From the NCBI GenBank assembly GCA_003024785.1, contig PUQB01000420.1, positions 158,403 through 222,402 on the forward strand: a DNA stretch of 64,000 bases. The letters are read 5' to 3'. Positions 1 through 64,000 of the stretch are shown here, piece by piece; the stretch's first letter is position 1; each line of letters begins with the position of its first letter. This stretch comes from Selaginella tamariscina (taxonomy: Eukaryota; Streptophyta; Lycopodiopsida; Selaginellales; Selaginellaceae). The translations under genes were made by a program, and so were the position numbers. The notes below the pieces were generated by a model, which searched no databases, was not told the origin of the DNA, and saw only the letters and a program-made list of their open reading frames with translations.

Positions 1-950
1 AATAGAGTTAGTAGAATCAACTCAGTCTCGTAGTAAAATATATGTTAAACCGTGAACATCTATGTTATGCAACCTATAGAGGGTTTAGGGTGTGACTTTT
101 ATATATAAAAGAAAACAAGATTACACATTGAAAGTACTAATTAATGACAAAAATAAGAATTAAGTCATAACCTAGTAGAGTTAGTAGAAGCAACCCAGTA
201 AGACTTAACTGCCACCGAGATCTTATCAGTGTCAAAGGGTCCACTCTCATGGTCATACATTTTACTCTGCCATCTTATGTTATGCTTATAAATATTTTTC
301 TTTATTTCTCTAGAACTCTCATATTAATAAATATGCAAAAGTGTCATCTTAGGTATGATTCATTATATAGCTAATACTGTTATGATTAGTATTAAAAAGA
401 ATTATCTTGGTATATGTATAAGTTTAATGCTACTCCAATATGGCTTGTAGATGATTCAGTTATGTCATATGTATATATATAAGATTAATATATTAATCTT
501 ACGAATGTAATCTCAAACTTAAAAAAGAGAGTATATAACCACTAATTAAACAATTTGAGACTTTATTTTGATTTTGACATTTATTTATTATTTAATTAAT
601 ATTATTTAAATTATAAATATGTACTTTTAATTATATAAAAATATATACAATTAATATAAATTACAAAAATATTTTCACAATTCATATGTAAAACTTAAAT
701 TAAATTAACTTATTACCTAAGCTTGTAGTACAGACTATTTTGAATTTTAAGGGGAAATTTAGAAATAGGTATCGAATGTCAAATTGTAAATATAGAAGAG
801 TCATTTTTCATCTGTAACAAGTAAATTAACAACTTATTTATCCATTTCATATTTGAATTTAAAACGGTTATATGTAATTAAGTGCATATATCTTAATTAT
901 ATGCATATGTTTTTCAAAAAAGTTCTTAATTAGAGCATGTAATTAAGTAA
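1..950. other. AT-rich stretch without a gene
   Basis: No supportable gene on either strand. The sequence is strongly AT-rich with frequent stops. The only structure seen is a short direct duplication: a 26-bp block beginning AGAGTTAGTAGAA near position 4 recurs near 177 with few changes. Confidence 0.6.
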
Positions 951-1110
951 GAATGCAGTGAGTATACCCGAACCATATACATGTTGTTTATGCCCTATGC
1001 TTCGACAGATAAATAAGTCTGAGTTTTAAAATATTTTTGCAAATACAATAAGGCCTTTCTTTTTCTCTTATAGCGTTTACAGTTTGTGTGCATGTGAATT
1101 CTTAATTGTA
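951..1110 (+). repeat. Dispersed repeat, copy 1
   Basis: About 150 bp match a second copy at 29,131-29,292 in the same orientation. Shared blocks include CCATATACA.GTTGTTTATG, CCCTATGCTT, GATAAATAAGTCT and AATACAATAAGGCCTTT. The copies differ by point changes and small indels, so they are old. The family is not recognised; it could be the end of a retroelement. Confidence 0.65.
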
Positions 1111-1315
1111 ACTAAATCGTGATCCTTTCGTTTTAATGTCAAATAATCACTAGCCTCCAATCATTTGTCATAATACTATATAATATCTACCAAAGTTGGT
1201 TCGATATACAACATTTTGTGATAATGGACTTCTTTAAATGCATATATCTGTATGTGTACTACCCAGGAAACTAAACATCGTCCATATATACCTGTGTATA
1301 TAAGATATGCTTTGC

Positions 1316-1466
1316 ATTTATAAGGCATTTAGTACACTGCATTATTTAGCAGAGTTGTTAGAATATCTCCAACATAGTAGATACCCATGCGCACGCACAT
1401 GCTCATGCACACATACAAGTCATACGTAGGTTGTAGTTACACGTGCTGCCTACACACATGCGTCCC
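1316..1466. repeat. Repeat left of the CRN-like gene
   Basis: This segment resembles 4,275-4,440 on the other side of the CRN-like gene in the same orientation. Shared pieces are GCATTATTTAG, AGAGTTGTT, TAGATACCCAT and a following tract rich in CATGCACACGTG-type words. The gene is therefore bracketed by a diverged direct repeat, which suggests duplication or movement as a unit. Confidence 0.45.
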
Positions 1467-1530
1467 CACAAACTTATTTGGTCCCACCTTGACTTTGTAG
1501 CTTGACTGGAAAAGCAGCATCTGTTACTCG
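1467..1530 (-). repeat. Dispersed repeat family E, copy 1
   Basis: Positions 1,467-1,493 are an exact 27-bp inverted match to 11,791-11,817. The similarity continues through AGCTTGACTGGAAAAGC, which resembles the neighbouring part of the 11.7-kb copy and of the 27.7-kb copy. This repeat end lies about 150 bp upstream of the CRN-like start codon, so it could supply promoter sequence. Confidence 0.65.
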
Positions 1531-1675
1531 AATTTGGGAAATTTGTCTTCTCACCGCATAGATCTCCATCCTCCTACTCGTTCGTCGCTGGTGAGGTGTA
1601 GCGATCTGGTGAGATTTTTTCTTTTGATCTTCTTACGTTGCTGCTTTAGGTGTTCTCAAAGCTCCAAACGAAGAG

Positions 1676-2193
1676 ATGTTGAGCCCTAAGATTAAAGGCG
1701 AGACGAAGACTAAGAGCAAGCGGCGGCGCGAACAGCCGAAGGCGGGGAGCATTGAAGAGCGCCTCAGTTCCATGTACCCAGGGCATTGGAGGCTCCAGCC
1801 AGCTATTGCAGATCTCTCCAGGTCCTCGATCGCTGATCTCTCCGACCTAGAAAATGTGCCTAGTCGCCGGATTGAGGGGCTTGTTCCCACTCTTTTCTTG
1901 ATCGCCCTACGTGACAAGCTCGCCGACTCTGTTCCACAGCTTGGTAAGCATATGTTTTTCTGTAGAACATATTTCAATGTTTCGTTGTTTTACTGGCAGT
2001 GGAGCTGGACGTGACAGCGAATGACATGATCTTGAACTTCACGGAAAAAAGTGTCACACTGCGGGAGGCGAATGCCATTCCGCAACTAGAGGTCGCCTAC
2101 GATCCTATGTGTGAGAATGAAGAAGCAGATTTGTCTGGGGAGCCTTGTGAGGCTGATGAGAAGGAGGCCGAGACTGAAGATGATGAAGATGAT

Positions 2194-2225
<32 letters not shown>

Positions 2226-3961
2226 AGACAACACTAATACCTCAGAGGCCAGCTTCGTTTTCGAACGTAAGCAAGGTTTGTCCTGTTTTCTCTTTTTGAC
2301 CTTCCCTATGCAATAGGGCAACGCAAGGAGTTGATTACGTTGAAGATGTATGAGGTTACCAAAGGTTGCGAATTTCTGAGATCCGTATGGGGAAGGAATG
2401 GTCATGAGAAGCTGTTGGAGAGGAGTCATTACAGGAAACTCCTAGTGCGAGTGCAGAAAATGTGGGACGATGGAGCAACTGCACTAATGCTTACAGGAAC
2501 TCCTGGTATAGGCAAAAGCGCATTTCTTTTGTACATGCTCATGGTGCTGCTCTCCAACTACAAGCCAGTTGTGTTTAGGACAAAGTCGAACGAGTCTTAT
2601 TTCTTCGAACCGCCGTATGAGGATGCCTAATACCAGTGGTATACCAGCGGGTTACAAGTGCTTTCTGACCCACAACAACGCCATTCTCTTGGATAAATCA
2701 GTTTATTTTTTGGCGGATGGAAAGTTGCCCGACCCTCCAACTTTTTTGGGAAGGCATTACTTGCTTCCACTCCTCTAAAGGAGAACGCAAAAGAGTATAA
2801 GAAGGACGGCCGGCACGATTCTCTCTTACTGCCGGTTTGGTCCGCTGCTGAGATTGCCTTGGCTTGGCAAGAAATATTTGATCCAGCTTTGATTCAGGTA
2901 AGGGCTTTAGATTGTTTTTTTTTCAAATCTAAACGAACGTTTTGCAGGAAACTGTAAGTGAGGACGATGTGAGTAGTAATGCAGTCGAGAGTCTGGACGA
3001 AGATGCTGGAGATCAGAACATGATGTTTCCGCAGGGCTTAAGAAGCAGGAACAAGATGCTAGGGATCTTGTTCCGGTACAGAGTGGTGAAATGACCCGGG
3101 CCAAGGCTGAATTGACACTGGATGTAGTGAAGCAGAGGTACATGAATTGGGGTGGCACGCCTCGGTACATACTCGAAAGGCCGCATGAAGACCTGTCTAA
3201 GATAATAGCATCCGTCCAGTCCATCCAGACTATAGTTGAAGCTGCTGGCAAGAAATCGCTGATGCTGACCATCCGTCCCACAAGATAGCACACATGAAAG
3301 TGAAACCGGGCTATCAGCACTATGAGTACATGTTTGCCTCCCCGTACGTTACCCAGATCGCCAGACAAAAGCTCAAGGAGGATACTAGTTCGAACTTACG
3401 AACGTTTTTGAGCTTCAAGGGGATGCAAGCTCATATGCTGAATGGGCTCAAGGGCAACATTTCCAGGCAGAGTTCATGGATGTGGCAAAGGAAGGAAGAA
3501 GATGAACGTTCGACAAGTATTCCAGAACATAAAGAAACGCAGCCAGGACAGAGCAAAGGTTTTTGACTTTAACAAAAACTTTCGGGCCTTTTCCGCTGGA
3601 AGATGTGGCCGCTTCTGCACTCCCGGCAAATAGGATCATCTGGCCAGGCTCAAAGATTCAAGCTACGTTTGACGCTCTGAAGATTGTGCAAAGAAAGGGC
3701 CGGGAAGACGTTTTGGAGTTATATCAGTGACGTTGAGTTCGTCGAGGAATCAGCATGGGCTGAAGTACGAAGCAGTGGATGCCGTGATGCAGCAAGTCGG
3801 GGTACCTTCCAGCAGAACAAGGGTGTAACTACCACCACTTCGGAACTGTATCCGAGGCAGGCTATCAAAAATGGTTGGGACCTGGTGGCCGAGTGCTAAG
3901 GATGAAGTACAACTCAAGAGGCTGGCAGGCATTGCACAGTACGTTCTGGATAGTGGTATCT
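1676..3961 (+). pseudogene. Crinkler-like (CRN/RHS-type) P-loop NTPase gene, broken 3' half
   Basis: The N-terminal half is a well-formed spliced gene. Exon 1 is 1,676-1,943, exon 2 2,000-2,266 and exon 3 starts at 2,317. All junctions are GT/AG, introns are about 50 bp and frame is kept. The protein starts with a basic stretch (KTKSKRRREQPK, possible nuclear signal), has a long Glu/Asp tract, then a Walker A motif GTPGIGKS near 2,500. Exon 3 meets a stop at 2,628. CRN-like sequence continues in shifted frames, with another good intron at 2,898-2,947, through WGGTPRYILER (about 3,150) and the region after PGYQHYEYMFASPYV (3,300-3,960). NTPase followed by this C-terminal region is the layout of Crinkler and retrotransposon-hot-spot proteins, known from oomycetes, chytrids and some plants. 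In oomycetes they act as nuclear effectors; the plant role is unknown. At least three frame breaks indicate a pseudogene or sequence errors. Confidence 0.7.
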
Positions 3962-3989
3962 GATCTAAAACCATTTGACCCTCTTGTTT

Positions 3990-3995
3990 AATAAA
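3990..3995 (+). promoter_or_regulatory. Putative polyadenylation signal
   Basis: AATAAA lies about 30 bases after the last CRN-like coding homology, where a 3' processing signal would be expected. The motif is common in AT-rich DNA, so this is only positional support. Confidence 0.35.
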
Positions 3996-4274
3996 GCTGT
4001 TCTAATATCGTTACGTACTTTCAGTCAACAACTTTGATGTTCATATAAAATATGGGACGACAATATTACCTTTAACGTCCAAGACTCAAAGGCCCCGGCG
4101 TGAAGTCGGAACGAGCCACTGTGACTTGGAAGAGCGTTGGAGACGAATCGTTGCAATTGAGACCATAGCTTGAAAGGCAAACTCACTGCAAGTACTTAAA
4201 AATAGAAGAACAGAAAGAGTGCTTACCGGGCGAGCATATAAGTAAGATATGTATTGGATCTTAATAGAAGAAAT

Positions 4275-4440
4275 CGTAATGCTAAAGGCATTATTTAGAA
4301 GAGTTGTTTAGATACCCATATTGGGCATATATGTGTATTATTGCACCAGATAGAAGTTCTACAATGCATGCACACGTGCACATACGCTATAAAGTGCGTG
4401 TTACATGTGGGGTCCTAATCGCACACATGTGCTAATTTAC
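4275..4440. repeat. Repeat right of the CRN-like gene
   Basis: Diverged direct copy of 1,316-1,466. It shares GCATTATTTAG, AGAGTTGTT, TAGATACCCAT and a CATGCACACGTG-rich tail. The copy sits about 300 bp after the CRN-like gene. Confidence 0.4.
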
Positions 4441-4899
4441 TTTTATTTTGACCTAAAAACCCTAATTTAATTTTTCTTTGCCATTTGAATAGGCCAAGAC
4501 CTTAAAGCCAATTGAGAAGTGATGGCATACTCATTAAGGTGCTTGTGGTTTGGAGGATGAGGTAGCAACCTAATTTGTTGTTCAATACACACTTCAACAA
4601 CATTCCTTTATGGCTTTTAATAATTTTGCTGCTTCTTTTAACACATTTATTTGAATGCGGTAACTCAACGATGTATTTAGTACATTTCTACTCAAGGTCA
4701 CGAGGGACATGTTTGTTGGAGATATGTACATCAAGGAGCGGATTTGCATTGGTGGCATTTGTTCTACACTTGCTAATCCAAGTTACTAAAAAATTACTTT
4801 TGAGTTTTAGCTTCTACATTCGATTTTCTTTGCGACTTATGATCTTAGTATAAATCCTCCACAAGGTATTTGCAACATTTCAGGTAGGAAGAACTCAAT
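4441..4899. other. AT-rich spacer, possible start of the Harbinger relic
   Basis: A 92-codon frame at 4,575-4,853 is leucine-rich but resembles nothing recognised and fits chance translation of AT-rich DNA. The stretch probably holds the decayed 5' part of the Harbinger element that follows. Confidence 0.3.
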
Positions 4900-5747
4900 G
4901 GTGAAATAAGTGGCCATTTATTTGTAGAGGTTAGCCACAGGAGATACATGGCCTACACTTTTAGAGAAGTTTGGATGTCACCACTCAACTTGCATCAAGG
5001 CATTAAAGAAATTCATGAGAGCACTTCGTGGAGAAGCATGGGAGCACATATATTAGGTGGCTAGAAAGGAAAGAGCTTCATATAGTGAAGAATGGTTTCT
5101 AGAGATTACATGGTTTCTCAAATTGTGTTGGAGTTATTGATTGCACACACTCCAAATAGAATTTCCATGGTTTTGAGACAGGAGTGGAGGGATTATAAAT
5201 GGCGATTCAACATGCAAATGCAAGCTATTGTTGATAGTGAATCTCGTTTTCTAGACTTGAGAGCTAGATATTCAGGATTTGCAAATGATCAGAGGGTTTG
5301 GGCCACAAGCAACTTCAAGTCACAAGTTACTCATGTGGGAGACTAAATGGTCTTGTTTACCACACAACATCTCGGAGTACTTGATAGCAGATGGTGCTAT
5401 GATGTTGCATTGGGAATGCTTACTCACTTTCTAGTGAAGTTTGTCAGAGACTACTAGTTTAACTATAACTTTATGCACTCCTCTACTAGGATTGTAGTTG
5501 AGCGAGTGTTTGGTCAACTAAAGATGCAGTGGAGTATTTTGAACATGAAGCTTTATCGGGTGATTCTTATATGTAGTCTAAATGCATCACAGCTTGTGCT
5601 ATTATGCAACATTATGATAACCAATGGTGACAGGTTTTTGGAGGAGTGGGATGGTAGTAGCCATGATCTAGATTATATGAAGAAAGTAATGTTGTTGGAA
5701 GTACTTAGGAAGATTGTAATGGACTATGTATTGAGATTGCATCAATA
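4900..5747 (+). pseudogene. PIF/Harbinger transposase relic (DDE nuclease)
   Basis: Three collinear pieces in slightly different frames resemble the HARBI1/PIF nuclease. The first (5,092-5,340) has a WRDYKWRFNMQMQAIVD segment followed by FLDLRARYSGFANDQRV, the region around the second catalytic Asp. The next (about 5,375-5,440) has EYLIADGAMMLH. The last (5,473-5,747) has SSTRIVVERVFGQLKMQW, the conserved ER-x-FG-x-LK segment with the catalytic Glu. The family enzyme excises and inserts a TIR element with a TA-rich 3-bp target duplication. Stops and shifts between the pieces show the copy is dead. A Myb/SANT-like ORF on the opposite strand just downstream matches the usual two-gene make-up of this superfamily. 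Confidence 0.75.
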
Positions 5748-6164
5748 AAAAAACTACATTCTCTTCTAACCCACATCTCAAACAAGTTGTTTTGCCGAAC
5801 AAACTGTTCCCTCACATTTTGTAGACTACTACGCAAGCATTCTCGTGTTACTGTGATTCGAAACTTAAACTGTCAATATCGTTTGTTTCTTTGCCATGGA
5901 TTGCTGTGAAGATCTTGTGCAAGCTTCATTTGAGCTTCTCTCCATCATCTTTACCATCCCTTCAACACCCTTGGTGCCTCCATCTCTTCAGATCTATTTC
6001 TAGAGTGTTGTCCCTTACTCTCTTCGAAGTTGACCTCAGCTCTAGACTTGGATTAAATGCAATAAAAACTTGTAAACCATACGGCAAATATAAATGGCAT
6101 ACCTTCATGTTGTGAAGGCTCACCTAGTTGTGAGGGTTCAGCCAGTTGTGAGGGTTGAGTCGAT

Positions 6165-6480
6165 GGTGTATCATTCATTGGAAGCAAATCTTTGTCCCAA
6201 TGTGTTAGAAACAAAGCCACTTGGATTTGCAGTCTCTACTCTCTGGGCTCCTCCATGAAGTCACGATGCAATTTTAGCAATGCGTTCATCACTTGACATG
6301 TTCCAATAGCTTGATTGCCTACTTAGAATATCAAGCTCCCACTTCTGAATGTTGAGGTAAGCATTCCTCATTTGCTCCCATTTCTTCTTGCATTAGAGAT
6401 AGTCGCGTAGCACTTGTTCTCACAACAATAATGTTGAATCCACTTCATCTGTTGTATCTCCCCTTAGACTTCTCCATAGA
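6165..6480 (-). pseudogene. Myb/SANT-like protein relic (Harbinger ORF1 type)
   Basis: Read leftward, one frame holds LRDYL-stop-CKKKWEQMRNAYLN and then YWNMSSDERI, with in-frame stops. This pattern, a K-W-x-x-x-R-x-x-Y helix followed by Y-W-x-M-S-x-x-E-R, is typical of plant Myb/SANT-like DNA-binding proteins encoded beside PIF/Harbinger transposases. Such proteins bind element ends and recruit the nuclease. It converges on the transposase relic at 4,900-5,747, so both are probably remains of one element. Terminal repeats were not identified. Confidence 0.6.
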
Positions 6481-6535
6481 TCCACCCTCTTTATACTTTG
6501 CATCATCCAAGTGCTTTGCATAATTGAGAGTGATA

Positions 6536-6556
6536 GTCATAGTAAAAACTATGACA
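6536..6556 (-). repeat. Isolated LTR-A terminal hairpin
   Basis: GTCATAGTAAAAACTATGAC followed by A equals the inverted first 21 bases of the family-A LTRs. Nothing to its left resembles the rest of an LTR, so only this foldback is present. It lies about 970 bp left of another LTR-A start at 7,528, close to one LTR length. Confidence 0.6.
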
Positions 6557-7527
6557 CAACTTTGATACCAAATGTTACAACCTTTTCCTCTCTTTTAAGT
6601 CAACTAAGCAAATGGTTAATTGGTGTTTATGAGAGAGCCCCTGATCATGATGACCCAGATCCGCTTGGGTCTTTTGCCCACATATCCCATAATCTTTACC
6701 CAGTAGTCAACTCACTAGGTTAGAACTATGATAGTGATTATCTCCTCTAGTGTCCATGTCTTCCCCTTCCTAGTTTCGATCTTTTGTTTTAAATCATTTG
6801 AATCATTTCACCAGCTTGAATCTGAGAGCTTGAAAGTTGAGGTGTCAAAGTAGCTTGTAATTGTATTCCTTGTTGTTGAGATATAGCTATGGACGAGGAA
6901 AGAACCAAAGCCAATTGAAATGTAAAAGGAAAAGCAAGCTCTAAAAAACCAAAAGTTTAAACTTGAAAACTCACATGGGTTGTGGACTTAGAGAAGTCCT
7001 GGTGGTGGAAACACCTTGTTGAGCAAGTGACTATTGTGTAGACTACACCAGACTTGTTTCTAGAAGCACAGTCCAATTTCTCAAACACTTACCTTTGAAG
7101 TTTCCATAAGTTCTAAGTCCATTTGAGTTACCTAAAAATTTTTTTTAGCTTGAATGCAATGAAGATTTTAGCTCACCATGATCCCCAAGACTCTGCCTTG
7201 TAAACAAATGAGAATTATGGATTGAAAATGATGTTAGAGATGCCAAGTTTTCCTAGAAATCCACCATGAATACAAACACAAAAATTTCTAGCTCTTACTT
7301 GGTTTTTAGCTTGTGGTTGCACCCTTCATGTTGCTGTGGGTGCTCTTGAGCTACTTGATTGTCCTCTTGAGGGCTAGCACAATGATGCCAAAGCTGTGAA
7401 TTTTCTTGGGAGTGCTGGCTATTGCATTGCCTCATTTCCCACCAAACCAAAGAACTTTATTTTTTAAGCCACATGTACAGCCATGGCTCCTCTCAGGTCG
7501 GCTCAGAGGATTCAGGGCCTAGGACGT
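6557..7527. other. Non-coding spacer between two LTR-A termini
   Basis: No gene recognised. A 70-codon frame at 6,511-6,723 has no recognisable features. The text AGATCCGCTTGGGTCTTTT near 6,658 weakly resembles a place inside element B near 59,360, so part may be old retrotransposon DNA. Confidence 0.35.
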
Positions 7528-8250
7528 TGTCATAGTTTTTACTATGACTCCTTTTTACTTTAGATATTAATTATTGTTACATATTATACTATATTGATGA
7601 ACCTTAGATGTAGTAGGAAATATACCTGCTTAGTGCACTTGGGTATCTAGTGATGGCCGTTCGGGTGTCATTAGATATTTATAAGAAACTCTAAGCAAAG
7701 CTAAAATTTACCTTTAAGAAAAACCCACCCTTGATTTTGACATCCCAATTAAGATGATTGGTTAATGCAAATGAGTTCAAGAACACCCCTAGGGTTGACC
7801 TAACCCATCCCTTAAAAACCCCACCCCCTTTGGGTAGGGTTTAGGTAGGAGTTAGGTTAAATATAAGCTCATCTCATTAATTTAACTACAAGGCCAAAAT
7901 TCCGTGCCAGACATAAATAAGGTAGAGTATGTAGGAGTGAGGGTTCCTAGGTTCATGACTGAGTTTGTGACTCTTCTCCCGATGCAAGCTCTAGCTTGTG
8001 TTATCAAGGCATAACTCTCTATTGTGATGCCTCAACTTCTAAACAATAGAGGTACGTGGCAAATCCATACCTAGGAGGTCTTGTTGGACTGCATGTTCCA
8101 AGAGGCAAAGGTTGAGGCTTGTCTCCAGCCTTCTCCTTCATATTAAGCTAGGTGTAGCACTCACAACCAAGTAAGACAGATCCGTGTCCTTGTCCAACTA
8201 TGGGCATGGAATCTTGTTTGACAAGTTCATATTACCCAATTCCTAACACA
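7528..8250 (+). repeat. Degenerate solo LTR of family A
   Basis: It begins with the LTR-A hairpin TGTCATAGTTTTTACTATGA. It then keeps the LTR-A order: CCTTAGATGTAGTAGGAAA, GTGCACTTGGGTATCTAG, GGGTGTCATTAG, a TAGGGTTGACCTAACCC block and ATAAATAAGGTAGAGTAT. Many substitutions separate it from the LTRs at 39.6 and 46.0 kb, so it is a much older insertion. The right end is indistinct. No internal retroelement sequence is attached. Confidence 0.75.
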
Positions 8251-8639
8251 AAAAGGCTTTCATCTTTTAGGTTGTAAGCAACCTCCACCTACATCCTACT
8301 ACATAATAAAAGTTTCAATCCTTTTTATATAAACCCTAATTTTTTTACATATTCTTTTTAATTCAGGTTTGTGATCTAACTATTATTCCACTCAAATTTA
8401 ATCTCCTAAAAAGGATGAAAGTCAAATTCGGCCTTTTATTAATGTAATTTTTAATTTTCATATTCAAAATTGATTTTACAATATGCAATGACTCTTTTCC
8501 ATATGATTTGTTTTTTGTAGGTCCAAATGCCAATATTTGAATTAGACATGATGTAGAACTATAGAGTTAGACGACTTTGCAAAAAAATAAAAGTTAGATT
8601 TGTTTCTACAGGGATGTGATGTTTTAAATGAACATGAGC
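8251..8639. other. AT-rich spacer
   Basis: No gene or clear repeat recognised. The sequence leads into the short-period repeat region. Confidence 0.35.
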
Positions 8640-10440
8640 ATGGGGAAGTACTGCAATAAAGATTAATCTACATGCCAAATGCCGTTATGCCAATGTTAAA
8701 TGTCAAATGTCATATTCCAATGCTAAATGCCAAATTTCAAATACCCCTAAATGTTTTGTTGGCCTAAGTATTAGGCTATAATTGGCTCTTCATTGAACTC
8801 CTTTGTGTATTAGTAGTGTAAATATATTATTTTATGCCACATATGACATGGTCTTTTACGAAGGTAATTTCTTGATTTTCATAATCAAAATTGGTATTTT
8901 AATATGCAATAACTCTTTTCATCTTGTTTATTTTATAAAGTCTAAGCTCTAATATGTGAATTGAACATAGACCTGGATAACTTCCAAAAGCATAAAAGTA
9001 AGATTCCCGAAAGTTTCAGGGTACAACTATTTTCAACTTGATGTTTTATTTTTATTTTTGTTCACTTTATTCTTTTATCATATGAATTTCTTTACTTTTA
9101 CAGGGATGTAAGCTTTTAGAGGAACATGAGCATGAGGAGCACTTCAATAAGGTTAATCCTATGCATCTGGTTTATTTTGTGATTAAGATATATTGCCGTA
9201 TGTCATGTTCCAATGTTGTCTGATGTATGCCATATGCCATATTCCAATGTCATATACCATATTCCAATGTCACAAGCTGAATGCCATGTTCCAATTCTAA
9301 ATCTTAAGCCTATTAGCACATGTTTATTACATAGTATTTTTGTTTACTTTGTATGAGTTTTAGCATGTAATTACATTGTATGTACTCCTCCAAATGCCAA
9401 ATGCCGAGTACCAATTGCCATATTGCCATATGCCAAATGCTGAATGACAAACTATTAAGCTATAATTGGCTTTTTCATTGAGATCCTTTTGAGTAATAGT
9501 AGTGTACAACTACTATTTTCTACCACACATCACATTGGTCTTTTATGAAGGGAATTTCTTGATTTTCATAATCAAAATTGATTTTACAACATGCAATAAA
9601 TGGTTTATTTTTTATAGGTTTGTGTGAATGGAAGTTATATAAAACATAGAATTACATATGTTTGATAGTATTTTTTAATTATTGTAAATTATTTTTACAA
9701 TGAAGAATAATATATATTCTAAGATATTTTAGAATATTTCTTACTAAGTAAGGTTAATGAAGGATTAATTTGTTAATTAATTAATATTTAAGGCTTAATT
9801 ATATATTAATTAATTAATTAATTAATAATTAAAACTTAAGTATTAATTAGTAATTTATTTTATATTCCCATTTTCATATATCATTCCCATTTTATTACAA
9901 CTAACTTTGTAGAAAGCATGAAAGCAACCTCCTTGAGGGTTATTTTTCAATTTATTTAGTACTTATTTTCTCACATGAAGTTGTTTATTTTTTACAGGAA
10001 CATCACCTTCTTCATGAATGTGAACACATGGCAATACTGCAGTTAAGATTAGTCCACATGCTAAATGCCTTATTCCAATGCCATATGATGTTGTATTTTA
10101 ATGTCACATACATAATGCAAAATTAAATTTTTTATTGGCCTAATTATTAGGCTTTTATTGGTGTATGCCGTGTTCTAATGCCAATTGCTATATGTCGTAT
10201 TCTAGTGCAAAATGCAATATGTCATGAATCAAATGCTAAATACCATATTCCAATGCCACATGTAGAATGTCATATTTCAATGTCAAATCCTAAGCCTTAG
10301 CACATTGTGTTTGCTTTGCCTGAGTTTTGATAATGTAATTGTATCATATGTATGTTTTTTTTTCAATATGATAGCTCCTCCAAATTTCAAATGGCAAATT
10401 TTGATTGTCATATGCCAAATGCCGAATGCCAAAAATCAGC
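8640..10440. repeat. Degenerate short-period repeats (CCAAATGCCATATT type)
   Basis: Clusters near 8,670-8,750, 9,190-9,300, 9,390-9,450, 10,050-10,280 and 10,380-10,440 are built from loose words of about 10-12 bp such as CCAAATGCC, CATATTCCAATG and TGCCATATG. The clusters sit in longer shared blocks, for example a GGCTATAATTGGCTCTTCATTG-like block and ATTTCTTGATTTTCATAATC, present at 8.8 and 9.5 kb. The same composite occurs inverted at 36,510-37,030, so it is a dispersed family rather than a local satellite. No coding capacity was seen. Confidence 0.6.
9641..9902 (-). repeat. TIR-like AT-rich block, inverted copy
   Basis: This block is the inverted counterpart of 12,113-12,368. Both hold, in the same inward order, GTTGTAA.TAAA.TGGG.ATGAT, AAATGGGAATATAAAATAAA, TTACTAATTAATACTTAAG, runs of TTAATTAA and a paired TTACTTAGTAAG. 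It starts at about 9,902 and reads leftward. It looks like the end of a terminal-inverted-repeat element or a MITE. Confidence 0.6.
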
Positions 10441-10732
10441 CAAAGCTCCAATTGCTATCATCATGCTAGATTATTATTACACACCTCAACAAGTGTGGTG
10501 GTTTATAAATAGGAGCAGCTCTTTTGGATAGTACAAATGATATATTTTCTTAAAATAAAATATAGTAGGGCTTATCAAGAAGAGCTTGTTTATGAAATCA
10601 GTCAAGGAGATTTGCCCCCATTTTTAAGATTTTTGCAACCATAAACATATGATTAATTATTAGTCTCTAATTGACCTAACTATCTCTTCTATGTAGTACC
10701 TCGTCCCTTTTCCATCTTCGTCTTGAATCCCA

Positions 10733-11660
10733 CATAAACCACAATGCAAACACAATCCATGATGTATCTCATGCACAAACAAACCCATTTGCAAATACCC
10801 ATGAGAAACGTGTTCAATTAAAGAATTTCATTCCATAACATAATCCAACATGAATCATATTAATGCAAACACACTAAGAGTACAAGTAACAGTCAATGAT
10901 GTACCCCACACAAAATTCCATAACAAACCATTTCCAAAGGCCATACTGAACATGTATAAGTTATCACACACAATCCACATTAAAAATTCCAAGTTGCAAT
11001 CCATAATGTGTGTCACACATTAGACATTTCAACCAACACAAACCACTATGCAAACACACTAAATAACAAGTACTAATTTGTGATGTATCCCATAGAGATC
11101 CCACAATAGACCGTTTGTAAATAGCCATAGGTAGTATGTGCAAATAATGAGTTCCATACCTTTGTAAATAGTCGTACGAATGTTATTGAGAACAATGATG
11201 CTAAGTATAACCCATGAGGTATCCCATGCACAAACAAACATGTTTGTAAACACCAATAAGAAATGTAACAATGTATTTCATTTCATAACATAATCCAACC
11301 TGAACCATATGCAAGCACACTAAGAATACAAATAACAATCCATGATGTCCCATAACAAACCATTTGCAAAGGGCCATATGGAGTGTGTGCAAGCTATCAC
11401 ACACAATTCACACACAATCCACATAGAAAGAAATTCCAAGTTGCAATCCATAACATGCACCACACATTAGACTTCCAACCGCTATGTAAACACATTAAAT
11501 TACAAGTACTAATCCATGACGTACCCCATAGAGATTCCACAATAGACCATTTTTAGATAGCCATAAGTAGCATGTGCAAACAGTGATTTCCATACCTTTG
11601 CAATCAATTGTAGGAATGTCATTGAGAACAACAATGCAAAGCATAACCCATGTGCAAGTC
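10733..11660. repeat. Tandem duplication, unit about 450 bp
   Basis: Two consecutive units share the same order of words: GTATC.CATGCACAAACAAAC (10,763 and 11,218), CATTTCATAACATAATCCAAC-like text, CCATAACAAACCATTT, TTCCAAGTTGCAATCCATAA, and CCCATAGAGAT.CCACAATAGACC (11,088 and 11,525). Spacings of equivalent points are about 435-455 bp. Long minus-strand frames at 11,059-11,724 follow the repeat and look like chance. Confidence 0.7.
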
Positions 11661-11668
11661 TAGTTTGT

Positions 11669-11817
11669 AGGAGGATGGAGGTGAAATTTTGTGATCTACT
11701 ATGATCTATGCGGCCATAAGACAAAATGTTCCAAATTATAACTATGAAGAATGCTGGTGGGAAATGCTTTTCCAGCCAAGCTAAAAAATTGTCAAGGTGG
11801 GACCAAATAAGTTTGTG
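11669..11817 (+). repeat. Dispersed repeat family E, copy 2
   Basis: The segment shares GATGGAGGTGAAATT, ATTATAACTATGAAGAATGCT and GGGAAATGCTTTTCCAG-like text with 27,678-27,790 in the same orientation. Its last 27 bases are an exact inverted match to 1,467-1,493 upstream of the CRN-like gene. Confidence 0.65.
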
Positions 11818-12112
11818 AGAGTGGTGAGCCTTAAGAGACTAAGGAAAAACAAGACTTGTTAAAGTGGGGTAATAAAAACACATATAACTAGTGTCAATCT
11901 TATATAGTAGAAACAAATAAACTAAGAATAGATATAGACCGCTGCCAATGTTACGTGTCCTCTTCAACACTCCCCCTCACCATTTTGTTTTTCTTTGAAT
12001 GCACACATTTGGAATAACTCCAAGTAAAGCTTGGTGAAGGTGGAATAAGTTTGGCTATAGTGACTTAGTAAATATGTCAGTTGTCATTATTAAAGTTGGA
12101 ATGTATATGCAC
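11818..12112. other. Non-coding flank of the candidate 15-kb element
   Basis: No gene is recognised. The text CTTCAACACTCCCCCTCACC near 11,965 resembles sequences commonly next to plant LTR retrotransposons, so this may be an old retroelement fragment. Confidence 0.3.
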
Positions 12113-12368
12113 GTTGTAACTAAAGTGGGCATGATACGTGAAAATGGGAATATAAAATAAATTACTAATTAATACTTAAGTTTTAATTATTAATTAATTA
12201 TTTAATTAATATATAATTAAGCCTTAAATATTAAAATTAATTAATTAATCCTTCAATAACCTTACTTAGTAAGGAATATTCCTAAAATATCTTAGAATAT
12301 TCATATTATTCTAAAAATAGTTTACAATAATGAAGAAATACTATCAAACATAATTACAAATGAAATTA
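12113..12368 (+). repeat. Candidate left terminal inverted repeat
   Basis: GTTGTAACTAAAGTGGGCAT and the next base form a 21-mer at 12,113-12,133 that matches the inverted 27,272-27,292 at 20 of 21 positions. The next roughly 230 AT-rich bases match the inverted block at 9,641-9,902. The HAD-like gene begins only about 80 bp inside it. No target-site duplication could be recognised. Confidence 0.5.
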
Positions 12369-12446
12369 TTTTCTTATCAACATGTTAATTTTTTTATAAA
12401 TACTTTTTTCCTATCATACAAAGAAATCTTCTTTTTTGTTTAATCA

Positions 12447-13573
12447 TCAACTCTCCGGATTAATCAAAATCATTTTGGTCAATATCTTGATGTTGTTGCC
12501 ACCACTTACACTCTCACGAATGCAATTGGGAGTTGCCATCCTTGTTAATACATAAGATGTGATAAGAGAAGGTCTGCATAAAGGCTCATCTAAAAACTGA
12601 CGTTCCTTAAGAATAATATTATAAAGCGCCCGGTTGCTATCCTTCATTTTATAAAATTCAATATCACGAGAAAGAAAAGCTTCAGGAAATGTATGATACG
12701 GTGGATACTGCTCACAAAAATTTTCGAGATTCTTCTTTCTGAGGCACGTATCCAAGTAGTTCACTAGCTCATCCATGATATCGGTATCAGAATATGGATC
12801 GAAAGTGATTGGATGAATACAAGCAATGTTTTGGTTGAGCATAGCCTTCTGAGGAGAGTCGTCTACTACTAACATCTGTGCGTTCTTCATTATCCTTAAG
12901 CGACTGATCTCCCCATGAGTCCCAATTATTCTTTCATTCTTGAAGAAGTATGGCTTGCTTTCCTTTCTTATATTGTGAAATTCGAGAGGTTTATAACATA
13001 TTCGCTGGTCAAAAATCCAATCTTTACGAATCACCTCTTCTGCAACACTACAATGTTTCTTAAGTAAATTCAACAGCGGTGTTAAGTTATGAATCTGCAT
13101 GCATGACCAAATCCCCACAAGCGCACCCATCTCCTTAAGCTTTTGAAAGAGACGATCCAACCCTGGACGAAAAATAATATCATATCGAAATTTACCATGA
13201 CAAGGAATGAAATCTCCTTGTTTGATTTCTTTTTTCTATCCTCGGGCCTTTGTCGATGAAGCAGAACACCATTGACATCCAACAACACAATATGGCCATG
13301 AGTAACATGAGATAGCGTTGCCTCTTGAATACTTTGCAAATCACTTGTTTGCTCCCTTTCACATTTATCCGTTGCCACTATCTCGTTGCCTATCCCTTCA
13401 TCATTTAATTGTACATCATCCTTACAAGATTCAGATATTGCATGCGCTGAAGAAATTGATTTCGGAACTGAAGCCAATAAAAATGATGATGAAGTGGCCC
13501 CCATGGTAACGATGTTTTGAGCTGCATTATTATCCATTTCCTGCATGAACTCTGTCATTCTGACATGTGGCAC
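12447..13573 (-). pseudogene. FCP1/NLI-like HAD phosphatase domain gene, one frameshift
   Basis: Read leftward from ATG at 13,573. Residues 1-95 are Ser/Glu-rich with no recognised domain. HAD motif I follows as LLDVNGVLLHR near residue 105; the second Asp of the usual DxDGT is Asn, as in a known plant subgroup written DLNG. An A-run near 13,230 causes a one-base shift. Homology continues in the other frame (FRPGLDRLFQKL, VGIWSCM) and in the 237-codon frame 12,447-13,160, with motif IV as VVDDSPQKAML. These motifs fit the FCP1/SCP-like fold, which removes phosphate from Ser/Thr in proteins such as the RNA polymerase II tail. The Asn may reduce or alter activity. It is the outermost gene on the left of the candidate 15-kb element. 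The break could be real or a homopolymer error. Confidence 0.65.
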
Positions 13574-13827
13574 AAGAAATTGTCGCCAAACCCCTCTCTT
13601 ACCTCATGCAATGCTGAAAATCCATGTTCTCAATTATTTCATTACATCTGCAAAATGATAATTAGCTGACCTTAAAATTATCAAGGTATATTATTTACCT
13701 TGTTAATGTGTGACCCATGTTTGAACTAAAAGCTTCATTAATCCTTGAGAATTTATTTTCTGTACAAATATAAAAGAAATATACAAAAATGCCTTATGTT
13801 ACACTCATTTACAACTATTCATCACTC
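13574..13827. other. AT-rich gap between two leftward genes
   Basis: No coding signal was seen. It separates the HAD-like start codon from the 3' end of the ParB/methylase-like gene, so both are read in the same direction. Confidence 0.5.
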
Positions 13828-16800
13828 TCAATTCATTAACAATTCTTCTTCGCTATTACCTTCTGAGTGAGGCGAAGAAGGTCTAAGCCGCTTGTGAGAT
13901 GGTTCAAGATCTTCTGCATCTTCTATTGATGTTTCCATGGGTCCTGGAGTGTGCGAATGTTCTGTACTCCTCGAGATAACTTCCGGTCTAATATCTGATT
14001 GAAGTTCGTTCTCAGACTCCGAGATTGAACCAGATTCACCTTCAGAGCTATCGCACTTATCTGGAGGGAACTTTCTCAAATACGCCTTTATGGATTCGTT
14101 GGGGTACTCAGTTGAGACCCAATCTATCCACTTGTTCAGGTCCTCAACCATGGTCTTATCCTTTTCAACGGCAAACACACATGTATGCCGAAGGTAACAC
14201 TCCTTCAAGACGGACCCCCTAGTGCAGTAGTCAAAAACCCACGCATCACTTGAGGACCCCTGATCAAGTTGACGATGCTCCGTGCCGCTTGACTTGTAAT
14301 GTTTGGATAACGTACATTGCCGAATACGTCACTCACCTATCGGTGTATCGGATGGAGGTTCAGGGCCGTTGGAGTGCAAACAGATGCCTGGCCAGTCATT
14401 TGGAAGCTTGAAATTGTTTGGCGCATTCCTAACAACCAAGTGAACAACGTATCAATGCACTTGGGATTAGCATCGTTCATATAAAATCCTGTCCAACGAT
14501 GTCTATTCTTCTTGGCGAAGGCGAAGGCAAAAGTATCGGTGACATGAGCAAGAATCAAGAAATAAATACCTGAAAAAGTAGGTATCAGTGAAGAGCGCAA
14601 GCATGAATTCAATAATAAATACCTTCTATGTATATGCTTGCACGGCTAAGTTTCTCCACCAGATCCTCTAGTGCCCTATCTGTCGAAAGATTTTTTGACA
14701 CCCGCCGATCCATCACGAACAATTGAAACGGTTTCCTACAAGCAGTGATGTTACCCCATAAAGGTCTCCGAATCTAACAACAAACATCTGTAGGGCTTGT
14801 CGTGATTCGTAGCATCCTCCTTTATAAGGTTCAATTCGGTTCTCCGCTGCTGAAGGACTGCCATAAGAGAAGGCGTCATCCCAATGTTCTCCTTTTTGGC
14901 GTTGGCGTGCAATAGATTCTTGCCCAGATCTTCCGATTGGTTCACCCATTCGACAAGCATATCATCGTTTCGTCACATGCAAATATTTGCTGACCTCTTC
15001 ATATGTTGAAGTCGAGGTCCAACCCAGTTTGTGGCAGTGTATTCCCAACCACTCCTTGAAATGCCTGACCGTCTTCAACTCCATTGCCTTGAGATGAAAA
15101 GGAGAGGTTGGGCTGCTGTTATTAATTTGTAGTTTGCCATCGATCACCAAATCAGCCAAGACTTCCATCTCCTCCATCGTTGTTCCATTTAAAGGCTTCA
15201 ACCATGTGAGCTTGAAATCGTTGTCTACATCCTTTGTAGATTGAACAGACTTAGCCTTCGGCGTCTTACTGGGTTTCTTTGCAGACTTTTCTGAGGGCTC
15301 CCTTCACTTGTCTGCTTCTTCTTCAGTGTTCCTTTTGAAAAGGATTCCATAATCCCCAACCATTTGGCAAAGATCCTATCTTCGGGCAAGAAATCAACAT
15401 CATCAGAAAGGATGTTTCCTTCCCGCCCACCTGGGCAAAATCAACTGCTGCAATTTCTTCAACTCTCTGAGGAAAAAGACAGATTAATATACCGGCGAGA
15501 TAAATCCCGCCCAAACAATTTGCTTACCCGGTATTCCGCAGATTGTGTATTCCCTGCGGTAGCTCTTTGTGGTCGCTGAAGAGATTCCCACACGGCTCGC
15601 GTGTGTTTAAACTTCTCCCATATTTTGCTGTTGTAGTGGTTGGTGTCGGCAGCGTCCCATTCCGCCGATAACTTATGGTACTGCTCGATTGTGAGATTCG
15701 GCTTAGCTAAAAACGCCGATCTTTTTGTCAGCTTCTCACGGGTATGCTCGGAAAGTTTTGTTGCCATCGTTCCTTTGTTGTGTTCTCGAGAAGTCGTTGG
15801 GCTGCCGTTATTGTGTGCTGGCCACTAATGATGTAGTACTTGATAGATTTTTATTCTCCGTCTGAATCTTCATGAGTTGTTCTGGTGTTGTGATCCAGAC
15901 TTTGTCAGCGCCCTTCCTTCTTTCATAGTATGGACACAAAACAGCATTATGTGGAACGGTATAAGAATTGTCGTCCTTCATCTTCTCCATGAGCTCAGCT
16001 ACACGTTCCTGGTTGAGTGGCCTGTAATTGAAGTTTGGGTTGACGCTGCAATATTTAACCCTACAAGGATAAATCTTATCATCCAACATCATTTCCTTGT
16101 GACTTATTGCAGCATGAGATGCCACAGGTGCAGCTGACAAAACGATTGATGATTTTCTTTTGCGATCCGAATCAACATGTGTGATCCCCGATGCAGCTGT
16201 TCTAGTGTTCTCGGCACACTCTTCCAGCTCCCGAAAGCTTCCTAAGCAAATTGAACGTGATCTGTAGAGAACCTGAGACCGAGCCACCCTCTCAATCTCC
16301 TTATGATGTCGCTGTGTTCTTCTTCAATGTGAAGAGGGAAGATTGCTCCACTTGCTGATTTTCTGTATTGTGAAGCAATATCTCCTGACAATACACCTAC
16401 TCGATGAGTCTGAAGATCTTCGAAGTAGACATCCAGATGGATCCCCTCCATAGATGGGCTTTCGTTGAGTTGAAGAAGAACTCCAAGGTCAACATCATTA
16501 GTGAACACGTGAACGTCATTATCCACAAGTCGACAAAACCACCCGAAATTAATGTTGTAACTGACGACCTCTGGATCCGAGAACGTGACATTGGATGGAA
16601 CAAGGCATATGTGTCGAGCATCGTCCAATCTGGGTTCGCAGCCTGCTTTCGGGTGCTTGACTAGCGAATCACTTTCCATTGTTTTGCTTGTCCATGAGAT
16701 GTGACAGAGGTTAATTTGACAGCAACCATGGTTGCTCCAATGCGCTTCCCATTTATCTTAAAATATGGCCAAGTTGATTCCAGAATCCCCCTGCCCATCT

Positions 16801-16964
16801 CTTCTCCTGCTCTTGTCTTTAATGTCACCTCAATTCCACATCTGAATACAAAAATGATTAGTTCAAGTATCCGAGTATAACAGATTTTATTTTAATTCTT
16901 ACCCAGAATTTGACGACGACTCCATACTAATGACTCGATCTCCTTGTTTGATCAAATCGTCCTT
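13828..16964 (-). pseudogene. Multi-exon gene with ParB-like and DNA-methylase-like segments
   Basis: Leftward gene; frames join in this order. Exon 16,964-16,903 (KDDLIKQGDRVIS) is spliced over a 61-bp GT/AG intron to an exon from 16,841 (GCGIEVTLKTRAGEEMGRG). Then come the frames at 16,679-16,242 and 16,287-15,808. The latter has YRPLNQERVAELMEKM, and a shifted frame near 15,825 has ISGQHTITAAQRLL; together these resemble a ParB-type nuclease domain. Next are 15,767-15,459 (LTIEQYHKLSAEW), 15,300-14,962 and 14,960-14,640, then a Ser/Glu-rich tail ending at 13,828. The segment GSVLKECYLRHTCVFAVEKD near 14,200 resembles the G-x-G-S and acidic beta-2 region of N6-adenine DNA methylases. A clear catalytic DPPY-type tetrapeptide was not found. 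ParB-methylase pairings are known from phages and mobile elements. Several single-base shifts break it. Domain calls are by eye and tentative. Confidence 0.45.
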
Positions 16965-17067
16965 CTGCAAAATAATACACTATGAATATAAATCATATAA
17001 AAACGCACACACACTTGTATAAACCCGAATATACAAAAATAATACACAGAGAGAAGTAGACGTAATT

Positions 17068-17154
17068 AACTGTCCGAAGCTCACATTTGTGCTAGTGCAA
17101 AAGAAAGATAACATTTCGTTTTAGAACCACCACAAATGTGAGCTCTGGACAGTT
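17068..17154. repeat. Short hairpin with 24-nt arms
   Basis: Arms 17,068-17,091 and 17,131-17,154 are complementary at 22 of 24 positions and are separated by 39 bases. It lies between the first recognised exon of the ParB/methylase-like gene and palindrome array 1. It may be a MITE-like foldback, a small-RNA precursor or simply an intron foldback. Confidence 0.7.
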
Positions 17155-17264
17155 TTACATAGATTCCTAGCTTTTACTCGAAATATTATGATAAGATGAT
17201 AAAAGTAAATAAAATGAGATATGCAACTTATATATACTAATACACATATATATTCACATGGAAG

Positions 17265-19165
17265 GTGCGGCGGGATTAATCTCGCCACCCCTTCAATGCC
17301 TCCTGAAAGAGTGGGCGGGATTAATCTCGCCACCTTTCTGGAGGCCTTGAACGGGAGTGCGGAATTAATCTTGCCACCCTTCTCGGTCTCAGAGAGAACT
17401 GGGCAGGATTTATTTCTCACACCCCTTCAGTGACTCCAGAAAGGAGGCGGGATTAATCTCGCCCACCATGTAAGGGATGGTTAAATGAATTTCCCCACCC
17501 TTCCCATTCTCTCCATTGGTATGTTGTAAACCTTCTACGTCTCAGACAGAAACGTTTGGGATTGGTCCGACTCACCAATGGAGAAAAAAGGAAGGGTGGC
17601 GGGATTCATTCCTCCAACAGGCATTGAAGACTCGGCGGGATTAATCCCGCCGCCCAGGGCCTTCACTCGGTCCCTATGCGGCGGGATTAATCCCGCCGGA
17701 CGCCAATTCCCTGCGCGGAATCGGGCGGGATTAATCCCGCCGCCTAGGCACTTCAGGCAGGCCAATGGCGGCGGGATAATCCCGCCCGATTCCGCGCAGG
17801 GCATGCGTCCGGCGGGATTAATCCCGCCTCCCAGGCCCTTCACTCGGGCCTTAGTCGGCGGGATTAATCCCGCCGAACGCCAATGCCCTGTGCAAATCTT
17901 GCGGGATTAATCCCGCCGCCTAGGCCCTTCAGGCAGGCCAATGGCGGCGGGATAAATCCCGCCCGATTCCGCAGGGCATGCGTACGCGGCGGATTAATCC
18001 CGCCCAGGCCCTTCACTCGGGCCATCGGCGGGATTAATCCCGCCGAGCCAATGCCTGGCCGCGGATTAATCCCGCCGCCTAGGCCCTTCAGGCAGGCCAA
18101 TGGCGGCGGGATAAATCCCGCCCGATTCCCGCAGGGCATGCGTACGCGGCGGGATTAATCCGCCGCCAGGCCCTTCACTTCGGCCAGGCGGGGATTAATC
18201 CCGCACGCCAATGCCCTGGCGAGCGGGATTAATCCCGCGCCTAGGCCCTTCAGGCGGGCCAATGGCGGCGGGATAATCCCGCCCGATTCCGCGCAGGGCA
18301 TGTGTAGCGGCGGATTAATCCCGCCGCCAGCCCTTCACTTCGGCCGTAAGTGGCGGGATTAATCCGCTGGACGCCACCTTTCTCGTTCTCAGAGAGAATT
18401 GGGCAGGATTTATTTCTCCACCCCTTCAGGGGCTCCGAAAAGGCGACGGGATTAATCCGCCCACCATGTAAGGGATGGTGAAATAATCCCACCACCCTTC
18501 TCAATTCCCTCCATTGGTATTTTGTAAACCTTCTCCGTCCAGCAGAGTTAGTCGGGATTGATTCACATACCAATGGAGGAAAAAAGAAGGGTGGCGGGAT
18601 TAATCCCGCCACCGGGCAATGAAGGTCGGAGAGATTAATCCCGCCGCCCTCTCGTAAATCATGCGCTCACACATATATATTGGCTGCGGCATTTGAACAG
18701 GGATGGGTGGGGGCGGGATTAATCCCGCCGCTTAATATCTTGCGGAAGTGCCTGAGCGGCGGGATTAATCCGCCGCCCTCCGCGAAGGGCATGAGCGTGG
18801 GGCGGGATTAATCCCGCCGTTCATGTCCTGCGTGAATTCCCTGTCCATTAGGGCCTTCACACAGGCCATTGTCGGCGAGATAAATCACGCCGCATTCCGC
18901 GCAGGGCATGGGTGAGTGGCGGGATTAATCCCGCCGCCGAGGCCCCTCACGCAAGCCATGGGCGGCGGGATTAATCCCGCCGCTCTTCGGTTTGTCTAGA
19001 GCGGCGGGATTAATCCTGCCGCCCATAGCTTGCGTGAAGGGCCTCGGCGGCGGGATTAATCCCGCCGCCATGGCCCCAACCCTATAGCGACGGGATTAAT
19101 CCGCCGCCGAGGCCATAAACCTATAGCGGCGGGATTAATCCTGCCGCTCGAGGGCTTAGCGTGTG
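17265..19165. repeat. Palindrome array 1 (GGCGGGATTAATCCCGCC, about 35 copies)
   Basis: The 18-bp perfect palindrome or a near-variant recurs every 35-60 bp. At least 15 copies keep GGGATTAATCCC exactly; others have GGGATAATCCC, GGGATAAATCCC, or changes such as CTCGCC and CCTGCC. Spacers repeat too: AGGCCCTTCAGGCAGGCCAA recurs near 17,920, 18,080 and 18,240, giving a higher-order unit of about 160-175 bp. Several spacers occur in both orientations (for example 17,697-17,728 against 17,783-17,813), so the array is hyper-palindromic. It stands about 300 bp upstream of the first recognised exon of the leftward gene. Similar arrays in En/Spm and other transposons are transposase-binding subterminal repeats; that function here is inference. 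Confidence 0.9.
17378..18605. repeat. 1-kb duplicated segment within array 1
   Basis: About 220 bp at 17,378-17,600 recur at 18,392-18,605. Shared text includes GGGCAGGATTTATTTCTC, CCACCATGTAAGGGATGGT, CCATTGGTAT.TTGTAAACC and GTGGCGGGATT. Each copy holds a foldback with ends CCATTGGT and ACCAATGG. The array therefore grew by segment duplication as well as by short tandem copying. Confidence 0.75.
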
Positions 19166-19189
19166 TGCGAGAGATTAATTAAATAAAAA

Positions 19190-19219
19190 AATTATACAGA
19201 TAAAACACACACATATATA

Positions 19220-19284
<65 letters not shown>

Positions 19285-20252
19285 GTATGTATAGGATGTA
19301 CGTGTGTGTGCAAGAGATAGATAAATAAATAAAATTATACAGTACTGGTACACATAATATATGTGTGTACATGTATATCGTGTGTATGCGTGTGAGCGAA
19401 ACAAATAAAATCATACAGATAAACAAACACACACACACATATATATACACAAGAGTGTGCGTGTGTGTGCGAAGATAAAACTAATAAATAAATAAAATTA
19501 TACAGATAAACACACACATATATATGTGTGTATATAAATATATACCCATAGAGAGAGAGAGTCTGTGAATATATAAGCATATATATAAACTAGTGTTGCA
19601 TACTATTTGTTAATATGCATTGATTATATATATGTAAAGCAGTGTGCGTGTGTGTGGGAGATAGATCAATAAAAAAAATTATATAGATACTGGTACACAT
19701 AATATATATGTATATATGTATATAGGTATATATATGTGTATATGTATATTGTGTGTATGCGTGTGTGAGCGAAACAAATAAAATCATACAGATAAACAAA
19801 CACACACACACACATATATATACACAGGAGTGTGCGTGTGTGTGCAAGAGATAAAACTAATAAATAAATAAAATTATACAGATAAACACACATATATATG
19901 TGTGTATTTAGATATATAACCCATATGAATATATAAGCTATATATAAACTAGTGTGTATACTATTTTTAATATGCATTGTTATATTATATATATATGTAA
20001 AGCAGTGTGCGTGTGTGTGGAAGAGATAGATCAATAAAAAAAATTTATACATAATATATGTATGTATATATGTATATAGGTATATATATATGTGTATATG
20101 TATATACGTGTGTATGCGTGTGTGAGCGAAACAAATAAAAATCATACAGATAAACAAACACACACCACACACACATATATATACACAGGAGTGTGCGTGT
20201 GTGGCGAGAGATAGATCAATATAATAAATTATACGCACACTCCTATACATAT

Positions 20253-20305
<53 letters not shown>

Positions 20306-20310
20306 TCTCA
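19190..20310. repeat. Microsatellites and three tandem units of about 365 bp
   Basis: The stretch has a long TA run (19,224-19,272), TATG and CA/TG runs, and a final CA run (20,265-20,302). On a larger scale the block GAGCGAAACAAATAAAAT recurs near 19,393, 19,768 and 20,124, with matching flanks AGTGTGCGTGTGTG and AAAATTATACAGATAAACAC. The result is about three tandem units with a 357-375 bp period. Confidence 0.85.
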
Positions 20311-20689
20311 CCTGTGTGCACAGCCGTCGCCGCCGATTTCACAGCCGCCGCCTCTTGAAACCCTAAGAATAACCTAAACCTAAAGGAATTAAATATATAT
20401 ATTAACCCTAAGAATATTCCTTCTGAGAATATACTTAAACCCTAAAAAGAATAAAATATATATTCGCCCTAAACGAAATTCTTTCATTATATTATTAGCG
20501 CGTGCGTGTGCGTGGGTGTATCACATACACCCCAAAAATATAAATCATGCAGGGATTTACATGTGTGTCCATGAGAGTGTTAAAGTTTCATGTGTATCAA
20601 TACATACATACACATTGCATATATTAATACCATAATATACATACACACGTGTATACACAAAGACATACATACATATTACATGGGTTTAG

Positions 20690-21255
20690 GGTTTAGGGTT
20701 TAGGGTTTTGGATTTAGGATGGATCATGCATGGTGTGTATGTATGAGAGAAGAGAGTGTTGAAAAATTATTTTTGTACACATTGCATTATTAGTACACAT
20801 ATATACTTATACATATTATACACAGATATACATACATAGTATATGAGAGAAGAGAGACAGTACATATTATGGATCATACATGGTGTGTATTATACACACA
20901 GACATACATACATATTAGTACATAATATTAAAGAGACCGAGTACATATTATAGATCATGCATGGTGTGTATGTTTGAGAGAAGAGACAATACATATTAAC
21001 ATGGATCATGCATGATGTGTATGTATGAGAGAAGATAGAAAGTACACATATATACATATAGAGTACACATATATACATACACACGTGTATACACACAGAC
21101 ATACATACATATTACATGAGTAAATTCATTGTGTTACATATTAGGGTTTAGGGTTTAGGGTTTAGGATGGATCATGCATTGTGTGAAGAGAGAGTGTTGA
21201 AAAATTATTTTGTACACACATGTATACACAGGGTTTAGGGTTTAGGGTTAGGGTT
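20690..21255. repeat. Interstitial telomere-like TTTAGGG repeats and linked repeats
   Basis: Runs of TTTAGGG lie at about 20,685-20,712, 21,143-21,165 and 21,231-21,252. Each is near GGATCATGCATGGTGTGTATG and TATGAGAGAAGAGA blocks, so the unit is a mixed repeat containing short telomere-type tracts. TTTAGGG is the standard telomere unit of most plants. The tracts are only 3-4 units long and internal, so no telomere is implied. Confidence 0.75.
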
Positions 21256-22565
21256 GCTCCCAACAAGCTTAATATAATATTACACATGTAAATTCAATGT
21301 GTTACATACACCAGATTGAGTACATATATCATACATGCGTTGAACATGATGTTTTCAATAAAGAAGTAACATATTTCTTCAGTTTGGTTTAGGGTTTGCA
21401 TGTGTGTGCATATGTGTTTTTGTAAGTTCGTTGTAAATTTTGATTGTGTTTATATATGTGTGCAAAACAAACATTGAATAATTAAGAAAATATATAATAA
21501 ACACACTATGAACATATTTTAAATTATACATAATAATATATGATTTTATCTAATATATAGCCATATATAATTTAATAATAATATATTAATTTAATATTGA
21601 TAAAAAGGTTAACATTGAAACATTCTTGAAATAATAAGAAATTAATGAGAAAATCTCATTAATATATACAAATGTAAATTAAGTACTCAAATAATTAACT
21701 AAATTATCGTAATCATGTTTAATATTGGAATATTCTGGAATAAGAAAATAATAAAGAATATCCCATTAATATAAAGAAGATTACTCAAGTAATTAAGGAA
21801 ATGATATTAATATACACACTATGAACATATTTTAAATTATACATATAATCATTTATCTAATATATAGTCATATAAGTTTTAATAATAATATTAATTTAAT
21901 ATTGATAATAAGGTTTAACACAGGAATATTCTTGAAATAATAACAAATTAATTGAGAAAATCCATTAATATATACAAATGTAGAATAATTACTGCAATAA
22001 TAAGAACAAGACTAATTTAATTATGAAATCAGGTTTAATATTAGAATATTCTTTAAATATTAATAAAATAATAAAGAATATCCCATTGATACTAGAAATG
22101 AAAACTAAATACTCGAGTAATTAAGAAATAATAATAATAAAGACTATGAATATATTTTAAATGATACATAATAATTATTAATTTATTTATTGTATAAGTA
22201 TATTTATATATATATATAATATAAATATACTTGAATACTAAGAATGTAGAATATAGTCTAAAATTTCGTAATATTAAACAGCTTGAATCACTTGAATAAC
22301 ATTAAATGCAATTTTAAATACTCATTGGAACTGGAGAGTATATATGTCAGAGTGTCGGATTGTGTCAACTCATCTTAAATTTTTTTTCTGTTTCTTTTAA
22401 AAAATTTGAATTTCTGACATATGTATTGTCGGTTGACATGTAAATTGAAAATGTATTTAATTCTCACTCAAATTCAGATCTGGTTCTTTCTCCGCAAGGG
22501 TTTCTTCATTTCTGTATTTTTTCACTCTTTAGATCTTCTTTTTTCTTCATAGTGATTTATTTCAG
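21256..22565. repeat. AT-rich spacer with three repeated blocks
   Basis: No coding signal. Blocks of 200-300 bp repeat at about 21,480, 21,790 and 22,130, sharing CACTATGAACATATTTTAAA, TTATACATAATAAT, GGAATATTCT.GAAATAA and AAGAATATCCCATT. The part near 22,380-22,565 is pyrimidine-rich and leads to a candidate splice acceptor, so it may be 5' untranslated or intron sequence of the next gene. Confidence 0.5.
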
Positions 22566-25500
22566 GAGCGAGATTAAATTGGGTGCTATTCTTTATAAGA
22601 AAGCACGGCGCCTTCAGTGCTGTTTACAAGTAAGTATTATAAATAAATTTAAAAATACTTATAAAGATTCACTCTCTTACATTTCTCTTAAAATTACAAT
22701 TTAGGGGTTTAGGAATGCATTAGGATTATAATATATTCCGTTAGGGATTTATCCCGTTTAAATATCCTTTTAACTTAATATTCTAGGTTAACCGGGCGGC
22801 GGGATTAATCCGGCCATTTCTTTTTCGCCTCTTCGAAAAGGTGGCGGGATTAATCCCGTCACCATCTCTCGGGCAATGCTTCTCCGCCACTGAAAAAGAG
22901 TGGCAGGATTAATCCCACCGATAACCTTCTCAACTAATGAAGAGTTACCAGAATTTATTAGAAAGAGTTGTCGGCGAGATTAATCCCGCCAACCATTTTA
23001 GAAGGCAGGGAAGGGGTGGCGGGATTAATCTCGCCACCACATCCATGTTTTAAGGATTTGGGGACAGGATTTATCCCGAGATCTCTTTGAAATTATAGTT
23101 TTGGAGAGAGTTATGTGCGGGTTTAATCCCGCCACCCATTCCCCGTCGTAAGAATTGTGGGCGGGATTAATCCCGCCTTGGACTCCCTCCGACAAGGAAG
23201 AGCCGGCAGGATTAATTCCGCCGCCTCTTCCTCCTCAGGGGGAGTCTGGCGGGATTAATCCCGCCGACTCATCCTCCTCGGAGAGAGTCGGCGGGATTAA
23301 TCCCGCCGGACTCCCCCGAGGAGGAAGAGGCAGCGGGATTAATCCCGCCGGCTCTTCCTTGTCGGGGAGAGTCCAAGGCGGCGCCGACTCTCTCCAAGGG
23401 GTTGAGTCGGCGGCGGGATTAATCCGCCGGCTCTTCCTTATCGGAGGGAGTCCAAGGCGGCGCCGACTCCTCCGAAGGGGTTGAGTCGGCGGCGGGATTA
23501 ATCCCGCCGACCGTTCCTCGTCGGAGGGATTCGTGGGCGGGATTAATCCCGCTCATCAGTTGTATTAATCAAACATGAGATATTATCTCTAAACATAATT
23601 ATGTATTATTGCATATGCATATTATTAAGTAACCGTAATTCAGATTTCTTAGAAATATTGCATAAACAGATATCATAAATAATACAATTATTTATGTGCA
23701 GGACAATATGTTTAATACTGGAGATAAAGTATGTCTTCTTCGGAACAACGAGATAGTTGGCACTGGAACTGTGGAAGTTCGAGATAATAATGCATCATGT
23801 CACAATATTGCCCAAGGATCTTGTGTGTACGTATGGGTGAACACCATTTACAAGCATGTTGAGGTTCTGGGAATGGAATTTGAGGAGGGTTCTCCTGTAT
23901 TGTGGAATTTGGATGAAGTCAAGGCTGACACAGAATATGCAGAGTCACAAACAAATAGTAGCACGAGTTTACCAGATGATGGCTTGCCTGCTATGATGGA
24001 TGAGGTGATTCTCTTTCTTCGTGAGATTGAAGTCGGAAGAGGCATCATCACAGCTATAAATCCAATGGAAGCAGTGTTAGAAGAGAAACTAGGGTCCGAC
24101 TTCGTGGGTGTAGTTGTGACAGAGGTTTCACCTAATGGCACATTGTATCCTGGATCCCTCGTGAGGTGGCGAACATCTGAATTAAGACGGCAAGATGGTT
24201 TAACATATTCTGGGTTGGATTTCAATAATAACAACCCGGAAGAACAACTCATATTTGAAGAGGTTTCTTGCATTGGTCCTATTGTAAGAAAAAGGCGATT
24301 CATGGGTTGTAGATCTTCCCCTGCAAGTTTCAGCAAGAGGGTAAAGATGGATCCTACATCTTCCGAAAGTGTTACGAGCATTTCCACGATTGACTGTTGC
24401 AAGAAGAAGTGTTGTCAGATGGCAGACCGGAATGAAATTACCCAATGTAGACATGTCTTTCGTATGCTCACCCAAAAGCAAAGGCATGAGTTTGTATATG
24501 CTGCACTAACTGGGTGTATTGATGGAATGGCCTGGACACAGGTTATCAGAGTACATCCATGGTATTTAATAAGGTGGCCATCTGCTTCAAAGCTTGGTAC
24601 AGTATATACGGGATCCCAAAGACCACGTTCTACCATCGGAGGATGAGTGACTAGATGGAGCGCGAACCTCAGTTCATGGGAACACTCGCTTGGTCAAAAC
24701 CCGCTCTCACATCATGGCAGCCATAGAGATACTCAAGGCTTTTGTGGAAGCAAATGCAGACAGGATGCCTCACAAATGCCGAACCACAAATGCAGGGGTC
24801 AGGGAAAATCTCAAGGTTTTGCCTTCAATCTACACTCAATTGAAGCTGTGTGAACATGTGAACAAGTGCCTCAGTTTGATGGGGCTCCAAGTAATCTGCA
24901 CTGGTACCTTCAACAACATATGGAATACTCATTTTAAGGATGTGGAGATTGCAAAACACTCTAGCTTTTCCAAGTGTGACACTTGTACATCATTGAAGGC
25001 TGCAGAGGCTTGTGCAAAAACCTTGGTGGAGATCACTACCATTCAAAAGAAGATGGAGGCCCACATGATTGCACAACAAACTTGCCGGTCTCAGTACTAT
25101 GCACACTGCATGCTTTCTGTGTCACGCCCATTAGAGTACCTGTGCTTGATCCATGACAAGATGGATCATTCAAAGACCAGCATTCCAAAGCTCTTTGCAA
25201 CACCAAAGTGCCTTGGAAATGTCATGAAACTTCCGATTTCATTGACATGTGTGCTAACACATGGACACGGTTGTGAGTCATATGGACACTTTTCACTTCA
25301 CATTGGTCTAGCGACTCCAATTTCACTATTGGGTCGTTAGCTATGTGTTTCAGAAACCTTGAAGCCCACTCACAGACAAGTCCTATCAGTGATCTCAAAG
25401 TGAAGAAACAACACCTTCAACCTTTACATAATGCTCTCATGAACACGTCTGCACTTGAGGCTACTTGGGAATATGAGAGGCATTGTCAACAGCCTGCACA

Positions 25501-26717
25501 AAACAGATGGCCCTGTTGAGAGTTCTGGTTCAGTGGAGGGATCTAGCTCAAATAGTGTACATGTGTCCTTAACATCAAATAAGCTTCCTCGTCATTTGCT
25601 TTTACAGATGGATAATTGTGCAGGCGAGAACAAAAATAGGTAAATCATTTTATTTAAGGGTTTCTCAAGCTCATACTTACTTTTATTTTCTAGATATGTG
25701 CTAGCATACTTGTCAATGCTTGTTGCCAAAGGTGTATTTGAAACAATCACGCTCAGTTTCCTTATGGTTGGTCACACTCATGAAGATATTAATGCGTTCT
25801 TCAGCAAGGTCTCCAACTCTACAAAAGGACAAGTGCACTTACTTTACCGCATATGATGAATCTTTTTGAAAATTGCATCTCCAAAAAAGTTGTGCTTTGC
25901 TTGTGACTGAGGTGCCGACTTCAAAAATTTCTCAAGGAGTATATAAAAGAAGGAGTGATTCTTTAGTTGGTCACCTTGTGCCGCTACAATTCTTTTTCTC
26001 CATACGAGATGGTATACCTATTATGCAGTACAAGTTACGGCCATCAGAGCAGGAGTGGTTACCGAAAGAGGGCTTAATGCTCTTCAAAAGTGGAGGATGG
26101 AAAGCCACCTCTCCCAGAAGGACAACCAGACCCTATTCCATTGAGTGCCCAGCTCAAGGAACAAGAGGTTATTATTGATGGCATCAAAAAATATGTGGCA
26201 TGGGTTTAAAAATCGATGCCAAAGAATTCTGATAAGGCAACTGGTTACTCAGAACTATATAAGCATGTGGTCGACTATTGGGAGACTGTTGTTCGAGAGT
26301 TGGAAGGGCCTTGTCACAAGTACAGAATTGCAACACCCTTTCTGGCCTAAAACAAGGTGGCGAGAGGAGATTGAAATGACATCACTGAGCATAGACGACA
26401 TAGAAGCCAGTAGTGATGTGGAAGTGCAAACCCCACACTTTGTTGGACAAAGGAACCAAAAACCTAAAGCATACTTTGATTGTTGCCAGGATCTTCAAAA
26501 ACTAATGATGGTTCTCATTATTCCAGATGCGTCATATAATCAGCCTATTTGGATGGGTCAAATTATCGACACACCTGAAGTAATCACAAAAAATAGTATT
26601 GTTAAGGTTGCATGGTTCAAACCACAAAAAAGGCGACACGAGAAGGAGAGTGAAAGATATAATGGATGCCTAGAGAAAACATGGTCTCCCAATCAAAAGA
26701 CCCAGCATGTTTTATAA
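22566..26717 (+). pseudogene. DUF7869-type, transposase-like multi-exon gene
   Basis: A candidate exon (22,566-22,629) with good splice sites precedes a 1.07-kb intron holding palindrome array 2. The next exon starts at 23,702 with DNMFNTGDKVCLL and runs to about 24,540. Its start resembles that of the leftward ParB/methylase-like gene (acidic residue, GD, basic residue, V). A Cys-rich piece CCKKKCC (about 24,400) and a helix-turn-like VAICFKAWYSIYGIPKTTF (shifted frame, about 24,570) follow. The large frame 24,690-25,340 comes next. Then comes the hallmark DNCAGENKNR (about 25,610), spliced by a perfect 54-bp intron (25,640-25,693) to YVLAYLSMLV and FLMVGHTHEDINAFF. This core is typical of DUF7869 proteins, widespread in non-seed plants and invertebrates and thought to have an RNase H-like, transposase-related fold. 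The 3' part ends at 26,717. Several frameshifts interrupt it. Confidence 0.65.
22797..23557. repeat. Palindrome array 2 (about 14 copies)
   Basis: Same 18-bp palindrome as array 1, in about 14 copies, with intact cores at about 23,160, 23,248, 23,290, 23,332, 23,492 and 23,538. Left copies are more decayed (GGCAGG, CCCGTC, GGCGAG). Spacers differ from array 1 and are partly inverted copies of each other: GACTCCCTCCGACAAGGAAG near 23,180 reads backwards near 23,350-23,370. The array ends about 145 bp before the splice acceptor at 23,701, mirroring array 1 beside the leftward gene. Confidence 0.9.
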
Positions 26718-27271
26718 ATGTTAAATCATTCGATATGGGTGGATGTCAAGAAGCGTTGATAAAGTCACGATTAAACAAAACTGCAAGGGAATGTATGTTT
26801 TCTGAAGTTTAAAGCAATTACAAAATTATAAAATATCATATATTTAATATTCATAATTATTATAAACTCTTTAATAATAGTACCAAATTGTATACTTAAC
26901 TATATAAATTTAAAAAATGATATGGAAGATTGACTATATTATTATAGGATTTTATATATATATTATTACTACTACAAATTTTTAATTAATAATGTTATAT
27001 TTAAATATTAATATTTTAATAACAACATCAATATTTATATAATGTACCTCTTATGCTCTTCCTTAATTGTTATATTAGGCAATATATTATATAATTTAAT
27101 ACTTTTTACTTTTATAATGTTATTAATTTTTGTTCAATGAATGTTATAATTTATTAAAGTTCTAAAGAATATTATGTTTTCAAATATATATTCTAAAGAA
27201 TATTCCTTTAATATTAGAAAATGCTAATTAAATAGCTAAAATTACTAATTATTAAGAAATGGGACTATAGC
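26718..27271. other. AT-rich 3' flank inside the candidate element
   Basis: No gene or strong repeat. AGAATATTCCTTTAATATTA near 27,190 weakly resembles the AT-rich interior of the left terminal block. Confidence 0.35.
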
Positions 27272-27292
27272 CATGCCCATTTTAGTTACAAC
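27272..27292 (-). repeat. Candidate right terminal inverted repeat
   Basis: The 21 bases, read leftward, begin GTTGTAACTAAAATGGGCAT and match 12,113-12,133 at 20 of 21 positions. Sequence further inside is only loosely similar between the two ends. No target duplication is evident outside either end, so the boundary is a hypothesis. Confidence 0.45.
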
Positions 27293-27677
27293 TTACATGT
27301 ATTTCAGCTCCACTAATCATGTAACAACCAATTCTCAAATAAAGTGAAACTTTACCTCAATATCTCTCATGGTATCTGGGTTTTTTTTATAAATCGATAT
27401 CTCCCATGTTATTGCAAAAGATCTCGATTGGTTCTACCTGTTTCATTGCGACTCCTTTTAGAAGCTTTTGTAGCCAGACTACCCCTTGTGATTAGCCACA
27501 TACTTTGCTTCAGTGCTCAAAATAGCCATTATCTATTGTTGCTGGTTGGCCCATGTAAAAGTAGCCTTGTCGTTTGTGCTTCAACAAGGTTAGCATTAGC
27601 ACATAGGTGTCATATAGATCGTAGCTAGCACCGGCTAATATAAATGGATCGTTTAGGTTAGGGTTGTGGAATGCTTT
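27293..27677. other. Flank right of the candidate element
   Basis: A 94-codon frame at 27,344-27,628 has no recognised motif and is probably chance. No repeat was recognised. Confidence 0.3.
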
Positions 27678-27790
27678 AGAATTTGTAAGACGATGGAGGT
27701 GAAATTGTATGCAATAAAATATCCCAAATTTGTTCTTATGTAATTATGAAGAATGCTGATGGGAGATGCTTTTCTAGTCAAGCTACATTT
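27678..27790 (+). repeat. Dispersed repeat family E, copy 3
   Basis: The segment shares CGATGGAGGTGAAATT, TGAAGAATGCTGATGGGA and ATGCTTTTCTAGTCAAGCTA with the copy at 11,669-11,817. The two copies lie outside the two ends of the candidate 15-kb element, about 300-400 bp from each. Confidence 0.6.
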
Positions 27791-29130
27791 ATGTATGTAG
27801 GATGTTCTAGATCCACAGTCAAGGGAAGAGTCACCACCTAGGACTCTCAAGGACTCCATAACATCCACCTAAGATATCCACAATCAAGGAAGGAGCACCA
27901 AGGAGTCGAATCTCCCAGCGGTCAGAACGTTCGTTGTTAAATCCTATTCAATTCTCGTGTATACATCAATAACAATTGTGATTTTTTCTTGAAAATATAC
28001 ATGTGTTGTGCATGCGGGGTAGCAACGTATAACTTGAGTTACAAAATAAAATTAAATTAAATTAAAAAATAATGTTTACAAGGAAAGAAATGATATGCAT
28101 ATTACAACTTAAATAGTTTCTGCAATTAGATATTTGCAAAAGTTTGAAACAAATAAAGTTGTTTAAAAAAAATATTATAACCTAATATGTAATTAAATCA
28201 CTAATAATATTTATGATGTTTTAAAATTTATCTATATAATATATATAAGGATGGCAATTTGTGTCTCCTTGTGTATTTTATGTGTGTATATACTAAGAGT
28301 ATGTAATGAACTTAAAATACACACGCATGACTTATTAAAGTGGTTGAATTATAAAATGTAATGTAGGCATGCGTTATCTTGAGAGTTAAGCAAAGCAAGG
28401 ATGACACAATCAAGTCTTATATAAATTTATGCTACTAGAGTTCGCATAACATAGTATAATTGTGTATCTCACTACATTGTTTATCATTATTTATCAATTA
28501 TAGAAACACGTGATGTTTCCTATTAAATATAGATTAGAGATTATTGTGAAATTGTGCAATTGTTTTTAAATCTACTATACTTATGGTAAAACTGATACAC
28601 TTGACAAAATTGAGAAATTTCATATGTAGAAATCTATATGAACCATTTGATAAGCATATAAAGTCTAGTGATGATTAGTTATTCACTAGTCTGGCTTATA
28701 TGTATTTACGGATGTATTATTTGGTTTTGCATTACAGCATACAATTGAAATAATATTTTAAAAGACAAAAGGTGAGAATAGTAAGTCTTACCTACGTATA
28801 CGTGATGTCTACAAATCCAATGGCTATTTTATTTATCTATTGCTCATTTACACATTGTGTGCAATCGATGGATGTTCACATGATTCTGCAGAAGTATATA
28901 AACCCTCACATTTCTAAAACAACTTTAAAGAGGGAGGATTTTCGTTGGATGAATGAGGCAAGGTTAACTTGGGAATAGGTGAGGGTGGAGTAGTGGGTCA
29001 CTCTCTGGAGCAACATTCATGCCATTGGGATCACGAAGGCATCTTGCTAGCAAGGCGGGAGTTAAGAGCCTAGTATATGAAAAAACTCAAGGTGCTCTAG
29101 TTAAGGACTTTTCTATAAAGTGTAATCAAG
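27791..29130. other. AT-rich stretch, nothing recognised
   Basis: Two small frames (28,772-28,978 and 29,019-29,204) have no recognised motif. No repeat beyond short AT tracts was seen. Confidence 0.4.
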
Positions 29131-29292
29131 GATGCAGTGATGTATATGGAGTATGCCCGCACCATATACACGTTGTTTATGCCCTATGCTTGGCAGATAA
29201 ATAAGTCTTAAGTTTTAAAATATTTAGCTTTTGCAAATACAATAAGGCCTTTATTTTTCTCTTATTGTGTTTGCATGTGAATTCTTAATGTA
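29131..29292 (+). repeat. Dispersed repeat, copy 2
   Basis: Partner of 951-1,110. It ends next to the decayed Ty3/gypsy relic that starts at about 29,300, so the family may represent an element terminus. Confidence 0.6.
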
Positions 29293-32271
29293 ACAACCTT
29301 TTAACCTCCAAGAGATAATGGAACTTCTCAATGTCGCCTTGGTCCAGCATTTCTGCTAGACCTGCTCTTGTGCCCTTCTCATGTTGGAACTCAAAATCAT
29401 ACTCAACCAAGGTTGTGATCCACCTAGAAAAACTTCCCTGTGAGCCCCAAATTTATTGACAATGTACTTAAGTGCTGCATTGTTGATGAGGAAAACAAAG
29501 TGGTGTCCCCACAAGTAATGTTTGAACTTCTCCACTACATATATTATAATTGTTGCTGCTTGCTTCTCCAACAATGGATAGTTGAGCTTTGGCCTTTGTA
29601 ATTGCCTTCTGCATAATAAACAGGAAATAAGTATCCGCTTGTCCCCTTTTGCATCAGGATCACAATGATTGGAACTTCTCCAATGCTAAGATTGACATAT
29701 AACAACTCCGGTGCCACTAAAATCGAATGTGAACTTAGTGTAATTTTGAGCTTCTCAAATGATGTTTAACATGAAGATGTTCTATTGAAATGTAACTCCC
29801 TTGTGAAGTAGTTGGTTAAATGGATATGCCATCTCTGTGAATCTCTCCACAAATCTGCAGTAGTACCCTGCCAACCCTACAAACTTTTGTACCTCCTTGA
29901 CACAAATCAGAGCTGGCAACATGAGTAACTTATTTACCTTATCTTGATTCGGCTCAATGCTATTCTTTGAGATCACATGTCCCACTAAGGTGCCCTTTAG
30001 TACTACCAATCTAACACTTTTTTGAGTTCAAGCATCCTTTTGCATCATCCATCCTTTGAAATGCTAGTTGTACCTTCTCCAAGTGACTCATCCTATCGCT
30101 ATAGATGCAAAATTGTAATGAACCAAGATATGGTTCGAACACCTTATTCATCAATCGTTGAAACGTTGTTAGAGCATTTGTGAGTCTGAATGGCATCACC
30201 CTATAAGCAAAGGTTCCTCATGGTGTGGTAAAGGTGGTCTTCAACTGGTTTCTCCTCTCAAATTCGGACTTGGAAATACTTAGAGTACCCAGAGTACCCA
30301 TTACAAAATGTGTACATCTCATGCCCTGTACTTCATCCAGTACCATATCCATAAAAGGAATGGGTGATGATCTCGATGTGTGCCATCATTTAATCATTTG
30401 AAGTTAACACAGACTCACCACTTACTGTTTTTCTTTAGGGCTACTACCACAAAAGAAACCCAATCTAACGTCTCCACCTTAAAAATAAAATCCAAATGCT
30501 GTAGCTTTATAAGCTCCTCATAAAACTATACTTTGTTTAAAGGACCCATCATATAAGCCTTTTGTGCACTCCCCTTGTACCTGGTTTAAGTGGGATCTCA
30601 ATATCCACTTGACGAAGATCCTCATATGATGTTGCAAATAACTTGGGGAACTTATAACATGCCCAGGTATTGCTCCTTCTCCTAAGGAGTCAAACTTAGA
30701 CTAAGCATCCTTTTCAAAAGAACTCGACGCTTCACTCTCTTTGCCTCAAACTTGTTGCCCACTATTTGCTTCCTACCCCTTTTTAACAACCCCTACTACC
30801 CCTCCTGAGCCTCCTGCTCATGGGTGAGTTGTTGATCATAGACTCATGTCTATTGTGAGGCTCCACATGCATAGCAACCTTAGGAATAGCCTTGAGGGCA
30901 TAGAACTCCTCCTCTTGCTCACTCTCAAAATCCGAGGTTGTCATCTTGCTTTATTTGCTAGAGTCATATTTCCTACTGGAAGATGACTCCTCATCTACAA
31001 CCTTTGTTGTGTTCTCTTTGATGGCTATTGTCACTCGTCTTGACTTATGACTAATAGTCATCCCCTTTTTCCCAATAATTGTTAACATCACCTTATAAAG
31101 CCAAGGTCGACCTAAAGTCATAGGATAACTATGTGCATCCCATCGTAGTTGCGTGATATGCACATTTATAGAGGTAGTTATCTCGTGCACTGTAATTACA
31201 AGACAATAATCATTCCTACTATCTTGACACATCGATCATCTGCCACCCTAATCCTTCAATTTGATAGTTGGTTGTACTTAAGACCAAGTTTCTCCATCAA
31301 CTAGCTACTCATGACATTGATCTCTGCATTACCATCTACTAGAACACATTGCACATGCAGTCCATCTACCATCACATCCACAATTGATGCCATGCCATTC
31401 GTATCATATTCTCTTATTATCACATATACATTCCACATCACCTCATCCTTACCACTAGGACGTACTTCTTTTCACAAGTACTAATGCCTTGTCAAAGCTC
31501 CCTCCTCAAGCTTGGGAATTTCAAAAAACTGTGCAATTGTAATGTTGGCATGGGCATCTCCTAAACCCTCAATGATTGAATATTCATTTTGCCCTTTGCC
31601 AATCCCCATATATATCCTATATATCAACCTTACATCGTGGCTTGGTGCTTTACTTCCTTTTCTTCTTACTCACATGTGTCTCCAATGGCTCAGGTTGCTC
31701 AGCTTGTTGCTCTCCTCTAACTTTCTTAACACCTAAGAGATCTAAGTCATCTTGCTCAGTTGTTAATTCCATCAAATGAACAGTAGGTTAGTCCCTCTAT
31801 TGTGGTGCAAGGGTTGATTGAGGTTTTTGAAGACACTCATTTGCATAGTGTCCCACTTGTTTACATGTAAAACATATCACTTTGTGGTCATGGTTGTTGA
31901 CATTCGGTAACATAGTGACTGTTGTTATTTACAAATGTAACATATAACATTAGCTTGATCCCTAGGTGGGCTTAGAGGTTTTGGTCTCATCGGCCTTGTT
32001 TGAAGCAAATGCAACTTGAGCTTGTTGAGATCTGAGGTCAATTTGGCGATACTACTCTTCAACTCAGATGATTTGACTGGAACAATTGCAAGAATCACAA
32101 CTTGAGGTGTTCATAAAATTGGTATCAACCTTGGTTGTGGGGCTTCATCAAGTTCCATGAGAAGTGCCTCCTTCATGCAATCTTCATAGCTTCCTACAAG
32201 TTACTAGGCTCTTTGTTCTTTATCATCTGGCGTAATACCGACTTCAATCTAGTAACAAACTTGTTGAACAT

Positions 32272-32892
32272 TGTTAACATGGCAAAAACTTTTTATGTGC
32301 GATAACACTGTTCACATCGCAAGAAAAGCTTTCCTAGTTAAAGTTGAAAGGATTTTGTCCTAATAATAGATTTATATATCACTTATTTCGTCTCTAAGGT
32401 CAAGGATAGGATTTTGCTTTGGCCATTGCTATGTTATAACATCTATATATCTTGCTCATAGGACAAGAATATATTCAATATATATATATATAATATTATA
32501 TATATATATATATATATATCATATATAATAATCATGCACTTGCATTACTAAATGATTACAAGAGATAACAAGTGTGGAGACTTACTTCTCTCCTAAAGAT
32601 TCTCTCTCTTATGCATTGCTCTTCATAGCTCTCAATAGCCTTCATAGCCTTCCTATCCCCCTTCTTGCCCTACTTGCCCTAACTGAATCCTGTCCTCATC
32701 AATTGTCATAACTATTTAATTCCTATCTATGTAGGATCCTTCCTACTGCAATAGGATTTTTCTTATCATCATAGGATTTTACATGTACCCAGAGGATTTT
32801 CCTACTACACCTTTTCTTACTATTTTTCCTTCACCGGAAGAAAAGTTCTATATATGCTATGTTCTTACATGCTCTGTTTTTTGTCCCTAACA
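32272..32892. mobile_element. Solo LTR nested in the gag relic
   Basis: The segment starts TGTTAACATGG and ends CCCTAACA, giving TG...CA termini. It is flanked by AACAT and AACAC, a four-of-five target-site match. Gag-like coding text on the minus strand continues on both sides. It contains a TA microsatellite. It is probably an LTR-LTR recombination product of an unknown family; its orientation is not settled. Confidence 0.5.
32476..32520. repeat. TA microsatellite
   Basis: Nearly uninterrupted TA dinucleotides inside the solo LTR. Confidence 0.85.
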
Positions 32893-33064
32893 AACACCAA
32901 TGTATCTATCTCGATAGCTGACTTGGACTCCTTGATGCATCCTCCAGTCCTTCAGAGACCTCCACTCCCAAACTGCTTTGTAACTTACATTGGAGCTCCA
33001 ACACACGTTCACTGAATGCCTTCACACTTTCTTCTTACTTTACCTCAACTGATCCAATTGCTTC

Positions 33065-33350
33065 ATGACCTCATCTAATGTCTCTGGATTTAGATTAAAG
33101 GAGGCAAAGAGACAAGGAGCGAAGAACATGGTTGTGGTTGGTGACTCTAAGTTAGTGGTGAACCAAGTGCAAAGTCAATGGAAGGTGAGAAAGCCTGAGT
33201 TGTTAGTGCATGTTCAAGATGGGTTCAACACTTTCGAGATAAAGCACTTTCCTTGAAGAGTGAATCTAGAGGTTGACAAGCTTGCACAAAGGGGGGCATT
33301 GCCTCGTCAAAGTGACGTCTCTTCATTTACTTGTAATCAGATGAAACCTT
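33065..33350 (+). pseudogene. Retroelement RNase H fragment
   Basis: One frame reads VVVGDSKLVVNQVQSQWKV, then FEIKHFP and, past a stop, NLEVDKLAQRGA. This is the later half of the plant RNase H type (catalytic Asp in GDSKLV, and the usual D-x-LA end). A diverged second copy stands at 39,420-39,614. The fragment is on the opposite strand to the preceding gypsy relic and so belongs to another element. Confidence 0.65.
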
Positions 33351-33359
33351 TGCCATTTT

Positions 33360-33640
33360 TACACTTGTAAAGATGGTGTCTATTCCATTATATCATGGTT
33401 TGCAAAATGAGGATGTAGATCGGTATTTATATTCATTTAAATGAGCATGCATTTCAAATGGAGATAGAAGTTATACCACTTAAGTAAAACTTCTATCATC
33501 CTTATTGGAGAATGGAGCATTGAAGTGGTTTAGGCATCAAACTAGTGATGTTAAGACTAGTTGGGAGAGGTAGAGTGAGGCTTTTCTAGGAGAGTATGGT
33601 AAATCAATGTAGAATACTCTACTTGATTACAAGAATTAGC
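33360..33640 (+). pseudogene. Retrotransposon gag fragment
   Basis: A single frame with stops reads IPLYHGLQNEDVDRYLYSF and then LLENGALKWFRHQ and SEAFLGEYGKS. These match the usual plant gag core, in which a D-x-x-x-YL segment is followed by A-x-x-W and F. One visible stop sits where TAG replaces a sense codon between W-E-R and S-E-A. Confidence 0.6.
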
Positions 33641-33689
33641 ACTAAAAGTTGGCTCAAAAATTTTGATTTGCTTCCCTACTGGATTAGTT

Positions 33690-33900
33690 AACATGACCCC
33701 TACACTTTCAATGTGTATGGTCAAAGCAAGCATTACCTATATGCATTAACATAATAATGTTGACTAATTTGACCATGCAAGAAAAGACAAAGAAGAGGAA
33801 TAGTAAAGTGAAATAAAGACGTATAAATACAAGTAAAAGACTAGTCCACTACATGCATACCATGGCTACCAAGGTGATGGTCTAAATTTTTCCATGACAC
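33690..33900 (+). repeat. Left arm of a widely spaced inverted repeat
   Basis: About 200 bp match the inverted 38,175-38,350. Shared text in this orientation includes ACATAATAATGTTGACTA, TTTGACCATG, TAGTAAAGTGAAAT and GTCCACTACATGCAT, followed by AAGGTGATGGTC. The arms are 4.3 kb apart and enclose unrelated retroelement debris. They may be ends of two insertions of one family in opposite orientation. Confidence 0.65.
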
Positions 33901-34109
33901 CGCATGCATGGCCAGCTCACAGGGCCACATGGTCCATGAGGGTGGACCACATGTGTAAGGCACGTATTATGAAGGTAATGATGGTTGAGTGGTGCCATTA
34001 TTACGCAATCAAGGAGCAAAAGTAAACTCATTAATCATCTCAGATGACATCATTAGGACCGCCACATTGGCAACACCCTTAAAAGGATGACAGAAATAAA
34101 CATAGGGTG

Positions 34110-35720
34110 CAAGTTCCTCTCACTTTTTACCAGGTCTGCTCATCTCCTAGCAGGGCAATATGACACTCCTCCAACACCATGGCGACAGAATGGACTGAAC
34201 ATAACATGCCAGCATTCATCGGGGAGTTTTTGGTGTCCTATGGAGGCTAGGAGAGGATAGCAGAGCTCATCGCACTTAGGTACTCCAATTTCAAGGATTT
34301 GATCAAGTGACCCAACGTTCAAAAGTTAAAAGGCAAATGCACCTACTCGAGTTCTTCAACCTCCCTTGGGAGAAGTAACCTGGGGTCACCGAGATTGCTA
34401 GACAATTCATCTTATCTGCATAGTTGAAGACTGGTAAGACCAGGCGATTGGAGATCCAATTCTACTTAGGAGGCAGAGCGTCCTACTATGTGGGGATCAA
34501 CTAGTGGCGGTGGTGGTCTAGCTACCGAAAGGCAGTCTAGCACTAGAGGAGCTGGCAAAGCCCAAGCACTAGTGGTTCCTTGCCAAGAGGGACAAGGTAT
34601 CACTATCCAAGTTGAGCATACAAGAAGGAGAGGAGGTGGCTGAGTTCAAGGAAGCAGCCAAAAACTTCAGAGTCATCATGAAAGCAAGGGAGAGATGATG
34701 CATCTCCAGAGTAGGAACAACCCAAGTTCAAGAAACCTTGCAAGAAGGAGCAAAAGACCCCGACTATGAAATCCATATCGGCAGTTCCCATGGCAATAGG
34801 TCCCTAGTTACCATTGAACTCGACACAAGTATCACAAAGAGCGGCCAGAAACCCCACAAGGCCGTCACACACCAGCCGACCAGGTGGGCAAGGGGAAGAT
34901 TCTGAGGATGGGCTCAACAACACCTACTAGAACTTCCATGCCACAAGGCAATGGGCTTCTTTGGCCCACATCGAACTCAAAAAGGCCTTCAATCGAATCA
35001 AAAAAGCAATGGCGGTCTATAATGACCTTGACCTCATGGGAGTTGGCAAAGAGTACGATATACTAGTAGGGAATCTCACGGAATGGTATCTAGCTACTCG
35101 GAAGAAAGCCAAGGAGATATGGAGAACAAGTCCTCCAGGAAGTCCAACAGTGGGAGACTGTAGAGATGGAGTAGAAGCACATAGAGAAGGCTTGCACTGC
35201 AATAGCTATGGGTCTTGACAAGCTACAAGAGAGGTATGATGGTCTCTAGCGGCTCCATGATCAACTTGAGCATGCCATAGCAAAGAAGGAGTGGCAAATT
35301 GACGAGCTCGGTGCAAGGCTCGAGTAGGAAGGGGAACTCAGAGAAGCCCAAGAGAAGGTGGCAGCAATCACATAGGAACTACACCAATGTACCAACCAAC
35401 TTACAAAGTGGGATTGAGAGCTAATCAAGGCTAGTGCAAGGCTTGTGACCCATCATGAGGAGGCCATGCTGGAAGAACAGATGGTGTTTGTCCTATCACA
35501 ACAGACAAGGGGAGGTGCATCCGAGTAGCCAAAGCCTAGCTGGACCAGCTACAGACCACCATCAAAAAGTTGGAAGAGCATGCACACCATCAGGAGCAAC
35601 AATTCATAGTCAAGGAACATGAGCTGCAACACGCACTCGAGCGAGTCAGGGAGTTGGAGGCCTAGCTTGCACAAACCCAGGAGTAGAAAGTAGGAAATGA
35701 GGCCAAGCTACAGGGCCACT
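34110..35720 (+). pseudogene. Former gag-like ORF killed mainly by TAG and TGA codons
   Basis: The first part (34,200-34,560) reads LLEFFNLPWEK, then RRLEIQFYLGGRASYYVGI and WRWWS, like the N-terminal region of plant retrotransposon gag proteins. The later part (35,115-35,690) is rich in Glu, Gln and Lys with a coiled-coil pattern, for example AKKEWQIDELGARLE and FIVKEHELQHALERVRELEA. Long runs stay in one frame but are cut by stops. Between 35,115 and 35,690 I count seven TAG and one TGA, at places where Gln (CAG) or Arg (CGA) would fit. This points to C-to-T change rather than indels. The D-type LTR begins about 150 bp later. Confidence 0.55.
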
Positions 35721-35859
35721 AAACTACAAGATGCAATGATTGCCGCCTTGGAGCTGAAGTTGGCTGCAAGAGAGAGGGAGGCTACCACCTACAGCAAGCA
35801 CTATAGAGCAGAACAGGGGTGAAGGAAGCATGGCCTAAGGATGTGCCAACAAGTAAGTC

Positions 35860-36340
35860 CAGGCATCTAGTTGATGGTGGTTTGCCCACTGTCAGACAAC
35901 TAGTAGATGAGGATGAGCGACAGTTTAAAAGGGAGACCGAACGGTGGAGTTGGTGACTCATAGCATGTACAAATCGACAGCGACGATTGTCAGGCAATGC
36001 TTACAACAAGCTAGATCCGATCGTCTGGATCAACCACCATGGTACTAAGGAGAAGACCCAGTCATAGGGAGGATGTCCAGTGGGAGAGTGCTACCTAGCC
36101 TACACTCTAGTATGACCCAACTCACTATATAAGCAGGCATGTGAGCAGTGGGTTGGGGTCCTTCTAATCCATTTTCTTTGTGTGACTTGCTCCAGCCTAC
36201 TTTAGGAAAGGGGCCACCTTGTACTTTAAGAAGTAATATATACATCTCTTTTGCCTACTGTTGCTCATCCCCGGTCTCCCCTCCTTTCTCTCCTTCTCTT
36301 GCTTCCTCCTCAACGGAAGCCTTGGAGGGGAGCTCCAGTC
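35860..36340 (+). repeat. LTR-like segment, family D
   Basis: It shares GTTGATGGTGGTTTG, AGCGACA and a CGTC.GGATCAAC.ACCATGG block with 48,740-48,986 in the same orientation. ACTATATAAGCAGGC at about 36,123 is a good TATA box, followed by GTAATATATACATC near 36,233. Position after a gag-like relic and the TATA box suggest an LTR. Ends are not defined. Confidence 0.45.
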
Positions 36341-36509
36341 AACTGGTACATGAACCCTCACAATGTCTAGGTAGAGACCACCACTACACCTTCCCTTTAC
36401 ATCCCGAAATAATGGTTAGACCCTTGGCTCGGAACCCCAGGATTGGACATTAGCAACATCATCTTTGCAACCACCGAGACCACCCAAAGTCACCCCACAT
36501 CTAGCATGA
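36341..36509. other. Possible right part of LTR D
   Basis: Relatively GC-rich text without coding signal, perhaps still LTR D. It ends where the dispersed short-period repeat begins. Confidence 0.25.
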
Positions 36510-37030
36510 TGACCAGCATGTTGTAAAATCAATTTTGATTATGAAATTACCTTCATAAAAGGCCGACATCATGTGTGGCAAAAAATAGTAGCTATTACAC
36601 TACTATTACCCAAAAGGAGCTTAGTGAAGAGCCAATTATAGCCTAATAGTTTGTCATTTAGCATTTGGCATATGGCATATGACAATCAGAACTTGGCATT
36701 TGGCATTTGGAGGAGCTATTATATTGATAACAAACATACATATAATGTAATACAAGCTAAAAACTCAAGCAAAGCAACCAGAAACAATTTTGCAATAAAC
36801 ATGTGTTAATAGGTTTATGATTTGGAATTGAAACATGACATTTGGCATGTGGGCATTAGAATACAGTATTTGATATATGGCATTGGAATACGGCATACAA
36901 CATTTCATATTGGAATACAACATACGGCATATAGGGTTGGAACATAGCATTGACATATATTCTTAGTCACAAAATAAAGCAGATGCATAGGATTAACCAT
37001 AATTGAAGTGCTCCCCATGTTTATGTTCCT
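36510..37030 (-). repeat. Inverted copy of the CCAAATGCC-type dispersed repeat
   Basis: Read leftward this matches the composite at 9.1-9.6 kb. It begins near the AAAATCAATTTTGATTATGA block, then has the TTAGGCTATAATTGGCTCTT block (inverted) and tracts of GGCATTTGGCAT. The shared order over about 500 bp shows one repeat family with an internal simple-sequence tract. Confidence 0.65.
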
Positions 37031-37059
37031 TTGAAACTTAGATGAGTGAGCTACTTTAT

Positions 37060-38120
37060 AGGATAGGGCAAGATGGTGTGCTTCAACGAGTGGTGGGTTG
37101 TCAAGAAAGAAAACAGATCATGGAGAAATGCCATGAAGGATTTTATGGTGGACACTTCTCGCACAACTATACTTCTAGGAAGATAGTCAACGTAGGATAT
37201 TTTTAACCAACCCTCTTCAAGGATGTTAAGGTGGTGTTGGATTTGCCAAGTTTGCCAAACTTTTGGGAGAAAAGTGTTATGTAGGAGACCTTCCTTTCCA
37301 GTGGCTTCTTCCCAAAAGAGATATATTATTGTGGGTACTGACTATCTCATGAGGTGGGTGGAAGCAGTCTTTGTTTGAGCTTGTACCAAGAAAATTGCAA
37401 CAAATTTCATCATCTAGAACACTGTCACCAGGTTTGGGTGTCCTTAGAGATACTAATAGATTAAGGTTCTCATTTTTGCAATGAAGTGGTAAAGCTTCTT
37501 CTTTTTCAATTGTCCATCACACACATGATAATCAACAAGTTATTATCCTCAAGCTAATGAATTAGTGGAATGAACAAATAGAGTGTTATGCAATATATTA
37601 GCTAAGCTTGTGGTGGATCATAAGAAGGATTGGGACAAGTGGTTACCAGTAGCACTTTGGGCTTTTAAAACAACAGACAAAGTTGCTACAAGATACACAC
37701 CATTTCAATTAGTTTATAGTATAAAAGCAATACTCCCAATTGAGCTGGAGATACCAAGCTTGCATCTAGCATTGAGGCATGGGCTTGGAGATGGTGAGGA
37801 CTTGCATGCAAAGTTGGTTCAGTTGGAGAGCATGGATGACTCACGAAGATAAACCTTGTAATTTGTAGAGGCAATGCAGCAAAAGTGAAGGGCCAAATTC
37901 GATAAGAAGATTTAAGAACAACCACTCCATGTGGGTGATTTAGTGATGCGATATGATAGTCGATTGAATAAGACCTTCTCAAAGTTCATACCAAGATGGG
38001 ATGGACCTTTCATTATTATGAGAATGGGTCATATCTTTTAGCAAATTGGATGGAAAACAATATGGGCACACGAGTTAATGATTACATGTTAAAGCGTTTT
38101 CATGTTTGGCAATAGCTATC
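37060..38120 (+). pseudogene. Ty3/gypsy integrase relic
   Basis: Early pieces near 37,110-37,260 resemble the zinc-binding region (MEKCHEGFYGGHFSHN). A later frame at 37,583-37,852 reads AKLVVDHKKDWDKWLPVAL and RYTPFQLVYSIKAILPIE, the region after the catalytic Glu of retroviral-type integrases. The stretch 37,870-38,110 retains weak similarity to the C-terminal domain. Frames are broken repeatedly. It may belong with the RNase H pieces on the same strand at 33,065 or 39,420. Confidence 0.7.
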
Positions 38121-38174
38121 AGTTGTCAAACAACCCACATTGAATAGCAATGTGTATTGTTTGGGTGGGACTTA

Positions 38175-38350
38175 TGACACAAGAAAATTTGGACCATCAC
38201 CTTAGTAGCCCCTTGTATGCATGTAGTGGACTAATTTTCTACTCGTATTTATACATCTCTATTTCACTTTACTATTCCCCTTCTTTATTTTTTTTTACAT
38301 GGTCAAACTAGTCAACATTATTATGTTGCTTGCTTTGATCATGCATATTT
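38175..38350 (-). repeat. Right arm of the widely spaced inverted repeat
   Basis: Inverted counterpart of 33,690-33,900. It reads GACCATCACCTT, ATGCATGTAGTGGAC, ATTTCACTTTACTA and CATGGTCAAA, followed by TAGTCAACATTATTATGT. Confidence 0.65.
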
Positions 38351-39419
38351 TCTTTGTTTTCTTCCATGCACCTTCCTTGTCACCTTCCTAAGTCAAAGTC
38401 AAGTCACCTTCTTCCATAACACCCACCATTTAACTTTAGAATTAGATTATGTAACTCCCATCTTAACATCCCTACCCTACCCTATATGCATTCTTTATAT
38501 TATTTTGAGTATATAAGGAACCAAGGCTCAAGGGTTTGGGGATATATATATGAATATAAAGGAAAAAGATATAAATAAATTGTCTCAAGTTTCTTCTTTT
38601 CTTTTCTTACTTTATAAATATGTATGATAAGATTATTTTGTGTGTGCTCTTATGAAATATAAAAATTAATTAGTATATCTTTTGTGTCATAAGTTTCATC
38701 TCATGTTTTCTCTTTCTTTTCTTCATATGTATGATCATTAACAAGGACTACTATGATGCACTATCACTAAAGCCATCAAATCTTAAGTCCTTAAGTGATT
38801 TTCCTTCGATATATTTTTGGTGCAGTGTGAGTTGTTTATGAATTTTTATGAACTTAAGCATTCTTTTTAGAGAAGGTTCTTTCAATTTCCAAGGTCTTTT
38901 CAAAATCAAATATTAAATTGTTGTTTTGAGCATCCATATGAGTTTGCTTTAAATAACAAGTTGGTAATCATTCAAGCATGGGGATTTAAAGAATTCAAGT
39001 TTGGAATACAACTTGTAATTGCGAATGTGCTTTTGAGGAAGCGAGAAGTGAACCGAGCATGGATCAATATTTAGCACCCATACAATAGTAGTGATGTCGA
39101 TGAGGCACATCGTTTGTGTATGAATCTTCCATACATCGATCCTCACATTGCAGTCATGATAGTATCTTGTTAGATTCATTTAAGTCTTTGGGAATCTTAT
39201 GGAGTGTGAAGTTTAATGAAGCAAGAGTATTGCGCACATTGTGCGAAGTTTGGTTGTGCTTGTTAATGTAGCAAGTCAATTTTGATGGAGCATACAAGCC
39301 AAAGAAGCAAAATGCGAGTGTAAAGGTCGTGTTAATTAATTTAGTAGGGAAGCGAATCAAAATTTTTAAGCCAACTTCTAGTGTTAATTCTTGCAAAACA
39401 AAGTATTTTGCATTGATTT
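38351..39419. other. AT-rich stretch, nothing recognised
   Basis: Minus-strand frames at 38,949-39,396 have no recognised motif. No repeats beyond AT tracts were seen. It may be the 3' remainder of the gypsy relic. Confidence 0.35.
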
Positions 39420-39614
39420 GAGAATTGAAGAGGCAAGGAGAGAAGGAGCAAAGAATGTAGTTGCGGTTGGTTGACTTTAAGTTGATGGTGAACCAAGTGC
39501 AAGGTCAATGAAAGATGAGAAAGGCTGAGTTGTTAGTGCTTTTTGAGCATGTTTCAAGATCTCAAAAGAGGGTTCGACACTTTTGAGATAAAGCACTTTC
39601 CTCAAAGAGAGAAT
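39420..39614 (+). pseudogene. RNase H fragment, second copy
   Basis: The nucleotide text parallels 33,090-33,270: AGTTGATGGTGAACCAAGTG, TGAGTTGTTAGTGC and GATAAAGCACTTTCCT. It has additional changes and a short insertion. It is cut off exactly at the left LTR of element A, so it is the sequence into which A, or the rearranged A pair, inserted. Confidence 0.6.
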
Positions 39615-40577
39615 GTCATAGTTTTTTACTATGACTCAACCCTTTACTTTGGGGTTTGACTGTTGTTACCTACCGAGTTGTGTGACGAACCCTAGATGTA
39701 GTAGGAAACAGGCCCACTTAGTGCACTTGGGTATCTGGTGATGGTCCGGCCGGGTGTCATTAGGTATTTGCAGGAAACTCTAGGTGAAGCTAGAACTTAC
39801 CTTCTAGAAACTCTCCCCCGTTTGACGTAGGTTTTCCGTTAAATATAGCTTGTCAAAAAGGGTTAGGGACACCCTAGGGTTGACCTAACCCTAGGGTTGC
39901 CCTAACCCCACGCCCTAATACCCCCCCTAGGGGTTAGGTTTAGGGTTAGGTTAGGACAACCATTTTCTCTAAGGGCTGGCATTTCCGTGCCAGCCCACTT
40001 ACTCATTTAGGTAAACAGGGGGGGGGGGGTCCGTCACATAAATAAGGTAGAGTATATGTAGTGAGGCTTCCTGGGTTCAAAAGAGAGCTCGTTAACCTCC
40101 TACCGGTGCAAGCTAAGCTTGTGTCGTCAAGGTGCAACCCTCTGTTGTGCCGCCCAAACTTCCACACGACAGGGGTACAACCCACCCTAGGGTTAGACTA
40201 TCCTTATCGTTGGCAGGATCTTGCCTTTGAGACAAGGGCACGTCACTTCCAAGGAGTTAGCCAGATTCCTTGGTCCGAAAACCTGCTCGCAAGCTCAAAG
40301 GTATTGCCCGAGTTCACGTTCCGCAGAACTAGTGGTTGAGGCCTTGCTCCGGCCGCCTCAACCACGCCAAGCTAGGAACACACCTATAACTCGGCTAGTC
40401 GTGTCCTGATTCACAAGGTGAGTCTCGTTCGTGGACTTGGTCAGTTAGGGTTTAGTTCCTAAGGGTTGGGTTCCTAATACGGGTTACTTTACCAGATTCC
40501 GTGGGGTTTCCAGAGAGGGGATTCCAGGGTTGGCACCTGGCAAGCCGCCTTTGTGGCACCAGGTAAAAACTCTGACA
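39615..40577 (+). mobile_element. Element A, 5' LTR
   Basis: The LTR starts TGTCATAG and ends CTCTGACA (TG...CA). The first 21 bases hold the foldback GTCATAG-T(n)-ACTATGAC. The middle has a G-run of 12-13 (40,018-40,029) and many TAGGGTT/AACCCTA words. It is nearly identical by eye to 45,996-46,954, differing mainly by 1-3-base indels, so the element is young. Flanking five-base words (GAGAA and CTGAG) do not match, so no target duplication is visible. Confidence 0.9.
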
Positions 40578-40579
40578 AT

Positions 40580-40591
40580 TGGTATCGGAGC
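40580..40591 (+). other. Element A primer-binding site (initiator Met-tRNA)
   Basis: TGGTATCGGAGC begins two bases after the 5' LTR and matches the plant initiator-Met tRNA primer sequence TGGTATCAGAGC at 11 of 12 positions. This is the standard priming of most plant Ty3/gypsy elements and contrasts with element C. Confidence 0.8.
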
Positions 40592-40776
40592 AAGTTCTCT
40601 GCGGTCAGTAGGACTACCTTAAGTCATAGAGTGTTTCAATGTTTAGATAACTCTAAATTCTTGATCTACTCTATCGCTTTGGTTAACATGTCTGTATTCT
40701 GCGCAGAGAGTTTGATCCTGTGAGTTGTCAAACTTCGGAGAACACTTGCTCAGTGAGTCGGCGTGAGATTCTAGGT

Positions 40777-43700
40777 ATGTCCGAAAGTCTTATGCTAGTT
40801 CAAGCTGATGTGTGTGGGTGTACAACCTGTGCAGGGTGTTTCCAACTTAACATTGGGAATATTCCAGCATATTCTCCGAGTGTTGAAACTAGGGTTCAAT
40901 ACGATGAGCAAAAGAAAGCAACCGAGCCTGAGGCAGAGAGGGCTGTCGCAGAGGCTCAAAATGAGGAGATGGATGAAGCTGATCCAGGTCGACCCCCTAG
41001 GGCTAGGCAGCGACCTGGTTGGCGTGAAATAATGATGGATGCCCTAAACGAACTTCGAGGGGATGTCTTGGGATTGAATGACAGAATCGATAATGTTGCC
41101 GTTCGGATTCCAACGAATACGCAGTGCCAGATGTTCCGCAACCAGACACACGGAAAAAAAGAAGAAGCATGACTCAGAGTCAGGTTCCTCTGAATCAGAT
41201 TCTTCGACGGAAGTAGTTGGTGGAGGTCCCAGTAAATTCAAACCGGTAAAGCCTTCGAATTTCATGGGTTCAAAGGATTACAAGGTTTTGGATGACTGGT
41301 TGTATGATATGGAAAGCTATTTCGAGGCTGCTTCCGTGAGAAAGACAGAAAAGGTTGCATGTGCCAAGCAGTTTCTTAAAGAAGAAGCTAAGACTTGGTG
41401 GCGAATTGTTGAAGGTGAACGTGGATACCGAAACAGCTGGAAGCACATGAAAAAGGAGATCAAAAAGCAGTATATGCCGGATGATCTCGGTTTGCGATTG
41501 CGTGCTGACCTGGCACTTTGTCAACAGGGAGTTCGGGGAAGTCCTATGGACCACGTTTATCGATTCGAAAGTGTACGGCGATTGGTGCCAAATATGAGCG
41601 ATGATGAAGCTCGAAGTTGCTTCATGGCTAGCTTGAATGAGAAAACGCGAAGGGAGATCTTAAGGTACAAGCCCACAAGCTATCGGGAATGTCAAGAGGC
41701 AGCTCAAAAGGTTGCTTATGGCATGTCGTTAGAAGACTTGTACAAAGGGGAGGAAGCAAAACCTAAACCAAGGAGGTTTCCTCCAAAGTCTGGGTTCAGA
41801 AGGTTTGATAGGAAGACCAATCAATCGCCATCAATTCGAAGTGCAAGTCCCTTTGTCGGCAGTTCCAAGTTTTCGGACACATCAAGACCCACCGGATTTC
41901 GGAAACCATTGGCGTTACCACCTCCTCAGCAGACCAAAGGATCGGCTCCAAAGTCTGCTCCCCCGCGTTCCGCAGGCGGGGTCGTGAAATGTTATAATTG
42001 TAACAAGCCTGGTCATTTTGCTAAAGAGTGTCCGGCACCCTCACAACAATCAGGACATTTCAAGGCGATGGTAGAAGAGGAAGTTGCTGAACCAGAAACG
42101 CTTGAAGATCCGGAAGATGAGTCAGAAGAGGTAATGTTGTGCCAGACACAACCTGCCTTATTCGCTATTCAAGACAAAACTGACCCTTTGCTATATTTGA
42201 CAGGAAGGATACGAGGGGACCGAGTCCGAATGATGATCGATACTGGAGCAACATACAACTTCATATCGACTAGTCTAGCTCGTCGATTGAATTTGGATGT
42301 AATAAAGATGTGTGAAATAAAGATCAATTTTGGCAAAGGTTCTCAAAATACTAATAATATAGCAAGGGCAGTTCCTGTCCAAATCAAAGATTGGAAGGCT
42401 AAGCTAGACTTAGTTGTCTTGAATATGACGGGGTTTGACTTTGTTCTGGGTATGGAATGGTTCCATAAACATGTAATCGAAATGAGGGGTTCCGGAGATA
42501 ATCGAATCACGCTTGCAGCAGATAAAGAAGCCATTAGAAAAACGACGCTCAGAATGGAAACGCTAACTGATAGGGATTGGAATCCTATGTTCCTTACCTT
42601 GACTCAGTTGCGTAAAGCAGTTAGACATCGGGAACGTGTGTTTCTTGCAATGGTTTTGGATACTGGTGAAGTCAAAATAGGAGATGGTCAAGAACATGTT
42701 CCCGAACCTATTTTGGAAGTCTTGAACATGTTTAGGGATGTGTTACCGGAAGATTTGCCGCCTGAGTTACCTCCACGTCGAGCTGTGGACCACAGAATAG
42801 AGGTTTTGCCGGGTTCGTCTCCACCGGCAAGAGCCCCATATCGGTTAAATCCTCAAGAGTTGATTGAATTGAAGAGACAGCTGACGGAATTGGTTGGTCG
42901 AGGACACATTCGACCTAGTCGATCACCATATGGTGCACCGATCTTGTTTGTAATGAAAAAGGATGGTACGATGCGAATGTGTGTGGACTATCGAGCACTG
43001 AACGCGATAACTATCAAAAACAAGTATCCTCTTCCGCGAGTGGACGACTTGTTTGATAGACTATCAAAAGCAAAGTATTTTTCAAGAATAGACTTGAGGT
43101 CTGGGTACCATCAGATTCGGGTAGCAGAGAATGACATTGAGAAGACCGCTTTTCGAACGCGTTATGGATCATTTGAGTTTCTAGTCTTGCCATTCGGGTT
43201 GTGCAATGCTCCAGCAACTTTTTGCACAATGATGGATGATGTGTTTAGAGACTATCTAGACGAGTTCGTGTGGTGTATATTGATGACATTCTGGTTTTCA
43301 GTTCGACAATTGAGAACATGTGGAACACTTAGAAAAAGTGTTTCAGAGGTTGAGAGAGAACCAGTTGTATGCTAAAGAAAGCAAGTGCGCATTTGGTCAA
43401 ACCAAGATAGATTTCTTGGGACACTTGATCTAAGGTGGGGAGGTTGCCATGGACCCAAGAAAATTCAAGCTATTACTGAGTGGATGACCTTAAAAGACGT
43501 GCATGAAGTTAGATCATTTCTTGGTCTGACAGGGTAATTACCGAAGATTCATAAAGGGTTACTCAGAAATAGCGGCCCCATTGACAGATCTTACGAAGAA
43601 CATTCCATGGCATTGGACTCCAGAGTGCCAACGTGCATTCGTCAAACTCAAAGAGGCTATCTCTTCTGAGCCAGTTTGTGCAGTTGCCCATCTTTGAAGA

Positions 43701-45626
43701 TCCCTTTGAAGTAGAATGTGACGCTTCCGACTTTGCAATTGGTGGTTGTATTGCAACAAAAAGGACATCCAGTGTCTTTCTTCTCGAAGAAGTTAGATGC
43801 CGCGCAAATCGATGGCCTACCACGAAAAGGAGATGTATGCTATTGTTGCTTCCTTGGAGTATTGGCGTCATTATCTTCCAAGTCATGGCACTGTGGTTTG
43901 GACAGATAGTGTAACTCTAAGGTATTTTGAAACGCAGCCGAAGCTATCACCAAAGTATGCTAGATGGCAGCAGAAGTTGGCACGATTTCAGCCTGAAATC
44001 AGACATAAGGCGGGAAAGGACAATGTGGTAGCTGATGCACTCAGTAGAAAGGGTCATCTTCGTATTATGTCAGCACCCGTGTCAACTTTGGTGGATGAAT
44101 TTGTGACGGCGTATCCTCAGGACAAGTTTGCCAAGGAAGCTTTGAGCCTGGTGGCAAAGAGGAAACAAGTTCATCAATTACGAAGAGATGGTAATATTCC
44201 AGCAGGAATAGAAAGTCGAATGGATGCACTCAAACAGGCCCATTTTGCAGTACGAGATGGAGTTCTTTATTATAAAGAAAAGAGACTCTATGTTCCAGAA
44301 GGGACATGGAGGGAGAGGCTATTAAGAGAGCATCACGACGTTCCTTTGGCAGGGCATGGTGGAAGGCACAAGACGTTGGCTTTGTTGAAACAGGGATTCT
44401 ATTGGCCGGGTATGATAGACGATGTTGCCAAGTATGTCAAGACATGCCCCACATGTCAACAAGTGAAAAGTCGTTCGCAAAAACGAGCTGGGAAGTTACA
44501 ATGTATACCGATTCCAGAGCGGCCATTTCAAAGTGTTACTTTGGACTTTATCATGGGATTGCCAAAATCTTGTGGTTTCAATGCTCTTATGGTGGTGGTC
44601 GATCGATTTTCAAAGGTTGCTCATTTCATTCCAACTGTAGAGACAGTGAATGCAAAACAAGCAGCAAAGTTGTTCTTCCACGAAGTCGTAAGAGTGCGAG
44701 GGCTACCGGAAACGATGATCTCAGACCGGGATCCTCGATTTACTGGCAAGTTTTGGGGAACGTTGTTCAAGCAATTTGGGACGATGCTGAGGTTTAGTAC
44801 GGCTTATCATCCACAAACGGATGGTCAGACGGAGAGGGTAAACCGACAAGTCGAGGACTATCTCAGATGCTATGTTCAAGGTGATCAACTTGATTGGGCT
44901 GAACACTTAGATATGGCTGAGATATGTTACAATAACTCGATGCACACTGCAATCGGATGTAGCCCGATGGAAGTGTTAACTGGGAATAAGGGTGGTATTC
45001 CTCAGAGTATGGTGTTACCGAAAGACGATAGCAATCGAGTTCCATCTGTAGCAGAGTTCACGGACAATTGTATCGAACATGGGAAGCTGCTCGTCAAGCG
45101 ATGGCTGCAGCACAGGAAAGGTATCGTCAGCAGTACGATAAACATCGACGGGATGTAGAGTATCAGGTTGGGGATATGGTATTGTTGAGTACCAAAAACC
45201 TGAAGGTTCCAACGACTCTTTCGAGGAAGTTTCTATCGCACTACATAGGTCCATACAAGGTGGTGAAGCAAGTAGGGAAAGTGGCTTATGGTTAGATCTT
45301 CCTCCAGAGTTGGAACAATACACAATGTGTTTCATGTCAATTTACTCGAGCCATTCCACAAGGATGAGAAACATCCGGATAGATATCGTAGTTTACGTCC
45401 GCCGCCAGAATTAGTTGGTGAGGAAAAAATTTGAAGTTGAGGCGATATTAAAGGGAGGAACATTCATGGACGACGAAAACGTAAACGTGAATATCTTGTT
45501 AAGTGGAAAGGTTACCCGGCATGCGAGTCGACATGGGAACCATTGGAGAATCTACAGAACGCGATGGAGGTAGTGAATGAGTTTGAGGCGAGGTCTCAAA
45601 CTGTTGGTAATGATGATCAGAAATAA
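40777..45626 (+). pseudogene. Element A gag-pol polyprotein (chromovirus), frameshifted
   Basis: Candidate start ATG at 40,777. Gag core [13 protein letters not shown] (41,288 on) leads to zinc knuckle [14 protein letters not shown] (41,990) and protease [12 protein letters not shown] (42,232). Reverse transcriptase runs from about 42,830 ([31 protein letters not shown]). Its YIDD box at about 43,277 is intact but one base out of the upstream frame. RNase H spans about 43,690-44,060. Integrase has an HHCC finger (44,329-44,470) and a D-D-E core ending near HPQTDGQTERVNRQ. A C-terminal chromodomain segment EYLVKWKGYPACESTWEP lies near 45,490-45,560, and the frame ends at 45,626. Breaks near 41,155, 43,270, 43,400-43,800, 45,090, 45,295 and 45,440 are mostly one-base indels. 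The order makes it a chromovirus of Ty3/gypsy. With such similar LTRs, some breaks may be sequencing errors. Confidence 0.9.
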
Positions 45627-45980
45627 AGTGAACCTTTATTTCTTATTAACCAAGGGGCCGGCAACAACACTAACTAGAGGCCTCCAATATAAATTCTAGT
45701 TAACTAAAGAAATTAACCACTGTGTTGTGTGCGTCGGGTGACAGACTTTGCAGACGTGCAAAAGGTCTCCAGGTGACTTCATGTCGCAGGTGGTGCCTCC
45801 GGCAGCTGGGTCTACGACTCGTGAACGACGGTTCTGAAGTACTTGGCTTCGCGTAATGCAAGGGGGGTAATAAAACTTGTGAACTTTTGGCTGACTCCGC
45901 ATAGAGTGATATGTTAGTTTTGGTTTTTTCTAACATTATCTAGTCTTGGAGTTAGACGTCAACGAGGACGTTGACATTTT
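45627..45980 (+). other. Element A 3' untranslated internal region
   Basis: Non-coding stretch between the polyprotein stop and the polypurine tract. A related copy lies inverted in element B at about 57,498-57,845, which identifies B as a relative of A. Confidence 0.7.
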
Positions 45981-45995
45981 CAAAGGCGGGGAGTG
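45981..45995 (+). other. Element A polypurine tract
   Basis: CAAAGGCGGGGAGTG lies directly before the 3' LTR start TGTCATAG. It is the plus-strand primer site of reverse transcription. The same text occurs inverted next to the B LTR at 57,498. Confidence 0.75.
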
Positions 45996-46954
45996 TGTCA
46001 TAGTTTTTACTATGACTCACCCTTTACTTTGGGGTTTGACTGTTGTTACCTACCGAGTTGTGTGACGAACCCTAGATGTAGTAGGAAACAGGCCCACTTA
46101 GTGCACTTGGGTATCTGGTGATGGTCCGGCCGGGTGTCATTAGGTATTTGCAGAAACTCTAGGCGAAGCTAGAACTTACCTTTAGAAACTCTCCCCCGTT
46201 TGACGTAGGTTTTCTTAAATATAGCTTGTCAAAAAGGGTTAGGGACACCCCTAGGGTTGACCTAACCCTAGGGTTGCCCTAACCCCACGCCCTAATACCC
46301 CCCCTAGGGGTTAGGTTTAGGGTTAGGTTAGGACAACCATTTTCTCTAAGGGCTGGCATTTTTGTGCCAGCCCACTTACTCATTTAGGTAAACAGGGGGG
46401 GGGGGTCCGTCACATAAATAAGGTAGAGTATATGTAGTGAGGCTTCCTGGGTTCAAAAGAGAGCTCGTTAACCTCCTACCGGTGCAAGCTAAGCTTGTGT
46501 CGTCAAGGTGCAACCCTCTGTTGTGCCGCCCAAACTTCCACACGACAGGGGTACAACCCACCCTAGGGTTAGACTATCCTTATCGTTGGCAGGATCTTGC
46601 CTTTGAGACAAGGGCATCACTTCCAAGGAGTTAGCCAATTCCTTGGTCCGAAAACCTGCTCGCAAGCTCAAAGGTATTGCCCGAGTTCACGTTCCGCAGA
46701 ACTAGTGGTTGAGGCCTTGCTCCGGCCGCCTCAACCACGCCAAGCTAGGAACAACACCTATAACTCGGCCAGTCCGTGCATCCTGATTCACAAGGTGAGT
46801 CTCGTTCGTGGACTTGGTCAGTTAGGGTTTAAGTTCCTAAGGGTTGGGTTCCTAATACGGGTTACTTTACCAGATTCCGTGGGGTTTCCAGAGAGGGGAT
46901 TCCAGGGTTGGCACCTGGCAAGCCGCCTTTGTGGCACCAGGTAAAACTCTGACA
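45996..46954 (+). mobile_element. Element A, 3' LTR
   Basis: Direct repeat of 39,615-40,577 with the same TG...CA ends, hairpin start and G-run. It is followed without a gap by the inverted 5' untranslated region of another A copy. Confidence 0.9.
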
Positions 46955-47129
46955 CTGAGCAAGTGTTCTCCGAAGTTTGACAACTCACAGGATCAAACTC
47001 TCTGCGCAAAATACAGACATGTTAACCAAAGCGATAGAGTAGATCAAGAATTTAGAGTTATCTAAACATTGAAACACTCTATGACTTAGGTAGTCCTACT
47101 GACCGCAAAGAACTTGCTCCGATACCAAT
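46955..47129 (-). mobile_element. Inverted element-A leader
   Basis: These 175 bases are the inverted 40,578-40,753, from the primer-binding site into the leader. The join to the 3' LTR of A falls at CTGAG, inside the leader. Together with 47,130-48,077 it forms a second, truncated A 5' end facing the first element. Confidence 0.85.
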
Positions 47130-48077
47130 TGTCAGAGTTTTTACCTGGTGCCACAAAGGCGGCTTGCCAGGTGCCAACCCTGGAATCCCTCTCTGGAAAC
47201 CCACGGAATCTGGTAAATAACTCGTATTAGGAACCCAACCCTTAGGAACTTAAACCCTAACTGACCAAGTCCACGAACGAGACTCACCTTGTGAATCAGG
47301 ATGCACGAACTAGCCGAGTTATAGGTGTTGTTCCTAGCTTGGCGTGGTTGAGGCGGCCGGACAAGGCCTCAACCACTAGTTCTGCGGAACGTGAACTCGG
47401 GCAATACCTTTGAGCTTGCGAGCAGGTTTTCGACCAAGGAATTTGGCTAACTCCTTGAAGTGACATGCCCTTGTCTCAAAGGCAAGATCCTGCCAACGAT
47501 AAGGATAGTCTAACCCTAGGTGGGTTGTACCCCTGTCGTGTGAAGTTTGGGCGGCACAACAGAGGGTTGCACCTTGACGACACAAGCTTAGCTTGCACCG
47601 GTAGGAGGTTAACGAGCTCTCTTTTGAACCCAGGAAGCCTCACTACATATACTCTACCTTATTTATGTGACGGACCCCCCCCCCCTGTTTAACTAAATGA
47701 GTAAGTGGGCTGGCAGGAAATGCCAGCCCTTAGAGAAAATGGTTGTCCTAACCTAATCCTAAACCTAACCCCTAGGGGGGGGTTTAGGACGTGGGGTTAG
47801 GTCAACCTAGGGGTGTCTCTAACCCTTATTTTGACAAGCTATAATCAGCGAAGAACCCTAACCTGGAACGTCAAAATGGGGAGGGTTCTCTAAATGGAAT
47901 GCTAGCTTCGCCTAGAGTTTCTTGCAAATACCTAACGACACCCGCCGGACCATCACTAGATACCCAAGTGCACTATGCGGCCTGTTTCTTCTACATCTAG
48001 GGTTCGTCACATAATCCAGTAGGTAACAACAGTCAAACCCCAAAGTAAAGGGTCGAGTCATAGTAAAAACTATGACA
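47130..48077 (-). mobile_element. Inverted element-A LTR
   Basis: Read leftward it is a complete A LTR, with TGTCAGAG at its left boundary in plus orientation and the terminal hairpin at 48,057-48,077. It carries somewhat more changes than the two LTRs of the full element, so it probably belongs to an older copy. Confidence 0.85.
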
Positions 48078-48740
48078 CGCGGTCACAAATCTCAATCCCC
48101 TCCTGGTGCGAAACATTATTTGCTAGTGCTCTAAGTCATGTTGTACCTTCGGGCCCTTGAGCTAGGGGCGACAAGAAGTCGAATCCCCCTTCGATGTGCA
48201 TGTCAAGGACGACAACGTTTACCCAAAATTTAATTGCTTGGATCTCGACTTCTACTGCCTTAGATACCCTTGGGTGTTACCTCAGCTTGATTTGCCATGT
48301 GTACCTGGAAGGGAGTCGGCTCTGGGTTGGCATACTCAGCTCACGATGAAGTTTTGTTGACATAGTGTTCACTGCCGAGCCTCCGTCTATAATCACATTG
48401 TTGATTGTGTGGCCCGCCATCTGATCCGCAATTGGCACGTCATCCATGAAGGCTACTGTGGTTGCGATGCTTCTGGCTGGGGCTGAGCTGATCCTTGTGG
48501 CCGAGCCTTGTATAGCGTGGGTGGAATAAGTGGCGCTTCATGTTCTATTGATGCTTGGCCTCTCCTCTGTTGAAGGCGAGATGTTCCTATCTCATCGCTG
48601 TTTCCCTTGATCCTACCCTAGTTGGGCTTTGCTGGTCCTGGAGTTTGGTACATCGATTTGCTATATTACCCACTACTTCAACACTGAGGTTTTGCTGCCC
48701 ATTCCTTCTCATGATGCCTTCTTGTTCTCCTAGTTCTACG
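48078..48740 (-). pseudogene. Retroelement fragment with aspartic protease motif
   Basis: On the minus strand around 48,376-48,400 a frame reads VIIDGGSAVNTMS, the active-site loop of retroviral-type aspartic proteases in plant gypsy elements (usually D-x-G-S/A). The rest is too decayed to place. It resembles the protease in the 31-kb relic and may be of the same family. Confidence 0.5.
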
Positions 48741-48986
48741 CACGTGGTTGATGGTGGTTTGACCACCGTCAAACTGCCAACCGGCACGAACGAGCGACAT
48801 GACGGAGCGCCAAGTAAGGAAGGTATTGCAAGTACAGACTGACAGTGATAGCTGTCAAGTGGCGCTTAACCAAGCGTAGATTCAATCGTCCGGATCAACT
48901 ACCCATGGTACTTGGGACAGCAGCGTAAGGGAGGTGCATAAATGTGATAGGCAGGACTCTGTCACATGGCGGCAAACGAGTGAGAG
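48741..48986 (+). repeat. LTR-D fragment
   Basis: It matches 35,870-36,080 in the same orientation (GTTGATGGTGGTTTG, TCGTCCGGATCAAC, CCATGGTACT, AGGGAGG). It is cut off where the B LTR begins. Confidence 0.5.
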
Positions 48987-49661
48987 TGTCAGAGTTTTAA
49001 CCCAAAGGGCTAACACGTGAAGACGTGGCTGCCAAGTGCCATTCGGCGTCATTACCCTGTGTGAACAACACTAAGTCTTCCAAGATAACCCTAAGAATCT
49101 AACTCAGGAGCCGAATTAGGCAAAAAGACTTAGATCCTACCCTAAGTCCCCTAAAAATGACCATCCCCTAAACCCTAGAGGATAACCCAAGTAGACTTTA
49201 GGATGATGTCCTAGTAGACCTAGACAGGCTCATGTCCTAACCCCACAAAGGAGATGTGTATCACACATCCCCCGTGATAGAGCTAAGGCATTGTCACTAC
49301 CCCTTGAGGAATCACCCTAATCCGGGAGTACAACCCTTTAGGGCAACAAGGGGTACCCTGAACCACGACTAACCCTAAGGGTTTGGATGGCCAAGTCATA
49401 CCCTAAACCTAGGGCTAGTACTTAGTGAGGGCCATAGGCGGACATGAGTGTTCTACTAAGCAACTTTAAGGCTAGGTTTAGAAAACCCTAAGTATATGAC
49501 CTTGCAAGTGCTTCAACAAAGGCTCCTACTAACAAGCTTGTTGTTCAACCCTTGGATCCAAGGAGACACTCCCCTAGCCAAGTGTGCCTAAGCACACCTG
49601 GTTACGAGACCTAACCTCCCTTGAGTAAATGCCCAAGGCTTAGCACCCTACGTGAGCACAA
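48987..49661 (-). mobile_element. Element B left LTR, part 1
   Basis: It begins TGTCAGAGTTTTAACCC and matches 61,294-61,805 over about 500 bp (CTAACACGTG/CCAACATGGA, ATTCGGC, CAAGATAACCCTAAGAAT, GTAGACTTTAGGAT). In B orientation (leftward) this is the 3' part of the 3' LTR. It is interrupted by a solo A LTR at 49,662 and resumes at 50,611. The B LTR is a diverged relative of the A LTR. Confidence 0.75.
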
Positions 49662-50610
49662 TGTCATAGTTTTTACTATGACTCGACCCTTTACTTTAAG
49701 GTTTGACTGTTGTTACTTACCAAGTTTGTGGATGAACCCTAGATGAGTAGGACAGGCCGTTTAGTGCACTTGGGTATCTAGTGATGGTCCGGCCGGGTGT
49801 CATTAGGTATTTGCAGAAACTCTACGAAGCTAGAACTTACCTTCTAGAAACTCCCCTCGTTTTGACATTCTAGTTAGGGTTCTTTGCAAATATCTTGTCA
49901 AAATAAGGTTAGGGACACCCCTAGGGTGACCTACCCTAGGTTGTCCTAACCCCACGCCTTAAACCCCCCTCCTGGGGTTAGTTTAGGGTTAGGGTTAGGA
50001 CAATCATTTTCTCTAAGGGCTGCATTTCCGTGCCACCCACTTACTCATTTAGGTAAACAGGGGGGGGGATCCGTCCATAAAATAAGGTAGAGTATATGTA
50101 GTGAGCTTCCTGGGTTCAAAAGAGCTCGTTAACCTCCTAATCGGTGCAGCTAAGCTTGTGTTGTCAGGTGCAACCCTCCGTTGTGCCGCCCAAACTTCCA
50201 CACGAAGGGGTACACACCCACCCTAGGTTAGACTATCCTTATTGTTGGCAGGATCTTGCCTTTAGATGAGGCACATCACTTCCAAGGAGTTGTCAGATTC
50301 CTTGACCGAAAACCTGCTCGCAAGCTCAAAGGCATTGCCCGAGTTCACGTTCCACAAAACTAGTGGTTGAGGCCTTGCTCCGGCCGCCTCGCAACGCCAA
50401 GCTAGGAACGACACCTAAAGCTCGGCTAGTCTGTGTATCCTAATTCACAAGGTGAGTCTCGCTCGTGGACTTAGTTAGTTAGGGTTTGAGTTCCTAGGGC
50501 TTGGGTTCCTAATATGGGTTATTTTACCAAATTCCGTGGGGTTTCCAGAGGGGATTCCAGGGTTGGACCTGGCAAGCCGCCTTTTGTGGCACCAAGTAAA
50601 AACTCTGACA
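49662..50610 (+). mobile_element. Solo LTR of family A
   Basis: A complete A LTR (TGTCATAG...CTCTGACA) without internal sequence. ACAA precedes and follows it, a 4-bp target-duplication match, and B-LTR sequence lies on both sides. The internal region was probably lost by LTR-LTR recombination after insertion into B. Confidence 0.85.
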
Positions 50611-50884
50611 ACAAGCATGCCTATTTGTCAGAGTATCCAATCCCTTGGCGACAAGCCCATGACATAACCCCAAAGGGCATGCCTTAGGCGTTGTACCATG
50701 TGATGTTTAGCCCAATGTCACATCTCCATGTGACACTGCCTTCCACGATGTGGGCTATCATCCTAGCCCTTAGATTCAAGAGACGCCCAAGTGCCACAAA
50801 CATGGCTCCTAAATGCCAGCTCTAGAACCCCTTAGTGTACCCTCAGGAACTGGTAAGTGAACCTGTCAAACAAGATCCCACACC
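50611..50884 (-). mobile_element. Element B left LTR, part 2
   Basis: Continuation of the B LTR after the solo A LTR, up to the left end of element C. Part 3 resumes at 57,101, after C. Confidence 0.55.
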
Positions 50885-51454
50885 TGTCAGCCACGATCCA
50901 GGAACCAGGAAACGAGTAGGATTCCGGGAACAGGAAGGCTTGACTCAGGAACAGGACCGAGAGCAGGACAGGAACCAGGAACTGAATAGGAACAGGACGG
51001 ATCCAGGAACAGGACGGATCCAGGAGCAGGACAGGATCAGGATAGGATCCAGGAACAAGATAGGAACTAGACAGGATCCAAGAGCAAGACAGGAGCAGGA
51101 GGCAAAGAGTAAGACAAGAACAAGACAAGAGCAAGGAACAAGAATAATCGTAGAATGACTGGTGTTGATAGTAACTGATTGTACAACAATTAGGTCGGAG
51201 CTTTTATGCTCACAACTCCAAGCTAATCTAGTCATGAGTCTAATCTAGTCATGAGCTAAGAATAGTGTCCCTTATCCTCTAGGCATATCCTGTAGCATAT
51301 CCTATAGGCATATCCTATAGGAATATCCTATAGGTATATCCTGTAGGAATATCCTGCAGGCATATCCTGTAACCCGTATCCTGTATCCGAAATCCTGCAT
51401 CCTGTATCCTGTATCCGGAAACCTGTATCCTGCATCCTGTATCGGGTTGTGACA
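50885..51454 (-). mobile_element. Element C, 3' LTR
   Basis: Direct repeat of 56,524-57,100 with TG...CA ends. Much of it consists of loose short repeats: CAGGAACAGGA-type words (50,895-51,130) and ATATCCTATAGG or ATCCTGTATCC words (51,275-51,445). The TATA-like box and self-primer complement are at 51,201-51,208 and 51,165-51,177. A purine tract, GGGAGGAGG on the minus strand, lies at about 51,459-51,468 just outside it. Confidence 0.9.
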
Positions 51455-54400
51455 GCACCTCCTCCCTAAGGACGAGTTCCACGAGTCTAGGACCTGGTTT
51501 AGCAGGATAATGCCGATGGAAGGCAGCAACTTTGGAAGAAGCATGGAGTAAGTTGGATGCAGGTTCCCAAGTGCGATCGGTAGGCAAATAACCTTTCCAA
51601 TCCACCAAGTATTGAAGTTGGCGACGATGAAGACGAGAATCAAGGATGGCTGCAACTTCGTACTCAGGTTCACCAGCAATGACCACAGGAGGGGGAGGAG
51701 AAGAAGCACGACCAGGAAGAGAAGAAGGATGATACGGCTCCAACAAGGAGGTGTGAAACACAGGATGAAGTTTCACCGTGGATGGTAACTCGAGTCGGAA
51801 AGCTACAGGATTTACCTCCGCCACGATCCTGTAAGGGCCCAATCGTTGAAAATCCAACTTAGAAGAAGGCCTGTTGGTGCGAATGTGTCGACGAAGAAGC
51901 CACACGAGATCACCAACCTTGTATGCAGGTGCCGGCTGACGATGGCATCAGCATGATGCTTGTACCGTTCCTGTGCCTGCTGAAGATGAACCCGGAGATC
52001 ATCCTGTACCTGACGAAGATGCTGGAGACGATCCTGTACTGCAGGAGCGGAAGAAGGAGAAGCAGGAGAGCAAAGTCAAAACGTGGATGGTGGCCTGTAA
52101 GAGCAAAGAAAGGTGTCTGGCCTGTAGATGCGTGAATGGAGTTGTTGTAGGCAAACTCCGCCATAGGAAGAAGGTCCAACCAATTATCCTGTTGGTAACT
52201 GATGAAGCAACGAAGATATTGCTCCAAGGTCTGGATTGTGCGTTCTGACTGTCCATCAGTTTGCGGTGATATCCTGAAGAAAGATCCGCTTTAACCTGTA
52301 GACTCCGAAGAAGCTCTCGCCAAAACTTGGACATGAATTGTGGACCTCGATCGGAAACAATGCTCTCAGGAAGACCATGATGTCGGAACACCTCACGGAT
52401 CACCAACTCGGCAGTTGTCTGACCTGTAGCTGTCTTGTTGCAGGGTAGGAAATGAGCCTGCTTGGTGAAACGGTCAACCACCACAAGAACTGCATCGAAT
52501 CCACGAGAAGGAGGAAGATCTGTGAGGAAATCCATAGAAATGGATCTCCAAGGAGCAGAAGGAACAGGAAGAGGACGAAGAAGACCAGAAGGTGCATGAT
52601 AGGCATCTTCGACCTGTTGCAGGTGTCACAACTCCGTACAAACCTTTCCACAAAACCTCGCAACCCAGGCCACCAATAGTTGCGAGTCACCAACTCAACT
52701 GTCTTGGCCACACCAAATGTCCTGTAGCCGGGTATCATGACAATCCTGTACCACACGAGTCCTGCAAACACCAACAGGAACGTACAGGAGACCTTCCCGG
52801 TACAGGAGTCCATCCTGTATGGTGAACAGGTTGTAGTCTGGACGGGAACTGGAGGAAGAGGAACTTGCAACGTCAGGATGAATGTGTGAGAACACATTCT
52901 TTGCCAAGTCGTCTGTATCCAACTGCGAACGGACGTCCTGTAGGAGTGTTGAATTGCTGGAGCCTGATGAACCTGCAGTGCCGCAAGCCGGAATCGATCA
53001 GGACCCAACAACACTTGCCTTTGACAGTCAAATGCAGGATCGCCCGGGCTTGGTGCAAGGTAAGCGCCTAGACAATGCGTCCGCCTTGCCATTCCGAAAA
53101 CCGGGCCTGTAGACGATGACGAAGTCAAAACGTGATAGGAACTCTGCCCACCTAGCCTGTCGCCGACTGAGAACTCGAGCCGTTTGAAAGTACTCCAGGT
53201 TCTTGTGATCCGTAAGAACTTGTACAGGATGTGCAGCACCTTCCAGGAAATGCCGCCACTCCTCAAACGAATCCACAATGGCCTTGAGTTCCTTGTCATG
53301 AATCTCGTAATTGATCTCCGCCGACAGGAACTTACGAGAGTGAAAAGCTACAGGATGAAGCAACTTGTCCTCTCCAACTTGCGATAGGACGGATCCTATG
53401 CAAAATCCGAGGCATCTGCTTCAACGAAGAAAGGACGAGAAGGATCAGGATGTGCTAAAATCGGAGCTGTCGTGAAGGTGTCCTTGAGTGTTGTGAATGC
53501 ATGTTCCGCCTTGTCGGACCAAGAGAAAACCTCTGTGCGCTTGGTGAGTTCCGTGAGTGGAAGTACACGCTTGGAGAAGTCCTGTATGAATCGCCTGTAG
53601 AAGTTTGCAAAGCCAAGGAAACATTGTACATCTCGTACAGACTTGGGCCTCTCCCACTCCACGATGGTCTTCACCTTGTGCATGTCCATGGAAACGCCAG
53701 CAGGAGAGACGATGTAGCCCAAGAACTCCACAGAATCCCTATCGAAAAAACACTTCTCCAACTTCGCATACAAGCCATGCTCACGAAGCCGCTGTAGAAC
53801 CAACCGTACATGCTTGTCATGTGCCGCCTGGTCCTTGGAGAAAATCAAAATGTCTCGAGGTAGATCACCACAAACTGGTCCAAGAAGTCACGAAAGATGT
53901 CGTTCACCATGTGTTGGAACACGCTGGGGCATTGGTAAGGCCGAAAGGCATCACCGTGTACTCGAAGTGTCCATACCTTGTACGAAAGGCAGTCTTCCAC
54001 TCATCGCCGGACGAATCCGTACAAGGTTGTAGGCCCCTCGTAAGTCGATCTTCGTGAACACCTTTGCTCCTCGCAGCCGATCGAGAAGTTCCGGGATCAA
54101 TGGCAACGGGTACCGATTCCGAATGGTAGCTTGATTCAAACCCCTGTAGTCCACAACCAAACGTAAGCTCCCATCCTTCTTCTTGACAAAGAAGATTGGC
54201 GCTCCTGCAGGGGACTTTGAGTGACGAATGAAGCCGGATGCCAAGTTGTCCTCGATGTACTGGCGAAGAACCTCCAACTCTGTGGGTGACAATGCGTAAA
54301 TCGGTCCGAACGGTGGGGTCTTTCCTTCTGCAAGATCAATAGGACAGTCGTAGGACCTGTGAACAGGAAGAACTGTAGCCTTGTGCTTGTCAAAAACGTC

Positions 54401-55437
54401 CTTAAAGTCGTGGTACTTGGATGGTAGAGAAGAAGGAGGAGAAGGAGAGGAGTAGGCGAAGAAGGAGTAGGCGAAGGAGATTGAAAAACAGGAGAGTCAG
54501 ACACAGGAAAGGTAGAAGAGGACGTAGGAGTTACTTGAAAGGCAAAAAGGTGGAAAGGAGCAGGATCAGTGGTAAGTTCATGCATGGTAGTGGTAAGAAC
54601 TCGGAGAGGAGCAGGAGGGAGTGTGACTGAAAAAGAGGAAGGATCTTGGGGGTGGAACAGAGGAGAGTAACAAAAGGAGGCAGGATTGGGAAACCTGTGT
54701 GGATGTTGACGAGTGTACAGGATTGGAAGAATCCTGTACAGAAGTCCGTGGTTGCACAGGAGTGAGGGAGCCTGTGAGTGTGCTGACGAACCAACAGGAG
54801 GTGGATCCTGTTGAGGAGGAACCTTCGACACTGATACAGGATTGGAAGAACCCTGTACAGGAATCCGCAAACTTACAGGAGTGGAGAAACCTGCGGATGT
54901 GCTGAGGAACTGATATGAGGTGAATCCTGTCGAGGAAGAGTCTTCAACAGGTACAGGAACAGGCACGGTCAATCCTGTAGCTTGTACTGCCTCAGACACC
55001 AAGGATGTATCCTGCACGCAGGAAGGTACAGGATTGATCCTGGCTGCTGGAGAGGAAAACGTGAGCGTCCTAGACCTCCAGTCGATCTGCGGTTTGCAAC
55101 AACGAACCATGGCATGCCAAAAATGATGGGAGTCGACCGAGTCTTGATCAAGTTGAAGGAAATTGAACAGTTGAATGCGCATGACTGCAAGAGAGAGGTT
55201 GGTAGCGTGGGTAACTGCGCCAGAAGCAATCAAACGACCATCGGCCACCTCTACAGGAATTGCACGCTTCAACTTCACCACCGGAATGCCATGCTGAGCT
55301 GCAAAAGTGTCATCCATGAAACATGCATTTGCACCAGTGTCTAACAGGGCAAACTCCTTGAGCTCTCGATTATTGAGGCGAATGTGTACAGGAAACTTGA
55401 GTGATGGAATGATGAGCAGCACCAATGGAGCCTGCAC
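51315..55437 (-). pseudogene. Element C pol (protease, RT, RNase H, integrase, chromodomain)
   Basis: Read leftward from about 55,437. Protease has LLDTGANACFMDD (about 55,340). A Pro/Ser-rich linker precedes reverse transcriptase (54,292-53,851: [20 protein letters not shown]). Its Y-x-DD box at about 53,862 is disrupted by a one-base loss, and the thumb follows at 53,848-53,396. RNase H is at 53,363-53,028 (TDHKNLEYF), the integrase finger at about 52,720-52,600 (YWWPG, CDTCNRSK) and the integrase core at 52,535-52,000 (VVDRFTKQAHFLP, SDRGPQF). The chromodomain is at about 51,700-51,560 (QYLVDWKGYLPTDRTWEP). The last frame runs about 45 codons into the 3' LTR and stops at 51,315. Layout and self-priming signal fit the Tf1/sushi/Tcn1-like chromoviruses. 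Several one-base shifts and a scrambled patch at 51,910-52,260 break it. Confidence 0.85.
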
Positions 55438-55458
55438 CTACGTCCAATTTCGCGGCTC

Positions 55459-56424
55459 CTAGACGAAGTGGACATTGAAGTTTTCCGACTGAACTTCAGC
55501 TTCGGCTTCACGCGTCTTGAACGTTCTGGCTTTATTAGGACATTCCGCCACCTTGTGTCCTGCTGCACCACAATACAAGCATAGGTTCTCATCCCGACGA
55601 CGTTGCTTCTCAGCAGTTGAAAGTGGGCCACGCTTGGATTTGTTAACCTCCATAGGAACTGCTCCAGAAGGTGTCGTAGGAACATGTGCTACGGCTACAG
55701 GATTCGTTGGCAGGAACTGCTGACGGAATTTTTCCTGACGGCGCTCGAACAAACGGTTGTCGCAGCGAACGGCCTGTTGCATGATCTCCGCTAACGTTTG
55801 AGCATCCGGTAATGTAAGGAGAAGGTCCTTCACATCATCCCTCAGCCCAAAACGAAAGTGTTCGATCAATGCAGTCTCGTCCCATGGAATGTTTGTGCAC
55901 AATTGCTGGAATTCATGCATAAACTGAAGCTGGTCTGGATCCTTGTGAGCCTCGTAACTTGGCATGCAGAACGGTACTTATCAGGATCTCCAAAACAGGC
56001 TTCAAAGGCAGCCACGAAACCTTCAAAGTCCTCCATCAATGGGTCGTCACGCTCCAGCAAGGGAGCAACCCAAGCTCGTGGAGATCCACTTAGTAAGGAT
56101 GCCAAAAGGCCAACCTTTTGTGCATCCGTCGAGTAGCGGCGTGGTTGCATGCGGATCAAGAGCCGGATCTGATTCAGGAAACCTTGGAAATCGGCACGGT
56201 TGCCACTGAACTTCTCTGGCATGCTGATCTTCGGCTCCGGAGAAAAGTTCGATGAAGAAGGAACCACGATGCCTGAGAGAGAGCCTGCGCAGCAGCCTTG
56301 GAGGATGCATCAGCAGCTGCATGTGCCGCATGGGTGGAGCCTTGCAATCGGTGACCACTTGGCGCAAAGTGGCCAGCTCATGAGCAACATTTGGTGCTCG
56401 CGTTGGAAGTGCTCAAAATCAGCC
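55459..56424 (-). pseudogene. Element C gag
   Basis: Start ATG at 56,424 (MADFEHFQREHQ), shifted by one base near residue 16. The middle is in frame 56,267-55,866 (PEKFSGNRADFQGFLNQIRL, KVGLLASLLSGSPRAW). The last part, in frame 55,965-55,459, ends with zinc knuckle CLYCGAAGHKVAEC. The PEKF-x-G...F...C/IRL and KV-x-x-x-LLSG-x-A pattern is typical of the sushi/Tf1-type gag, the family from which mammalian PEG10-like genes arose. It packages element RNA. The stop at 55,459 lies just before the pol frame. Confidence 0.85.
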
Positions 56425-56508
56425 ATGATCTTGAAAGAAAGAAAGGAGAAAAACGAAGGAAAAGAATCAAGGAAAAAAAAGTAGCTAGGAAACGAAGAGC
56501 TATGAAAG

Positions 56509-56521
56509 CAGTTACTATCAA
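56509..56521 (-). other. Element C self-primer binding site
   Basis: Two bases after the 5' LTR (minus-strand reading) lies TTGATAGTAACTG. It does not resemble a Met-tRNA primer site but is perfectly complementary over 13 nt to the LTR segment at 56,804-56,816. Confidence 0.75.
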
Positions 56522-56803
56522 ACTGTCAAGCCACGATCCAGGAACCAGGAAACGAGTAGGATTCCGGGAACAGGAAGGCTTGACTCAGGAACAGGACCGA
56601 GAGCAGGACAGGAACCAGGAACAGGAATAGGAACAGGACGGATCCAGGAAAGGACGGATCCAGGAGCAGGACAGGATCAGGATAGGATCCAGGAACAAGA
56701 TAGGAACTAGACAGGATCCAAGAGCAAGACAGGAGCAGGAGGCAAGAGTAAGACAAGAACAAGACAAGAGCAAGGAACAAGAATAATCGTAGAATGACTG
56801 GTG

Positions 56804-56816
56804 TTGATAGTAACTG
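56804..56816 (-). other. Element C predicted RNA 5' end (self-primer)
   Basis: The minus strand reads CAGTTACTATCAA, the exact complement of the site at 56,509-56,521. It starts about 25-30 bases downstream of a TATA-like box, where the transcript would begin. This is the arrangement known from Tf1, whose mRNA 5' end folds back to prime reverse transcription. Confidence 0.7.
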
Positions 56817-56839
56817 ATTGTACAACAATTAGGTCGGAG

Positions 56840-56847
56840 CTTTTATG
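56840..56847 (-). promoter_or_regulatory. Element C LTR TATA-like box
   Basis: CATAAAAG on the minus strand, conserved in both C LTRs and, as GTATAAAAG, in C2. It sits the usual TATA-to-start distance from the predicted RNA 5' end. Confidence 0.6.
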
Positions 56848-57100
56848 CTCACAACTCCAAGCTAATCTAGTCATGAGTCTAATCTAGTCATGAGCTAAGA
56901 ATAGTGTCCCTTATCCTCTAGGCATATCCTGTAGCATATCCTATAGGCATATCCTATAGGAATATCCTATAGGTATATCCTGTAGGAATATCCTGCAGGC
57001 ATATCCTGTAACCCGTATCCTGTATCCGAAATCCTGCATCCTGTATCCTGTATCCGGAAACCTGTATCCTGCATCCTGTATCCTGTATCGGGTTGTGACA

Positions 57101-57497
57101 GACGACACAAGCTAGAGCTTACACCGGGAGAAGAGTAACAAGCTCAGTCATGAACCCAGGAACCCTCACTCCTACATACTGTACCTTATTTATGTGACGG
57201 AGCCCCCCCCCCCCCCCCCCCTCCCCCTCTTTTCCTGAATGTGTATGTGGGCTGGCACAAATTTGCTAGCCCCTTATTAAGTTAATGAGAGAGTGTTTAA
57301 CTTAGCCTAACTCTTAGGGGTGTTCCTAAACCCTACTAAACACGCTGAACTCATCTACATAGCCTAACTGGGATGTCAAAATTGGGGGTGGGTTTCTAAA
57401 AGGTAAGTTCTAGCTTCGCTTAGAGTTTCCTACAAAACCTAATGACACCCGGCCGGACCATCACCAAATACCCAAGTGCACATAAAAAACTATGACA
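57101..57497 (-). mobile_element. Element B left LTR, part 3
   Basis: It resumes exactly where the B LTR would continue after element C: GACGACACAAGCT, TTATTTATGTGACGG, a C-run of 18 (57,206-57,223) and the terminal AACTATGACA. In B orientation it holds the LTR start. Parts 1-3 add up to about 1.35 kb. Confidence 0.75.
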
Positions 57498-60400
57498 CAC
57501 TCCTCGCCTTTGAAAATGTCAACGTCCTCATTGACGTCTCACTCCAAGACTAGATAATGTTATAAAAAATTAACCAAACTAACATATCGCCAAAAGTTCA
57601 CATAAGTTTTATTATCCCCCTTGCATTACGCGAAACCAAATACTCCAGAACCGTTGTTCACTGAGTCGTAAACCCAGCTGCTGGAGGCACCACCTACGAC
57701 ATGAAGTCACCTGGAGACCTTTTGCATGTCTGCAAAGTCTGTCACTCGACGCACACAACACTAGTTAATTTCTTTACTTAACTAGAATTTATATTGGAGG
57801 CCTCTAGTTAGTGTTGTTGCCGGCCCCTTGGTTAACAAGAAATAAAGACTTGCTTTATTCCTTAATGTCAAACACTATTGTTGACCCTGCCGTCTTAGCA
57901 CACAATAAGCACTTTGATGTCCATCTCAAGTGCTTAACCAAACGCCTTCTCGTTTCTTTAATTTCCCAATGGTTCCACATTTCTATATGTTACGTTTTTA
58001 TAACTTCACATTTCTGCATCCCTCAGTGTTTCTCATTACCCTTTACATAAGGGTTTGCTACTATACCTATCCCCCTTTAGTATATAGTTACGCCAAACTA
58101 GTATGAGACTTTTATTGGAATCGAGCTCTTTTCCAATGCTAGAGTACTTCTCTCAAACCCTATTCTTTGTAAACATGTCAATCTGGCTAGAGGCGATCAC
58201 AAAGGCGCATAGTTATACACATGTATACAACAAGGTCATGCCAACTTAAAATTAACCCATCCACTTGATGTGTCATTAACATAACTTCATTCCCAATGGA
58301 AATTAAATTCAAGTCAAATCTATTACCAAGTGTAATAGCACTAATATTCACTTTTTGGCAACCGACTTTGTACTCTTTCATAACATGACTAGTTCAGGGA
58401 CTAGATAAGCTAACATACCTTTCATACAAACCAATGTAGAAATCAGGAAATTCAACCCATCTCTAGTGCTTCAATCGATGACCTTTAGATAACATCTCTT
58501 AATTGTCACTCTCATTGTACTCATTCCCCAAAAAGCACATCATACTAGATGCCGTTCAATACTTCATAACTCTTTATCTCACTAAGTTTAAAAATACCGA
58601 ATTTTAAAACTTAGTTTCCACAATAAGAGTCTCTCTAAACTTAGAATACTGCACGCCTTCGTAACATTATATTCATGTCCAACTCTCAAATTGATTATGT
58701 AAATGTTTCTTAACACTATACCGAAGTATAACATTTTCACTAATTGAAGCAACTAGTTTTTGATAAACATCTTTTAAAACTAATCCTTATTTTATAATAG
58801 TCACAATTTCGATATTGATACTCTCAAATGGATAATGATCGTTTAACGTTCAAATCCTAAGTTTTATCAACTAGTTGTTATACTAGTGGATATAAAATTA
58901 TAATCATATCAATCTATCGAAATACTACAACTATAATATAGACATAATCTTAGTTTACATGAATCGAACTTCAGTTTTGAAACGGAAATATATGTCACAA
59001 CAGTATTCCGAGGAACTTTATTTAAAGACTAAAAGGAATCATAAACTAGTGTCTAGTTCTCTAACTGATTTAGTAAGATATCATTTTTCCACACTAATGT
59101 TATCATGACACCAAAGTGCCACAGTAACTTCATGTTTTAATTATATCTTATACTTCAACAAATCTCCCCAAACATGAATAAGATATTTAGTTCAGTACAT
59201 CGAACTAAAATATACTATTCATTCTAGACATCTAGCAATTATCAGAGTACCACATTGCTCCTCAAGTAATGTATTGAGAAACGCTTCATTTCTCAACTAA
59301 CTTGAAAACATATTTCAAGTTACAACACTAAAGTAATGCCTTACCAAAGTGTAGGACTCCGATCCGCTTGAGTCTTTATATTTATTTATGGCCACCTCAT
59401 GTAATCATAATCAAGTTCCGATATTGAACGCTCTGAACTCAATATTGAGGAGATATCATACCATACTTTGACAAGTCATTTATAACTAATCTAAAAGACT
59501 GTCACAAATATTCCAAAGTCTAAGATATGAATATCTTAATGAATGAGGTGATAGGAAACCTCATATTTTGTACCAGATATTGGACCATACGTTAGGGACA
59601 TTGTATCACAATCATCAAGATGGGAGACCATCTTCTTGAACTAATCTAACCACTGGATATCTCACTTTCAAGGATTTTTGAACCAAACTCAAAGAACACC
59701 ATCAAACCTTGAGATAGAACCGATAACTAACCTAAGGAATATAATCAAACCTTAAGTCAAGAATAGTTCTATTTTTTGATATTCCAAAGAACTGAAGATA
59801 CTTACTTTATAAGTTCTTAGGGTGTGCACATTTGCAACCATGATGCAAAATTAAGAAACCGTCTTTTGAATAATCGTATTCGACTCAAAAAATGATATTG
59901 ATATTGAAAACCAATATCAACTTCTAATTTTTATTAAATACCGACTCTCTGAAGAGGTACATGCACTTAAACCTCCAAAATGTATACCCAACTAGCTTCC
60001 GACTCATTTGACACCACCACACATAACTTATTAAACTTAGCAAGTTTCCTTATTTAGTCAATAAGCAGAGTGGAGAATCCAAATCATGCTCTTCTTAAGC
60101 AAGGAATCACCCTTGTTCAAGAGCTTATCCTCACATTACAAACAACATTATAGATTTCAAGATTAAAGAGTTAACAATGAAAATGCACAAGTGTGCGCCG
60201 AACGCCTTCACTATGCAAGTTCTTCATTACTCAAAAAACTGAAAAATGTAAACATATGTTTCCAAGATTACTCTTTTTGATAGATCACTCCATCTATCGT
60301 GAAACTGTACCGATAAGAAAGCAGAATCCTTAAAATGTTATCCCAAATCTCTCTCATTGATCCTATATGAGACACAACTTCATAATCAAGTTAGTCGAGC

Positions 60401-61293
60401 TAGCTAACTTGAATACAAAGTGCGCGCTTACAACTAACTAAGGTTTCAAGTTGTACTTTGTTCAAATCAGGTGACTTGAACTTAGTAAATTATTTCACCT
60501 AATGTTACTTGTAGCTAACATCATCAAAATATTACAAACATTGGACAATACTTTGATTACATTGGATCTAAGAACCAACTGCTTAACATATTCATCATAT
60601 GTTAAATATTTGACATTTCGTTATATTATAAGTTCATCACCATAGTCTGCTTCTGGAGTTACACTCTAGAAACATGCACTATAATGAGAGCTTATTTTAC
60701 ATTTTATGTCAAAATGTAGTGTTCCCTCTTATGTTTGAATATGCCCCTTTTTCCAAAGTCAAAGACACACATTTGAACATAAGTCTTTCCCCATTTGAAC
60801 ACTATAGTTGGACTCGATATTGAATCTTGACCTAAGTCAAAACTCAATTGACATAGTCACATTCTCAAATCATGTGTTATCCCAAATTCAAACACCTTAA
60901 AGAAAAAGAAAAATTTTCAAAAATGTGTAAACTTATGATATTATAAAACTCACTTCACAAGACTTAGTTTGTAAGCCAGAACAAACTAACACGCCATGTC
61001 TTGTGGAAGTATATGGTAAAGTAACATGAACATCCATAAGGTAAAGTAACCTGGCCTACAACTTGGAAGTTGCCTTCCAAGTGCTACCTTCAACATTGGA
61101 GTTCATAACCCACACCCACTTATGGAGTAAGTGTACTCTGAAGAGTTATAAATCTCAGGACCAACTCTCTATGCAGAATTCAGACGTTGCCGAAAGTGAT
61201 AGAGTACTTCAAGAATTTAGAACTAACTAAAGCCTAAAAACACACACACTTTAAGCAGTCCTACTGACTGTAAAGAATAGCTCCGATACCAAT
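57498..61293 (-). mobile_element. Element B internal region, apparently non-coding
   Basis: The right end of the left LTR is followed by an inverted polypurine tract and about 350 bp matching the A 3' internal region (57,498-57,845). The other end (about 61,140-61,293) matches the A leader inverted, including primer-site text GCTCCGATACCAATT. The 3.3 kb between is AT-rich, has no frame over about 80 codons, and no gag, protease, RT or integrase motif was seen. B therefore looks like a non-autonomous element (LARD type) using A-like ends. Confidence 0.65.
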
Positions 61294-61809
61294 TGTTAGA
61301 GTTTTAACCCAAAGGGCCAACATGGAAAACATGGCTGCCAATGGCCATTCGGCATCATCACCCTATGTGAGCAATGCTAAGTCTTCCAAGATAACCCTAA
61401 GAATTTGACTCAGGGGCCGAATTAGGCAAAAGACTTAAGTCCTACCCTAGTCCCCTAAACCCTAGAGGATAACCCGAGTAGACTTTAGGATCATGTCCTA
61501 GTAGACCTAGACAGGCTCATGCCCTAACCCCACAAAGGAGATGTGTCTCACACATACCCCCGTGATAGAGCTAAGGCATTGTCACTTACCCCTTGAGGAA
61601 TCACCCTCATCCGGGAGTACAACCCCTTTAGGGCGACAAGAGGTACCTGAACCACGACTAACCCCTAAGGGTTTGGGTGCCAAGTCATACCTTAGACCTA
61701 GGGCTAGTACTTAGTGAGGGTCGTAGGTGGACATGAGTGTTCTACTAAGCAAACTCCCTAAGGCTAAGTTTGGAAAACCCTAAGTACATGACCTTGCAAG
61801 TGCTGAAGA
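61294..61809 (-). mobile_element. Element B right (5') LTR, truncated
   Basis: Begins TGTTAGAGTTTTAACCC beside the inverted primer site and matches 48,987-49,510. It stops near 61,805, where C2 begins. Confidence 0.75.
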
Positions 61810-63337
61810 AGGGAGATGCGGATGTGCTGAGGAATTGACATGAGGTGAATCCTGTCGAGGAGGAGTCTTCAACACTGATATAGGAACAGGCACGGTCAAT
61901 CCTGTAGCTTGTACTACCTCAGACACTAAGGATGTATCCTGCACAGAGGAAGGTACAGGATTGATCCTAGTTGCTGAAAAGGAAACATGAGCGTCCTAGA
62001 CCTCCAGTCGATCTGAGGATTTGCAACAACGAACCATGGCATGCCCAAAATGATGGGAGTCGACCGAGTCTTGATCAAGTTAAAGGAAATCGAACAGTTA
62101 AATGCGCCATGACTGCAAGAGAGAGGTTTGGTAACATGGTAACTGCGCCAGAAGCAATCAGACGATCATTAGCCACCTCTACAGGAATTTCACGCTTCAA
62201 CTTCACCACGGAATGCCATGTTGAGTTGCAAAAGTGTCATCCATGAAGCATGCATTTGCACCAGTGTCTAATAGCGCAAACTCCTTGAGCTCTCGATTAT
62301 TGAGATGAATGTGTACAGGAAACTTGAGTGATGGAATGGTATGAGCAGCACCAATGGAGCCTGCACCCATGTCCAACTTCGTGGCTCCTAGACATTGAAG
62401 TTTTCCGACTGAACTTCAGCTTCAACTTCACCGTTTGAACTTCCTGGCTTTAATAGGACATTCCGCCGCTTGTGTCCTGCTTCACCACAATACAAACATA
62501 GATTCTCACAGCGGCGACGTTGCTTCTTAGCGCGGAAAGTGAGCCACGCTTGTATTTCTCAACCTCCCTAGGAACTACTCTAGAAGGTGTTGCAGGAGTA
62601 TGTACCACAGCTGCAGGATTGGTTTGCAGGAACTGTTGACGGGATTTTTCTTGACGACGTTCGAACAAGTGGTTGTCGCAGCGAATGGCCTGTTGCATGA
62701 TCTCCGCTAATGTTTGGGCATCCGGTAACGTAAGGAGAAGGTCCTTCACGTCATCCCTCAACCCAAAACGGAAGTGTTCAATCAATGCAGTCTCGTCCCA
62801 TGGAATGTTCGTGCAAAGTTGTTGAAATTTGAATGTATAGACAGAAGTTGGTTGAGATCCTTGTGTGAGCTTTCATAACTTCGTGCATGGGAACAGTACT
62901 TATCGGGATCTCCAAAGCAAGCTTCAAAGGCAGCCACGAAACCTTCAAAGTCTTCCATCAACAGGTCATCACACTCTAGCAAAGGGGCAACCCAAGCCCA
63001 TGGAGATCCATGCCAAAAGGCCAACCTTTTGTGCATCAGTCGAGTAGCGACATGGTTGCATGCGGATCAAAAGCCTGATTTGATTCAGGAACCCTTGGAA
63101 ATCGGCACGATTGCATTGAACTTTTCCGACATGCTGATCTTCGGCTCCGAAGAAGTGTTCAATAAAGAGGAAACCACGGATTCTTGAGAGAGCCTGCACA
63201 ACAACCTTGGAGGATGCATCAGCAACTGCATGTGCCGCGTTGGTGAAACCTTGCAGATCTGTGACCACTTGGCGCAAAGTGGCCAGCTCATGAAGCAATA
63301 TTTGGTGCTCACGTTGAAATTGCTCAAAATCGGTCAT
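61810..63337 (-). pseudogene. Element C2, gag and protease fragment
   Basis: A second C copy read leftward. The gag start is ATG at 63,337 (MTDFEQFQREHQILLHEL). The core spans 63,170-62,790 and the C-terminal gag frame 62,785-62,450. The knuckle region is altered at its end. Protease text around 62,262 retains DTGA, and the copy ends in the Pro/Ser-rich linker near 61,815. Compared with C it lacks RT to chromodomain and the 3' LTR. Several indels and a deletion near 63,010 break it. Confidence 0.8.
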
Positions 63338-63422
63338 GATCTATGAAAAAAAAAAAGGGAGGAAAATGAAGGAGAAGAATCAAGGAAAAAAAAATAGCTG
63401 GAAATCGGAAAGCTATAAAAGG

Positions 63423-63434
63423 AGTTACTATCAA
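63423..63434 (-). other. Element C2 self-primer binding site
   Basis: Minus strand TTGATAGTAACT, two bases from the LTR, is complementary over 12 nt to 63,620-63,631 inside the C2 LTR. The pairing survives although the surrounding sequence has diverged from C. Confidence 0.7.
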
Positions 63435-63436
63435 AC

Positions 63437-63935
63437 TGTCAAGCCATGATTCAGGAACAAAGAAGTGAACAGGATTCCGAGAACAAGAAAGCTTGACTCA
63501 GAAGCAAGACAAGGAGCGGACAGAAACTGGAGCAAGACATGAACTAAGAACCAGGAACAAGACAAGAGCAGGAGGGCAAGGAGCAAGACAAGACAAGATT
63601 GATCGTAGAAAGACTGGTGTTGATAGTAACTAATTATACAACAATTAGGTCGGAACTTTTATACTCATAACTCCAAGCTAATCTAGTCATGAGTCTAATC
63701 TGGTCATGAGCTAAAAAATAATGACCCTTATCCTCTAGGTATATTCTGTAGTATATCCTATAGGCATATCATGTAGGAATATCCTGCATGCATATCCTAT
63801 AGGTATATCCTATAGGCATATCTTGTAGGTATATCTTATAGGAATATCCTACAGGCATATCCGTAGGTATATCCTATAGGCATATCCTGTAACCCATATC
63901 CTGTATTCTGCATCACGTATCGTCGTGTCGTGACA
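63437..63935 (-). mobile_element. Element C2, 5' LTR
   Basis: TG...CA ends. It is related to the C LTRs but shorter in the CAGGA-rich part and with a longer ATATCCTATAGG-type tract (63,735-63,895). The TATA-like CTTTTATAC on the plus strand is at 63,656-63,664. Confidence 0.85.
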
Positions 63936-64000
63936 AGTACATGTTATTTATCAGTTTTGTTGCCTTTACTGTAAGAGAACTTGTTAGCTCAGACCCAAGT
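63936..64000. other. Window end, unassigned
   Basis: Sixty-five bases right of the C2 LTR. They could be the continuation of the B LTR or target DNA. Confidence 0.3.

Follow-up and report, generated by a model that had tools for sequence, protein, structure and literature searches.

The two arrays of a palindromic motif in the stretch of Selaginella tamariscina DNA analysed here (64,000 nucleotides, hereafter the window) form the centre of a recent and abundant transposon with terminal inverted repeats (TIRs), as indicated by shared ends, 4-bp target site duplications (TSDs) and identities of about 94-99% among copies. With a probability of roughly 55%, we take the arrays to be the internal control region of this high-copy transposon, offering candidate sites for an element-encoded regulator at both of the divergent genes that they flank. 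The features of the element are, in window coordinates:

12103..12106, no strand: left TSD, GTAT, a direct repeat with the right flank
12107..27298, plus strand: whole element, a TIR DNA transposon of 15,192 bp, with ends, TIR and TSD common to six further full copies
12107..12133, plus strand: left TIR, 27 bp, from the comparison of ends between copies
12450..13603, minus strand: NIF/FCP1-type phosphatase-like gene, frame-shifted in the window (PF03031, E 1.6e-8 on 12450-13235)
13831..16970, minus strand: ORF2, an orphan gene of several inferred exons, boundaries approximate, frame-shifted in the window copy
15494..15511, no strand: lone palindrome site with 2 mismatches, located in an ORF2 intron of 61 nt (inferred)
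17269..19145, no strand: array 1, 35 sites at up to 3 edits, upstream of ORF2, the first exon-like stretch of which is about 300 bp away
19146..22797, no strand: AT-rich middle with many microsatellites and interstitial TTTAGGG repeats, alignable in part to other copies
22798..23553, no strand: array 2, 14 sites at up to 3 edits, ending 154 bp before the ATG of the putative transposase (23708)
23708..26717, plus strand: DUF7869 gene, its product probably a DDE/D transposase that has Tudor-like barrels at the N-terminus (joined frames match PF25273 at E 2.6e-33)
27272..27298, minus strand: right TIR, from the comparison of ends between copies
27299..27302, no strand: right TSD, GTAT, a direct repeat with the left flank

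The motif, GGCGGGATTAATCCCGCC, is an 18-bp palindrome present in 50 copies in the window when up to 3 edits including indels are allowed, 35 of them in array 1, 14 in array 2 and one at 15494. These numbers agree with the first-pass annotation, which gave about 50 copies in blocks of about 35 and 14, each 150-300 bp upstream of a divergent gene, a placement that also held. Its statement that the palindrome occurs nowhere else in the window needs correction for the site in the inferred ORF2 intron, which is identical in 6/6 full copies retaining that region. Up to 5 edits gave two further stray matches, at 29054 and 47712. The search at up to 3 mismatches yielded 45 matches against 0.00 expected from 100 dinucleotide shuffles; 30 copies carried at most 1 substitution (20 in array 1 and 10 in array 2) and 16 were exact (12 and 4, respectively).

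The median start-to-start distance between sites was 45 bp (seven copies). As had been noted from the sequence, the spacers are repeated, in part mutually inverted, and prone to fold: as single-stranded DNA, segment 17633-18365 (733 nt) had a folding z of -24 compared to 20 shuffles, and segment 23160-23560 (401 nt) a z of -22 compared to 100 shuffles. The observed to expected CpG ratio was 1.0 and 1.05 in the two arrays in the window and 0.42-0.78 in their flanks. An imperfect inverted repeat of 87 bp is located between array 1 and the start of ORF2 (17068-17154).

We searched the 300.7-Mb assembly (1,391 contigs) for the palindrome and for CATGCCCAYTTTAGTTACAAC, which represents the inner 21 bp of the TIR. 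The former gave 46,888 sites at up to 1 mismatch and the latter 4,674 matches at up to 2 mismatches (2,291 + 2,383), with no match to the reversed pattern in either case. Among the 100 palindrome sites listed first, array pairs were 3.5-4 kb apart and had the same layout as in the window. In 200 kb read around listed sites, 16 of 16 arrays with at least 4 sites were within 175 bp of element sequence, and some element copies were nested or truncated; since these 200 kb were chosen for holding sites, they test the link between arrays and element, not its frequency. The genome-wide search called for in the first-pass annotation recovered arrays across the genome, those sampled all abutting the element, rather than arrays scattered without a link to these gene families. 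In a grid sample of 10 windows of 3 kb (30 kb, contigs C1 and C2), none contained element sequence.

The element is a cut-and-paste DNA transposon with TIRs and a fixed 4-bp TSD. In the 200 kb, CATGCCCAYTTTAGTTACAAC was found in inverted orientation at the outer ends of copies, and the conserved ends extend to ATGCA...TGCAT. For the analysis of target duplications, we used 25 end pairs, consisting of the seven full copies, 16 further pairs, and C29 and C42, both without an exact TSD; L058-L062, L067 and L068, in which the two ends fail to point outward as (-,+), were left out. An exact 4-bp direct repeat flanked 12 of the 25 pairs, a number reached in 0 of 2,000 random re-pairings of the flanks (mean 0.79, maximum 6). 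Comparison of other lengths and registers in 23 pairs identified only the 3-bp match, itself contained in the 4-bp match, as its equal (13/23 and 12/23). Five of the 13 pairs without an exact repeat have altered end letters, and some of the 13 may be recombinants or ends taken from different copies.

In the full copies (n=7), the principal alignments outside the arrays showed about 94-99% identity to a reference copy, and parts of the variable middle matched less well. The segment C2:120967-162011 (L023-L027) holds one copy that inserted about 70 bp away from an array of another copy, as well as one long copy with four arrays, and thus records insertion and recombination beside arrays. Within the window, a stray end of this family, 245 bp long (9657-9901), is inverted, 90% identical to the left end of the element, and ends at the same TTACAAC; no partner to it was found in the window. 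The short TTTAGGG runs in the AT-rich middle, which consist of the plant-type telomere unit, are located at 20682-20718, at 21141-21166 and near 21230-21260.

No (-,+) end pair shorter than 8 kb was present among the 100 ends listed first, so array-less miniatures are not common there. This result is in line with a role of the arrays as a transposition enhancer that pairs the halves of the long element or loads the transposase, much like the TNPA sites of CACTA elements but internal, as is the presence of two blocks, one per element half. However, the arrays are kilobases from the ends and adjoin genes, and array 1 is missing from a copy whose TSD is exact (C1:312117-323972), although this copy may have lost the array after insertion. 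We consider such a role distinctly unlikely.

The identification of the rightward gene as DUF7869-type was borne out by the Pfam match. The gene has an inferred intron at 25641-25694 and an unbroken two-exon frame in another copy; the copy in the window is frame-shifted, with Asn in place of one conserved Asp (HEDID). From the structure of a relative, the protein has a probable DDE/D transposase fold, which assigns a probable function to DUF7869, a domain of unknown function in plants and animals. Proteins with a homologous body were named in Riccia sorocarpa, Physcomitrium patens, Mytilus edulis and Amphiura filiformis. Five DUF7869 loci in the assembly, picked because they scored among the highest or were oddly placed, all belonged to this family and were mostly 97-99% identical where aligned, with one stretch at 88% and some loci rearranged; the look for sister families scored 150 of 4,249 DUF7869 candidates. 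Literature searches for DUF7869 and for DUF8039 returned no paper. We rejected a viral origin, as no DUF7869 relative was confirmed in viral contigs (66 pattern stretches checked), a single viral contig contained one lone palindrome only, and the BFVD structures gave no match at E 0.001 or better.

The leftward gene, ORF2, had been described as ParB/methylase-like, a description that found no match in Pfam, NCBIfam, PDB sequences or 5.8 billion proteins, so that any relationship would be remote. ORF2 has no homologue among these proteins, belongs to no Pfam or NCBIfam family and matches no PDB sequence, and its single-sequence structure prediction was unusable (pLDDT 33). Palindromic arrays next to a gene that the first-pass annotation named ParB-like would suit an array of the parS type, used in partition or replication, with a ParB-like ORF2 acting on it; with no ParB signal in the searches made and an element integrated with TSDs, this is barely credible. 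The N-termini of the two divergent genes aligned over 37 aa by BLASTP (32% identity, E 1.2e-4 against one sequence), with a P of 0.038 in hhalign and no match in phmmer, which is only a hint of a shared N-terminal domain. The NIF/FCP1-type gene reads LLDVNGVLL where a catalytic DxDx(T/V) motif is expected.

The palindromes are better conserved between copies than the spacers. In well-aligned units from six copies, they differed at 31 of 2,436 positions and the adjacent spacers at 143 of 6,578; a looser alignment filter gave 55 of 3,170 and 404 of 8,508, respectively. A cruder count yielded divergences of 0.024 for palindromes, 0.107 for spacers, inflated by misaligned units, and 0.022 for the flanks, such that the flanking element sequence was conserved as well as the palindromes. 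The number of sites per copy varied from 5 to 30 in array 1 and from 8 to 19 in array 2. The gene-proximal 360 bp of array 1 were nearly constant in five copies, and in a small sample of 270 CG/CHG site-copies from this end there were no C>T changes.

The variable unit number, the mutually inverted spacers and the extreme folding would all suit a self-propagating satellite without function, in which the palindrome and its inverted spacers multiply through slippage or fold-back repair. Such a satellite is very unlikely considering that the palindromes are conserved relative to the spacers, that the same motif is found at three separate positions including an inferred intron, and that C>T changes are absent from the small sample at the gene-proximal end of array 1.

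Among 300 sites compared, the central ATTAAT was best conserved, at 0.93-0.997 per position, and GCGGGA reached 0.89-0.97. Perfect palindromes numbered 116 and no other perfect dyad existed; compensation within the dyad was not seen among the sites (5/14). These values bear on the idea that the arrays recruit a host regulator, which would tie the expression of the transposon to the state of the host and incidentally provide the genome with tens of thousands of sites. The half-site GGCGGGA resembles an E2F core and GGATTA a homeodomain site, readings that are speculation; the word E2F occurs seven times in a review of plant MITEs (PMC12595863). The arrays are promoter-proximal at both genes, as such recruitment would have it, but the best-conserved part is the ATTAAT centre rather than GCGGGA, even if part of this may reflect the decay of C and G, and E2F is not known to need an 18-bp dyad. 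We regard host-factor sites as unlikely.

A sequence-specific binder best explains the data, because a single motif lies upstream of each gene and again within an inferred intron, and is kept while the spacers drift. In the element-encoded control region that we favour, a dimeric protein of the element would recognise the palindromes, with co-operative binding along the array, and thereby control both divergent promoters; ORF2 and the Tudor-like N-terminus of the transposase are the candidate binders. The likeliest purpose would be to shield the promoters from silencing by the host so that they stay open, in a VANC-like manner, or autoregulation, as with TNPA. Cleavage would be at the 27-bp ends and not at the arrays, the length of which may change by recombination or slippage between units. 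The earlier suggestion of a transposon with clustered protein-binding sites thus survives as far as the TIR transposon and the arrays flanking its divergent genes are concerned, but not as a subterminal array of the En/Spm type.

En/Spm (CACTA) identity was rejected since the ends are ATGCA rather than CACTA, the TSD is 4 bp rather than 3 bp, and no TNP2 match was obtained in Pfam; being 5.1 and 3.75 kb inside the element ends, the arrays are not subterminal. In CACTA elements, TNPA is a divergent element-encoded protein that binds repeated, stem-loop-forming subterminal motifs (PMC2613891). Repeated motifs able to form stem-loops are a shared trait, to which a PF03017 match in the N-terminus of the transposase might be added, weak and below the cut-off as it is (E 0.2). 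Sola2 elements have 4-bp TSDs of the AT-rich form AWWT and short TIRs (PMC3627910). Our element, a possible member of this group, resembles them in its 4-bp TSDs and short TIRs, but its TSDs are not restricted to AWWT.

The VANDAL elements of Arabidopsis encode a MULE transposase and produce TSDs of about 9 bp. By these criteria, the TSD and gene content of our element do not fit a MULE; it differs from VANDAL in its DUF7869 transposase-like gene, its 4-bp TSD and an ORF2 without a Pfam family. VANC21 binds dense motif arrays in the introns, the intergenic parts and the terminal non-coding parts of the element that encodes it, and causes methylation to be lost; VANDAL arrays and VANC proteins alike evolve fast (PMC5735166, PMC10398659). 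The likeness lies in dense arrays of one motif in non-coding regions including introns, which expand and contract, and, by analogy, in a fast-evolving element-encoded protein, a pattern that an orphan ORF2 beside a conserved transposase would fit. The VANDAL motif has 9 bases in one orientation as given there, unlike the 18-bp palindrome here, for which binding and demethylation are conjectural.

The element would add a second and independent example of a transposon possibly equipped with both a regulator and a large array of its sites. If the binding is true, the arrays and ORF2 make a natural and very sequence-specific tool to study or edit silencing, and would show directly if systems of the VANC type have arisen more than once. 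A tentative extension is that the element represents a new superfamily, with a DUF7869 transposase, Tudor-like N-termini and 4-bp TSDs, that has its own sequence-specific regulator and matching palindrome arrays at both divergent promoters, evolved independently of VANC. It is likewise possible, as part of the same tentative reading, that an anti-silencing or regulatory system based on the orphan protein allowed the element to multiply in this 300-Mb genome until its ends numbered in the thousands and the binding sites in the tens of thousands. No title or abstract opening in the literature searched on similar arrays and superfamilies describes this element. Prokaryotic relatives of the arrays were rejected, the genome-contig collection giving 7 stretches with paired cores and plasmids 3 records with short matches; RNA families gave 0 matches.

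Other repeats and frames were observed elsewhere in the window. Segment 41078-45158 is the coding region of a retrotransposon, with gag, protease, reverse transcriptase, RNase H and integrase domains in two frames. A second group, of retroelement pieces (50826-57100 and 62450-63905), carries related TATCCTATAGGCA arrays with a period of 13 bp, which are identical at 51.3 and 56.9 kb and diverged at 63.7 kb. A frame without a Pfam match at 2271-2627 contains the stretch GTPGIGKSAFLL, which we take to resemble a P-loop motif.
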